Source: a virus. Taken from it: DNA of 41,348 nt. Below are positions 1 through 41,348 of this stretch, one piece after another. Each line of letters opens with the position of its first letter. Positions within the stretch are counted from its first letter, which is position 1. Both the position numbers and the translations under genes were made by a program. The notes beneath the pieces were generated by a model. The model did no database searches and was not told the DNA's origin. It was given only the letters and a program-made list of their open reading frames with translations. The DNA lies in the IMG/VR virus record IMGVR_UViG_3300042691_010884, positions 1-41,348 of that record; one strand, 5' to 3'.

Positions 1-2
1 AT

Positions 3-3000
3 GCCAGTCTAAGCGATTATACTGGCAACGATCAATATCTCATTATTGATCCTACAGGCGGAATTCGTATACGTGCTGGTGGTACACAGGATGCATCAAC
101 TGCTGATTTGTACATTGGTGGCGAACAGACATTTGTTCGTGTCAGTGACACCACAGACGATGTAGTGATTAGAACCACCACCCTTGGTAATATACCAATA
201 GAAAATGTCAATGTACAAACAGTAGATGAACTTGTGCCACCCGGCGGCGTTTGGCGAATATTTATTATTACCAGTACATATCCTACTTTAGGTGATACTG
301 TTCAGATAGGTGAAACCGTAACCACAGCTTGGGGAACTCCTGTAACTGCTACTATTACAGATATTCAACAAGATGCCGGCCAATGGCAAATCCATGTTGA
401 TCAAAATATAGTCACAGGATTCGGTGGAGGGCCGCAAACAGTTACATTTAACCGAGGAGGCAAGTCTTGGACATTTGACAGCACAGGTAAAACTGTATTG
501 CCAAGCACAGCGATATTCAACAGCAGTGCTGGTATTGTTTTAGACAATCTCAATGCGGGTATTGCGGGTCTGTTCAACAATGGTGATGTTTATATCACAG
601 GTGGCAAAAGCCTAAGATTTACTGGCATTAGCGAATTTGATGGTAATAGTACATCAGCATTAAGATTCTGGAACGCAGAAGGTCGTCATTCTTCAGGCAA
701 TGACCCAACAGAATTAGTAACATTGGATGTGGGCAATGACGCAACCGATGGAGACCCCACAGAAGGCTTCCTCAAGATCATTACAGAAAAAGAAGTGGGC
801 GGACAAAAAGAGTGGAAGTTTGATGCCAACGGTGTACTACACTTGCCTACAAGTGGTGACATTGTAGACAGCGAAGGCAATTCAGTACTAGGTGGTGTGG
901 CCGACAATAATATTTGGGTACAGACATTTGTGTCAGATGCTCCTACAGAAGATTTTCCACAAATGGCAACCAGCGTGGAATATGACGACAACGGTAATGT
1001 CATTGCCCTGTTCAGTCATTATCAACCCAATGGTGAGCAACCTGACAGTAGATACTACTCAGTAGGCAAGTATACCGCCGATGGTACTAAAATATGGACA
1101 GCAAGATTTGCTGACGGCCTTAACACAGACGGTTGGGGATTGGCTGTAGACAACGTGGATGGTTGGATTTACATAGCAGGACAAAATAGTGGTTCTCCTG
1201 AGTACACCTACGGTGTATCCACATTGACTAAAATTGACAGCGGCAACGGTAGCGTAGCGTGGAGCAAAATTTATGACTTTGGTTTTGAAAGTTCAAGTGC
1301 TGTAGTTGATGTAGACAGTGATGGCAATCCTGTCATGGTTGGCTATGCTGACATCGACATCAATGGCGACGGTTATCTAACTATTACTAAGATTGATAAA
1401 ACCAACGGTAATGTTACATGGACAAGAAAATTAGACGGACAATCAAACGAACAAGCCTATGGTATGGCAGTGGGTCCTACAGGTGAGGTAGTGGCTGTTG
1501 GTTATATGGATACATTTGGAGTACAGGACGCGGCAGCAACATTGTCAGTTGATCCAGTGAGCAATACTAACTGGACTTCTACTTTAAATTCTATAAGTGT
1601 TGATGGACTAACAGCAGATTTTGAATTTGTTGCTGGTGTTCCTACATTTACCAACCTGGTTGATCTAACTGGTGGAAGACTGCTAGACGCTACTCTCATA
1701 ACTGTAGACGGTGCCCAACTAGGTGGTGTCTCTGGTGTTGATGATATGATTGTCAAAGTTGCCACATTGGCCGCTAATGACACAGCCGATCGTATGGTAG
1801 TGGTCAAGTATGACAGCACAGGCACAATAGCATGGCAAAAGGCCATACAGTTTGACGCAGACTATAACTGTACAGGTGCTGATGCTGATATTGACAGCAA
1901 TGGCAATGTCTACATTTGCGGACAATTTAGTATTGATGGCGGTGACACTGGTATGGCCATAGTTAAACTCAACAGCAGTGGGGTTAAACAGTGGAGTCGT
2001 CGTGTAACAGGAAACTGTATCTCTACCGCTACTAGTATAGTAGTTGGTCCTGATGACAAACTTTATATATCTGGCGTTAATGGCGATGCTGTTGCGGAGA
2101 CGTTTACTTGGGTTGTGGCCAAATACAGTCTTGATGGTCTAGTGGAATGGCAACGATTTATTGAAAACACTGATAGTTGGACATTTGCTGGTACCTTTTT
2201 TGGTCCAGAAGGTGGCGGCAGTAACCTAGCAGTCAGACAGGGTTATGTGGCACTGGCCGGCGGGTTTGGCAATCTTGCGTTGGGTCAGCAACCATATGCC
2301 GCGGTGCTACAAGTTCCAGACACGGGCGACGTGTTCGCAGTGGGTCCTTGGGAATTTACAGCCGCAAATCTCAGCGGCACACTCAACGCCACGGCCAGTG
2401 ACATCACAGTGGTCAACGCTGGATTGGCTGACTCAGACAATGCTTTAACTGTCAGTGCTGACTCAGTTACTCTTGAAACAGAAGTCGGCAACTTCCTCGT
2501 AGGTACCGTATACACAGCACCTGGTGGCAACGCCAGTTTAGTCAACGGTGCGTATTCAGTCAGCCTGGGCAATACTGGCACACTAACATTACCAGCAGGT
2601 GGTACTATCACAGAAGGCTACGTTACCAGCAATCCTACAATCCAACTTACTCCAGCAAGCCCAGATGTGGCCAGTCAGAAGTTGGTGATCAAGGGCGGCG
2701 GAGCCTACAATTATACCGATAATGGTATAAACATAAATTACAATACTAACACTGCTATAGTTGGTGATACTCTTACTTTTTACATATCTTCAAACACTTA
2801 TGCTGATCAAACGCTCTACTGGTGGATCTATCCAGAAGGTGCTAACATATCAGATCCAGGATCAGGCACAGTGGCTCTTAATGAGTTTGGCAATGGTAGT
2901 TTTAGTTTTGACCTAGACAGTGATGACAATGAGTTTACTGTGCGTGTATCACCCGAAGACAATAACTATGACCCTGCGAACGTAGGTGTCGAAACGGGAT

Positions 3001-4106
3001 TGATTAACCCCGACGCACCTACTTTTGATAGTGAGCATCACCTACACTTGACCACAGGCAACTTGGCTGAAACCAGTATCTTCTTGGGCACTGATGATCA
3101 CAATGTACGAACAACAGTTAATGGTGGTATTGAAATAACCACTACCGATGTAAGTTATAATGTTTGGAACTTTGGTACAGATGGTGTAATAACATTACCA
3201 AATACCATGACCATCGATGGTTCTGGTACTGGCGGTCAAACCGTTATAATTGGCGGTGACGATACTCGGATCACCATTGACAACAACGGAGCACCTCCAG
3301 GATTTTCTGTTACAACTAACGCAACAGGCACGGCTCACACTTGGCGTTTTGGCCCAGATGGCGAACTAACATTCCCCAACGATAAAATCAAAGCACCTAT
3401 ATCCAACAACATATCTATAGAGACTGAAGTACCAATATCAGATCCACCAGCGACCATAGTGATCAGTGGTGCTGATTTTACAGCAGTGAATTTAACCTAC
3501 ACTAAAGATGGTGCTAATTCAATTTGGTATCCGGCCGAGTATAACCCTGCTACTGACCCTTACATTGAGTTTATTAATAGTAGATGGGAAATATTGAATC
3601 CAGGATTTGATCAAGCAATTTATGTCAACACAGGCTCATTGAATGAACCATTGGCACAGTGGGACACAAATCCTCCACTAGGCAGTGTTCCGCCCACAGG
3701 TGTATACACTTATCCTAATACTTACGTTCACGCTTGGCAGTTTGGCACCGATGGTACATTAACATTCCCAGATGCCACAGTTCAGACCACAGCGTTGGTA
3801 CAAGGCGAACAGACATTTATAATTGACTATGGTAATACTGACTATGCCCCAACAGCAGTGGATTTTAATCTATTGTTTGTTACACCGGCAATAGGCTATT
3901 CAGATCTTACTCCTACTTCAGTTACGCTGCCAAATGGTGTTCCAGGACAGCGGTTGGTTATTTTCAACGGTTATAGTCTTGCTACCCTTACAGTAAATCC
4001 TGGCCCGGTTGGCAGAGATATTTCAGGTGGCGTTATAGCAGAGTTTATCTACTCCGGTTTCGACGGGTTGTGGATACCGCTATATGGAACCAATAGTCCA
4101 ACCTAA
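3..4106 (+). CDS. Giant tail-fibre/adhesin-like structural protein with beta-propeller repeats (5'-truncated)
   Basis: The reading frame is open to the left edge, so the true start lies outside the window; the TTG at 108 is only the first in-frame start-like codon. Numbered from that TTG, five WxFxxxGxLxLP-type repeats occur at about residues 121, 236, 1020, 1079 and 1210, a module I associate with fibres of marine T4-like phages. Residues about 285-740 hold at least six strands of the type KYxxxGxxxWxR (for example GKYTADGTKIWTARF and VVKYDSTGTIAWQKAIQF), typical of SBBP-like beta-propeller blades. A stretch around residues 475-565 without the blade pattern separates two groups of blades. 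No enzyme motif is seen. It heads the structural cluster and is followed closely by the desaturase gene. A virion fibre or adhesin is the best call; the exact position in the particle is unknown. Confidence 0.8.
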   Translation, partial: ASLSDYTGNDQYLIIDPTGGIRIRAGGTQDASTADLYIGGEQTFVRVSDTTDDVVIRTTTLGNIPIENVNVQTVDELVPPGGVWRIFIITSTYPTLGDTVQIGETVTTAWGTPVTATITDIQQDAGQWQIHVDQNIVTGFGGGPQTVTFNRGGKSWTFDSTGKTVLPSTAIFNSSAGIVLDNLNAGIAGLFNNGDVYITGGKSLRFTGISEFDGNSTSALRFWNAEGRHSSGNDPTELVTLDVGNDATDGDPTEGFLKIITEKEVGGQKEWKFDANGVLHLPTSGDIVDSEGNSVLGGVADNNIWVQTFVSDAPTEDFPQMATSVEYDDNGNVIALFSHYQPNGEQPDSRYYSVGKYTADGTKIWTARFADGLNTDGWGLAVDNVDGWIYIAGQNSGSPEYTYGVSTLTKIDSGNGSVAWSKIYDFGFESSSAVVDVDSDGNPVMVGYADIDINGDGYLTITKIDKTNGNVTWTRKLDGQSNEQAYGMAVGPTGEVVAVGYMDTFGVQDAAATLSVDPVSNTNWTSTLNSISVDGLTADFEFVAGVPTFTNLVDLTGGRLLDATLITVDGAQLGGVSGVDDMIVKVATLAANDTADRMVVVKYDSTGTIAWQKAIQFDADYNCTGADADIDSNGNVYICGQFSIDGGDTGMAIVKLNSSGVKQWSRRVTGNCISTATSIVVGPDDKLYISGVNGDAVAETFTWVVAKYSLDGLVEWQRFIENTDSWTFAGTFFGPEGGGSNLAVRQGYVALAGGFGNLALGQQPYAAVLQVPDTGDVFAVGPWEFTAANLSGTLNATASDITVVNAGLADSDNALTVSADSVTLETEVGNFLVGTVYTAPGGNASLVNGAYSVSLGNTGTLTLPAGGTITEGYVTSNPTIQLTPASPDVASQKLVIKGGGAYNYTDNGININYNTNTAIVGDTLTFYISSNTYADQTLYWWIYPEGANISDPGSGTVALNEFGNGSFSFDLDSDDNEFTVRVSPEDNNYDPANVGVETGLINPDAPTFDSEHHLHLTTGNLAETSIFLGTDDHNVRTTVNGGIEITTTDVSYNVWNFGTDGVITLPNTMTIDGSGTGGQTVIIGGDDTRITIDNNGAPPGFSVTTNATGTAHTWRFGPDGELTFPNDKIKAPISNNISIETEVPISDPPATIVISGADFTAVNLTYTKDGANSIWYPAEYNPATDPYIEFINSRWEILNPGFDQAIYVNTGSLNEPLAQWDTNPPLGSVPPTGVYTYPNTYVHAWQFGTDGTLTFPDATVQTTALVQGEQTFIIDYGNTDYAPTAVDFNLLFVTPAIGYSDLTPTSVTLPNGVPGQRLVIFNGYSLATLTVNPGPVGRDISGGVIAEFIYSGFDGLWIPLYGTNSPT

Positions 4107-4129
4107 ACAATAACGGAAAAATATAAACA

Positions 4130-4837
4130 ATGGAAATTATCTTAGCAACTCTACTAATGACACATTTAACTATTGTGTCAGTTACCCTGTATCTACATCG
4201 CTGTCAAGCACATCGAGGGGTAGAGTTTCACCCTGCGGTTAGTCATTCAATGAGATTTTGGCTGTGGCTTACAACTGGAATGATTACTAAGCAATGGGTA
4301 GCAGTACATCGCAAACATCACAGATTCAGTGACGTTGAAGGAGATCCGCATACCCCACACATATATGGAATTTGGCAAGTAATGTTTAAAGGTGCCGGAT
4401 TATATCACAGTGCTAGTAAAGATACTGCAATGGTACAGCAGTACGGTACTGGTACTCCGGATGATTGGGTTGAACGTGTCATTTATACACCCCATAGCCG
4501 CCTCGGTATTCTTCTAATGTTGATCATAGATCTTGTGTTATTTGGGCCTTGGGGATTCCTGGTGTGGGGTGTACAAATGATATGGATTCCATTCTGGGCT
4601 GCAGGAGTTATAAATGGAGTCGGGCATTGGTGGGGGTATAAAAATGGTGAAACTAAAGATTGTAGTCGCAATATTACACCTGTCGGAGTACTAATCGGCG
4701 GCGAAGAACTACACAATAATCATCACTTAGACCCAGCTAGTCCTAAGTTTAGTCGAAAACCATGGGAATTTGACATCGGATGGTTTTATATACGTATTTT
4801 ACAAAGCCTAAGATTAGCAAAAATCAAAACCAGATAA
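4130..4837 (+). CDS. Fatty-acid (acyl-CoA/acyl-lipid delta-9 type) desaturase
   Basis: This is an integral-membrane di-iron desaturase of 235 residues, predicted to place a double bond in membrane acyl chains. All three histidine boxes are present: HRCQAH (23-28), HRKHH (60-64) and HNNHH (195-199). NGVGHWWGY (162-170) and EFDIGW near the C-terminus are also typical of the bacterial delta-9 family. Hydrophobic segments lie at about 1-22, 42-55, 122-142 and 143-163. It is somewhat shorter than many bacterial homologues but keeps every metal ligand, so it looks functional. It sits between tail-fibre genes, 23 bp after the previous stop, with only a weak ribosome-binding site. A late-type promoter motif overlaps its stop codon. 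I infer an auxiliary metabolic gene that changes host membrane fluidity during infection. Confidence 0.93.
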   Translation: MEIILATLLMTHLTIVSVTLYLHRCQAHRGVEFHPAVSHSMRFWLWLTTGMITKQWVAVHRKHHRFSDVEGDPHTPHIYGIWQVMFKGAGLYHSASKDTAMVQQYGTGTPDDWVERVIYTPHSRLGILLMLIIDLVLFGPWGFLVWGVQMIWIPFWAAGVINGVGHWWGYKNGETKDCSRNITPVGVLIGGEELHNNHHLDPASPKFSRKPWEFDIGWFYIRILQSLRLAKIKTR

Positions 4838-4840
4838 ATA
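4833..4840 (+). promoter_or_regulatory. T4-type late promoter motif GATAAATA
   Basis: The octamer GATAAATA overlaps the desaturase stop codon and lies 18 bp before the ATG at 4859. It matches the T4 late promoter (TATAAATA), read by a gp55-type sigma factor, at seven of eight positions. It recurs before several other structural or lysis genes in this window. Confidence 0.55.
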
Positions 4841-4858
4841 ATAAAAAGACTACAAACT

Positions 4859-5527
4859 ATGGCCATTCAAATTGTAAATTTAGGAACTTATGCTAACGAC
4901 GGTACCGGCGACGATCTACGTGTGGCATTTGAAAAAGTCAATTCCAATTTCACTGAAATTGATAATCTTAGTGTAAGTAATGCTATAAACTTAGGCGCTG
5001 GGCAAGGTTTATTTGCTGGAAAACAAGGCAGTCCTATTCTAGGCGATAATTTAACTTTTAAAAGTCTAGTAGCAGGTTCCAATGTAACTTTAACTGCCAA
5101 CGCTAATGAAATAACAATTAGCAGTCAGTTTACTACACTTACACAAAATCTAAATTTAAATTCTAAAACAATAGAAGGCAATGGTAACATTTCTATCACT
5201 GGTAACATAACAGTTTCAGGTGGAAATATACAAGTAGGTAATAATTTAACTGTCAACGGTGAAAGTAATTTAGGACCTGTAGGTAGAGTAAAAATATTTG
5301 GCGGATCTACAGGACAAGTATTGACTACATCTGGCAATGGAAATTTATTGTGGTCCTCTACTGGTACAGATGTAGATTGGGACTTTGGTACATTAGGGTC
5401 CGGCGAATTAAGCGAACCAGGTGGTATAGCCGCAACACCAATTCAGTATTTTTTAATGACAATAGACGTAGACATGGGCACAATAGCTCTGCCCAGTCCT
5501 GTAACGATAGATCTAGGTGGACTGTAA
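4859..5527 (+). CDS. Tail-fibre-like structural protein (GTxANDGTGDDLR family)
   Basis: The N-terminus (GTYANDGTGDDLRVAFEKVN, residues 9-28, then NFTEIDNL) is a hallmark of short fibre or baseplate-associated proteins in marine T4-like phages. The rest is rich in Gly, Asn, Thr and Ser, with alternating hydrophobic residues suggesting a beta-helical or fibrous fold. The end reads ALPSPVTIDLGGL, a common style of C-terminus in these fibres. No enzymatic motif is seen. It starts 18 bp after a late promoter motif, and the next fibre gene follows 17 bp downstream, implying co-expression. The family assignment rests on the N-terminal motif; its place in the virion is inferred. Confidence 0.75.
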   Translation: MAIQIVNLGTYANDGTGDDLRVAFEKVNSNFTEIDNLSVSNAINLGAGQGLFAGKQGSPILGDNLTFKSLVAGSNVTLTANANEITISSQFTTLTQNLNLNSKTIEGNGNISITGNITVSGGNIQVGNNLTVNGESNLGPVGRVKIFGGSTGQVLTTSGNGNLLWSSTGTDVDWDFGTLGSGELSEPGGIAATPIQYFLMTIDVDMGTIALPSPVTIDLGGL

Positions 5528-5544
5528 AGGTTTAGGAGAAAGTA

Positions 5545-7878
5545 ATGGCTTTTAAAATAAGACGTGGAACAAATGCGGAAAGAGCAGCGTATACACCAGC
5601 GATTGGTGAACCTATTTGGACCACAGATACAAAAAAATTATGGATAGGTGATGGTGTTACCCAAGGCGGTATACCAGCAGATGCCGAAAGTTATTTAGAT
5701 GATGAATATCTTCAAGATTTAACAGCCGGTCTTCTATCAGCAAACCCTAATGCGTTTAATGGTGTAATTGCAAACGCTGCTGGCTCTGGACCTTACACTG
5801 CTAGTATAACAATTTTAGATTCTATAACAGGCTTACAAGTTGGTCAAACATTAACAAAAGTTTCAGGAGTAGGTAATTTTGGATTAGATAATACCTGTGT
5901 TATCACTGCAGTAATTAGTGCTAATAATTCAATATCTGTGAGTAGTGTAGATGCTTTCACTAACGGATCTATTAAATTTGTATCAAATATTACTAATCCA
6001 CACAATGGAATTACTTTTACATACAACGACGTAACCGGAAAAATTACTGCCACAGTTAATTTTCCAACAACTCCTAGTGGTCCAGTTTCGGGAGGTAATT
6101 TCTCTTTTAATGTTACAGGAACAGATTCCACATTAAAAACAGTTAATAATTCAGAAACAATTCAGTTTATAGGTCAAAATGGAATACTAGTAAATGTTAA
6201 TGATATTGCAGGAACCACTGTAGTTAACATCGATGGATCAGGTGTCGCGGGCGGAGGCGGTGACGCTAATTTAGAAGATGTTGGTTGGTTCGTAACTGGA
6301 GCAGACTCTACACAAACAAGAATCAGAAACGACGAAACACTACAGTTTTTAGGAGACAACGGAATCACTATTGCTGTAGATGATACTCTAGCTCCTGCCC
6401 GATTAACAATTACAAGTCCTGTAAACATAAATTCTGGAGCTGTATTTGCTATTCCTTATTATAGCGCAGTTAACAGTAGTTCACTATCAACATCCGGTCC
6501 TGATCTTAGATATATGACGGAGTATGGAACACTAGAAACAAACGTTGTAGCAGCCACAACAATTGCTTCTGTACTTATTACAGATCCTTTTAATATCACA
6601 AATATACAGCCTAACACACCAATAGCTGGAAGAGCTACAGTTACATTTGGTCCTGCTCATCCGCACCCTCCATATTATAATCAAAGATACCTAAAAATAG
6701 AAGGTGTCACAGGACTTGGTAGCAGTTGGAACGCAGTATACGAAACACGACCAGGTAACGAAGGCGACGCATCCACTATTAACACTGTTATAATTCAGAG
6801 TTCAAATTCTACTGCTTACACATCTGGCGGTACTATTAGAGAAACTACCACAAGAGGTATCGGCATCTTTCCAACAGGAGAAGACCCTTTTATTAACCTA
6901 GGCGGTACTCTTGAATTTAATAACGGTATAGGTCCAGTAGAATACGGAGCAAAACTACGTATTTTAGACAATCAAGGATTTGGATTAAACAATAACTTTA
7001 ACTCTGTAGAATTTGTTCAAATTCACAATGATGCTGACGCTAATGCAATTTCTTTAGTTAAAGGTAGAGGCACATTTAATGCTACAACTAAGGTACTGGC
7101 AGGCGATACTCTTGGCAGTATTGTTTTCAGTGGCTTAGACGGTGTAAACGCTATTGGACTTAATGGATATCCTACTCCGGCTTCAGTAGCTATTTTTGCC
7201 GAGGCGGCTGAAACTCCAGGCGCAATTCCTGGAGCACCTAGCATCGCAGGTAAATTATTCTTTCAAACTGCTAGTCCAGGATCAGGGTATACTCTCTACA
7301 CTGGTTTAGAAATTGATGAATATCAAACTGTTAGTATTCCAAGTAAAATTGTTGTAAGTGATACTGTTCAGATCGCAGGCAACTTGATTCAAACTATTAA
7401 TAGTAATGCCAATTTAGATCTTAGAGCTAACGGAACAGGTACTATTAATTTACTAGACGCTGTAAATGTTTCAGGAATACTGAATGTAGGAACAATTAAT
7501 GTTTCTACATTAGATACCAGCGACAGTTCTGCTATAACCTTTACACCTGCTGTAGTGTTTAATTCAGATGTTACAGTAGAAAACGATCTAACTGTAACTA
7601 ACAAAATCTATGCTAGTGAGTTTGTAAGTAGTTCTCTTGGTTCAGCAGAAATTATAACACCATCTGATTTTAAGATTAAAGTAGCTACTAAAGAATTTGA
7701 GTTCGATACATCAGGTGTTTTTAAATTGCCTGTATTAACGGCTGCTCCAGGAAGTCCTATTTCTGGTATGGTAGCTGTAGCAGACGGCACTGGATGGAAT
7801 CCATTAGGGTCTGCAGGTAAAGAACAGATGGTAGTTTATCTCGGCGGCGGCTGGAGACAAATTGCTGTTGAGCCTTAA
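5545..7878 (+). CDS. Tail-fibre protein with Mtd-like N-terminal domain
   Basis: Residues 3-41 (IRRGTNAERAAYTPAIGEPI, then WTTDTKKLWIGDG and GG) match the N-terminal module found in many phage fibres and named after the Bordetella phage major tropism determinant. Two imperfect repeats follow at about residues 182-230 and 245-290, both with the pattern VTGxDSTxxxxxNxETxQFxGxNGI. The C-terminus has an EFDTSGVFKLP strand and a short GGGWRQIAVEP tail, consistent with a trimeric fibre tip. The start is supported by TTAGGAGAA 8 bp upstream. It belongs to the same structural operon as its neighbours. It is probably a receptor-binding or fibre subunit; the receptor is unknown. Confidence 0.78.
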   Translation: MAFKIRRGTNAERAAYTPAIGEPIWTTDTKKLWIGDGVTQGGIPADAESYLDDEYLQDLTAGLLSANPNAFNGVIANAAGSGPYTASITILDSITGLQVGQTLTKVSGVGNFGLDNTCVITAVISANNSISVSSVDAFTNGSIKFVSNITNPHNGITFTYNDVTGKITATVNFPTTPSGPVSGGNFSFNVTGTDSTLKTVNNSETIQFIGQNGILVNVNDIAGTTVVNIDGSGVAGGGGDANLEDVGWFVTGADSTQTRIRNDETLQFLGDNGITIAVDDTLAPARLTITSPVNINSGAVFAIPYYSAVNSSSLSTSGPDLRYMTEYGTLETNVVAATTIASVLITDPFNITNIQPNTPIAGRATVTFGPAHPHPPYYNQRYLKIEGVTGLGSSWNAVYETRPGNEGDASTINTVIIQSSNSTAYTSGGTIRETTTRGIGIFPTGEDPFINLGGTLEFNNGIGPVEYGAKLRILDNQGFGLNNNFNSVEFVQIHNDADANAISLVKGRGTFNATTKVLAGDTLGSIVFSGLDGVNAIGLNGYPTPASVAIFAEAAETPGAIPGAPSIAGKLFFQTASPGSGYTLYTGLEIDEYQTVSIPSKIVVSDTVQIAGNLIQTINSNANLDLRANGTGTINLLDAVNVSGILNVGTINVSTLDTSDSSAITFTPAVVFNSDVTVENDLTVTNKIYASEFVSSSLGSAEIITPSDFKIKVATKEFEFDTSGVFKLPVLTAAPGSPISGMVAVADGTGWNPLGSAGKEQMVVYLGGGWRQIAVEP

Positions 7879-7889
7879 TTAGGATTATT

Positions 7890-9482
7890 ATGCAAAGAAG
7901 AGAATATATTGTATCTCTTAAAGAGGGCATTGATTATGCTCAGTTTTGGCATGAAATGGAAAGTACAACTAATCAGCATCCATTTATTCCAGATCATTCA
8001 GTAGATATTGTAAACAATAGACCAGGCAGTACTCGTAGCTGTCATTATGCTTTAACTGATCAAGAAGCAGATATCTTACGAAACGACACTCGTGTGTATA
8101 GTGTAGAAATACCACCTGACCAAAGAACTGATATTGAAATTGGTTTAACAAACATACAAACAGGAAATTTTACTAAAACTTATACCAGCACAGGCAATTT
8201 TAAAAATTGGGGTCTGAGACGATGTATAAGTTACAGCGACCCTTACGGAGGCGGGCTATCTGCTCCAGGAGATTATTCTTATTTGTACGACGGTACTGGT
8301 GTAGACATTGTTATTCAAGATAGCGGTTTAGAAGTTACACATCCAGAATTTGACGATTCCTTAGGAAATCCTAGAGTACAACAAATAAATTGGTATACAG
8401 AGAGCGGACTTCCTGGAACACAAAGTGCTAATCATTATAGAGATTTTGACGGGCATGGTACTCATGTAGCTGGAATAGCAGCTGGAAAAACATTTGGGTG
8501 GGGTAAAAATTCTAGAATATATAGTCTTAAAGTTAGAGGATTAGAAGGAGCAGGTGATATCGATCCTGGTACAGGATTAGGATCAGGTATCGTAATCGCA
8601 GATTGTTTTGATGTGATCAAACAATGGCATATCAATAAACCTATTGATCCAATTTTAGGTGTAAAAAGACCAACAGTGGTTAATATGAGCTGGGGATACA
8701 GTACTTCATACACTAACATAACTGGCGGGAACTACAGAGGAACACCATGGGCGGGCTCTACTATACAAAATGCCTATGGTATGATTGGGAGACTATCAGG
8801 CGCAACAAGACGTGGTAATGTAAGAGTAAGCAGTGTTGATAGTGATATCAATGAATTATTAGCTGCTGGTGTCATAGTTGTTATAGCTGCTGGCAACAAT
8901 TTTGAAAAAATTGATGTTTCTGCTGGCTCAGATTACAATAATTATTGGACTAGCTCTGTATCTGGAAACATCTACTATCACAGAGGATCTAGTCCTTACA
9001 GTGACAATGCCATAGTAGTAGGAAGTATCAAAGAAACTACAGCATACCCCGAAGAAGTAAAGTCTACTTTTAGTAATCACGGACCTGGAGTAACTGTTAG
9101 TGCTCCGGGTAGTTTTATTATGAGCTCCACTAGTCAGACCAACGCATACACTGGAGTAGCTTATAATGAAAATGCTTCATTTAAGCAAGTCAACATAAGC
9201 GGAACTAGCATGGCTAGTCCTCAAGTAGCAGGTGTATTATCTTTATATTTACAACAGAATCCCGCTGCTACTCCGGCTCAGGTAAAATCTTGGTTATCTA
9301 GTACTACAGTTCCAGGACAAGACAGAATATACAGCACAGGGTTAGATAATGATTATACAAATCAGGAATCTATTTGGGGCGGAAATCAGAACTATTTATA
9401 TTGGCCATTCTCTACCGCTAGTGTTACTCATAGAATTTCCGGATTAAAATTTAACGGTCCTGTAACGTTCAGAACAGGTTAA
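7890..9482 (+). CDS. Subtilisin-like serine protease (peptidase S8) in the tail cluster
   Basis: This 530-residue S8 protease has a complete active site: Asp144 in VIQDSGLEVTHPEF, His189 in DGHGTHVAG, oxyanion-hole Asn336 in VIAAGNN and Ser440 in SGTSMASPQVAG. Residues 1-80 resemble a propeptide-like N-domain (REYIVSLKEG at the start) and no signal peptide is evident. It follows the Mtd-type fibre gene by 11 bp with AGGA upstream, so it is probably made with virion proteins. Roles consistent with the context are a virion-associated protease that processes fibres or digests host surface protein. All catalytic residues are intact. The S8 assignment is near certain; the substrate is not known. 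Confidence 0.93.
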   Translation: MQRREYIVSLKEGIDYAQFWHEMESTTNQHPFIPDHSVDIVNNRPGSTRSCHYALTDQEADILRNDTRVYSVEIPPDQRTDIEIGLTNIQTGNFTKTYTSTGNFKNWGLRRCISYSDPYGGGLSAPGDYSYLYDGTGVDIVIQDSGLEVTHPEFDDSLGNPRVQQINWYTESGLPGTQSANHYRDFDGHGTHVAGIAAGKTFGWGKNSRIYSLKVRGLEGAGDIDPGTGLGSGIVIADCFDVIKQWHINKPIDPILGVKRPTVVNMSWGYSTSYTNITGGNYRGTPWAGSTIQNAYGMIGRLSGATRRGNVRVSSVDSDINELLAAGVIVVIAAGNNFEKIDVSAGSDYNNYWTSSVSGNIYYHRGSSPYSDNAIVVGSIKETTAYPEEVKSTFSNHGPGVTVSAPGSFIMSSTSQTNAYTGVAYNENASFKQVNISGTSMASPQVAGVLSLYLQQNPAATPAQVKSWLSSTTVPGQDRIYSTGLDNDYTNQESIWGGNQNYLYWPFSTASVTHRISGLKFNGPVTFRTG

Positions 9483-9501
9483 TTTTTACTTCTGTTGGTC
9501 C

Positions 9502-9509
9502 TATAAATA
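9502..9509 (+). promoter_or_regulatory. T4-type late promoter TATAAATA
   Basis: This is a perfect TATAAATA octamer 19 bp before the ATG at 9529, in the short gap after the protease gene. GCAGGAAT between it and the ATG gives a ribosome-binding site. It is the best match to the T4 late consensus in the window. Confidence 0.75.
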
Positions 9510-9528
9510 TAGTATCGCAGGAATAAAA

Positions 9529-12183
9529 ATGCTGAATATTTGGACTCAAAAATCGGGCTATAACTTTGGAACAATCGAGGAGCGTACAGCAGTCGATATA
9601 GCTCTTCCTGTCTCCTATCAAAATTCATTCGAAGATAGCACAAACTTAAACTTTGAAATTATAACTGGTAAATTACCTCCAGGACTACGAATTGTGAATG
9701 ACAAGATCGTAGGATCTGCTTACGAAGTACCAAGACCTACTGAATTTAAATTTGTTATAAGAGCTAGTTATAATGGTGATATTTCAGACAGGACTTTTAA
9801 AATCACAGTTAACGGAACAGATGCTCCAGCATGGCAAACAGCATCAGGACCACTGCCTGTTGGTCCTAATGACGCATACTATATTTTAGATAGTTCATAT
9901 ATTGATTTTCAATTAGAGGTTGTAGATTTTGACATAGCCGCCGGGCAAGAACTTAAATTCTTTATACCGTCAGGAGGAGGAGATCTTCCTCCTGGGTTAA
10001 TATTAACAGAATCAGGAAGAATCGTAGGGTGGGTCCAACCTACTTTAGCTCCGCCAATAACTGAAGGTAATGGAAATTTTGATCAGCAAAGATATGACAG
10101 AGTAGCCTACGACTACGGCGTTAGACCTAGCAATGGTTACGATAGTTTTATATTTGATGTAACTACTTTTGATTATAGTGTTCCATCAAATGCTCCAAAA
10201 AAACTTAATAGAAATTTTGAATTTATTGTTATAGTTACAGATGGAGAAAATTTTGCTCAAAGAAAATTTAGAATTTATGTAGTAGGAGATGATTTCTTTA
10301 GAGCAGATAACAATGTAACTAGGACAGGAAATGGCACTTTTACAGCAGATATTACTTATGCTAGAGCGCCAGTATGGGTAACTCCTAATTATCTAGGCAT
10401 AGTTAGAGCAAATAATTATAAAACTTTTATCTTAGATACATATGAAGGCTTGGCTGTTGGCCCTATCGATTATAATTTAGAATCTGTTAATCCTGATGTG
10501 TCTGGGCTTACAACAATGCGTAAATTAGTCAATGGGGAAGAAATAATAGATCCGGATGTTAATAGAAAAAATAAAAATTTACTTAGATTAAAAAATGTTC
10601 AAGGAATTCCAGCAGCAGGTCAGAAAATAAAATTTTCAGATCATGTCGCAGGTGCTAGTACACAGATTAAAACCATTACCGATGTTTTTAAAGATACTGT
10701 AAACAACCACTGGGTTATCACAGTAGGCGATGGAGGATTGCCCGTATTTTTATCGGATAATACTTTAGTATACTTTGGGTCATTAAGTATGTTACCTCCA
10801 GGAATGCAATTTGATCAAAGCACAGGAGAAGTCTTTGGGATTATTCCTTACCAGCCCGCTATTACTCTGACTTATATGTTTTCAATTAAAGCAACTAGAT
10901 ATACAGAAAAAGCAGAATCGGCTAGCAGTATAAGAACATTTACTGTAGACATTATAGGAGAAATAGACAGCACAATTAATTGGATTACTCCTAGTACCCT
11001 TGGTTCAATCAGCGCCGAATATATTAGTATGATGTATCTACAAGCAGTAACTACGATTCCAGATACTACAATGTTGTATAGAATAACTTCAGGAAAATTA
11101 CCACCAGGCATTACTTTAAATTTAAATGGTGAACTAATTGGAAAAGTTAATCAATTTGCTGAACCTGGTAAAGATGGCTTAACAAGATTTTACGATGATC
11201 CACCGCAAGTTGGATCTAAAATATATACAACATTAGACGGCGACTCGACTACTGTAGACAAATCTTATGTATTCACTGTTGAGGCCAGAGACATTTTAGG
11301 TTTTAGTGCTATCTCTAGAATATTTACATTAGAGGTAGATACTCCTAATGATAGAAAGTTTAGCAATATTTTTGTAAAACCATTTTTAAAATTAAATCAA
11401 AGGCAGATATTTAAAGATTTTATTAATGATCCTCAAGTATTTGATATAACAGCAATATACCGTCCAGAAGATCCTAATTTTGGAATACAAACAGAATTAA
11501 AAATGTTGGTATATGCTGGAATCGAAACTAAATCGGCAGCAGCAGTTGTAGGAATGGCTGGAAGAAATCACAAAATAAAAAGATTTAAATTTGGAGAAAT
11601 AAAAAAAGCTATAGCATACGAGCCGGCAACATTTAATGCTTTATATGAAGTAGTTTATTTAGAAGTTTTAGATCCTCTAGAAAAGGGTAAAAAATATTTA
11701 CCTAACGTTATTTCTACAAGTTACAGTCAAGTACCTGTTACTGTAGATCAAAATAATCAATATAGAAAAGGCCCCTTCGATATTAATTTAGCAGATTGGC
11801 ATCCACCAGATCCATTTCATGTCACTGCTGACAGAAGCGACATGTTTGCAGGAGACCCATACACGGGTGCTAGATTTCCTAGTAGTTTAGCTCTTTGGAG
11901 AAATAGAATCAAAGCTTTAGGTATAAAAGATAGAAACTTTCTACCATTATGGATGCGAAGCATACAAGAAGGATCAGTTCAAGAACTAGGCTATGTAAAA
12001 GCAATACCTTTGTGTTTCTGTAAAGTGGGCAGGGCTGACGATATTTTATTAAACATAAAGTACAATAATTTCAATTTCAAACAAATCGATTATACTATAG
12101 ACCGTTATATCATAGATCAAGTGACGGGTTATAGTAATGATAAATATATCGTATTTAGAAACGACAGGACTACCATATCATGA
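9529..12183 (+). CDS. Large structural protein with repeated He_PIG/Ig-like domains
   Basis: This 884-residue protein carries at least four copies of an LPPG-centred Ig-like motif of the He_PIG type: ITGKLPPGLRIVNDKIVG (about 44-61), GDLPPGLILTESGRIVGW (about 161-178), SMLPPGMQFDQSTGEVFG (about 423-440) and ITSGKLPPGITLNLNGELIG (about 522-541). Such domains are common in phage tail and adhesin proteins. The C-terminal 250 residues lack the repeats and are richer in charged and aromatic residues, so they may form an attachment or assembly domain. A perfect late promoter lies directly upstream. The stop overlaps the next ATG, showing translational coupling. A tail or baseplate-fibre structural role is inferred; no enzyme motif is seen. 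Confidence 0.75.
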   Translation: MLNIWTQKSGYNFGTIEERTAVDIALPVSYQNSFEDSTNLNFEIITGKLPPGLRIVNDKIVGSAYEVPRPTEFKFVIRASYNGDISDRTFKITVNGTDAPAWQTASGPLPVGPNDAYYILDSSYIDFQLEVVDFDIAAGQELKFFIPSGGGDLPPGLILTESGRIVGWVQPTLAPPITEGNGNFDQQRYDRVAYDYGVRPSNGYDSFIFDVTTFDYSVPSNAPKKLNRNFEFIVIVTDGENFAQRKFRIYVVGDDFFRADNNVTRTGNGTFTADITYARAPVWVTPNYLGIVRANNYKTFILDTYEGLAVGPIDYNLESVNPDVSGLTTMRKLVNGEEIIDPDVNRKNKNLLRLKNVQGIPAAGQKIKFSDHVAGASTQIKTITDVFKDTVNNHWVITVGDGGLPVFLSDNTLVYFGSLSMLPPGMQFDQSTGEVFGIIPYQPAITLTYMFSIKATRYTEKAESASSIRTFTVDIIGEIDSTINWITPSTLGSISAEYISMMYLQAVTTIPDTTMLYRITSGKLPPGITLNLNGELIGKVNQFAEPGKDGLTRFYDDPPQVGSKIYTTLDGDSTTVDKSYVFTVEARDILGFSAISRIFTLEVDTPNDRKFSNIFVKPFLKLNQRQIFKDFINDPQVFDITAIYRPEDPNFGIQTELKMLVYAGIETKSAAAVVGMAGRNHKIKRFKFGEIKKAIAYEPATFNALYEVVYLEVLDPLEKGKKYLPNVISTSYSQVPVTVDQNNQYRKGPFDINLADWHPPDPFHVTADRSDMFAGDPYTGARFPSSLALWRNRIKALGIKDRNFLPLWMRSIQEGSVQELGYVKAIPLCFCKVGRADDILLNIKYNNFNFKQIDYTIDRYIIDQVTGYSNDKYIVFRNDRTTIS

Positions 12184-12749
12184 CAAGCTCTATAGCATAT
12201 TCAGGAATCGATGAAAACTACCCCGTAGCAGGGCAAGATAATAACAGCCAAGGATTTAGAGATAACTTTCTTTATATCAAAGAAGGATTAGCCCAAGCCT
12301 ACAGCGAAATAACAGATCTACAAAATAATACAGCTAAACTAAATGAAGATAATGACTTCGGAGGAATTAAAAAATTAGAAAACGGTATCCAACGACGTTT
12401 GAATCATTTTGTTACTTCATTAGGCACACTGACATCAGCTACAAATATTGATACCAGAGACGCAGATGTTTTTACAGCAACAATTGGAGCAGGGCTAACT
12501 ATCACTTTTGGGAATTGGCCATCTGGAGACGAAATTGTCGAACGCAGAATAAGACTTATTTTAACCAGTAATGGTTCGAGTTACCCTTTAGTATTTGCCA
12601 CTAGCGGTGGCGGGTCTGTTAGAAAAGACGGCAGTTTTCCTGCTCCGTTTAATACAGGCACAAATATTAACGGTGATTTTATTATCGAAGCTACTAAATT
12701 AAGCAATAGAAATATTGTATACTTAAAATATCTAGGACAGTTTGTATAA
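12180..12749 (+). CDS. Structural protein, IAYSGIDENYPVAGQDN family
   Basis: The N-terminal block IAYSGIDENYPVAGQDNNSQ (5-24) followed by GFRDNF is, to my knowledge, highly conserved in T4-like marine phages and often annotated as virion or fibre protein. Residues 25-60 are helical with heptad-like spacing (EGLAQAYSEITDLQNNTAKL), suggesting a short coiled coil. The remainder is beta-rich with Gly, Thr and Ser. The start ATG overlaps the previous stop (ATGA), and the stop overlaps the next start (TAATG), so it is embedded in the structural operon. No catalytic motif is visible. A structural role is likely; the exact position in the virion is unknown. Confidence 0.65.
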   Translation: MTSSIAYSGIDENYPVAGQDNNSQGFRDNFLYIKEGLAQAYSEITDLQNNTAKLNEDNDFGGIKKLENGIQRRLNHFVTSLGTLTSATNIDTRDADVFTATIGAGLTITFGNWPSGDEIVERRIRLILTSNGSSYPLVFATSGGGSVRKDGSFPAPFNTGTNINGDFIIEATKLSNRNIVYLKYLGQFV

Positions 12750-12979
12750 TGCATCCATTAGCAGAAGATTTTAGTCAACTAAAAGACTCGGAAATAGAAG
12801 AAAAAATTCATGAGCTAAGTAAGAAATTTTATCAAACTCATAATCCAAATGTTCAAAGACAAATTAGCATGTTCATAGATCTATATCAAGAAGAAATTAG
12901 AACTAGACGTGCTAAACTTTGGCAGCAACAATATCAAAATAGAGACAAAGATCTTGACAAGTTAATTAAAGTCAAGTAA
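12749..12979 (+). CDS. Small conserved hypothetical phage protein (helical, charged)
   Basis: This 76-residue, highly charged protein (MHPLAEDFSQLKDSEIEEKI at the N-terminus) is predicted to be mostly alpha-helical. It resembles a small conserved protein I recall from T4-like marine phages, without assigned function. The ATG overlaps the preceding stop (TAATG), so it is translationally coupled to the structural gene. Its last codons contain a sigma70-like promoter reading into the next gene. No membrane segment or known domain is seen. Confidence 0.6.
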   Translation: MHPLAEDFSQLKDSEIEEKIHELSKKFYQTHNPNVQRQISMFIDLYQEEIRTRRAKLWQQQYQNRDKDLDKLIKVK

Positions 12980-12982
12980 TAT
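12954..12982 (+). promoter_or_regulatory. Candidate sigma70-like promoter TTGACA-N17-TAATAT
   Basis: A perfect -35 (TTGACA, 12954-12959) is followed after 17 bp by TAATAT (12977-12982). A start about 7 bp downstream would fall on the ATG at 12989, giving a leaderless mRNA. The -10 matches at only four of six positions, so this is the weakest of the sigma70-like calls. Confidence 0.4.
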
Positions 12983-13001
12983 GTCAGAATGAAGTCTGAC
13001 A
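12982..13001 (+). promoter_or_regulatory. Hairpin presenting the start codon of the next gene in its loop
   Basis: TGTCAGA (12982-12988) pairs perfectly with TCTGACA (12995-13001) around the 6-nt loop ATGAAG, whose first three bases are the ATG at 12989. No clear ribosome-binding site precedes this start. The structure could control translation of the polymerase-III-like gene in read-through transcripts, or be a protein-binding site. Confidence 0.5.
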
Positions 13002-13489
13002 AATACCGAAACCCTATATTCGAAGAATCTGATTTATTTGAACTTATATATCAAGGCAACGATCTTGATAAGTTCGAATCAGCCATCATCACCGAAGGTA
13101 TAGAAAAATTTACAGAGCATTCTGGTATATCTTTCTTACATAAGTTAGACGGAAACTTAACCTTAAAAGAATATGACAACTTGAATCAGTCAACCTGGAA
13201 CATGCCCGAAGATTATAAAAATTTGGATATAGAAGAATATCTTTGGCAAAAATGTAAGGACTTATTTGAACAAGAACGTGTATTAGAAGAACTAGAAGAA
13301 TACAAAAAACGTAATATGTTAGATCTGCTAAGGTGGCTAAAATATCTAGTAGATACTATGCGTCAAAATAATATAGTTTGGGGTGTAGGCAGAGGGTCGA
13401 GCGTATCCAGTTATGTTCTTTATATGTTAGGTGTTCATAAAATAGATAGTCTAAAATATAATTTAGATTTCAAAGAATTTATGAGATAA
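12989..13489 (+). CDS. DNA polymerase III alpha-subunit-like fragment protein
   Basis: The C-terminal third (residues 130-166) matches the segment of bacterial C-family polymerases where the palm begins: VWGVGRGSSVSSYVLYMLG, then VHKIDSLKYNLDFKEFMR, compared with GPGRGSxAGSLVAYxL followed by IDPLxxxLLFERFL in DnaE. In DnaE the catalytic PDFDID motif comes immediately afterwards; here the protein ends just before it, so it cannot polymerise DNA alone. Residues 1-125 are charged and helical with no recognised domain. I recall similar short proteins in marine T4-like phages, which suggests a stable exapted family rather than a fresh pseudogene. The start codon sits in a hairpin loop. Function is unknown; host replisome interference is a speculative possibility. 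Confidence 0.7.
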   Translation: MKSDKYRNPIFEESDLFELIYQGNDLDKFESAIITEGIEKFTEHSGISFLHKLDGNLTLKEYDNLNQSTWNMPEDYKNLDIEEYLWQKCKDLFEQERVLEELEEYKKRNMLDLLRWLKYLVDTMRQNNIVWGVGRGSSVSSYVLYMLGVHKIDSLKYNLDFKEFMR

Positions 13490-13514
13490 GTAGTATTATT
13501 ATAGGAGATACATT

Positions 13515-13745
13515 ATGGCTGCAAAAGATTCACATAGAAAAGTTTACAGAACAATGCAAGGTAGAGAAATCGATCTAGATCAGCTGCGTATGAGAAATGA
13601 GATGACATTGGCTGTAGGAAATGCTAGAGTTAATGCCCGCGGAGACGAGATTGGGCCTGGAGGTAAAATTATTAGGAAACGTGAAGATATTATGACCGAA
13701 TATCACACAGACGCATCGGAAGTAGTAACTAAAAAGAATAATTAA
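13515..13745 (+). CDS. Small conserved hypothetical protein
   Basis: This 76-residue basic protein (MAAKDSHRKVYRTMQGREID at the N-terminus, DLDQLRMRNEMTLAVGNARV following) has no membrane segment or catalytic signature. A good ribosome-binding site (ATAGGAGATACATT before the ATG) supports the start. The gap after the polymerase-III-like gene is 25 bp, and the co-chaperonin gene follows 9 bp later, so the three are probably co-transcribed. I recall similar short proteins in T4-like marine phages but no function. Confidence 0.6.
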   Translation: MAAKDSHRKVYRTMQGREIDLDQLRMRNEMTLAVGNARVNARGDEIGPGGKIIRKREDIMTEYHTDASEVVTKKNN

Positions 13746-13754
13746 GGAGTAAGA

Positions 13755-14090
13755 ATGAGCGTTATAAAAGGAAATATAAATCCTATCAGAGATAACGTCC
13801 TAGTCGCAGACATGGAGTTTGGAGAGGAAAGAACTACTACAGGTATCATTATTCAAAGTTTGAATGGTAAAACAGAAGGTATCAAAGCTCGCTGGGGCAG
13901 AGTGTGGGCAGTAGGTCCGGAACAACAAGATGTTAAAGTTGGAGATTGGATTTGTGTAGCTCATGGTCGATGGACTAGGGGTATCAAAGTAGAAGACTCA
14001 GGAGAAGAAATAACTATTCGAAGAGTAGATAACAATGATATTCTTATTGTTTCAGATTATAAACCTGAAGGCGTATACTTACCAAAATGA
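13755..14090 (+). CDS. groES: GroES/gp31-like co-chaperonin
   Basis: The 111-residue length equals that of T4 gp31, the phage co-chaperonin that replaces GroES so that GroEL can fold the major capsid protein. INPIRDNVLVADMEFGEERT (8-27) matches the start of the GroES fold (xPLxDxVLVxxxE), and EERTTTGIIIQ (24-34) corresponds to the GroEL-binding mobile loop. WGRVWAVGPE, VKVGDWICVAHG and the C-terminal DNNDILIV fit the remaining GroES strands. AAGGAG lies 7-8 bp upstream of the ATG. It overlaps the MazG-like gene by 4 bp. It is probably needed for head protein folding and joins the DnaJ, deformylase and ClpA genes as a phage-encoded proteostasis function. Confidence 0.85.
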   Translation: MSVIKGNINPIRDNVLVADMEFGEERTTTGIIIQSLNGKTEGIKARWGRVWAVGPEQQDVKVGDWICVAHGRWTRGIKVEDSGEEITIRRVDNNDILIVSDYKPEGVYLPK

Positions 14091-14449
14091 CTAATCCATT
14101 TAAAGATCAAGAGAAATTTATGACTGCCTGTGATCAGTCAGTTGATAATTATAACATGGCGCAATTTATGTTATATCGAAATTTGATTGAAGAAGAGTGT
14201 GAGGAGCTTGCTCAAGCGTGCAACAATGATGACCGTATAGAGACATTAGATGCGCTAATTGATATTTTAGTTGTTACAATTGGTGCTATACATAGTATGG
14301 GTGCCGATGCAGAAGGAGCATGGAACGAAGTTATGCGTACTAACTTTGCTAAAATTGATCCTATAACTGGTAAGGTCCGTAAACGTGAAGATGGTAAGGT
14401 TCTTAAACCCGACGGATGGAAACCTCCCAATTTAACTTCTTATGTATAA
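14087..14449 (+). CDS. MazG-like / PRA-PH-type nucleotide pyrophosphohydrolase
   Basis: This 120-residue all-alpha NTP pyrophosphohydrolase has the acidic metal-binding pattern of the MazG/HisE superfamily: EEECEEL (35-41) and DALIDILV (55-62). The C-terminal stretch with TGKVRKREDGKVLKPDGW resembles phage members of the phosphoribosyl-ATP-pyrophosphohydrolase-like group. Enzymes of this fold hydrolyse (d)NTPs to monophosphates; phage versions are thought to adjust nucleotide pools or alarmone levels. The ATG overlaps the co-chaperonin stop by 4 bp. A strong terminator follows immediately, ending this transcription unit. Both acidic helices are intact. The substrate cannot be told from the sequence. 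Confidence 0.8.
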   Translation: MTNPFKDQEKFMTACDQSVDNYNMAQFMLYRNLIEEECEELAQACNNDDRIETLDALIDILVVTIGAIHSMGADAEGAWNEVMRTNFAKIDPITGKVRKREDGKVLKPDGWKPPNLTSYV

Positions 14450-14451
14450 TC

Positions 14452-14480
14452 AAAGGGTCTTGACAGACCCTTTTATTTTT
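14452..14480 (+). terminator. Intrinsic terminator
   Basis: AAAGGGTCT (14452-14460) pairs perfectly with AGACCCTTT (14465-14473) around a TGAC loop, followed by TATTTTT. It lies directly after the MazG-like stop. The loop and stem contain TTGACA, the -35 of the next promoter. Confidence 0.85.
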
Positions 14481-14488
14481 GTTATACT
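14460..14488 (+). promoter_or_regulatory. Strong sigma70-like promoter TTGACA-N17-TATACT
   Basis: A consensus -35 (14460-14465) is followed by a 17-bp spacer and TATACT (14483-14488, five of six matches). The expected start near 14495 coincides with the AAGGAG ribosome-binding site, giving a leader of only about 12 nt before the ATG at 14507. It probably drives the gp44 block as an early promoter. Confidence 0.75.
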
Positions 14489-14506
14489 CTTACAAAGGAG
14501 TAACAA

Positions 14507-14647
14507 ATGAACGATTATTCAGAACTTGTTATACAATTACACAATATTGCTAGAGAAATTGAAAATACAATCGGTAAGGGAAAACTTAGCGAAGATATTC
14601 GTGATTGCGCTGATCGATTACACGAATTAACTAAAGAGGTTATATAA
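14507..14647 (+). CDS. Small hypothetical protein (46 residues)
   Basis: This short, charged, probably alpha-helical protein begins MNDYSELVIQLHNIARE and ends HELTKEVI. It has an excellent ribosome-binding site (AAGGAG, 6 bp before the ATG) and is the first gene after a strong promoter. Its TAA overlaps the next ATG (TAATG), which supports real translation. No known domain is recognised. Confidence 0.7.
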   Translation: MNDYSELVIQLHNIAREIENTIGKGKLSEDIRDCADRLHELTKEVI

Positions 14648-14871
14648 TGGTATATAAAACAATTTCAACTGAAGTTGATGTAGATATCGACTTATCAGAC
14701 TTTGACACTGAGGATTTGATTGAAGAACTAGAAAGACGTGGATCCGTAGGATCTGAATACGGTGACGGTAAAGAGATTCTACAAGCAATCTATGTAAAGC
14801 GCAGATTAGGAAAAGATTATCAAACAGAACTTGATCAATTAATTTGGCAAGGATTAGGAAAAATTGTATGA
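14647..14871 (+). CDS. Small acidic conserved hypothetical protein
   Basis: This 74-residue acidic protein has an Asp-rich N-terminus (STEVDVDIDLSDFDTEDLIE, residues 7-26) followed by ELERRG. That motif is frequent in small phage proteins of unknown role. Overlapping starts and stops on both sides (TAATG upstream, ATGA into gp44) place it in the clamp-loader operon. No catalytic or membrane feature is seen. Confidence 0.6.
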   Translation: MVYKTISTEVDVDIDLSDFDTEDLIEELERRGSVGSEYGDGKEILQAIYVKRRLGKDYQTELDQLIWQGLGKIV

Positions 14872-15782
14872 AAGAACTATGGGTAGAAAAGTATCGTCCT
14901 AAAACTATTGACGGCTATGTTTTTAGAGACCAGCGACAAAAAGAACAAATCCAAAACTGGATCAAAGAAGAAAGTATCCCGCATCTGCTGTTCAGTGGCA
15001 ATGCTGGTATTGGTAAAACAACGTTAGCTAAAATTTTATTTAATGAATTAGATATTAATGATCTGGATATATTAGAAATCAATGCTAGTCGTACAAATAG
15101 CGTTGAAGATGTAAGAGACAAAATTGTAAATTTTGTTCAAATGATTCCTTTTGGAAATTTTAAGGTGGTATTATTAGATGAAGCTGATTATCTTAGTCCA
15201 AACGCTCAGGCAGCGTTACGTGGGGTCATGGAAGAGTATCATACAACTGCTCGTTTCATCCTCACCTGTAACTACCCTAATCGCATTATCCCTGCTATAC
15301 ATTCACGATGTCAGGGATTTCACATTGAGCGAACGGATATTACTGAGTTTACCGCTCGTGTTGCTACTATTCTTGTTGATGAGACTATTGATTTCGACTT
15401 GGACACGCTTGATACGTTCGTAAAAGCAACTTATCCAGATTTACGAAAATGTATTAATACTGTACAAATGAATAGTAGAGACGGGCATTTACATGCTCCT
15501 GACAGAGCAGACAGCGGACAGCCTGACTGGAAGTTAGAAATGGTTAGTTTATTCAAAGCTAAAAAAATAAGTGAGGCACGTAAATTAATTTGTAGTCAAG
15601 CTCGTCCTGAAGAAATAGAAGGTGTATATCGTTGGCTCTACGATAATGTAAGTATTTTTGGAGACGACGCTGTACAAGATCAGGCTATTTTGATTATTAA
15701 AAAAGGATTAGTAGATCATGCGCTAGTTATCGATCCAGAGATTAATTTATCTGCTACTCTTATCGGACTAGCAAGGCTCTGA
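14868..15782 (+). CDS. gp44: Clamp-loader large subunit (T4 gp44-like AAA+ ATPase)
   Basis: This 304-residue AAA+ ATPase loads the sliding clamp onto primer-template junctions. The N-terminal WVEKYRPKTIDGYV is diagnostic of RFC/gp44 proteins. Walker A is GNAGIGKTT (44-52), Walker B is VVLLDEAD (100-107), sensor 1 lies in ILTCNYPNRI, and the RFC-box SRC motif is at 146-148. T4 gp44 has 319 residues. I chose the ATG at 14868 over an upstream TTG because it overlaps the preceding stop as ATGA and gives the canonical N-terminus. No gp62 homologue is recognisable next to it. The matching clamp and polymerase genes lie 20 kb downstream. Confidence 0.93.
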   Translation: MKELWVEKYRPKTIDGYVFRDQRQKEQIQNWIKEESIPHLLFSGNAGIGKTTLAKILFNELDINDLDILEINASRTNSVEDVRDKIVNFVQMIPFGNFKVVLLDEADYLSPNAQAALRGVMEEYHTTARFILTCNYPNRIIPAIHSRCQGFHIERTDITEFTARVATILVDETIDFDLDTLDTFVKATYPDLRKCINTVQMNSRDGHLHAPDRADSGQPDWKLEMVSLFKAKKISEARKLICSQARPEEIEGVYRWLYDNVSIFGDDAVQDQAILIIKKGLVDHALVIDPEINLSATLIGLARL

Positions 15783-16219
15783 TGGAATTAGACCCAAGGG
15801 ATCCTGAAAGACGAAATAGTCTTACATATCCTATGGAAATAGGAGCACCTAAGTTTGATCTAGTACCTGTTACTAAACAAAAAGACATAATGCTCAATGT
15901 AGCCCGACTACATGCACAACAGGAATACGAACGCATTATGGAAGTAGTACGTGTAATGCAGAGACAAGCTGATCAAATTAAACGTAGAATTGAAATCACA
16001 GATGCTGTTCATGCAGCTGAATATCAGTTTCAAGTTTATCATAATCAAATTTATTGGTTAGCTTTTGATCATAAAATAAACAAGACTAGACTTTGTCATC
16101 AAGGTCCAAATGACTGGACTACTGGGGTTCCGGCACATTATGATTACATTGGCAGAGTTAAATGGCTAGGTGACTATACTTGGTTAGAAGTCGACGACGA
16201 AGGTAATCCTGTACCATGA
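15782..16219 (+). CDS. DUF2452-like protein in the slot after gp44
   Basis: This 145-residue protein has helices in the middle (about 40-80, including ERIMEVVRVMQRQADQIKRR) followed by AAEYQFQVYHNQIYWL, then GPNDW, then YIGRVKWLGDYTWLEV. This order resembles the DUF2452 family as I remember it, a small family with no known function. In T4 the gene after 44 is 62 (187 residues, the small clamp-loader subunit), but I see no similarity to gp62. The start overlaps the gp44 stop by one base and its own stop overlaps the deaminase start as ATGA. It could be a diverged clamp-loader partner by position, but the sequence does not show that. Confidence 0.6.
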   Translation: MELDPRDPERRNSLTYPMEIGAPKFDLVPVTKQKDIMLNVARLHAQQEYERIMEVVRVMQRQADQIKRRIEITDAVHAAEYQFQVYHNQIYWLAFDHKINKTRLCHQGPNDWTTGVPAHYDYIGRVKWLGDYTWLEVDDEGNPVP

Positions 16220-16695
16220 AACAAAAATTTATTGATTTATACATGGACTGGGCTAAACGATTATCTCAACTTAGCCATGCTCGAAGATTACAAGTAGGAG
16301 CAGTAATCGTCAAAGATGATACAGTTATTAGCTATGGATATAATGGGATGCCAGCTGGATGGGATAATAACTGTGAACATCGTGTATATGCTAATGAATG
16401 GACTGTTGACGCGAACGAATGGCAATACAAGGATGACGAGGGTAAACTTTATAATTTAAAAACTAAACCGGAGGTACTACATGCAGAATCAAACGCAATT
16501 AGTAAACTGGCTCGTAGTCATAACAGTGGTTCCGATGCTGATATTTTTATCACACACAGCCCTTGTCTTGAATGCGCCAAACTCATTTATCAATCTGGCA
16601 TTAGTCGTGTGTTTTATTCTCAAGACTACCGCGATAGCTCAGGAATTGATTTCTTACTACAGTCAAGAATACCAGTAGAAAAAATAGGGGAGTAA
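16216..16695 (+). CDS. cd: dCMP deaminase
   Basis: This 159-residue zinc enzyme deaminates dCMP to dUMP, feeding dTMP synthesis. The zinc and catalytic residues are His89-Ala-Glu91 (in VLHAESNAI) and Cys117/Cys120 (in SPCLEC). SHARRLQVGAVIV (20-32) and GYNGMPAGWDNNC (41-53) are typical of the T4 cd family. The start overlaps the preceding stop (ATGA), and a perfect inverted repeat terminator begins inside its last codons. It belongs with the MazG-like enzyme to nucleotide-pool control for replication of an AT-rich phage genome. Confidence 0.93.
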   Translation: MKQKFIDLYMDWAKRLSQLSHARRLQVGAVIVKDDTVISYGYNGMPAGWDNNCEHRVYANEWTVDANEWQYKDDEGKLYNLKTKPEVLHAESNAISKLARSHNSGSDADIFITHSPCLECAKLIYQSGISRVFYSQDYRDSSGIDFLLQSRIPVEKIGE

Positions 16696-16708
16696 CTCCC
16701 CTATTTTT
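16680..16708. terminator. Bidirectional terminator between cd and phoH
   Basis: A perfect 13-bp inverted repeat has arms 16680-16692 and 16696-16708, with a 3-nt loop TAA that is the stop codon of the plus-strand gene. The arms are A-rich then G-rich on one side and C-rich then T-rich on the other, so each strand has a GC stem followed by a T-tract. It separates convergent genes. Confidence 0.9.
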
Positions 16709-17423
16709 AATCGCCGTATATCTTCAAGATTTCTTTAACAGCTTCGTGACGTTCTATATCTGAATTATCGAATCTTACAACGTCTATATGTTCTAATTTT
16801 TTGTGTTGTTCAATCCTTTCTATAAAATTAATAAGACCGTTGTCTTTTAATCTGTCTGCTTGAGCTAGATCTCCTGTGACTACCATTTTACTCCCTTCAC
16901 CTAATCTAGTAAGCAGCATCTTCATTTGGTTCTGAGTAGCGTTTTGCATTTCATCAGCAATAACGTATGCGTTTTTAAAGGTGCGGCCACGCATATAAGC
17001 CAGTGGGCTAATCTCTACTACTTTTTCGTAGAGCATGTTTTCTATATCTTTTTGACTATAATATTCTCCTAATACATCAAAAATTGGTCGAGTCCAAGGG
17101 GCCATTTTTTCATTAAGATCTCCTGGCAAAAATCCTAGGTCCTCGTCCACACTAACGGCGGGTCTAGTAATAATAATCTTATCAACTTTTCCTTCCTGAT
17201 ACTGTTTGATACCCATCTGCACAGCTAATAAAGTTTTACCCGTACCTGCTGGGCCGATAGCAAAAACTATGTTTTTAGTATCATCACTTAGCTTGTTTAG
17301 GTATAATTCTTGATGCTTGTTTCGAGGATGAAGCAGCAAACGCAGCTTCTTATTAGGAAGGTATGGTTGAAAATCAATTACATTTACATCTGAAGTAAAG
17401 CGTTTTTTCACTCTTTTACTCAT
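16707..17423 (-). CDS. phoH: PhoH-like P-loop ATPase
   Basis: This 238-residue protein is of the PhoH family, common in marine phages. Walker A is GPAGTGKTLLA (about 58-68) and the Walker B-type motif is VIADEMQN. ITRPAVSVDEDLGFLPGDLN and VVTGDLAQAD are family signatures. The family resembles the ATPase half of helicases and is tied to phosphate-stress regulation in bacteria; the role in phages is not settled. It is the only minus-strand gene in this half of the window, convergent with dCMP deaminase, and has GGGAG before its ATG. Its leader contains a hairpin followed by a T-tract. Confidence 0.92.
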   Translation of the reverse strand: MSKRVKKRFTSDVNVIDFQPYLPNKKLRLLLHPRNKHQELYLNKLSDDTKNIVFAIGPAGTGKTLLAVQMGIKQYQEGKVDKIIITRPAVSVDEDLGFLPGDLNEKMAPWTRPIFDVLGEYYSQKDIENMLYEKVVEISPLAYMRGRTFKNAYVIADEMQNATQNQMKMLLTRLGEGSKMVVTGDLAQADRLKDNGLINFIERIEQHKKLEHIDVVRFDNSDIERHEAVKEILKIYGD

Positions 17424-17577
17424 TAAGTTCTCCCACTTATGAAAAAGCAGGACTTGTAGCGACCGCCCAGTTACTACAGAGGTCCTACAAACTTATTTAA
17501 TTCTGTTTCAATAATTTAAACTAATAGTATATGATTTCAAACCCGATAAATAAGTATAGCATTTTCTGGAAATTAAA
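17424..17577. promoter_or_regulatory. Divergent intergenic region with structured phoH leader
   Basis: This 154-bp gap separates phoH (minus) from the next plus-strand gene. Read on the minus strand, GGAC-CTC-TGTAG pairs with CTACA-A-GTCC (about 17453-17488), followed a few bases later by a run of T, like an attenuator in the phoH leader. A late promoter motif for the plus strand lies at 17545. A weak minus-strand TTGAAA-N16-TAAATT is the only phoH promoter candidate I found. Confidence 0.45.
17545..17552 (+). promoter_or_regulatory. T4-type late promoter motif GATAAATA
   Basis: The octamer lies 25 bp before the ATG at 17578, with TGGAAA as a weak ribosome-binding site in between. It is the likely promoter for the 17578-19622 block that ends in the spanin genes. 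Confidence 0.6.
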
Positions 17578-18153
17578 ATGAGAGATATTATAGAAATCAT
17601 TCAAAATGTAGAATCCATTTATAGTAATAACAGTAGCTTAGGAGCCTTAAAAGACTTCGAGCGTGTATTAGATGAAATGGATATGTATGTTTACAAGAAT
17701 TGGATAGAAGGTGAACTAGCAGAAGGCCCTATTATTGATAGGCACTGGATAACAGCTAGTTTTATGTGGCCGCGGGAAAAAATGCCTGATCCTATGGCAG
17801 CTAAAAGATTATTAGATTATGGGTGTAAAATTAAGTATGAACGTACACATCTCATACAGCCTAGGACAATAGAAGGACCAGACGATTTTAGACCAGGTAC
17901 TAGAAAGGGCAAGTTAGATCGTACTCCTGTGTGGTTAGTAGAAATTACGATGCCTAAAAAGTTAGTTGAAGATACATTCAATGGTTACATGAATCGTATG
18001 CGAGAAGACTTAGGTATTAATAGAACAGAAAAAGTAGATGCTGCTCCAGCGCAGACAGCAGATACTATGGCAGCGGCTGGAATGGCACCAGCTGCGCCAC
18101 CAATGGCCGGCGCAGCACCTGTAGGAGGAGCACCAAGTGTCCCAGCAGCTTAA
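17578..18153 (+). CDS. Conserved hypothetical late protein with Ala/Pro-rich tail
   Basis: This 191-residue protein has an ordered part (1-150) with many aromatic residues (YVYKNWIEGELAEGPIIDRH, about 37-56, then WITASFMWPREKMPD). A low-complexity Ala, Pro, Gly and Met tail (about 153-191) follows, probably disordered. No enzyme motif or membrane segment is seen. It is first in a late-promoter unit and overlaps the next gene by 17 bp; the tail codons contain that gene's ribosome-binding site. Late expression suggests a virion or assembly role, but I do not recognise the family with certainty. Confidence 0.6.
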   Translation: MRDIIEIIQNVESIYSNNSSLGALKDFERVLDEMDMYVYKNWIEGELAEGPIIDRHWITASFMWPREKMPDPMAAKRLLDYGCKIKYERTHLIQPRTIEGPDDFRPGTRKGKLDRTPVWLVEITMPKKLVEDTFNGYMNRMREDLGINRTEKVDAAPAQTADTMAAAGMAPAAPPMAGAAPVGGAPSVPAA

Positions 18154-18874
18154 TGAAGAACTATTAGCAGGCGATCTACGTATGCTAGTAGATAACATTT
18201 TTGAAGTAGATAGTTATGCCAGTAAAATGGGCTCAGACAAAGATATTGTAGTTTTATCATTTACTGTAGAACAAAAAGAACCTGCAGACGATCTAGTAAA
18301 CTTCTGCGAAAGAGGCTACGAGTTTATCTTAGATGCTGATGCTACTCCTGGGGAACTAAATGACGGAAAATATAAAGTATTTGTAGAAATAGAAAGAACA
18401 AGACATGTTCCCCAACAAATTATGGAACTATTAGACGGTATAGGAAAACTTTGCGAAATAGATAATTTTAAATTTAGATACTATAAAAGTTTTAATAGTA
18501 TAGATGTTGACGAAAACAGTTTAAAAGAAACTATTCCAACTAACAAAGACGATTATGATCTATCTATAAAAGAAGGAAGACTGAATAACTTTAGCAATTT
18601 CTTTGGGCGTAGTTATTTAGAAAGCATACACCTTGATAATAATGATTTAATTTTCCAAAAAAAATACACAGAACCTTTACGTATGAGAATTAAAGAATTT
18701 GGATTGAAAGAATCAATTTATAATTCGGCAGAAGGAAAAATAATGATAGAAAGCAAAGATATGGCCGAAATACTCTATCTTACCAAATACATCGGAAACT
18801 ACAATATTACTAAAATTGGTGGAGCTTTTATATTTGAAAATGAAGGATTTGCTGTCAGACTGGGGAAAGTATAA
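18137..18874 (+). CDS. Conserved hypothetical late protein (GTG start)
   Basis: This 245-residue acidic protein has DIVVLSFTVEQKEPADDLVN (about 36-55), a GYEFILDADATPGELNDGKY segment (about 60-79) and KVFVEIERTR. I recall similar proteins in T4-like marine phages without a function. The GTG start at 18137 is chosen because AGGAGGAG stands about 7 bp upstream, although this means a 17-bp overlap with the preceding gene. The stop overlaps the inner spanin start (TAATG), so it is co-translated with the lysis genes. No membrane segment or catalytic motif is visible. Confidence 0.6.
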   Translation: MSQQLNEELLAGDLRMLVDNIFEVDSYASKMGSDKDIVVLSFTVEQKEPADDLVNFCERGYEFILDADATPGELNDGKYKVFVEIERTRHVPQQIMELLDGIGKLCEIDNFKFRYYKSFNSIDVDENSLKETIPTNKDDYDLSIKEGRLNNFSNFFGRSYLESIHLDNNDLIFQKKYTEPLRMRIKEFGLKESIYNSAEGKIMIESKDMAEILYLTKYIGNYNITKIGGAFIFENEGFAVRLGKV

Positions 18875-19353
18875 TGTGGTATCTACAATTTATGTACAGT
18901 TTAATACCTGATAGTTGGATTGAACTAGCGACGTATGCTATACTTGCTACAGGTATCATATTTTATATTCTAAGTAAATTAATTGCTTGGATACCATTTA
19001 TCAAAAGTTATAAGATCCCCTTAGAATTAATTGGCGTTATATTATACGGAGTAGGTGCTTTCTACGCGGGCGGTTACGGTGTAGAACGTATGTGGAGAGA
19101 ACGAGTAGCAGAAGTTGAAGCAAAAGTTAAAGAATTAGAAGGACGTCAGGCAGAAGTAGTTAAAGTTATAGAAACAAAAGTTATTACAAAGATTAAGACT
19201 GTAGAAGTAATTAAAGAAGTTATTAAAACAGAGATAATAGAAAAAGAAAAACTTATTAATGCTAACTGTGATGTTAGTCCTGATGCTATTGAGATGTTTA
19301 ACAAGGCTGTGACAAATCCTGAACAGTTACAACCTTCAGGAGAAGGAAAATGA
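18874..19353 (+). CDS. Inner-membrane spanin candidate (i-spanin)
   Basis: This 159-residue protein has two hydrophobic segments (about 15-36 and 47-68) followed by a long charged coiled coil (about 76-128, rich in EVEAKVKELE and repeated Val-Ile-Glu/Lys heptads) and a short C-terminal part with one Cys. The next gene, overlapping by 4 bp, encodes a small lipoprotein, the classic arrangement of a two-component spanin that fuses inner and outer membranes at lysis of Gram-negative hosts. An i-spanin usually has one N-terminal helix; with two, the N-terminus would have to face the periplasm for the coiled coil to be periplasmic. The call rests on architecture and neighbour. Confidence 0.72.
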   Translation: MWYLQFMYSLIPDSWIELATYAILATGIIFYILSKLIAWIPFIKSYKIPLELIGVILYGVGAFYAGGYGVERMWRERVAEVEAKVKELEGRQAEVVKVIETKVITKIKTVEVIKEVIKTEIIEKEKLINANCDVSPDAIEMFNKAVTNPEQLQPSGEGK

Positions 19354-19622
19354 GAATGATTATTTTATTCTACTGTTTGTTTCTAGCAGGCTGTTCTACT
19401 ACACCTGTTCCTGTGGTAATGAAGTTTCCAGATGCTCCTCCTAGTCTAATGACTCCGGCAGAAGATCTAAACAAATTACCTACAGATAAAAAAATAGAAT
19501 TAAGCGATATTATTCAAACTACCAATGCTAATTCAGCAAAATACTATGAGCTTAAAATTAAGTACGAAGCTTGGCAAGAATGGTATAAAGAACAAAAGAG
19601 CATAGCCGATCAACTAAAGTAA
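19350..19622 (+). CDS. Outer-membrane spanin candidate (o-spanin lipoprotein)
   Basis: This 90-residue lipoprotein starts MRMIILFYCLFLAGCSTTPV: the lipobox LAGC puts lipidated Cys15 at the mature N-terminus. A Pro-rich stretch follows, then a C-terminal helix (YYELKIKYEAWQEWYKEQK) of a kind I recall from Rz1-like proteins of T4-like phages. The start overlaps the i-spanin candidate as ATGA. Together they would form a periplasm-spanning complex that disrupts the outer membrane at lysis. Residues +2 and +3 after Cys are Ser and Thr, compatible with outer-membrane sorting. Confidence 0.8.
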   Translation: MRMIILFYCLFLAGCSTTPVPVVMKFPDAPPSLMTPAEDLNKLPTDKKIELSDIIQTTNANSAKYYELKIKYEAWQEWYKEQKSIADQLK

Positions 19623-19630
19623 CCAAAATT

Positions 19631-19638
19631 GATAAATA
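19631..19638 (+). promoter_or_regulatory. T4-type late promoter motif GATAAATA
   Basis: The octamer is 32 bp before the ATG at 19671, in the 48-bp gap after the spanin pair. AAGGAG at about 19661 gives the ribosome-binding site. Confidence 0.6.
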
Positions 19639-19670
19639 CTAGCATATTAAACTAGTAGTGAAGGAGCGAT

Positions 19671-19916
19671 ATGAATCACGATAGAAAAATGTTTAGATGG
19701 CTAGGGCTGCTACTAATATTACCTATTATACTAGCAGTTTGTGGGGGAGATCGTTTCCGTTACCCTTGCCAAGATCCAGAAAATTGGAATGAAAAACAGT
19801 GTCAAAAGCCTTATTGTGAAGTAACAGGAACTTGCCCTGAGCATATCTTTAAAGGTTCAGAGAATCCTCCTAGTCAAATCACACAAGCCAAACCAGTTGA
19901 GAAAGGATGTAAATAA
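19671..19916 (+). CDS. Small Cys-rich membrane-anchored protein
   Basis: This 81-residue protein has an N-terminal membrane segment (about 10-24, WLGLLLILPIILAVC) followed by a Cys-rich domain. The spacing is RYPCQDPENW, then CQKPYC, then GTCPEH, plus a Cys near the end. The sequence before Cys24 (LAV-C) is a poor lipobox because Val occupies -1, so a membrane anchor or signal peptide is more likely than lipidation. Even spacing of cysteines suggests a disulfide-stabilised periplasmic or surface domain. AAGGAG supports the start. Its place next to spanins and a two-helix membrane protein suggests lysis or superinfection functions, but the sequence does not prove either. Confidence 0.6.
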   Translation: MNHDRKMFRWLGLLLILPIILAVCGGDRFRYPCQDPENWNEKQCQKPYCEVTGTCPEHIFKGSENPPSQITQAKPVEKGCK

Positions 19917-20422
19917 TGGAAAAATACGTCGACGACAAAGGTACAGAAATGTCAATTTACACAGAACAAGAATTAATGGCTAGACTGAAATTCTTTATTG
20001 GAATTTGTCTAGCACTCACATTAGTAGGTATTGTATTTGTTGTATTATATTCATTGATATTCGTAACACAGCCAATGAATGCAATTAGCCCTATGGATCA
20101 AAAGTTTTTTGAACTCATTATCCCTATAGCAACATTTTTAACAGGTACTCTATCTGGAATTATGTTAGCAGGCGATGATAAAGATCTTAGAGCTAAAGCA
20201 CTAGATGCAGCTAACAAACCTCCACCAGTTAGTCCTGCACCAACTCCTAGCCCAACAAGATCCCCAAGTCCAATCGGTTCGTTTGGATTAGGAGCAGCAG
20301 GCGCAATGACTGGAGCAACTATGGCAGCACCTAGTCCTGTAGCAACACCTGGTATGCCTACCATGGATAAGCCAATGCCTAGCAGACCTCCATTGGATGA
20401 AGATTTTCCTCCAATAGATTGA
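19916..20422 (+). CDS. Two-helix membrane protein with Pro-rich tail (holin candidate)
   Basis: This 168-residue protein has two transmembrane helices (about 27-50 and 66-86) with a short loop between them, a charged segment (GDDKDLRAKALDAANK) and a disordered Pro/Ala/Ser-rich tail. Two helices, short loop and position beside spanins fit a holin, but no holin family motif is recognisable and the tail is unusually long. It overlaps the preceding stop (TAATG). A promoter -35 for the next operon overlaps its stop codon. Confidence 0.5.
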   Translation: MEKYVDDKGTEMSIYTEQELMARLKFFIGICLALTLVGIVFVVLYSLIFVTQPMNAISPMDQKFFELIIPIATFLTGTLSGIMLAGDDKDLRAKALDAANKPPPVSPAPTPSPTRSPSPIGSFGLGAAGAMTGATMAAPSPVATPGMPTMDKPMPSRPPLDEDFPPID

Positions 20423-20447
20423 CCTAGTTAGGAGTTCCGCGTATAAT
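20419..20447 (+). promoter_or_regulatory. Strong sigma70-like promoter TTGACC-N17-TATAAT
   Basis: The -35 TTGACC (20419-20424) is followed by an exact 17-bp spacer and a perfect TATAAT (20442-20447). Initiation 7-8 bp downstream falls at 20454-20455, on the dnaJ ATG, so the message would be leaderless. The GGAG at 20431 lies within the spacer and upstream of the start of RNA. Confidence 0.8.
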
Positions 20448-20454
20448 TAATAGT

Positions 20455-21285
20455 ATGACATACTATGATATACTTGGAGTAAACGAAGACGCTAGTCAGG
20501 ATGATATAAAAAAAGCCTACAAAAAATTGGCTATGACACATCATCCTGACCGAGGCGGTGATAATAAAAAATTCCAAGAAATTTCTCAAGCTTACGATAC
20601 ACTAAGCGACGCTCAAAAAAAATCACAATACGACGCAGAAATAAATGGATTTAGTAATCCATTTAATGGAATGCCGGGACAAGGGTTTCCAAATTTTGGA
20701 GATATGTTTGGTTTCCATTTTGGTCCTGGATTCGCTCAGCCTACTAGAAGAAAAAATAGAGATTTAAGTATACGTATAACAATTACCTTTAAACAAAGTT
20801 ATTTAGGTACACAAATAGAAGCACGTTATCCTACTCCAGCAGGTAAATCAAAAACAGTGGTTATCGATGTTCCTCCTGGTATACAATCTGGTCAAGTTAT
20901 TAGATATGGAGGGCTAGGAGATGATTCGAATACTAGATTGCCGCCTGGAGACTTGAATGTTACAGTAATGGTAGAAACAAGTACAGAGTGGGTCAGACGT
21001 GGTGATGATCTTTGTAAAATCTTAGAAATCAATGTTTTAGAAGCGATGACTGGCTGTACAAAGCACATTGATTGTTTAGACGGAACTGCTATACCAATTA
21101 ATGTTCGTCCAGGTATACAACACGGCACTGAATTTGCCAGTGGCGGGCGAGGATTTAAAAATATTAACACAGGCAGAGCAGGAGCATTAATTATAATAAT
21201 AAATGTAGCAGTTCCTGCTATTACCAACCAAGAAATAATTAACAAATTAAAAATAATTTATGCTGAAATTAGTAACTCATCCTAA
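20455..21285 (+). CDS. dnaJ: DnaJ/CbpA-like Hsp40 co-chaperone
   Basis: Residues 3-65 form a J-domain with the invariant His30-Pro-Asp32 and KKAYKKLAMTHHPDRGGD, which stimulates the ATPase of a DnaK partner. A short Gly/Phe-rich linker (about 66-97, with GMPGQGFPNFGDMFGFHFG) leads into a DnaJ C-terminal substrate-binding region (about 102-272). The Cys-rich zinc finger of type I DnaJ is absent, so this is type II (CbpA-like). No DnaK lies in the window, so it probably works with host DnaK. The strong promoter predicts a leaderless transcript. It heads a run of overlapping genes with def and clpA. Confidence 0.93.
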   Translation: MTYYDILGVNEDASQDDIKKAYKKLAMTHHPDRGGDNKKFQEISQAYDTLSDAQKKSQYDAEINGFSNPFNGMPGQGFPNFGDMFGFHFGPGFAQPTRRKNRDLSIRITITFKQSYLGTQIEARYPTPAGKSKTVVIDVPPGIQSGQVIRYGGLGDDSNTRLPPGDLNVTVMVETSTEWVRRGDDLCKILEINVLEAMTGCTKHIDCLDGTAIPINVRPGIQHGTEFASGGRGFKNINTGRAGALIIIINVAVPAITNQEIINKLKIIYAEISNSS

Positions 21286-21796
21286 CCCAGTATTAGATAA
21301 AATACTTCCAGAGTTTGACTTTAAAAATCCAATTGTAGATCCAATAGAGTTAGAAGAACAAATGATTATTCTTATGGATCGAGAAAATGGACTCGGACTA
21401 GCTGCGAACCAAGTAGGAATCGAAGCAAGAGTATTTGTAATGAAAACTCAACAATTAGACGGAGTATATACTCCTTTTGCTTTGTTTAACCCTAAAATCA
21501 TTGTAACAGATCCTGAAGAAGAACTAGGCGAAGAAGGATGTTTGAGTTTTCCTGGTCTTTTTTTCAAATTAAAGAGACCGAGTCATGTTGTTACCGAATT
21601 CTTTGACAGAAACGGAAATCAATGTATAATAAGATTTGACGGCATTGATGCTAGATGCTTTTTACACGAATTAGATCATTTAAACGGTATTTGTTTTACC
21701 AGTAAAATAAGCAAAACTAAATTAGATTTAGCACTTAAAAAACAAAGGAAATTATTAAATGGTAGAACCCAGCAACGAGCTACAATTAATATTTGA
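21260..21796 (+). CDS. def: Peptide deformylase
   Basis: This 178-residue metallo-enzyme removes the formyl group from nascent proteins. All three motifs are intact: GLGLAANQ (44-51), EGCLS (92-96, metal ligand Cys94) and HELDH (136-140, two His ligands and catalytic Glu). The N-terminus MLKLVTHPNPVLDK is typical of the family, supporting the ATG at 21260 even though it overlaps dnaJ by 26 bp. Phage deformylases are known in marine phages and were proposed to keep protein maturation going after host shut-off. The ClpA start overlaps its end by 38 bp. Confidence 0.95.
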   Translation: MLKLVTHPNPVLDKILPEFDFKNPIVDPIELEEQMIILMDRENGLGLAANQVGIEARVFVMKTQQLDGVYTPFALFNPKIIVTDPEEELGEEGCLSFPGLFFKLKRPSHVVTEFFDRNGNQCIIRFDGIDARCFLHELDHLNGICFTSKISKTKLDLALKKQRKLLNGRTQQRATINI

Positions 21797-24011
21797 AAAG
21801 TCTATTCAAGTAGCACAAAAATTAAAACATGAATATTTAACCATTGAACATTTATTATTCGCAATGCTTTGCGAAGAATCATTTGTAAACTGTGTTAACG
21901 GCTTTGGAGCAGATTCTGATTACTTAAAAAAGAATTTAGAACATTTCTTGAAGCATAAACAAAAAGAAATTACTACCACCGAAGACAATGTTAAACCACG
22001 TAAAACACAAAGTGTAGAGCGTGTACTTAACAGAGCTTTTACACAAGTTTTGTTCAACGGTCGACAAAAAATCGAAGCCACAGATGTATTTGTTAGTATG
22101 ATGGCAGAAAAACGCAGTTATGCTTTTTACTATATTCAGCAAGCTGGCATTGATAAAGATAAATTTAGCGATTACATTAACAACGAAATACCTGAGGTAG
22201 AAGAAGAACAAAATCCAATGGACCAACAAGGCGAACGTGCTCTAAGAGCATTTACTACTAATTTAAACGATGCTGTAAAGAAAAACAAAATCGACCCTGT
22301 AATAGGACGTATCGAAGAACTAGAAAATGTTGCCCTTGCTTTAGGTCGCAGATCTAAAAGTAATGTAATTCTTGTAGGAGATCCAGGAGTAGGCAAAACT
22401 GCTATAGCAGAAGGACTTGCCTTTAATATTGTAAAAGGTGCTGTTCCAGATTTTCTAAAAGAATATACAGTCTATAACTTAGATATCAGTGCTATGTTAG
22501 CTGGTAGTAAATACCGAGGAGACTTTGAAGAACGATTTAAATCTGTATTGAAAAGTTTAGAAAAGAAAGGCAAAACGATTCTATTCATTGACGAAGCACA
22601 CATGATAAGTGGAGCGGGCAGTGCCAGTAATAGTAGCAATGATCTCAGTAACATGATGAAACCTGCTCTAAGCAAAGGCAATATTAAAGTCATTGCTAGC
22701 ACTACCTGGGAAGAATATAGAAAATACTTTGAAAAAGATCGCGCTTTAATGAGAAGATTTCAACGCATTTCTATTGAAGAACCTACATCTGAAATGACTA
22801 TTCAAATTCTTAAAGGTATTAAAAAGTATTACGAACAATACCATAATGTAAAAATTAAAGATGATGCTATACAAGCAGCTATTAAACTTAGTGTAAAGTA
22901 TCAAGCAGATAAAAAATTACCTGATAAAGCTATTGACCTGATAGACTGTGCGTGTTCACGGTTCAATCTAAAAGCAGCAGATACTAGAACAATTACAGCC
23001 AGTGAAATCGAATTTGAACTTAGCAAAATGATTAACATGCCTGCTGAAACTATAGCAGAGCAAGAAGCAACTAATCTTGCTACACTAGAAGATAAAATTA
23101 AATCTGATGTATATGGTCAAGATACTGCTGTACAAGATATTGTAGATAAAATTCTTGTAAGTCGTGCTGGATTGAAACCAGATAATAAACCTGTTGGTAG
23201 TTTTGTATTCATGGGTCCAACAGGAACTGGTAAAACTGAAACTGCTAAAGCTCTTGCTAAACATCTTGGTGTTAAACTCATCCGATTTGATATGAGCGAA
23301 TATCAAGAAAAGCACAGTATTAGTAAGTTAATAGGTAGTCCGCCAGGCTATGTTGGCTTTGAAGAAAACGCAGGTCTATTAATTACACAGATACAAGAGA
23401 ATCCAAACTGTGTGCTACTACTCGATGAAGTAGAAAAAAGTCATCCTGACGTGAGTACTATTCTTTTACAGATTATGGATAACGGATTTGTTACAGGCAG
23501 CAACGGTAAAAAAGCAGACTGTCGTAATATTATCCTTATTCTTACTACTAACGCGGGAGCACAAGAAGCAGAAAAAAATGCTATTGGCTTCGGTAGTCAG
23601 GAAAAAACTTATCAAGATAAAGAACTTAAAAAATTCTTTGCTCCTGAATTCCGTAATAGATTAGACGGTGTAGTTACATTTGACAAGTTGGCTAAAGAAA
23701 CTATGATTAAGATTGTGGGCAAATTTATGAGTGAAGTTAGAGACCAGGTTAAAGAAAAGGGTGTCAAACTTAAAATTAATGCCGAGTCAGTTGATTGGTT
23801 AGTTGAGCGAGGCTTTGATAAAAAGATGGGTGCTCGTCCTTTGCAACGTGTCATTGATAAAGAAATTAAACGTCCTTTAGCTAAGATGATGTTGTTTGGA
23901 GAATTAAGAAACGGCGGCATTGTAAGTGTAATTATAGAAGATGATAAAATTGTGTTGAAACCAAAACTTAAATCGAAAGTTGTTGAAAATGAAGTTTTTG
24001 AAATCACATAA
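21759..24011 (+). CDS. clpA: Full-length ClpA-like AAA+ unfoldase
   Basis: At 750 residues this is nearly the size of E. coli ClpA (758). It has an N-domain (about 1-145, with LTIEHLLFAML). The D1 AAA+ module has Walker A GDPGVGKT (207-214), pore loop KYRG (251-254) and Walker B FIDEAH. The D2 module has Walker A GPTGTGKT (486-493), Walker B LLLDEVEK (553-560) and pore loop GYVG (530-533). IGF at 609-611 sits where ClpA carries its IGL ClpP-docking tripeptide and matches the form used by ClpX. MGARPLQRVI is the sensor-2 region. No ClpP or ClpS gene is seen, so host ClpP is the probable partner. The ribosome-binding site AAAGGA lies about 9 bp upstream. Confidence 0.95.
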   Translation: MVEPSNELQLIFEKSIQVAQKLKHEYLTIEHLLFAMLCEESFVNCVNGFGADSDYLKKNLEHFLKHKQKEITTTEDNVKPRKTQSVERVLNRAFTQVLFNGRQKIEATDVFVSMMAEKRSYAFYYIQQAGIDKDKFSDYINNEIPEVEEEQNPMDQQGERALRAFTTNLNDAVKKNKIDPVIGRIEELENVALALGRRSKSNVILVGDPGVGKTAIAEGLAFNIVKGAVPDFLKEYTVYNLDISAMLAGSKYRGDFEERFKSVLKSLEKKGKTILFIDEAHMISGAGSASNSSNDLSNMMKPALSKGNIKVIASTTWEEYRKYFEKDRALMRRFQRISIEEPTSEMTIQILKGIKKYYEQYHNVKIKDDAIQAAIKLSVKYQADKKLPDKAIDLIDCACSRFNLKAADTRTITASEIEFELSKMINMPAETIAEQEATNLATLEDKIKSDVYGQDTAVQDIVDKILVSRAGLKPDNKPVGSFVFMGPTGTGKTETAKALAKHLGVKLIRFDMSEYQEKHSISKLIGSPPGYVGFEENAGLLITQIQENPNCVLLLDEVEKSHPDVSTILLQIMDNGFVTGSNGKKADCRNIILILTTNAGAQEAEKNAIGFGSQEKTYQDKELKKFFAPEFRNRLDGVVTFDKLAKETMIKIVGKFMSEVRDQVKEKGVKLKINAESVDWLVERGFDKKMGARPLQRVIDKEIKRPLAKMMLFGELRNGGIVSVIIEDDKIVLKPKLKSKVVENEVFEIT

Positions 24012-24615
24012 AATAGTACATATTGATAGACTTTTTCAAGGAAAATACAAGTATAAGACTGTAATTTCCTCAGGAGTAGCTGGTTTATTTAGAGGAGGTA
24101 ATTTAGATAGAGTAACATCTGCTTTAAAAAACGGAGATTTCTATTTAAAAAGTGCTACAGTAGCTGAAAAAACTTTTGCTAGTAAACTACTTAATTTACT
24201 AAAATCTTTAGAAAATTGGTGTATAAGAGTAGAAACTCCATACATCTCACTATACGTGGATAATTTAAAGTCTTTAGAATCTATTGTAAAACTAAGCAAT
24301 AGTAGAATCAAATACATCGGAATACCCGATCCAGCAACAGAATCAAAGTTAGCAAGTAAGTCAGTGATTGTTAAAAAACTCGACTTTGATTTTAAAGTTA
24401 CTGTAGGATCTACTAATCAAAACTACATAAGTTTTGTAAACTGGTGTGAAAATAACCCTAAAGTACGATTACCTAAACGTGCTGCCAAGGATCTAAGCAA
24501 GAATTATAGCCCCGGAGGCGGGTACTTTTATGTTAAAGATGACAAAAGTCTCACTATGGTTAAGATGTTTTTAGGGCGCACAATTACTAAAGTAGAGACA
24601 GTAGTCCGCGCCTGA
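23989..24615 (+). CDS. Hypothetical phage protein after clpA
   Basis: This 208-residue basic protein begins MKFLKSHKIVHIDRLFQGKY (1-20) and contains SSGVAGLFRGGNLDRV, ISLYVDNLKSLESIV and a C-terminal SPGGGYFYVKDDKSLTMVKM. A TTG start three codons upstream is possible, but the ATG at 23989 is preferred; neither has a clear ribosome-binding site, suggesting translational coupling to clpA, with which it overlaps by 23 bp. No enzyme motif is recognised. The last gene of the operon is followed by the hairpin at 24633, which could end the transcript. It could be an adaptor for ClpA by position only. Confidence 0.6.
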   Translation: MKFLKSHKIVHIDRLFQGKYKYKTVISSGVAGLFRGGNLDRVTSALKNGDFYLKSATVAEKTFASKLLNLLKSLENWCIRVETPYISLYVDNLKSLESIVKLSNSRIKYIGIPDPATESKLASKSVIVKKLDFDFKVTVGSTNQNYISFVNWCENNPKVRLPKRAAKDLSKNYSPGGGYFYVKDDKSLTMVKMFLGRTITKVETVVRA

Positions 24616-24632
24616 TAAAGTAGTTTATTAAG

Positions 24633-24668
24633 AACCTTTTTACGCTAAATACGTAAGAGGGTTTTTTT
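24633..24668 (+). promoter_or_regulatory. Hairpin/terminator with late promoter in the loop and ribosome-binding site in the 3' arm
   Basis: AACCTTTTTACG (24633-24644) pairs with CGTAAGAGGGTT (24652-24663) over 12 bp with two G-U pairs. The 7-nt loop is CTAAATA and a T-tract reaches the ATG at 24669. AGAGGG in the 3' arm is the ribosome-binding site of the next gene. RNA entering from upstream can fold or terminate; RNA starting at the late motif lacks the 5' arm. Confidence 0.65.
24644..24651 (+). promoter_or_regulatory. T4-type late promoter motif GCTAAATA
   Basis: CTAAATA forms the exact loop of the 24633-24663 hairpin, 17 bp before the ATG at 24669. Initiation a few bases downstream would give an RNA starting near the ribosome-binding site. 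The match to TATAAATA is six of eight; another CTAAATA precedes gp45. Confidence 0.5.
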
Positions 24669-25508
24669 ATGACTATACAACCTAGTACTTTATTACGAGC
24701 TTATTTAGATATCCTAAATGAAACTACAGCACCAGTAGCTCCTGATGTGCAAGGCATGGCTCCTGGAACATCAAAGGATTTAGAAGGCGGTGAAAAAGTT
24801 ACATTAGGCACCGATGGTGCTATTCAGCATATGGGCGATTGGGGAACGTATGTATTTGACAAAACAGGTAAGTTTGTAAAAACAATATCTCCCCAGATTC
24901 AAGGTTACCAAAAACAAACTGACGCATCTGGCAACACGGTTCAGCAAGATTTTAATGTAGGGCCTGTAAGTGTATCTAAAGGCACTCAAGGAACAACTGC
25001 TTCGTATGATATGGGTCCAAGTGGTGGTACCAAAACAAAGACATTTGAAAATTCTCTTAGAAACAAAAGTTTATTGGAGCGTATCGAAGAAGTAGAAAAC
25101 GACGGCCCATTAACTTCCGGCGATTACTTTCATATAGAGCTAGCAGAGGATGAAGGAATTGAAACTTACATCATTGCTGAATGGAGTGAATCAGTTCTTA
25201 TCGAAGCTGACAAAGATACTCTTAAATTATTAGAAGAACATGGTTGTACATTCCACGACGAACTTACAGAGGCAGAATATCAAGGACGTACCGTTCCTTT
25301 AGGTAAACCAATGTCCGGTGATGTTAAAAAATCCAAAGTTTATGTTAAAAAGCCAAATGGCAAAGTAGTTAAAGTAAACTTTGGCGATAAAAAAATGACT
25401 ATTAAAAAGTCAAATCCTAAACGTAGAAAATCTTTCAGAGCAAGACATAACTGTCAAAATCCAGGACCTCGCTGGAAAGCACGTTATTGGTCATGTAGGG
25501 CATGGTAA
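24669..25508 (+). CDS. Probable head-associated protein with capsid-targeting-like N-terminus and RHNC/YWSC tail
   Basis: The 279-residue protein opens with MTIQPSTLLRAYLDILNE, an amphipathic peptide ending in Leu-Asn-Glu, like T4 capsid-targeting sequences cut by the prohead protease after (L/I)xE. The middle has two acidic segments (AEDEGIETYIIAEWSES, and LTEAEYQGRTVPLGKPMSGD). The basic C-terminus carries RRKSFRARHNC, then PGPRWKARYWSCRAW, with two Cys and one His that could bind metal. I recall such tails in proteins of several tailed phages, without an agreed function. Late promoter control fits a virion component. It opens the run of genes I interpret as internal head or assembly proteins. 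Confidence 0.6.
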   Translation: MTIQPSTLLRAYLDILNETTAPVAPDVQGMAPGTSKDLEGGEKVTLGTDGAIQHMGDWGTYVFDKTGKFVKTISPQIQGYQKQTDASGNTVQQDFNVGPVSVSKGTQGTTASYDMGPSGGTKTKTFENSLRNKSLLERIEEVENDGPLTSGDYFHIELAEDEGIETYIIAEWSESVLIEADKDTLKLLEEHGCTFHDELTEAEYQGRTVPLGKPMSGDVKKSKVYVKKPNGKVVKVNFGDKKMTIKKSNPKRRKSFRARHNCQNPGPRWKARYWSCRAW

Positions 25509-25512
25509 AATT

Positions 25513-25845
25513 ATGAGAATAGACGAACTGTTTGATCCTAACAAATTTAAAAAAGATGATTTTAATCTAAAAGACGATTTAGTCTTTTATATGAATAATC
25601 AACCTGATTTTTATCGCAAGCATTATTATCCTTCTATGTGTACATTTAAAGAGTATTATGATAATGATAAAAAAATCAGTCCTAGAGCATTTGGAAAAAT
25701 GGTAGAACGTGCTTACAAAATGTATCGTAGCGAGTTTCCTGTACAAGGTTTAAATGAAACTTTAGATAAGGATATTTTCGAAGAGATATGTGCCGAAATA
25801 CATAAAATAGAATTAGAAAATATTAAAAACGGGCATTACGATTAA
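25513..25845 (+). CDS. Conserved hypothetical protein (RIDELFD family)
   Basis: This 110-residue protein begins MRIDELFDPNKFKKDDFNLK and continues DDLVFYMNNQPDFYRKHYYP. The Tyr/Phe-rich centre and SEFPVQGLNETL are distinctive, and I recall related proteins in T4-like marine phages, always without a function. The first residues (IDELFD) resemble the start of the neighbouring putatively packaged proteins but lack a clear (hydrophobic)-x-Glu cleavage site. It is 4 bp after the preceding stop and 2 bp before the next gene, so it is part of the same operon. No membrane segment is seen. Confidence 0.6.
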   Translation: MRIDELFDPNKFKKDDFNLKDDLVFYMNNQPDFYRKHYYPSMCTFKEYYDNDKKISPRAFGKMVERAYKMYRSEFPVQGLNETLDKDIFEEICAEIHKIELENIKNGHYD

Positions 25846-25847
25846 CT

Positions 25848-26783
25848 ATGCTACTTAGAGAATTATTTTTTGAAAGTTCAGGTCGCTCTAATGAAGGCAA
25901 AAGTGCTGTATTAGGATGGGGTCGAGGCATGGGTCACAAAGGCCATATGTTGTTAGCAAAGGCTGTTATACATCATGCCCAAGAAAATAATGCCAAACCT
26001 TATTTTGTTGTATCAAGGACAAGTCTTGTAGATCCTAGCACTGGTCAACCTTGGACAGATAAACCCACATTTACTAAAACTAAAGATGATCCTTTATCAC
26101 CAGAAGAAAAACTTGCAACATATCGTAAAGTATTTCCTCAAAATGCAGATGTATTCAGTGTTGCTACTGCAGATGCTAGCACATTAGACAAAGTTCTAGC
26201 TAAAATTGCTCAAGATGGATTTAATCGAGTTATATTAGTTGTTGGGGAAGATCAAAAAAATAGTATGGGATTCTTAACAAGACCGGATAAGTCAGGTGTT
26301 CCTCCATATAAACAAGCAGGTCTAACAAATCTTGAAATTATTTCTAGACAAGATACCACTGAACCTAGCAGTATGCGAGGCGGGCCGGAGTATCAAGAAG
26401 GTCCGCGTGCTACACCAATGAGACAAATATTACTTGACCCTAGCAAGAGTGAAGAAGAACAATTTGCTGTTTGGCGTAGAGATATGCCAGACAATCTAAG
26501 TGACGATGAAGTGATGGATTTAATGCTCAAGGCAAAACAACGAATGAGCATGGTTCCTGCTTCAAAGAGAAACTCAAAAGAAAAAGTCACAGAAAAACAA
26601 GACGGAGTATATACTCCTGTAAAAACTCGAGAATGCCCTTATTGTAAACGTTCAGAAGAAAAATGTTTGTGTAGTAAAAAAGAAGATGCTGCTGGTGTCG
26701 GCATTATTACTAAACAAAACACAACAGCTGATGTTAATAAAGGCACACCAAGAAAAAATTTAAAAGCATTCAAGTTGATTTAA
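25848..26783 (+). CDS. Nucleotidyltransferase-fold (cytidylyltransferase-like) protein with zinc-binding tail
   Basis: This 311-residue protein starts with the short peptide MLLRELFFES, resembling the leader of the gene at 30230. Residues 21-195 carry the nucleotidyltransferase signature: GRGMGHKGH (25-33, the HxGH ATP-binding motif), VVGEDQ (131-136) and ATPMR (188-192, equivalent to the SxTxxR motif). Enzymes of this fold join a nucleotide to a phosphorylated partner, for example in NAD or phospholipid precursor synthesis; the substrate here is unknown. A probable zinc knuckle (CPYC 263-266 and CLC 273-275) and a GVGIITKQNTTADVNKGTPR tail follow. The start has no strong ribosome-binding site and is only 2 bp after the previous stop. 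Confidence 0.75.
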   Translation: MLLRELFFESSGRSNEGKSAVLGWGRGMGHKGHMLLAKAVIHHAQENNAKPYFVVSRTSLVDPSTGQPWTDKPTFTKTKDDPLSPEEKLATYRKVFPQNADVFSVATADASTLDKVLAKIAQDGFNRVILVVGEDQKNSMGFLTRPDKSGVPPYKQAGLTNLEIISRQDTTEPSSMRGGPEYQEGPRATPMRQILLDPSKSEEEQFAVWRRDMPDNLSDDEVMDLMLKAKQRMSMVPASKRNSKEKVTEKQDGVYTPVKTRECPYCKRSEEKCLCSKKEDAAGVGIITKQNTTADVNKGTPRKNLKAFKLI

Positions 26784-26792
26784 GGATATAAG

Positions 26793-27233
26793 ATGGACGA
26801 TTTATACCGAGCCAGTAAAGTAGCATTTGCCAGTACTTTTAGTTTTTATTTAAAAGCTCATAACTTTCATTGGAATGTCGAAGGTATACATTTTAAAGAA
26901 CTTCATGATCTATTTGGAGGAATATATGAAGAAGTATATGGTAGCATTGATGACTTTGCTGAAAAAATACGTAGCCTAGGTACTTACGTACCTGCTAGTT
27001 TTAGTAGATTTACAATGTTAACTCAGATAGAAGACGAAGAAAATATGTTGCCACCTGAAGCAATGCTTCAGGAATTATTAGAAGATAATGGCAAGATGAT
27101 TAAACTTTTAAAGTTAGTGTTTGTAGAATCAGAAAAATATAATGAATATGGATTCAGTGATTTTATTGCTGGACGTATTGATTCTCATCGTAAGCATGGC
27201 TGGATGTTAAGAGCTACTTTAAAAAATGGATGA
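26793..27233 (+). CDS. Dps-like ferritin-family protein
   Basis: This 146-residue four-helix protein matches the Dps (DNA protection during starvation) family. The ferroxidase residues have the exact family spacing: His26, His38 (12 later), Asp53 (15 later) and Glu57 (4 later). Flanking motifs are HNFHWNVEGIHFKELHDLF and IDDFAEKIRSLG. Dps forms dodecamers that oxidise and store iron and shield DNA from peroxide. AAGGAT upstream supports the start. It lies among genes interpreted here as virion or head genes but lacks the N-terminal leader peptide. It may protect phage DNA or supply iron during infection; this is inference. Confidence 0.88.
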   Translation: MDDLYRASKVAFASTFSFYLKAHNFHWNVEGIHFKELHDLFGGIYEEVYGSIDDFAEKIRSLGTYVPASFSRFTMLTQIEDEENMLPPEAMLQELLEDNGKMIKLLKLVFVESEKYNEYGFSDFIAGRIDSHRKHGWMLRATLKNG

Positions 27234-27444
27234 ATTAACTCAAATTAAAAAGCTTGCCGGGATAAATGAATTCAAAGGGCTAAGTGTTTGGGAAGGAAGC
27301 AATATAAGTATTACTGGCAATGAAAAAGGCCAGATAATGAAGAAGAAGAATATACAACCGGGTACACCTGATTGGTTTAAACTTTGGTTCAGCTTACCTT
27401 ACTTAACTGGTGAAAAACCTGTAGACGACGATGAAAGTAATTGA
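27226..27444 (+). CDS. Small hypothetical protein with (I)NE leader
   Basis: This 72-residue protein begins MDELTQIKKLAGINEFKG, an amphipathic stretch ending in Ile-Asn-Glu, matching the (hydrophobic)-x-Glu pattern of its neighbours. It continues with NISITGNEKGQIMKKKNIQP and GTPDWFKLWFSLPYLTGEKP. I recall close relatives in marine T4-like phages with no function assigned. It overlaps the Dps-like gene by 8 bp and the fusion gene by 14 bp, so it is translated as part of a coupled run. There is no catalytic motif or membrane helix. Confidence 0.6.
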   Translation: MDELTQIKKLAGINEFKGLSVWEGSNISITGNEKGQIMKKKNIQPGTPDWFKLWFSLPYLTGEKPVDDDESN

Positions 27445-29596
27445 TATTATAACTGAAAGAGAACAGGCACCTCAAGGTAATATGGGCCTCACTATCTTCG
27501 ACATCGACGATACACTATTTCATACTACTGCTAAAATTAAAGTTATGAAAGACGGTAAGGTAGTTCGTACACTTACTAATCAAGAATTCAATAATTATAA
27601 TCTGCAACCAGGCGAAGAGTTTGACTTCGGTGAGTTTCGTAGTGCTGAAAAATTTGCTAAAGAAAGCGAACCAATTAAGCCAATGATTAACACACTTAAA
27701 AGAATACTAGACAGAGCTGCTAATACAAAAGTTATCATGCTCACCGCTAGAGCAGATTTTGACGATAAAGAAAAGTTTTTAGATACATTCACAAAGTACG
27801 GTATTGATATGAGTAGAGTACACGTACATCGAGCAGGAAATTTACCAGGCGACGAACCACCGGCATATAAAAAAGCTATATGGGTAAGAAAATATCTTAA
27901 TACCGGAAAATATAATAGAGTCAACCTAATTGACGATTCTATGAGTAATCTTAAAGTTTTTAAAAGTTTAAAATCAGAATACCCAAGTGTAGACTTTGAT
28001 GCGTATTTTGTTAAACCTGAAGGAAGTATCGCAGTTGTAGAATCATGGCTTAAAGAGAAAGTAGATTCGTATGGCAATGTCAAAGGCGACCCAATAGGCG
28101 ACTTAATTAAAAATCTTGATAAACAAAAAACTAATCCAGCTAAACCATCTACAAAACCTCCCATTGTTAAAAAAGATACCGGACAAGCAGCACAACCCAC
28201 TCCTATTACTGGTAGTTCTTTAGAACAAACTTTAAGAAATTTCGCATTAAAAGCAGGAATAAAAGGAAAAGAATTAGCTCAATTTTTAGCCCAGTGTGCT
28301 CATGAATCAGCAAACTACTCAACCTTAGTGGAGTTTGGAGCTAGTCAAGATTTTCTAAAAAAATATGACAAACAATTTAATCCTGATAAGGCAAAGGAGT
28401 TAGGTAATAGTGTTCCTGGCGACGGGGAAAGATTTAAAGGTAGAGGATTTATACAACTGACTGGACGATGGAACTATACACAAGCAGGGCAAGCATTGGG
28501 CTTGCCTTTGGATAATAAACCAGAGTTATTAGAGAAACCAGATATAGCAGCCAAGGCTAGTATATGGTTTTGGCAAAATAGAGTAAAACCTAATGTAAAG
28601 AATTTCACCGATACAAGAACTGTGACAAGTTATATTAATCCTGGTTTACGAGGATTACAAAAACGACACGGTATATTTCAAAATTATCTAAAAACTATGA
28701 GTATGGCTAAGGAAGATTATCATCCTAATGCTACTCCTCCTGGTCCAGAAACTAAACCAACAATGCCGGCAGGCACTGTAAGAGTAGATGTTGATGATGT
28801 GTATGATTGGTACAAACTAGGTCAGCACATTAGTAATATGAAAGGATTAGGTAAACATGATTTCGGCAAAGGGCCGCCCAGTACCATATTTTCATTTGGT
28901 AGCGAAGAAGAAGAACACAAATACATCGATGCTTTAAAGAAAACAGGATTAACCACAACCGATATTGATCCTGTAGATCCTAGACAGCCTAAAGGCATGA
29001 AGCGTCAGAAAGTCGACCCAACATACAATGTAGGTGAAGACGCAATGCGAGATGTCATTTATACTAAACCCAATTTAGAAAACGAATGGGAAGAAGCAGA
29101 ACGCTATCCAGAGTTTGTAAAATTAGGTAAAGATGCTTGGATCGAACTTGCTAAGAAAGGCCGGGCAGTTACTATCAACAGTGCCCAAGGTATCAACAAC
29201 ACCGATGCTGCTGATCCAGATAGTTTTAAATTATTACATCCGGAAAAACAAAAACGTGCCCTGGCACAACTTGAAAAAGGAACAGTTGAAATGCCTATAG
29301 TTGCTGTTTATAGTGACGGTCATAAAGAACTTATTGGTGGTAATACAAGACTTACTGCTATGATGGCAAGAAACGGTCGAGCAACTATTTGGGCATTTAG
29401 AGTTCCAGACAATATTGTAGAAAACTTTGCCGATGGCAAGAACCCGCAAGACAAAGGTGACAGTAAGCGTCATGGTATACCTAAGAAAGCCAGTATATCA
29501 GCGTTAAAAAAAATACGTAGCAGTGATACAGCCAGTCCTCGTAAAAAGCAATTGGCACATTGGCAAATAAATATGAAACAAGGGAGAAATAAATGA
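27431..29596 (+). CDS. Multidomain fusion: HAD phosphatase - GH19 hydrolase - ParB-like, with capsid-targeting-like leader
   Basis: This 721-residue protein has four parts. Residues 1-9, MKVIDIITE, resemble T4 capsid-targeting leaders. Residues about 18-205 are a HAD-type phosphatase/hydrolase: FDIDDT (23-28), LTAR (104-107) and LIDDS (166-170). Residues about 262-422 are a glycoside hydrolase family 19 (chitinase/endolysin) domain with catalytic Glu292 in CAHESANY and GRGFIQLTGRWNY (337-349). Residues about 448-500 hold a segment with FSFGSEEEEHKYI. Residues about 555-660 are ParB-like, with IGGNTRLTAMMA (635-646). The frame is continuous and the linkers are Pro/Lys-rich, so the fusion looks real. 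Phosphatase, wall-hydrolase and DNA-binding-type folds in one late protein suggest packaging and ejection, which is inference. Confidence 0.8.
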   Translation: MKVIDIITEREQAPQGNMGLTIFDIDDTLFHTTAKIKVMKDGKVVRTLTNQEFNNYNLQPGEEFDFGEFRSAEKFAKESEPIKPMINTLKRILDRAANTKVIMLTARADFDDKEKFLDTFTKYGIDMSRVHVHRAGNLPGDEPPAYKKAIWVRKYLNTGKYNRVNLIDDSMSNLKVFKSLKSEYPSVDFDAYFVKPEGSIAVVESWLKEKVDSYGNVKGDPIGDLIKNLDKQKTNPAKPSTKPPIVKKDTGQAAQPTPITGSSLEQTLRNFALKAGIKGKELAQFLAQCAHESANYSTLVEFGASQDFLKKYDKQFNPDKAKELGNSVPGDGERFKGRGFIQLTGRWNYTQAGQALGLPLDNKPELLEKPDIAAKASIWFWQNRVKPNVKNFTDTRTVTSYINPGLRGLQKRHGIFQNYLKTMSMAKEDYHPNATPPGPETKPTMPAGTVRVDVDDVYDWYKLGQHISNMKGLGKHDFGKGPPSTIFSFGSEEEEHKYIDALKKTGLTTTDIDPVDPRQPKGMKRQKVDPTYNVGEDAMRDVIYTKPNLENEWEEAERYPEFVKLGKDAWIELAKKGRAVTINSAQGINNTDAADPDSFKLLHPEKQKRALAQLEKGTVEMPIVAVYSDGHKELIGGNTRLTAMMARNGRATIWAFRVPDNIVENFADGKNPQDKGDSKRHGIPKKASISALKKIRSSDTASPRKKQLAHWQINMKQGRNK

Positions 29597-30228
29597 GCGC
29601 ATTTGAATTTGATTTCACATTGGCAAAGTTAAAGAAAGTTGTACACAAAAACAAAGAATTAGATCTTTGGTACAATGCTTTTAATACTTATTTGCCTAAA
29701 TTTTTAATTACTACACCTGCTAGAGTAGCAGGGTTCGTAGCACAGTGCCAGCATGAATCTGCTGACTTTACAGCACTACAAGAAAACTTAAACTACGGAG
29801 CTAAAGGTCTTCGTGGATTATTTGGCAAGTATTTTCCGGATGACAGTACAGCAAAAGCTTATGAACGTAAACCAGAAAAAATTGCTAACAAAATCTACAG
29901 CGGACGTATGGGCAATGGTCCAGAAGCTAGCGGTGAAGGTTGGAAATTTCGAGGACGCGGTATTCTACAACTTACAGGCAAAAGTAATTATGCCCAATGT
30001 AGTAAAGATTTGTTCGGCGACGACACACTAGTACAAGATCCGGATTTATTAAGAACTCCAGAATATGCTACACTAAGTGCTTGCTGGTTCTGGTATAAGA
30101 ATCAATTAAACCCAATTTGCGATAAGGGTGATATTGTACTATTAAGTAAAAAAATTAATGGCGGAACCATTGGTATGGAAGATCGTATCAAACACTGGAA
30201 TGATGCGCTAGACGCATTTGAAAGCTAA
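29593..30228 (+). CDS. GH19 endolysin (chitinase-like lysozyme)
   Basis: This 211-residue single-domain glycoside hydrolase family 19 protein is typical of phage endolysins that cleave peptidoglycan at lysis. Catalytic Glu55 lies in VAQCQHESADF; IYSGRMGNG and WKFRGRGILQLTGKSNY follow in the correct order, then a C-terminal YATLSACWFWYKNQLNP segment. No signal peptide or anchor is seen, so release would depend on a holin. GGGAG gives a good ribosome-binding site and the ATG overlaps the previous stop. It shares the fold and core motifs with the GH19 domain of the preceding fusion protein but keeps the RMGNG segment that the fused domain has lost. Confidence 0.92.
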   Translation: MSAFEFDFTLAKLKKVVHKNKELDLWYNAFNTYLPKFLITTPARVAGFVAQCQHESADFTALQENLNYGAKGLRGLFGKYFPDDSTAKAYERKPEKIANKIYSGRMGNGPEASGEGWKFRGRGILQLTGKSNYAQCSKDLFGDDTLVQDPDLLRTPEYATLSACWFWYKNQLNPICDKGDIVLLSKKINGGTIGMEDRIKHWNDALDAFES

Positions 30229-30229
30229 T

Positions 30230-30427
30230 ATGCTATTAAGAGAATTACTAGGTGTTATGAATGAAAATGCTACTGGCGGCGCAACATCTGCTGGTAGTGT
30301 CACTGTTGGCCCTACTGAACTTAATAAAAAAGCTAAAACTTTTAAAAATAAAGACGGAACTACTAAAAATGCTCTAGATGTTAAAGGTGCTAATCTTTTA
30401 ACAGGAATGAGCTTTAAAAAACGATAA
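30230..30427 (+). CDS. Small protein with capsid-targeting-like leader
   Basis: This 65-residue basic protein starts MLLRELLGVMNENATGG. LLRELLGVMNE aligns with LLRAYLDILNE (gene at 24669) and KKFLSIMNE (inside the protein at 31511), and ends in the (hydrophobic)-x-Glu pattern cut by T4-type prohead proteases. The remainder is Lys, Thr and Gly-rich and probably disordered, ending MSFKKR, like a small DNA-binding internal head protein. I prefer the ATG at 30230 to the upstream in-frame TTG because it follows the endolysin stop by one base and matches the leader of the nucleotidyltransferase gene. Confidence 0.6.
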   Translation: MLLRELLGVMNENATGGATSAGSVTVGPTELNKKAKTFKNKDGTTKNALDVKGANLLTGMSFKKR

Positions 30428-30430
30428 ATA
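30423..30430 (+). promoter_or_regulatory. T4-type late promoter motif GATAAATA
   Basis: The octamer overlaps the stop of the preceding small gene and lies 19 bp before the ATG at 30450, with TTGGAG (30438-30443) as ribosome-binding site. Seven of eight positions match the T4 consensus. Confidence 0.65.
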
Positions 30431-30449
30431 CCTAGTATTGGAGAAAATA

Positions 30450-31508
30450 ATGCACGACGACATGATGAACAGAAGCCCTGACAAACACGAAGCTGCAATG
30501 GCTCGTGCTGACTTATACAAGTTAGCTAACTATAGCATGAAGCTATTTAAAATGATTCACGAAGGCCAAGAGCTAGAAGGGTGGGTACAGGCTAAAATTA
30601 CCAAAGCTGCTGATTACGTTGCCAGCGTATATCATTTTATGGAATATGAAATGAAGTCTAGCGATTACGGTAGTAAACTAGAAAACAGTGATGTTTATTC
30701 AGAGTCAGTGCGTAAGGCCTTTGAACAAAAGCTAATGGAAGCTAAAAAGCAAGCAGAAAAAATTAAAGCCAAAGCAGAAAAGATGGACGAAGGATGGGAC
30801 GATATGCTTAAGGCAGTTAAAGATAGATCCGGTCCCCAACCTAGTGGCGGAAGTGGCATAAAGAAAGGTTCACGTTACGGTGGTAGTAAACAGAAAGCAG
30901 ACGAACCAGAAAAGGATGATGACGATGAAAAGCCGACAAAAAGTAAAAAAGTTAAAGAAGCGGCTAAGCCAGATTATCTTGACTTCGACAAGGACGGCAA
31001 CAAAAAAGAGCCAATGAAAAAGGCACTAAAAGATAAGAAAGTTAAAGAAGATTTAAAATTAAGCGAACTAAAAAAATCAACTCTAGGATCTTACGTTAAA
31101 AAGGCAAGTAAAGATGCTGTGAAAAAAACACGTGATTCAGATGCTGAAGATGAATATGGTGATCCAGACGAAGGCGAAAAGCTAGATAAAAAAGCACAAA
31201 AGCGTATGGCAGGTGTAAACAAAGCAGTTGACAAATTAACCAAAGAAGCAGCAATGAGCCCAGCACCCGCTCCTAAAAAAACTGGCATTCCTAATACAGC
31301 AACAACTACAGTGCCAGGAATGAAAGCGACTCAACAAGATTTAAAGAAAGCTAATTCTAGTGCTGCGTTAGGAGAAAGTAAGTGCAATCATACTCCAAAA
31401 GGAAAATCTTGTCCAGTACATGGCCTGAAAGAATGTGGTAGTATGAGCGAAGCTAAAAATTTAAAACAACAAGCAGCCATAGCAATCGCTAAGAAAAAGG
31501 CCAAGTAA
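30450..31508 (+). CDS. Lys-rich internal-head or scaffold-like protein
   Basis: This 352-residue protein has a conserved helical N-terminus (about 14-70, with ADLYKLANYSMKLFKMIHEG and ELEGWVQAKITKAADYVASV). A long, highly charged Lys/Asp/Glu region with low complexity follows. DFDKDGNKKEP (178-188) resembles a DxDxDG calcium-loop, STLGSYVKKAS lies at about 210-220, and a Cys/His cluster is at 312-329 (C-x8-C-PVH-x4-C). Several (hydrophobic or Val)-x-Glu sites, such as LGES and MSEA, could be processing points. Lysine-rich charged proteins of this kind occur in T4-like prohead cores. I chose the ATG at 30450 (TTGGAG upstream) over the TTG at 30438. The call is by composition, context and late promoter. 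Confidence 0.6.
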   Translation: MHDDMMNRSPDKHEAAMARADLYKLANYSMKLFKMIHEGQELEGWVQAKITKAADYVASVYHFMEYEMKSSDYGSKLENSDVYSESVRKAFEQKLMEAKKQAEKIKAKAEKMDEGWDDMLKAVKDRSGPQPSGGSGIKKGSRYGGSKQKADEPEKDDDDEKPTKSKKVKEAAKPDYLDFDKDGNKKEPMKKALKDKKVKEDLKLSELKKSTLGSYVKKASKDAVKKTRDSDAEDEYGDPDEGEKLDKKAQKRMAGVNKAVDKLTKEAAMSPAPAPKKTGIPNTATTTVPGMKATQQDLKKANSSAALGESKCNHTPKGKSCPVHGLKECGSMSEAKNLKQQAAIAIAKKKAK

Positions 31509-31510
31509 TT

Positions 31511-32428
31511 ATGGACATGAAAAAAATTCTTGCTGCTGTAGATAAAGCAGACAATAAAACTAAAACTTCTTCTGGCGACATGAAGAAGTTTTTATCTATT
31601 ATGAACGAGTCTGCTACTAATCGTTTAAGTATGGCTGAACAAATGGCTGTACAACAGTATCAGGAACCGCGCAAGAATATTACTAGTCCAGTATTAAACA
31701 AAGATAAAGATGCTACTCCAAGCATGATTGGAAAGTATTTTAAAAAAATAGAAGACGAAATAGCAGAATCGGAAGGTCGTTATAAGGATCGTACTAAACT
31801 ATTAGCCGAAAGAGTAGCTGCTAAAATGAATGAACGCACCGCCGATGTAGATGCTGCTGTTAAAGATTATCTTAATAAAGGCGGAGAAGTTAAAAAAGGC
31901 AAGTCACACAAACCAAGAAAAAGTGAAAAAACTGATTTTGGTAGTAAACATATTGGCGGTAAAGGCGAAGTGAGTCAAGGTAAAGCAACAAAGATTGGAA
32001 AATCAGCCAAAACTACTCCAGCAGGAAAACCTGTTGTTACCGCCGAAGATTTAGAACACCTGATTAGAATACGCGATAATCTAAATGAACAAATTTCCCA
32101 ATTAGAAGAATACTATAGTGCTCCACCGAACGACAGTAGAAGTCCTATATCAGGACCCCATCAGCCAGGGTGTAGATGTAAAGAAGTAGAAGAAGGCCTG
32201 CGTGATCCTAAAGACAATCCATGTTGGAAAGGTTACAAGCCTGTTGGTACAAAGAAAAAAGGTGGGCGTACTGTTCCAAATTGTGTGCCTAAGGAGTCAG
32301 TACAAAAAACTGGGACAGCAGGACAATTAAAAGCAAAAGGTAAAGTAGACGTAAAAGGTACAGTATTAGGGTCTCCAGAAAAAAGTCAAAAAGGCCTACG
32401 CAATAAGTTAGTAGGCGGCGGAACATAA
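31511..32428 (+). CDS. Head-associated-type protein with internal MNES leader motif and DNPCWKGY motif
   Basis: This 305-residue basic protein has MKKFLSIMNESATNRLSMAE near residues 24-43, aligning with leaders of neighbouring proteins, so N-terminal processing at Met-Asn-Glu is plausible. The centre is Lys/Gly-rich and disordered. Near residues 225-262 it has PGCRCKEVEEGLRDPKDNPC then WKGYKPVGTKKKGG and VPNCVPKE, a Cys-containing motif I recall from proteins of many T4-like phages. It begins 2 bp after the preceding stop. A structured 114-bp gap follows. A head or core role is inferred from composition and context. Confidence 0.6.
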   Translation: MDMKKILAAVDKADNKTKTSSGDMKKFLSIMNESATNRLSMAEQMAVQQYQEPRKNITSPVLNKDKDATPSMIGKYFKKIEDEIAESEGRYKDRTKLLAERVAAKMNERTADVDAAVKDYLNKGGEVKKGKSHKPRKSEKTDFGSKHIGGKGEVSQGKATKIGKSAKTTPAGKPVVTAEDLEHLIRIRDNLNEQISQLEEYYSAPPNDSRSPISGPHQPGCRCKEVEEGLRDPKDNPCWKGYKPVGTKKKGGRTVPNCVPKESVQKTGTAGQLKAKGKVDVKGTVLGSPEKSQKGLRNKLVGGGT

Positions 32429-32542
32429 GGACACACCTTAGGACCGGTACTAGTTACCGTAAAGTGTGAGGCGGCTGCTGCCTTAGTGAAACGATTCGCT
32501 ACCGTGTAACTACAAAGTGAGCAAGAATTTTAGGAAAGTATT
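32429..32542 (+). other. Structured non-coding segment (candidate small RNA or leader)
   Basis: This 114-bp gap lacks an ORF but is dense in stem-loops. CACAC (32432-32436) pairs with GTGTG (32464-32468), enclosing CGGTA/TACCG with loop CTAGT (32445-32459). GGC/GCC lies at about 32470-32482. AGTGAA/TTCGCT with loop ACGA spans 32485-32500. TTACCGTAAAGTG and CTACCGTGTAACTACAAAGTG form an imperfect direct repeat. It is more GC-rich than other gaps. No tRNA fold fits. It could be a phage small RNA or a 5' regulatory leader for the gene at 32543. Confidence 0.45.
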
Positions 32543-33877
32543 ATGGGAAAAGTTTATAAAAAGTTAGTTGAAAGTTTTGGATACATTGCTGAAGCGCCTA
32601 TAAATGCTACAGGATATGATCCAGATAAAGTACAATACGCATATCAAGATGGTAAAGCTAATCCTAATTATCCAGGTGCTAAACCTACACCAGGCCCAGA
32701 TACAAGTGATTACCAAGATCCTAAAGGTCTTGATAATGTAACCAACGATCCTGAACAAAAAAAGGATAAACCAAAGCCAAAACCAGGAATGACTGCTAAT
32801 CCTGGAACAAAAGCATATCAGCATTGGTTAACTCAAAATGGATATAAAGTAGCTATCGACGGAAAATATGGTCCAGAAACTAAAAGAGTAACTAGTGACA
32901 TTGTTAATAACAGACTTAATAAAGCCACTGAATTCAAAGCAAGAACAGGAAAATATGCTCCCGGTGAAGAGGAGTTTATGAAAGCATGGCAAGACATGCA
33001 CGGTGTAGGAGCAGCTTACAATGTAAGACCTGGACAAGGTCCAGGAACTGTTAGTTTGGGCGATGCAGCATTTGTTAAAATAATGAAACAGTATGGATAT
33101 GATCCGAAAACTGGGGATCCAACTGGTTCTGCTAAACCTACTACAGGACAGCCTGGCCAAGCTGGTCAGTATAAAACCGGAGCACTTCCTTCCAAGCAAG
33201 AAGATATAATTCTAAACAGTATTGGAAAATTAGAAGCTATTTTTAAAAAATATGGCATAAAAGTAGAATGTGCTTATAAAGACGATGGCTCACTATTAAC
33301 AGAAGATGATTGGGTATTAAAACATATCAACATGTTCACTGCACAGGAACAAATGGAGATCTGGAAGACTTTAAGTGAAGCAGAACTAACTCCTTTTGGC
33401 AGTGTTGGAGCTGACATTGCTGCTAGAAGAAGAGGAGCCGAAGTAGCATCTGCGTATAAAGACAGTCTAGCGGCAGGACAAAGATATCAACAGGGTGCCA
33501 CTGCTGCTGCTCAAAATATGCCGCAGAAACAAAGCACTTTAAGTAAGTTTGGTAAGAATCTAGCAGGTAGATTTGGAATGGGTAGTGGAAAACGTGCTGC
33601 TGCTAAAGGTGCTGCAAAATTAGGTTTAAGAGCTATTCCTTATATTGGAACAGCCGTGTTACTATGGGATATCGGTAGTGCCTTATACGACACATTTGCT
33701 ACTACCGAAATTGCTGATTTAGATCCAGCTGATCAACAAATTATTGCTCAAGAAATTAAAAATCTTACAGACATGAGCAAATCTGCTGATTATGCTAGTG
33801 TTTCAGAAGAAACTAAGAAACGAGTTACTGCGATATTGAATGCTGCTAATAAGATGGCGCAACAAGCAGAAGCTTAA
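32543..33877 (+). CDS. Probable internal virion/ejection-type protein with PG-binding-like and membrane segments
   Basis: This 444-residue protein starts MGKVYKKLVESFGYIAEAPI, with (hydrophobic)-x-Glu sites at LVE (8-10) and IAE (15-17). Residues about 50-85 are Pro/Lys-rich. Residues about 88-115 (YQHWLTQNGYKVAIDGKYGP then ETK) resemble a peptidoglycan-binding type 1 repeat (GxxVxxDGxxGPxT). A Gly/Gln-rich stretch and an Ala-rich, positively charged region lead to a hydrophobic segment (about 362-383, AIPYIGTAVLLWDIGSALYD) that could insert in a membrane. Such features fit an ejected protein, but no family is recognised. AGGAAAG precedes the ATG and a terminator follows the stop directly. 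Confidence 0.55.
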   Translation: MGKVYKKLVESFGYIAEAPINATGYDPDKVQYAYQDGKANPNYPGAKPTPGPDTSDYQDPKGLDNVTNDPEQKKDKPKPKPGMTANPGTKAYQHWLTQNGYKVAIDGKYGPETKRVTSDIVNNRLNKATEFKARTGKYAPGEEEFMKAWQDMHGVGAAYNVRPGQGPGTVSLGDAAFVKIMKQYGYDPKTGDPTGSAKPTTGQPGQAGQYKTGALPSKQEDIILNSIGKLEAIFKKYGIKVECAYKDDGSLLTEDDWVLKHINMFTAQEQMEIWKTLSEAELTPFGSVGADIAARRRGAEVASAYKDSLAAGQRYQQGATAAAQNMPQKQSTLSKFGKNLAGRFGMGSGKRAAAKGAAKLGLRAIPYIGTAVLLWDIGSALYDTFATTEIADLDPADQQIIAQEIKNLTDMSKSADYASVSEETKKRVTAILNAANKMAQQAEA

Positions 33878-33878
33878 C

Positions 33879-33902
33879 AAAAAGCCCCGCAAGGGGCTTT
33901 TT
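33879..33902. terminator. Bidirectional terminator with GCAA tetraloop
   Basis: AAAAAGCCCC (33879-33888) and GGGGCTTTTT (33893-33902) form a perfect 10-bp stem with a GCAA (GNRA) loop. A-tract and T-tract flank the GC core, so it can act on both strands. It ends the late operon and the minus-strand gene at 33902. Confidence 0.92.
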
Positions 33903-34216
33903 TAATGCCAGTTGCCTTGGAAACAATGTCTTACTTCATGTCCTAGGCTGTGCATGGTTGTTTGCTTTCCAGTAATAATAGTACACTGATTACCATCAAA
34001 AAAACTACAAGCCTGTACTCCATAACCAAAACCGTTAAATCCACGCTTACGTGATTCAGCTTCACATGCTTTCTGAACATCAACAACTGTACGCCAAGTT
34101 ATAGTGCTCTGAGTTGTATAATTATTACTAGTATCAAACGGTTTGTTTGGATCATCGTTAAATGCCATTGCATTTGTAGCAACACATAAAGAAATAATCA
34201 ATGCGGTAATTTTCAT
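33902..34216 (-). CDS. Small secreted HExxH-motif protein (moron-like)
   Basis: The 104-residue product has a clear Sec signal peptide (MKITALIISLCVATNAMAF, cleavage predicted after Ala-Met-Ala). The mature part has three Cys (in KACEAE, VQACSF and NQCTII) and ends with GHEVRHCFQGNWH, which contains HExxH (His-Glu-Val-Arg-His), the zinc motif of many metalloproteases, plus a further Cys. At about 85 mature residues it is small for a protease, so an enzyme activity is uncertain. It is read opposite to the flanking phage genes, has its own promoter and ends at a bidirectional terminator, an arrangement typical of an acquired host gene. I vaguely recall similar secreted proteins in aquatic betaproteobacteria; this needs a search. 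Confidence 0.75.
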   Translation of the reverse strand: MKITALIISLCVATNAMAFNDDPNKPFDTSNNYTTQSTITWRTVVDVQKACEAESRKRGFNGFGYGVQACSFFDGNQCTIITGKQTTMHSLGHEVRHCFQGNWH

Positions 34217-34246
34217 ATCAATTCAGAGTTAGTTGAAAGTTCTATA

Positions 34247-34275
34247 ATAATACACTCAAATTAGTAAAAAATCAA
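34247..34275 (-). promoter_or_regulatory. Minus-strand sigma70-like promoter TTGATT-N17-TATTAT
   Basis: On the minus strand the -35 TTGATT (34270-34275) is 17 bp before TATTAT (34247-34252). The start near 34240 leaves a leader of about 24 nt before the secreted-protein ATG at 34216. No clear ribosome-binding site is visible. Confidence 0.55.
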
Positions 34276-34296
34276 CCACTTTTGGCTAATAAAAGT

Positions 34297-34325
34297 TTGA
34301 CTATTAGTATTAATAACTTTATAAT
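34297..34325 (+). promoter_or_regulatory. Strong sigma70-like promoter TTGACT-N17-TATAAT
   Basis: TTGACT (34297-34302) and a perfect TATAAT (34320-34325) are separated by 17 bp. The start near 34332 is followed by TAGGAG and the ATG at 34348. It is divergent from the minus-strand promoter at 34247-34275 and probably drives dsbA and the genes through gp43. Confidence 0.8.
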
Positions 34326-34347
34326 TTAGCTTTACTAGGAGACTCTA

Positions 34348-34611
34348 ATGAGTAGAATGTACGGACCCGAGGAAAAAACTAAATTAGAAAAACTTATTAA
34401 CGAAGGATCAACCGTTTTAAGAGAAATTGAAGATTTACAAGAGGGTCTAAAAGAAACTGTAAAGGCAGTAGCAGAAGAATTGAATATCAAACCAAGTATC
34501 ATTAATAAGGCAATCAAAATTGCGCATAAAGATAACTGGCGGGTACACGAAGAAGAATGGGATGAAATTGAAATGATCTTAGGTGTCACTAAAAACTTAC
34601 CTCAAGACTAA
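34348..34611 (+). CDS. dsbA: DsbA-like double-stranded DNA-binding transcription factor
   Basis: This 87-residue charged, helical protein is close in length to T4 DsbA (89), a dsDNA-binding protein that acts at late promoters. LEKLINEGSTVLREIEDLQE (13-32), then a helix-turn-helix-like VAEELNIKPSIINKAIKIAH (40-59), then HKDNWRVHEEEWDEIEMILG are typical of this family in T4-like phages. It is unrelated to the bacterial disulfide enzyme of the same name. AGGAGA supports the start. It is the first gene after a strong sigma70-like promoter and overlaps the next gene by one base. It may tune late transcription. Confidence 0.8.
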   Translation: MSRMYGPEEKTKLEKLINEGSTVLREIEDLQEGLKETVKAVAEELNIKPSIINKAIKIAHKDNWRVHEEEWDEIEMILGVTKNLPQD

Positions 34612-34895
34612 TGAACGACATTGTTTATAACGTATTTCAATGGATAAAAGATGATTATCGATCTAATCGTTTACGTTTTACTATCGAGCTGCTTGCTTGG
34701 ATCCTTAGTATTGGTTGTAGTATCACTATGGCAGCAACCGTCCCCAATCCTCCGTTGCTTATTCTTTATCCTATTTGGATTAGCGGTTGTGCTATGTACG
34801 CTTGGGCAGCTTGGACTCGCAGGTCGTTTGGCATGTTAGCCAATTACTTACTATTAGTTAGTATAGACTTAATCGGACTTATAAGAATGTTATGA
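34611..34895 (+). CDS. Small conserved membrane protein
   Basis: This 94-residue protein has three probable membrane helices (about 24-44, 47-68 and 72-92). They carry ELLAWILSIGCSITMAATVP, PPLLILYPIWISGCAMYAWA and SFGMLANYLLLVSIDLIGLI. Similar small membrane proteins are, as I recall, widespread in T4-like phages, with no confirmed function. The pattern of Gly, Trp and Pro faintly resembles PnuC-type transporters but the protein is far too short for a full one. It overlaps dsbA by one base and the following gene by 4 bp (ATGA). Confidence 0.65.
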   Translation: MNDIVYNVFQWIKDDYRSNRLRFTIELLAWILSIGCSITMAATVPNPPLLILYPIWISGCAMYAWAAWTRRSFGMLANYLLLVSIDLIGLIRML

Positions 34896-35443
34896 ACGAT
34901 CTATATAAAATTATACACATACCAAATTTAGAAGAAGTGGCTGTAGAATGTTACAAAGTCATTCATGAAGCAGGTATCCCTATAATAAACGATTTATATA
35001 CTTTAGATAAGGATCTCGACGACAGATTTAGATACTTGCCAACTTTAAAAAAAACAATGATCGAGCTCGGATTATACGATGTTTGGTTTAGAAGTGCAGT
35101 TGTAGTTACTTATGATGACTTACCGATACATACAGATTCTGCTGATGATTTTTGTTTTAGTTTTAATATACCTATAAAAAATACCAAAAATACCTATACA
35201 GTATTTTATGAGACATTGGACGATCCAAAAATCATGTCCACTTTAGACGGGTATACATATGGCTACATCAAATACGATCCTAAAACAGTTAAAGTGTTAG
35301 ATAAGTTAGAAATGATCAATGCTGCTATCATTAATACACAAGTAGCTCACAATGTTGTTCATCAATCTATAGATTTACCAAGAATAAATTTGTTATTAAG
35401 ATTGTCCCCTTCGTTTAAAATAGATGATTACAGTTTTAATTAA
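34892..35443 (+). CDS. 2OG-Fe(II) oxygenase-like / aspartyl-asparaginyl hydroxylase-fold protein
   Basis: This 183-residue protein is predicted to have a double-stranded beta-helix fold. The facial-triad candidates are His80-x-Asp82 (in LPIHTDSADD) and His153 (in NTQVAHNVV), with Arg164 or Arg170 (in PRINLLLRL) as the usual 2-oxoglutarate-binding residue. This order matches Fe(II)/2OG dioxygenases, many of which occur in marine phages with unknown substrates. The overall sequence is divergent, so the enzyme call is moderate. It overlaps the neighbouring genes on both sides, including the 54-residue membrane peptide at its 3' end, and lies between dsbA and the polymerase gene. Confidence 0.65.
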   Translation: MNDLYKIIHIPNLEEVAVECYKVIHEAGIPIINDLYTLDKDLDDRFRYLPTLKKTMIELGLYDVWFRSAVVVTYDDLPIHTDSADDFCFSFNIPIKNTKNTYTVFYETLDDPKIMSTLDGYTYGYIKYDPKTVKVLDKLEMINAAIINTQVAHNVVHQSIDLPRINLLLRLSPSFKIDDYSFN

Positions 35444-35588
35444 CATTGTATGTAACTGGATATTAATGGGTGTAGCTGTAGCCTTATTATTTGTTCTTTG
35501 CTATTATTTTGCCATTGCTTGCGAAAAAATTTCTGATAAAATTACAAGCACAGCTAAATATTTCAGAGAAAGGTTTAATCAGCCATAA
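35424..35588 (+). CDS. Small membrane peptide (54 residues)
   Basis: A short frame overlaps the oxygenase-like gene by 20 bp and fills the gap before gp43. It encodes one long hydrophobic helix (about 3-32, including ILMGVAVALLFVLCYYFAIA) followed by a basic amphipathic tail (KITSTAKYFRERFNQP). Overlapping position, a single well-formed helix and the lack of another gene in the gap support it. There is no strong ribosome-binding site, so translation may be coupled to the upstream gene. Function is unknown. Confidence 0.6.
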   Translation: MITVLINIVCNWILMGVAVALLFVLCYYFAIACEKISDKITSTAKYFRERFNQP

Positions 35589-35605
35589 ATGATTACCGTG
35601 GTGTT

Positions 35606-35623
35606 TGCGAGCCTGAAATCGCA
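35606..35623 (+). promoter_or_regulatory. Operator-like hairpin before gp43
   Basis: TGCGA (35606-35610) pairs with TCGCA (35619-35623) around the 8-nt loop GCCTGAAA. The ribosome-binding site ATGGAG begins four bases later and the gp43 ATG is at 35638. A 5-bp stem with an 8-nt loop beside the ribosome-binding site is the layout of the T4 gp43 autogenous translational operator. Confidence 0.55.
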
Positions 35624-35637
35624 TATATGGAGAATAG

Positions 35638-38301
35638 ATGTACGTAGACGCATACTTTAATCGCGACTCTGATGTCATACATGTTGTAGAACGCAACAAC
35701 GAAGGCAAACGAGTTTTCAAAGAATTTCCTGTCAAATATACTTTTTACTATCCAGATGCTCGAGGTAAATTTACTAGCATCTATGGAGATCCCTTAAGTA
35801 GGATCGTCTGTAAAACTAGTAAAGATTTTCATAGAGAACTTAAGATACATAGTAATCAAAAACTTTTTGAAGCCGATATTAATCCACTTTTTGTTTGTCT
35901 AAGCGAACATTATCTTAATCAAGATTCTCCTAAACTGAATGCGGCATTTTTTGACATTGAAGTAGACTTCGATCCGGAACGTGGCTACGCAAGTCCAGAA
36001 GATGCGTTCATGCCAATTACTGCCATTGCTGTTCATTTACAATGGTTAGATACTATGGTTTGCTTGGCTATTCCTCCTAAAAGTCTTAGTATGTCCCAAG
36101 CAAAAGAATTAGTAAAAGATTTTCCTAATACACATCTTTTCGATAACGAAGCAGATATGTTAGATACATTTCTTAATCTAATTCAAGATGCTGACATACT
36201 ATCAGGTTGGAACAGTGAAGGATTTGATATTCCATATACTGTAAATCGTGTAACAAAAGTTTTAAGCAAAGATGATACCAGACGTTTTTGTTTATGGAAT
36301 CTTCACCCTAGACGGAGAGAATATGAAAAATACGGAAAAACAGCACAGACCTATGACTTGGTTGGACGGGTACATCTCGATTACCTCGAACTATACCGTA
36401 AGTATACATACGAAGAAAGACACTCCTATCGATTGGATGCCATCGCGGAATATGAACTTGGTGAAAAGAAAACACAGTACGAAGGCACGTTAGATCAATT
36501 ATATAACAATGACTTCAAGACGTTTGTTGAATACAACAGACAAGACTGTGCGCTGCTGGACAAATTGGATAAGAAACTAAAGTTCTTAGACCTAAGTAAT
36601 AAACTGGCACACGAAAATACTGTATTACTACAGACCACAATGGGTGCTGTGGCTGTTACTGAACAGGCCATCATTAACGAAGCTCATCGTAGAGGATTCC
36701 AAGTTCCTAATCGTACAAAGATGAGTGAACGAGAAGACACAGCCGCTGCTGGTGCTTATGTAGCATATCCTAAAGAAGGTATTCAAGATTGGGTAGGATC
36801 TTTAGATATTAATAGTCTTTATCCTAGTGCCATTAGAGCATTGAATATGGGTCCAGAAACTATTGTAGGTCAACTCAGGCAAACAATGACCGAAGAATAT
36901 ATTCAAGGACTAATGGCCAAAGGCAAATCATTCGCTGCTAGTTGGGAGGGTAAATTTGGTTCCTTAGAATATGAAGCAGTAATGAATAAAGAAATTGGAA
37001 CAGATATTACTATTGATTGGGAAGATGGTAGAAATGATGTAATAAGTGCAGCACAAACATATCAATTGATATTTGAAAGCAATCAATCTTTTATGTTAAG
37101 CAGTAACGGCACTATTTTTACGTATGAAAAAGAAGGAGTAATTCCTGGACTACTCAAACGCTGGTATGCTGAACGTAAAGAAATGCAAGCCAAACTGAAG
37201 GAATGTATAGCCAATGGAAATAAAATTGAAGAAGAATATTGGGATAAGCGACAATTGGTTAAGAAGATTAATCTTAATAGTTTGTATGGTGCTATTCTTA
37301 ATCCTGGCTGTAGGTTTTTCGATAAAAGGATCGGTCAGTCGACAACACTTGTCGGCCGACAAATTGCCAAACATATGGCTAGTAAAGTCAACGAAATAAT
37401 TACTGGAGAATATAACCATGTTGGAAAAGCTATTATCTACGGCGATACTGATAGTTGTTATTTTTCTGCTTATAACACGCTTAAAAAAGACATACAAGCA
37501 GGACACATTCCGTGGACAAAAGAAACAATAATAACATTATATGATCAAATTGGAGATGAAGTTAATAAAACGTTTTCTAAATTTATGGAAGATGCGTTTC
37601 ATTGTCCTAGATCAAGAGGAGAAGTAATTAAAGCAGGTCGGGAAATTGTAGGTTCTAAAGCATTATTCATTACTAAAAAAAGATATGCTGTACTCTATTA
37701 CGATAAAGAAGGCAAACGTGTCGATAGTGATAGCAAACCTGGCAAGATTAAAGCTATGGGGTTAGATCTTAAACGCAGTGATACTCCAGAATTTATTCAA
37801 GATTTTTTAAGTAACGTTCTTGAAATGGTGTTAACTGGGGCTATCGAACAAGAAGTTTTAGATTATATTACTGAATTTAGAATAGCATTTAAGGCTCGAC
37901 CTGGTTGGGAGAAGGGTTCTCCTAAACGTGCTAACAATATTACAGAATACGAAGCTAAAGAACATCGTCAAGGTAAAGCTAATATGCCTGGTCATGTAAG
38001 AGCAAGTATTAACTGGAATACTTTGAAACGCATGTTTAATGACAAATACTCTATGAATATAGTAGATGGAATGAAAGTGATTGTTTGTAAATTAAAAGAT
38101 AATCCTTTAGAATATACAAGTGTAGCATATCCAGTGGATGAATTACGCTTACCTCAATGGTTCAAAGATTTGCCTTTTGATCATTCAGAAATGGAAGCAA
38201 CAATTATTGATAAAAAATTAGAAAATCTAATTGGTGTTCTAAATTGGAACATCGGAAGCACAGAAGAAAAAAATACTTTTAACAGTCTTTTTGACTTCTA
38301 A
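35638..38301 (+). CDS. gp43: Family B DNA polymerase (T4 gp43-like)
   Basis: This 887-residue replicative polymerase (T4 gp43 has 898) has all exonuclease and polymerase motifs. Exo I is FFDIEVDF (about 103-110), Exo II SGWNSEGFDIPY and Exo III YNRQDCALLDK. Polymerase motif A is SLDINSLYPSAIRAL, motif B KKINLNSLYGAILNPG and motif C YGDTDSCYF, with KKRYAVLYY following. Both proofreading and synthesis should be active. The start has ATGGAG upstream and a hairpin like the T4 autogenous operator. Unlike in T4, the clamp gene follows the polymerase while the clamp loader is 20 kb away; no regA homologue is recognisable nearby. Confidence 0.97.
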   Translation: MYVDAYFNRDSDVIHVVERNNEGKRVFKEFPVKYTFYYPDARGKFTSIYGDPLSRIVCKTSKDFHRELKIHSNQKLFEADINPLFVCLSEHYLNQDSPKLNAAFFDIEVDFDPERGYASPEDAFMPITAIAVHLQWLDTMVCLAIPPKSLSMSQAKELVKDFPNTHLFDNEADMLDTFLNLIQDADILSGWNSEGFDIPYTVNRVTKVLSKDDTRRFCLWNLHPRRREYEKYGKTAQTYDLVGRVHLDYLELYRKYTYEERHSYRLDAIAEYELGEKKTQYEGTLDQLYNNDFKTFVEYNRQDCALLDKLDKKLKFLDLSNKLAHENTVLLQTTMGAVAVTEQAIINEAHRRGFQVPNRTKMSEREDTAAAGAYVAYPKEGIQDWVGSLDINSLYPSAIRALNMGPETIVGQLRQTMTEEYIQGLMAKGKSFAASWEGKFGSLEYEAVMNKEIGTDITIDWEDGRNDVISAAQTYQLIFESNQSFMLSSNGTIFTYEKEGVIPGLLKRWYAERKEMQAKLKECIANGNKIEEEYWDKRQLVKKINLNSLYGAILNPGCRFFDKRIGQSTTLVGRQIAKHMASKVNEIITGEYNHVGKAIIYGDTDSCYFSAYNTLKKDIQAGHIPWTKETIITLYDQIGDEVNKTFSKFMEDAFHCPRSRGEVIKAGREIVGSKALFITKKRYAVLYYDKEGKRVDSDSKPGKIKAMGLDLKRSDTPEFIQDFLSNVLEMVLTGAIEQEVLDYITEFRIAFKARPGWEKGSPKRANNITEYEAKEHRQGKANMPGHVRASINWNTLKRMFNDKYSMNIVDGMKVIVCKLKDNPLEYTSVAYPVDELRLPQWFKDLPFDHSEMEATIIDKKLENLIGVLNWNIGSTEEKNTFNSLFDF

Positions 38302-38303
38302 AC

Positions 38304-38310
38304 CTAAATA
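38304..38310 (+). promoter_or_regulatory. T4-type late promoter motif CTAAATA
   Basis: CTAAATA lies 2 bp after the gp43 stop and 18 bp before the preferred gp45 start at 38329. The same variant stands in the hairpin loop at 24644. A late promoter for the clamp would make sense because gp45 activates late transcription in T4. Confidence 0.45.
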
Positions 38311-38328
38311 AACTTAATGGAGAAAAAA

Positions 38329-39060
38329 ATGAAAGATATTTTAACTGACATCGTATCGCACACACACAGTCTAGGAATTATTCCCCTAGTAAAAATTACT
38401 GGTTCGGAAGCTGAGACTCTGATTGAATCTATGGCCGAAGATCGTAGTGTGATTATTAACGCTAAAACTAACAGTCCCGTTCAAGAATTCAACGGAACTT
38501 TTGGTATGCCTAACTTAGATAAGTTAAGTTTACACTTACGTAATCCTGAATATAAAGAAAATGCTAAAATAGAAGTTATTACAGCAGATCGCAATGGAGA
38601 GACTATTCCTGTTAATTTACATTTTGAAAATTCAACAGGAGACTTTGTAAATGATTACAGGTTTATGAATCAACAAATTGTAAATGAAAAACTTAAAAGT
38701 GTAAAATTTAAAGGTGCGCAATGGGATATAGAATTTGAACCTAGTATGGCGGCAATTTCTAGATTAAAACTGCAAGCGCAAGCACACAATGAAGAAAGTG
38801 TGTTTCAGGTTAAAACTGACAGTAATAACCTTGTAGTCTATTTTGGAGATGCTAATACTCACGCAGGTAATTTTATATTTGAAACAAATATTAAAGGTAA
38901 ACTAAAACAACTTTGGAGCTGGCCTATAAGTCAAGTAATAAGTATTCTTAACTTAGATGGTGACAAAGTTATGAAAATCAGTGACCAAGGTGCTATGATG
39001 ATCACTGTAAACAGTGGCTTGGCTAGTTATGATTACATTTTGCCAGCACAAACAAAATAA
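38329..39060 (+). CDS. gp45: Sliding clamp (T4 gp45-like)
   Basis: This 243-residue processivity factor has the size and segment order of T4-like clamps (T4 gp45 has 228). FNGTFGMPNLDKLSLHLRNP (about 47-66) is the first-domain signature. KFKGAQWDIEFEPSMAAISR and WSWPISQVISILN lie in the second part. The C-terminus YDYILPAQTK is compatible with the partner-binding tail region. I prefer the ATG at 38329, with TGGAG at 38318, over the ATG at 38317 that overlaps this ribosome-binding site. In T4 the trimeric clamp tethers gp43 and is the moving activator of late promoters with gp33 and gp55. Confidence 0.88.
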   Translation: MKDILTDIVSHTHSLGIIPLVKITGSEAETLIESMAEDRSVIINAKTNSPVQEFNGTFGMPNLDKLSLHLRNPEYKENAKIEVITADRNGETIPVNLHFENSTGDFVNDYRFMNQQIVNEKLKSVKFKGAQWDIEFEPSMAAISRLKLQAQAHNEESVFQVKTDSNNLVVYFGDANTHAGNFIFETNIKGKLKQLWSWPISQVISILNLDGDKVMKISDQGAMMITVNSGLASYDYILPAQTK

Positions 39061-39069
39061 GGATATGTT

Positions 39070-39543
39070 ATGAGTGGAGCATCAAGAGAAAAAGATCAAG
39101 CAGATTTTGATCTAGAAACATTTGTAGATTTGTTTGACACAGCGATGAGTTCAGATAATCCAGCAGTACAACGTGCTTTAAAAAATTTGGTACTAATCAG
39201 TGCCATGGTTAATGCTCAACAAGATCTAGACGGTTTACGTAAAGGTCCGTTACGTAGATTAGTAGAAGACATACAACACCTTAATAAGAGACTGAGTAAT
39301 TTAGAAGGTGCTGGTGCTTACAGATCACCGTATGTACCCAATACACCTAACCCTGGGACTGCGGTACCTACTCCTGGTATATATTCTCCTGGACAAACAC
39401 AGTGGCCTACTGTATTACCAGGAACATTTCCTCCTGGAACTGTAATCAGTGGAACAAGTACTGGAGATACATTTTCAGCACAAGCATTGAATCAAATAGA
39501 TGTTAAAGTAGGATCTTTATTAGACAAGTTAGAAGCAAAATGA
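39070..39543 (+). CDS. Conserved hypothetical protein after the clamp gene
   Basis: This 157-residue protein has a helical N-terminal half (ADFDLETFVDLFDTAMSSDN, about 11-30, then a coiled-coil-like DIQHLNKRLSNLEG near 67-80). A disordered Pro/Gly/Thr-rich linker (about 83-130) and a short C-terminal helix (IDVKVGSLLDKLEAK) follow. I recall related N-termini in marine T4-like phages next to the clamp gene, without a function. The gene starts 9 bp after gp45 (AAGGATATGTT before the ATG) and overlaps the transglycosylase-like gene by 4 bp. It could be a subunit working with either neighbour, but nothing in the sequence proves it. Confidence 0.6.
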   Translation: MSGASREKDQADFDLETFVDLFDTAMSSDNPAVQRALKNLVLISAMVNAQQDLDGLRKGPLRRLVEDIQHLNKRLSNLEGAGAYRSPYVPNTPNPGTAVPTPGIYSPGQTQWPTVLPGTFPPGTVISGTSTGDTFSAQALNQIDVKVGSLLDKLEAK

Positions 39544-41249
39544 GTAAACCTTTAAACAAAGACTTAACTACAGCACAGCAGGATTATGCTTATTTCCTTC
39601 CAGCTACTAGTGGTTTCTACGCTACCTTTATAGGCAAACAACGATATGGAAATTACGTAGATCCTGCTCGTATTCCTGCTGTGTGGAAAAATGGCGTAGA
39701 AAGTTTAAATTATCTCGAGCCAGACAAGGGACTATTTTATTACAGTCATTGTCTGTATTCAGCAGGTCATGCTAATTTGGATCTTAAAAAGTCCGACGAA
39801 GGTGAAGACATGTTTCGTAAGCGTGATCGTAGCACATCGTGGGTCTTAGGAGATTCAGGAGGTTTCCAGATTGGTAAAGGTGTTTGGGAAGGTGAGTGGA
39901 AAGATCCTAATGGGCCTGAAGTTCAAGCAGCTATGGCAGAGGCTGTAGCAAAAGGCATCGAACTCGTGCCACAGTTAGATGAGTCAGGGACTCCTAAAGT
40001 AGATAAAAAAGGAAATCCTAAATGTACCAAAGTTGATCATGTTAAAGTATATCAAGCAAAACTAGATGCTGCTCAAAAGAAAAGAGAACAAGTGCTTGCT
40101 TGGATGGATGCGTTAATGGATTACGGAATGGTACTAGATATTCCAGCATGGGTAGGTCGCAGTCCAGTCGGAGCAAAAAATAGTGGCATTTCCACTTACG
40201 ATCAAGCTGTAATGGCTACAAAATACAACAACGAGTATTTTATTAAACATCGTAATGGTAATTGTAAATTTTTGAACGTACTTCAAGGAGAGAACCACGA
40301 TCAAGCAGACGATTGGTACGAAAAGATGAAAGGATTCTGTGATCCTAAAATATATGGCGATAAGGCATTTAATGGTTGGGCCATGGGTGGACAAAACATG
40401 TGCGATGTTCACTTAGTACTAAAACGATTAGTAGCATTACGTTTTGATGGACTGTTAGAAAAAGGACAACAAGACTGGATGCACTTTTTAGGTACTAGTA
40501 AATTAGAGTGGGCATTGCTGTTAACTGATATTCAACGTGCTGTTAGAAAATATCACAACGAAAACTTTACTATTAGTTTTGACTGTGCTAGTCCTTTCTT
40601 AGCAACTGCTAATGGACAAATTTATGTTTCTACTGAAATACAGGATAGAAGCAAATGGTTGTATAGAATGTTACCCAGTGCCGATGACAAAAAATATGCT
40701 ACAGATAGTAGAGAATTTATCGATGCTGTAAACACAGATAACATCTTTAATGGAAGAACATTTACTAATAGTCCAGTAATGGAAAATGTACCTATTAAAG
40801 ATATTTGTATCTACAAACCTGGTGACCTAAATAAAATAGGCAAGGAAGGAAAAACGTCGTGGGATAGTTTTAGTTATGCTATTATGATGGGTCATAATGT
40901 TTGGCAACACATCAATAGTGTACAAGAAGCTAATAGACAGTATGACGCAGGACTTTGTCCTGCTATGTTAGTAGATGAAAAATTTGATCGGTTGTACTTC
41001 AAAGATATTATAGAGGCCATTTTTTGTACTAATGATCGAGAAGTTGCCGACTCGATCATAGAAGAATACAGCAAATATTGGATGGCTATCCCTGGAACTA
41101 GAGGTGCTACCGGAAAGAAAACTGTTAACACTTCCACAACCTTTGCCAATTTGTTTGACGTTTCAGAGCCGGATCCTGTACAATTAGACGAAGATGAAAC
41201 AAGTCAAGACGAATCCAAACTTAACGAACTTGAAGAAAGTGTAAAATGA
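39540..41249 (+). CDS. dpdA: DpdA-like tRNA-guanine-transglycosylase-fold protein (7-deazaguanine DNA modification)
   Basis: This 569-residue protein shows the tRNA-guanine transglycosylase core. DSGGFQ (105-110) carries the general acid/base Asp105. NVLQGE (246-251) and FNGWAMGGQN (277-286) form the base-recognition part, and ISFDCASPF (345-353) offers Asp348 as nucleophile. The CxCxxC zinc site of bacterial tRNA enzymes is absent. The pattern fits phage DpdA proteins, which exchange guanine in DNA for preQ0-type 7-deazaguanines to escape restriction. An insertion at about 125-190 with many charged residues is not in the tRNA enzyme. No queC, queD, queE or folE lies in the window. The tail (about 540-569) is very acidic. 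DpdA rather than a tRNA enzyme is inferred from phage context. Confidence 0.8.
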   Translation: MSKPLNKDLTTAQQDYAYFLPATSGFYATFIGKQRYGNYVDPARIPAVWKNGVESLNYLEPDKGLFYYSHCLYSAGHANLDLKKSDEGEDMFRKRDRSTSWVLGDSGGFQIGKGVWEGEWKDPNGPEVQAAMAEAVAKGIELVPQLDESGTPKVDKKGNPKCTKVDHVKVYQAKLDAAQKKREQVLAWMDALMDYGMVLDIPAWVGRSPVGAKNSGISTYDQAVMATKYNNEYFIKHRNGNCKFLNVLQGENHDQADDWYEKMKGFCDPKIYGDKAFNGWAMGGQNMCDVHLVLKRLVALRFDGLLEKGQQDWMHFLGTSKLEWALLLTDIQRAVRKYHNENFTISFDCASPFLATANGQIYVSTEIQDRSKWLYRMLPSADDKKYATDSREFIDAVNTDNIFNGRTFTNSPVMENVPIKDICIYKPGDLNKIGKEGKTSWDSFSYAIMMGHNVWQHINSVQEANRQYDAGLCPAMLVDEKFDRLYFKDIIEAIFCTNDREVADSIIEEYSKYWMAIPGTRGATGKKTVNTSTTFANLFDVSEPDPVQLDEDETSQDESKLNELEESVK

Positions 41250-41348
41250 CCTTGCCGGATGAGAGATTTCGAGCTGTACTTAGAACAAGAGAGTTTTTAG
41301 CAAATTTGTGTAATCCAAAACACACTCCTCGAGTACCTAAAATTATTA
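41246..41348 (+). CDS. Hypothetical protein, cut by the right window edge
   Basis: Only 34 codons are visible: MTLPDERFRAVLRTREFLAN followed by LCNPKHTPRVPKII. The start overlaps the previous stop (ATGA). The beginning resembles the small BPSL0761-type proteins (DERxRAVLxTREFL), which have no established function. The stop codon lies beyond the window. The identification is tentative because of the short stretch. Confidence 0.5.
   Translation, partial: MTLPDERFRAVLRTREFLANLCNPKHTPRVPKII

Follow-up and report, generated by a model that had tools for sequence, protein, structure and literature searches.

Phage T4 loads proteins into its head by means of a removable N-terminal address label, carried by Alt (MELITELFDE|D), by IPIII (MKTYQEFIAE|A) and the other internal proteins, and by gp24 (MAKINELLRE|S). 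For IPIII, experiments have shown that residues 4, 7, 8 and 10 of this leader matter (PMC9026906). Outside the T4 capsid lineage, the first 30 residues of phage P1 DarB are sufficient as an N-terminal capsid-targeting signal, and the ejection proteins of SPN3US are protease-processed internal proteins; the Dar proteins, however, have no reported shared consensus. Polyvalent proteins (Iyer et al. 2017, PMC5512222) are multidomain enzyme fusions, lysozyme domains included, that are predicted to be packaged and delivered, but the accessible part of that survey proposes no common T4-type packaging leader. The label described here is of the kind already known from T4, and it stands on a block of unrelated enzymes.

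Results and discussion

The window and its relatives

The window, a stretch of 41,348 nucleotides (IMG/VR record IMGVR_UViG_3300042691_010884), represents part of the genome of a T4-superfamily myovirus. Megablast of positions 20000-41000 found no match among annotated phages. The same was true of tblastn with the nucleotidyltransferase encoded at 25848, and isolates were therefore reached through the modules at 24669 and 31511. Our comparison set comprised ~160 related loci (2593 proteins), retrieved through their similarity to a pair of genes, of which one lies in the block and the other next to it. A sequence-only reading of the window had proposed that several genes share a capsid-targeting peptide, and had suggested that the prohead protease and capsid genes be located and their cleavage sites compared. 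An S77 prohead protease and a Gp23-type capsid protein are encoded in relatives G002 and G004; the window fragment contains neither gene. The T4 late promoter TATAAATA occurs at two sites in the window, which is below chance, and at none in the block, and no T4-type late consensus was enriched.

A start-anchored tag confined to one block

After inspecting the N-termini of the related loci, we defined a strict motif, M-x-h-x-(E/D)-h-h-x-E, anchored at the start codon. Comparison with shuffled N-termini, a check put forward with the original proposal, places this tag far over chance: it begins 166 of the 2593 proteins, against 5.3 +/- 2.1 (maximum 11) after shuffling, an excess of about 30-fold, and 24 families are tagged, against 4.9 after shuffling. 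Tagged proteins are concentrated in the Clp-to-DsbA block (160/1042, against 5/1500 outside; Fisher p about 4e-58), as are tagged families (21/144 inside, a handful outside; p = 2.5e-8), p-values that are optimistic because the motif was set post hoc and the loci were picked via block-linked genes. The family-level and T4-derived tests are safer than the protein-level p-values.

The sequence-only reading had also accepted peptides carried early on in a protein, and had named equal frequency on other proteins as evidence against itself. This loose form, hydrophobic-x-Glu within 30 residues, appears at comparable rates on non-virion proteins and on internal segments, for example on the DsbA-like gene at 34348 outside the block, and was dropped as unspecific; the strict form is nearly absent outside the block. 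Counted from the Glu, the tag has A/I/L at -6, E/D at -4, F/L/I at -3 and L/I at -2. Against a membership range of ~10-19 residues ending in hydrophobic-x-Glu, leaders measured 9-18 residues, and 33 in the double-tagged 31511 protein. Where the tag varies in length within a family, its Glu still directly abuts the body.

Aligned back from the Glu, the window-clade tag matches the leaders of Alt, IPIII, gp24 and also IPII, with hydrophobics falling at IPIII positions 4, 7 and 8. As in T4, there is an N-terminal leader with hydrophobics and Glu at matching offsets, an S77 protease and Gp23 (in the window's relatives), and enzyme among the cargo (Alt in T4). Unlike the T4 leaders, the window-clade tag is usually one residue shorter, with Glu at 9 rather than 10, is R/K-rich at position 2, has E/D at -4, and is found on many families, multidomain enzymes included, one of them double-tagged.

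Tagged and untagged genes of the block

All of the ORFs and N-termini from which the proposal had started are present where it placed them (Table 1), and four of its seven candidate tags, those at 25848, 27431, 30230 and 31511, are strongly supported by orthologs. The tag at 24669 is fair (orthologs begin MRIIDILTE-D or MTKTLLEYIEE-A, and the C48C1 homologue MKKFKQYIDE-G), and that at 32543, judged from orthologs, is weak, with two candidate sites and few orthologs. The 27226 protein was removed from the set, as its Glu varies (IKPF, VKPF, IREF, VNSY) and half of its family has another N-terminus. The peptides at 25848 and 27431 had been called loose matches; they are in fact the best matches to the strict motif. 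The site in 31511 had been noted as internal, which it is because the family bears two tag-like copies, the first ending in Asp and the second carrying the conserved Glu. We added the 25513 protein, which had been overlooked; its family begins MRIRELLE-G, MKITELFD-R or MLLKEFFG-K, and it is possibly targeted without processing. In both the 25848 and the 25513 family, the Glu or the tag as a whole is missing from many orthologs.

Table 1. Positions of tags, tagged proteins and neighbouring genes in the window.
Feature	Position	Strand	Evidence
24669 long-form tag MTIQPSTLLRAYLDILNE (18 aa)	24669..24722	+	ORF; differently spelled orthologs
24669 protein body, C-terminal phrog_7595 module	24723-25508	+	phrog_7595 match
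25513 tag-like start MRIDELFD, Asp replacing Glu	25513..25536	+	Family N-termini M[RK]I.EL(L/F)
25848 short tag MLLRELFFE	25848..25874	+	Strict motif; family N-termini
Nucleotidyltransferase	25848-26783	+	phrog_3041 cytidyltransferase; HxGH motif
Dps/ferritin-like protein, untagged block member	26793..27233	+	PF00210 E 1e-19; no tag in orthologous N-termini
27226 small protein, tag unsupported	27226..27444	+	Glu unconserved among orthologs
27431 short tag MKVIDIITE	27431..27457	+	Orthologs MKILDIITE-R
Free GH19 lysozyme, untagged in window	29593..30228	+	GH19 match
30230 tag MLLRELLGVMNE, on short gene 30230-30427	30230..30265	+	Glu invariant in orthologs
Copy of major-capsid-protein maturation junction, NATGGATSAGSV	30266..30301	+	Directly after 30230 tag Glu
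Lys-rich, partly helical protein	30438..31508	+	ORF; start 30438/30450
31511 double tag MDMKKILAAVD...GDMKKFLSIMNE	31511..31609	+	Family N-termini
32543 tag MGKVYKKLVE, probable	32543..32572	+	Orthologs MSLLRQYIKLVE-S; alternative site ...GYIAE

The proposed cargo is far more enzymatic than that of T4, as had been claimed. In the AlphaFold model of 25848 (mean pLDDT 71) the leader is of low confidence and lies apart from the folded domain. A comparison of this model with the PDB returned nothing significant (best E 0.009; weak matches to ATP sulfurylase and TyrRS), leaving PHROG 3041/395 and the HxGH motif as the basis for calling it a nucleotidyltransferase. The 27431 protein (721 aa) had been described as a HAD-GH19-ParB-like fusion. 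Its HAD phosphatase-like and GH19 lysozyme parts hold (PF00182, E 1e-13; phrog_415 over residues 6-180, E 3e-11), whereas a Pfam search of the C-terminal region found no ParB domain. ParB, deaminase and kinase fusions do occur among the cargo of relatives, and L120, like 27431, has a multidomain fusion. The L115 homologue of the free GH19 lysozyme is tagged (MRLRELLSE-A). All 21 distinct sequences of the 30230 family keep the Glu, although the preceding tag varies in length. The window has a short gene followed by a separate one; in G001 and G004 the corresponding position holds one long chain with the same tag and junction start. The 32543 protein (444 aa) has a weak match to peptidoglycan-binding PF01471, below the cut-off.

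Tagged enzymes in cyanophage virions

Published mass spectrometry of S-CREM2 virions includes a tagged cytidylyltransferase (MKNFSSFLTE|A), SAM hydrolase (MKDFDSFLEE|F) and kinase (VKRFDAFLTE|E), and that of S-SZBM1 a cytidylyltransferase tagged MRFRQFIIE|A. Virions of S-CBWM1, S-SZBM1 and S-SCSM1 are reported to contain NMNAT-like proteins. Cytidylyltransferase/NMNAT-like enzymes are common to these cyanophages and the window, whereas the other cargo of S-CREM2, S-SZBM1 and S-SCSM1 differs. The strict window-clade motif matches none of the S-CREM2 virion proteins because cyanophage tags lack the acid at -4; only a T4-shaped rule works. With Glu at 10, as in IPIII, this rule marks 5/28 non-structural virion proteins and 1/128 other genes (p = 0.0007), the rule being a refinement of a looser one tried first on the same proteome (p = 0.01). 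The S-CREM2 authors considered carry-over contamination possible; their paper and that on S-SCSM1 did not decide between packaging and carry-over of such enzymes, and capsid targeting is not mentioned in the former. For the puzzle of metabolic enzymes in cyanophage virion proteomes, searching for the leader offers a testable sequence rule.

Probable internal head cargo and competing explanations

We consider it highly probable that the genes of the block specify cargo for the inside of a T4-type phage head, namely capsid-targeted, protease-trimmed and probably injected enzymes. The capsid-targeting proposal gains support from three independent lines: the alignment with T4 peptides, the tagged cyanophage virion enzymes and the capsid-junction copy in 30230 (below). 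Our analysis itself establishes motif enrichment, genome position, ortholog conservation, the protease and capsid protein of the relatives, and the junction copy; the presence of tagged homologues in cyanophage virions comes from published work. For the window phage, packaging, cleavage, injection and the functions of the individual enzymes are inferred. We hypothesize that the N-terminal peptide, through its hydrophobics at -6, -3 and -2 and the acid at -4, would recruit each tagged protein into the prohead core, and that the S77 protease would then cleave behind the Glu, so that the mature enzyme stays in the head with the DNA. At infection the mature enzymes would be delivered: the nucleotidyltransferase, the HAD-GH19 multidomain protein and several Lys-rich proteins in the window phage, and ParB, deaminase and kinase fusions in its relatives. 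If so, the leader allows one to read directly from sequence which enzymes uncultured T4-type phages package and probably inject.

The tag could instead target the prohead core for assembly alone, with the cargo filling the core or condensing DNA and never being injected. Several tagged or neighbouring proteins (24669, 30230, 30438, 31511) are Lys-rich and have no enzyme domain, and T4 IPIII and the core proteins function in assembly (PMC9026906). Nucleotidyltransferase and GH19 bodies, however, are unobvious scaffolds, T4 Alt and the internal proteins are delivered to the host, and related enzymes are detected in mature virions, so we regard an assembly-only role as unlikely. It is considerably less probable still that the peptides have nothing to do with packaging and reflect a translation-start habit or amphipathic helices, spread by duplication of the 5′ ends of block genes. 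The tags are short, their spelling differs between families, and recombination can spread a short leader, but the retention of the Glu at the body junction despite variable tag length, the resemblance to functionally characterised T4 peptides and the tagged homologues in virions speak against this. Chance, with hand-picked examples of a common hydrophobic-x-Glu, would explain the frequency of the loose form but hardly the enrichment and confinement of the start-anchored one, and is scarcely credible.

A capsid-junction copy shared with T4 gp61.1

Directly after its tag, the 30230 protein continues with a near repeat of a capsid maturation junction: MNE|NATGGATSAGSV in 30230 against KYLAE|SATAGATSAGNV at the predicted maturation site of the capsid protein. 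The reference was the capsid protein of relative G004, as the window fragment has no capsid gene of its own. This segment is the best six-frame match in the window to the relative's junction, and 0/300 shuffles equalled it. The pairing of tag and junction copy was found in the window, G001, G004, T4, SfCH8 (SfCH8_129) and S-CREM2 (ORF160), with 0/300 shuffles as good in each; searches of C48C1, HTVC008M and G002, whose contig stops inside the block, did not find it.

In T4 the pair is gp61.1 and gp23. T4 gp61.1 (PHROG 1823) opens with an IPIII-like leader (MKTFKEFIKE-D), continues into a gp23 maturation-junction copy and ends in a Lys-rich tail, which is the layout of window 30230 with its own type of capsid junction; beyond layout, no sequence similarity between the two was seen. 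The junction sequence tracks each phage's own capsid protein across deep lineages (four only), whereas within Straboviridae 61.1 matches its own capsid arm no better than those of relatives. In the part of a published table of T4 head proteins available to us, gp61.1 does not appear; it is a probable unrecognised head protein. As read from sequence, the 30230-type tag with capsid-junction copy, common to T4 gp61.1, is the new element here, and it directs attention to a protein of the best-studied phage.

Since 30230 carries the junction copy, the trimmed protein would start almost like the mature capsid protein. Possible docking sites for it are the inner wall of the capsid and the protease or scaffold, as for the capsid arm. 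We put at about even the chances that small packaged proteins mimicking the maturation junction and mature N-terminal arm of the phage's own capsid protein (gp61.1, 30230, ORF160, SfCH8_129), and changing with it across deep lineages, are widespread in the T4 superfamily. Such a mimic would be an undescribed head component, either working through the site to which the capsid arm binds or serving the prohead protease as a decoy or competing substrate. That the copy is a functionless remnant of a duplicated capsid gene seems doubtful. The match is short (13-35 residues), and some public records name T4 61.1 homologues 'major capsid protein'. Against this, 21 distinct sequences of the clade retain the segment, as does the 61.1 family in >1400 phage records, it adjoins the tag in both T4 and the window clade, and S-CREM2 ORF160 was found in virions.

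Relatives of the window and its head genes

The window is an IMG/VR fragment of a T4-superfamily myovirus. Its DNA polymerase shares 43-49% identity with those of the nearest annotated phages, namely Sinorhizobium phage Phosso, Agrobacterium phage Atu_ph07 and the RaK2-like jumbo phages. We retained the best 80 of more than 500 environmental relatives and collected 80 further loci using the nucleotidyltransferase at 25848 as query. Locating the prohead protease and major capsid protein genes succeeded in part: both are absent from the 41,348-base window, and Peptidase_S77 and Gp23 are adjacent in two long relatives, contigs G002 and G004. A subtilisin-like protease of the window, recognized by eye from its DSG, HGTHVAGI and SGTSMASP motifs, sits amid tail-fibre-like genes.

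A start-anchored tag in the Clp ATPase to DsbA-like block

The sequence-only reading had proposed that several late proteins share an N-terminal tag ending in hydrophobic-x-Glu. The test set was 2593 proteins from our own gene calls, made on the fetched loci as well as on the window and three long contigs (G001, G002 and G004). A strict motif anchored at the start, M-x(1-2)-[hydrophobic]-x-[E/D/Q/N/K]-[hydrophobic]-[hydrophobic]-x-Glu, which was composed after the N-termini of the same loci had been read, began 166 proteins, compared with 5.3 +/- 2.1 for shuffled N-termini (maximum 11, 200 shuffles); per protein family, the counts were 24 and 4.9. A de novo search with one representative per family also ranked an amphipathic L-(R/K)-x-(L/I)-(L/I) motif top; its score was 280, where internal segments gave 195 and shuffles 149. 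Strict matches fell on 160 of 1042 proteins within the block and 5 of 1500 beyond it, and on 21 of 144 families against a handful (p = 2.5e-8), figures in which sampling favours the block because loci were picked by two genes, one within it and one adjoining. The looser form, a peptide merely carried early on, proved non-specific: hydrophobic-x-Glu anywhere in the first 30 residues is also present on many non-block proteins and on the DsbA-like protein, whose conserved KLEKLINE-G helix imitates the pattern and makes a useful false-positive control.

The leader is of a known kind, that of the T4 capsid-targeting sequences, here a variant spread over many enzymes. Leaders read off the T4 record are MKTYQEFIAE|A (IPII and IPIII), MELITELFDE|D (Alt), MAKINELLRE|S (gp24) and ...GSFLTE|A (gp23). 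Counted back from the Glu, positions -6, -3 and -2 of the clade's tags are hydrophobic and position -4 is acidic, matching the offsets of IPIII residues 4, 7, 8 and 6; in IPIII, residues 4 and 7 serve targeting, and 8 and 10 processing (PMC9026906). The main difference is that the clade's tags are one residue shorter at the front. Another T4 protein (table) has a tag-like start, MAIFQIINE-S.

Tags on individual proteins

Although first taken for loose matches, 25848 (MLLRELFFE-S) and 27431 (MKVIDIITE-R) rank as the clearest short tags. The nucleotidyltransferase assignment of 25848 comes from PHROG 3041 and an HxGH motif; its fold model is indecisive, with the leader (residues 2-15) at low confidence and separate from the folded body. 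Members of the 30230 family have tags of 8 to 16 residues, yet the Glu is kept in 21 of 21 distinct sequences, and its distance to the conserved TSA core is nearly fixed (MRLRELLGE-TATAGATSAG, MKITEIIIE-TATAGSTSAG, MRIKEILVKE-DATAGATSAG; MLLRELLGVMNE-NATGGATSAG in the window). The internal site of 31511, originally counted as a weak point, is the rule across its family, because the first of two tag-like copies (MDMKKILQAMD, DMKKFLxIVxE) ends in Asp and a conserved Glu closes the second. With Asp at the Glu position, T4 IPIII is still targeted but not processed (PMC9026906), and we speculate that the first copy may behave likewise.

The few orthologs of 24669 all start with some tag (MKKFKQYIDE-G in the phage C48C1 homologue), and 32543 has two candidate sites with slight ortholog support. 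The proposed membership of 27226 fails. The 25513 family, not listed originally, starts M(R/K)I-x-E-(L/F)-(L/F), with the Glu in only some members. Neither the Dps-like protein 26793 nor 29593, a free GH19 lysozyme, has a tag. In the related locus L115, however, a member of the free lysozyme's family is tagged (MRLRELLSE-A), and tagged 27431 also contains a GH19 domain, so similar bodies occur with and without a tag.

Two modules of these bodies recur elsewhere. The phrog_7595 C-terminal module of 24669 (KRRKSFRARHNC...YWSC) is found in Pelagibacter and Roseobacter phages whose records are not T4-like in size, so it travels between phage types. The Cys-rich DPKDNPCWKGYKPVGTKKKGGRTVPNC module of 31511 is also present in cyanophage proteins, and in Sf-CH8 lies within an annotated cytidyltransferase.

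Coordinates of features in the window, relatives and T4
Feature	Record	Position	Strand	Content	Length
Subtilisin-like protease	window	7890-9482
phrog_7595 protein	window	24669-25508
Junction copy	window	30263-30301
Cys-rich module protein	window	31511-32428		module at residues 226-275
Small secreted-looking protein	window	33902-34216	minus
DsbA-like protein	window	34348-34611
DNA polymerase	window	35638-38301
Junction copy	G001	74212
Junction copy	G004	68119-68181
Very long tagged protein	L120	5925-9218		nucleotidyltransferase + deaminase-like + ParB	1097 aa
Very long tagged protein	L091	10001-13720		nucleotidyltransferase-type	1239 aa
Very long tagged protein	L091	15525-17165		kinase, zeta-toxin/AAA type	546 aa
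T4 gp61.1 (L239)	NC_000866	18966-19130	minus	IPIII-like leader MKTFKEFIKE + gp23 junction copy + Lys-rich tail
T4 protein with tag-like start	NC_000866	76061-76885	minus

A copy of the capsid maturation junction

Alignment of capsid proteins places the probable maturation site of the clade at KYLAE|SATAGATSAGNVATLNRV in G004 and KYLAE|SASTGATSAGNVATLNRV in G002, and the stretch just past this cut recurs directly behind the tag in 30230-family proteins. Six-frame searches with the G004 junction gave a best window match exactly at the tag Glu of 30230, and picked out the equivalent tagged protein as best match in G001 and, capsid gene aside, in G004. Across six genomes (window, G001, G004, T4, SfCH8, S-CREM2), 0 of 300 shuffled queries did as well; the same search found no copy in C48C1, HTVC008M or G002. 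In other phages it picks out SfCH8_129 and S-CREM2 ORF160, a detected virion protein (PMC10665884).

The T4 protein found this way is gp61.1 (MKTFKEFIKE|DMVAGDSGGNPENISIGTTSGAVVNKGP, compared with gp23 FLTE|AEIGGDHGYNATNIAAGQTSGAVTQIGP), which its sequence makes a candidate for an unrecognised head protein. In the open-access literature searched, we found it named in a single paper, as a conserved hypothetical, and found no prior description of the junction copy or of gp61.1 as a head protein. Matches to its family occur across 1437 phage records; in some of them, including those of Shigella phage KNP5, Klebsiella phage KaAlpha and Serratia phage 4S, the automatic label is major capsid protein, which apparently stems from the junction similarity. 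In a 12-phage comparison, three deep non-Straboviridae lineages each scored far higher on their own capsid arm than on any other (95, 104 and 65 versus <=37); no such preference was seen within Straboviridae, where none is expected because all arms are alike.

Leaders on cyanophage virion enzymes

The S-CREM2 virion proteome is published with coordinates (PMC10665884). An IPIII-type leader with Glu exactly at 10 begins its SAM hydrolase (MKDFDSFLEE), kinase (VKRFDAFLTE) and cytidylyltransferase (MKNFSSFLTE), as well as ORF13 and ORF136, and the Cas9-like protein has RFASFMAE beginning about 18 residues in. This T4-derived rule held for 5 of 28 non-structural virion proteins versus 1 of 128 other genes (p = 0.0007; a looser rule tried earlier gave p = 0.01), the latter set being our own calls, which are fewer than the annotated genes. 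The cytidylyltransferase detected in S-SZBM1 virions (PMC9146016) starts MRFRQFIIE|A. The authors of the S-CREM2 study refer to three cyanophages with NMNAT-like virion proteins, leave contamination open and make no mention of capsid targeting (PMC10665884).

Proposed working

By analogy with T4, from which we infer the packaging, cleavage and delivery steps alike, tagged proteins would enter the growing core through their leaders late in infection, the S77 protease would cleave after the Glu during maturation, and the enzymes would remain with the DNA and exit together with it. The nucleotidyltransferase 25848 could then work at once on NAD or nucleotide pools, and the HAD-GH19 protein 27431 could have the wall or nucleic-acid ends as its target. 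Trimmed 30230 protein would show a capsid-like N-terminus and a Lys-rich tail; we consider docking on the inner capsid surface its likeliest role; alternatively, it could serve as a decoy for the protease or a chaperone.

One further gene, encoding a small secreted-looking protein with 13 family members in the relatives, runs against the otherwise one-way direction of its region.
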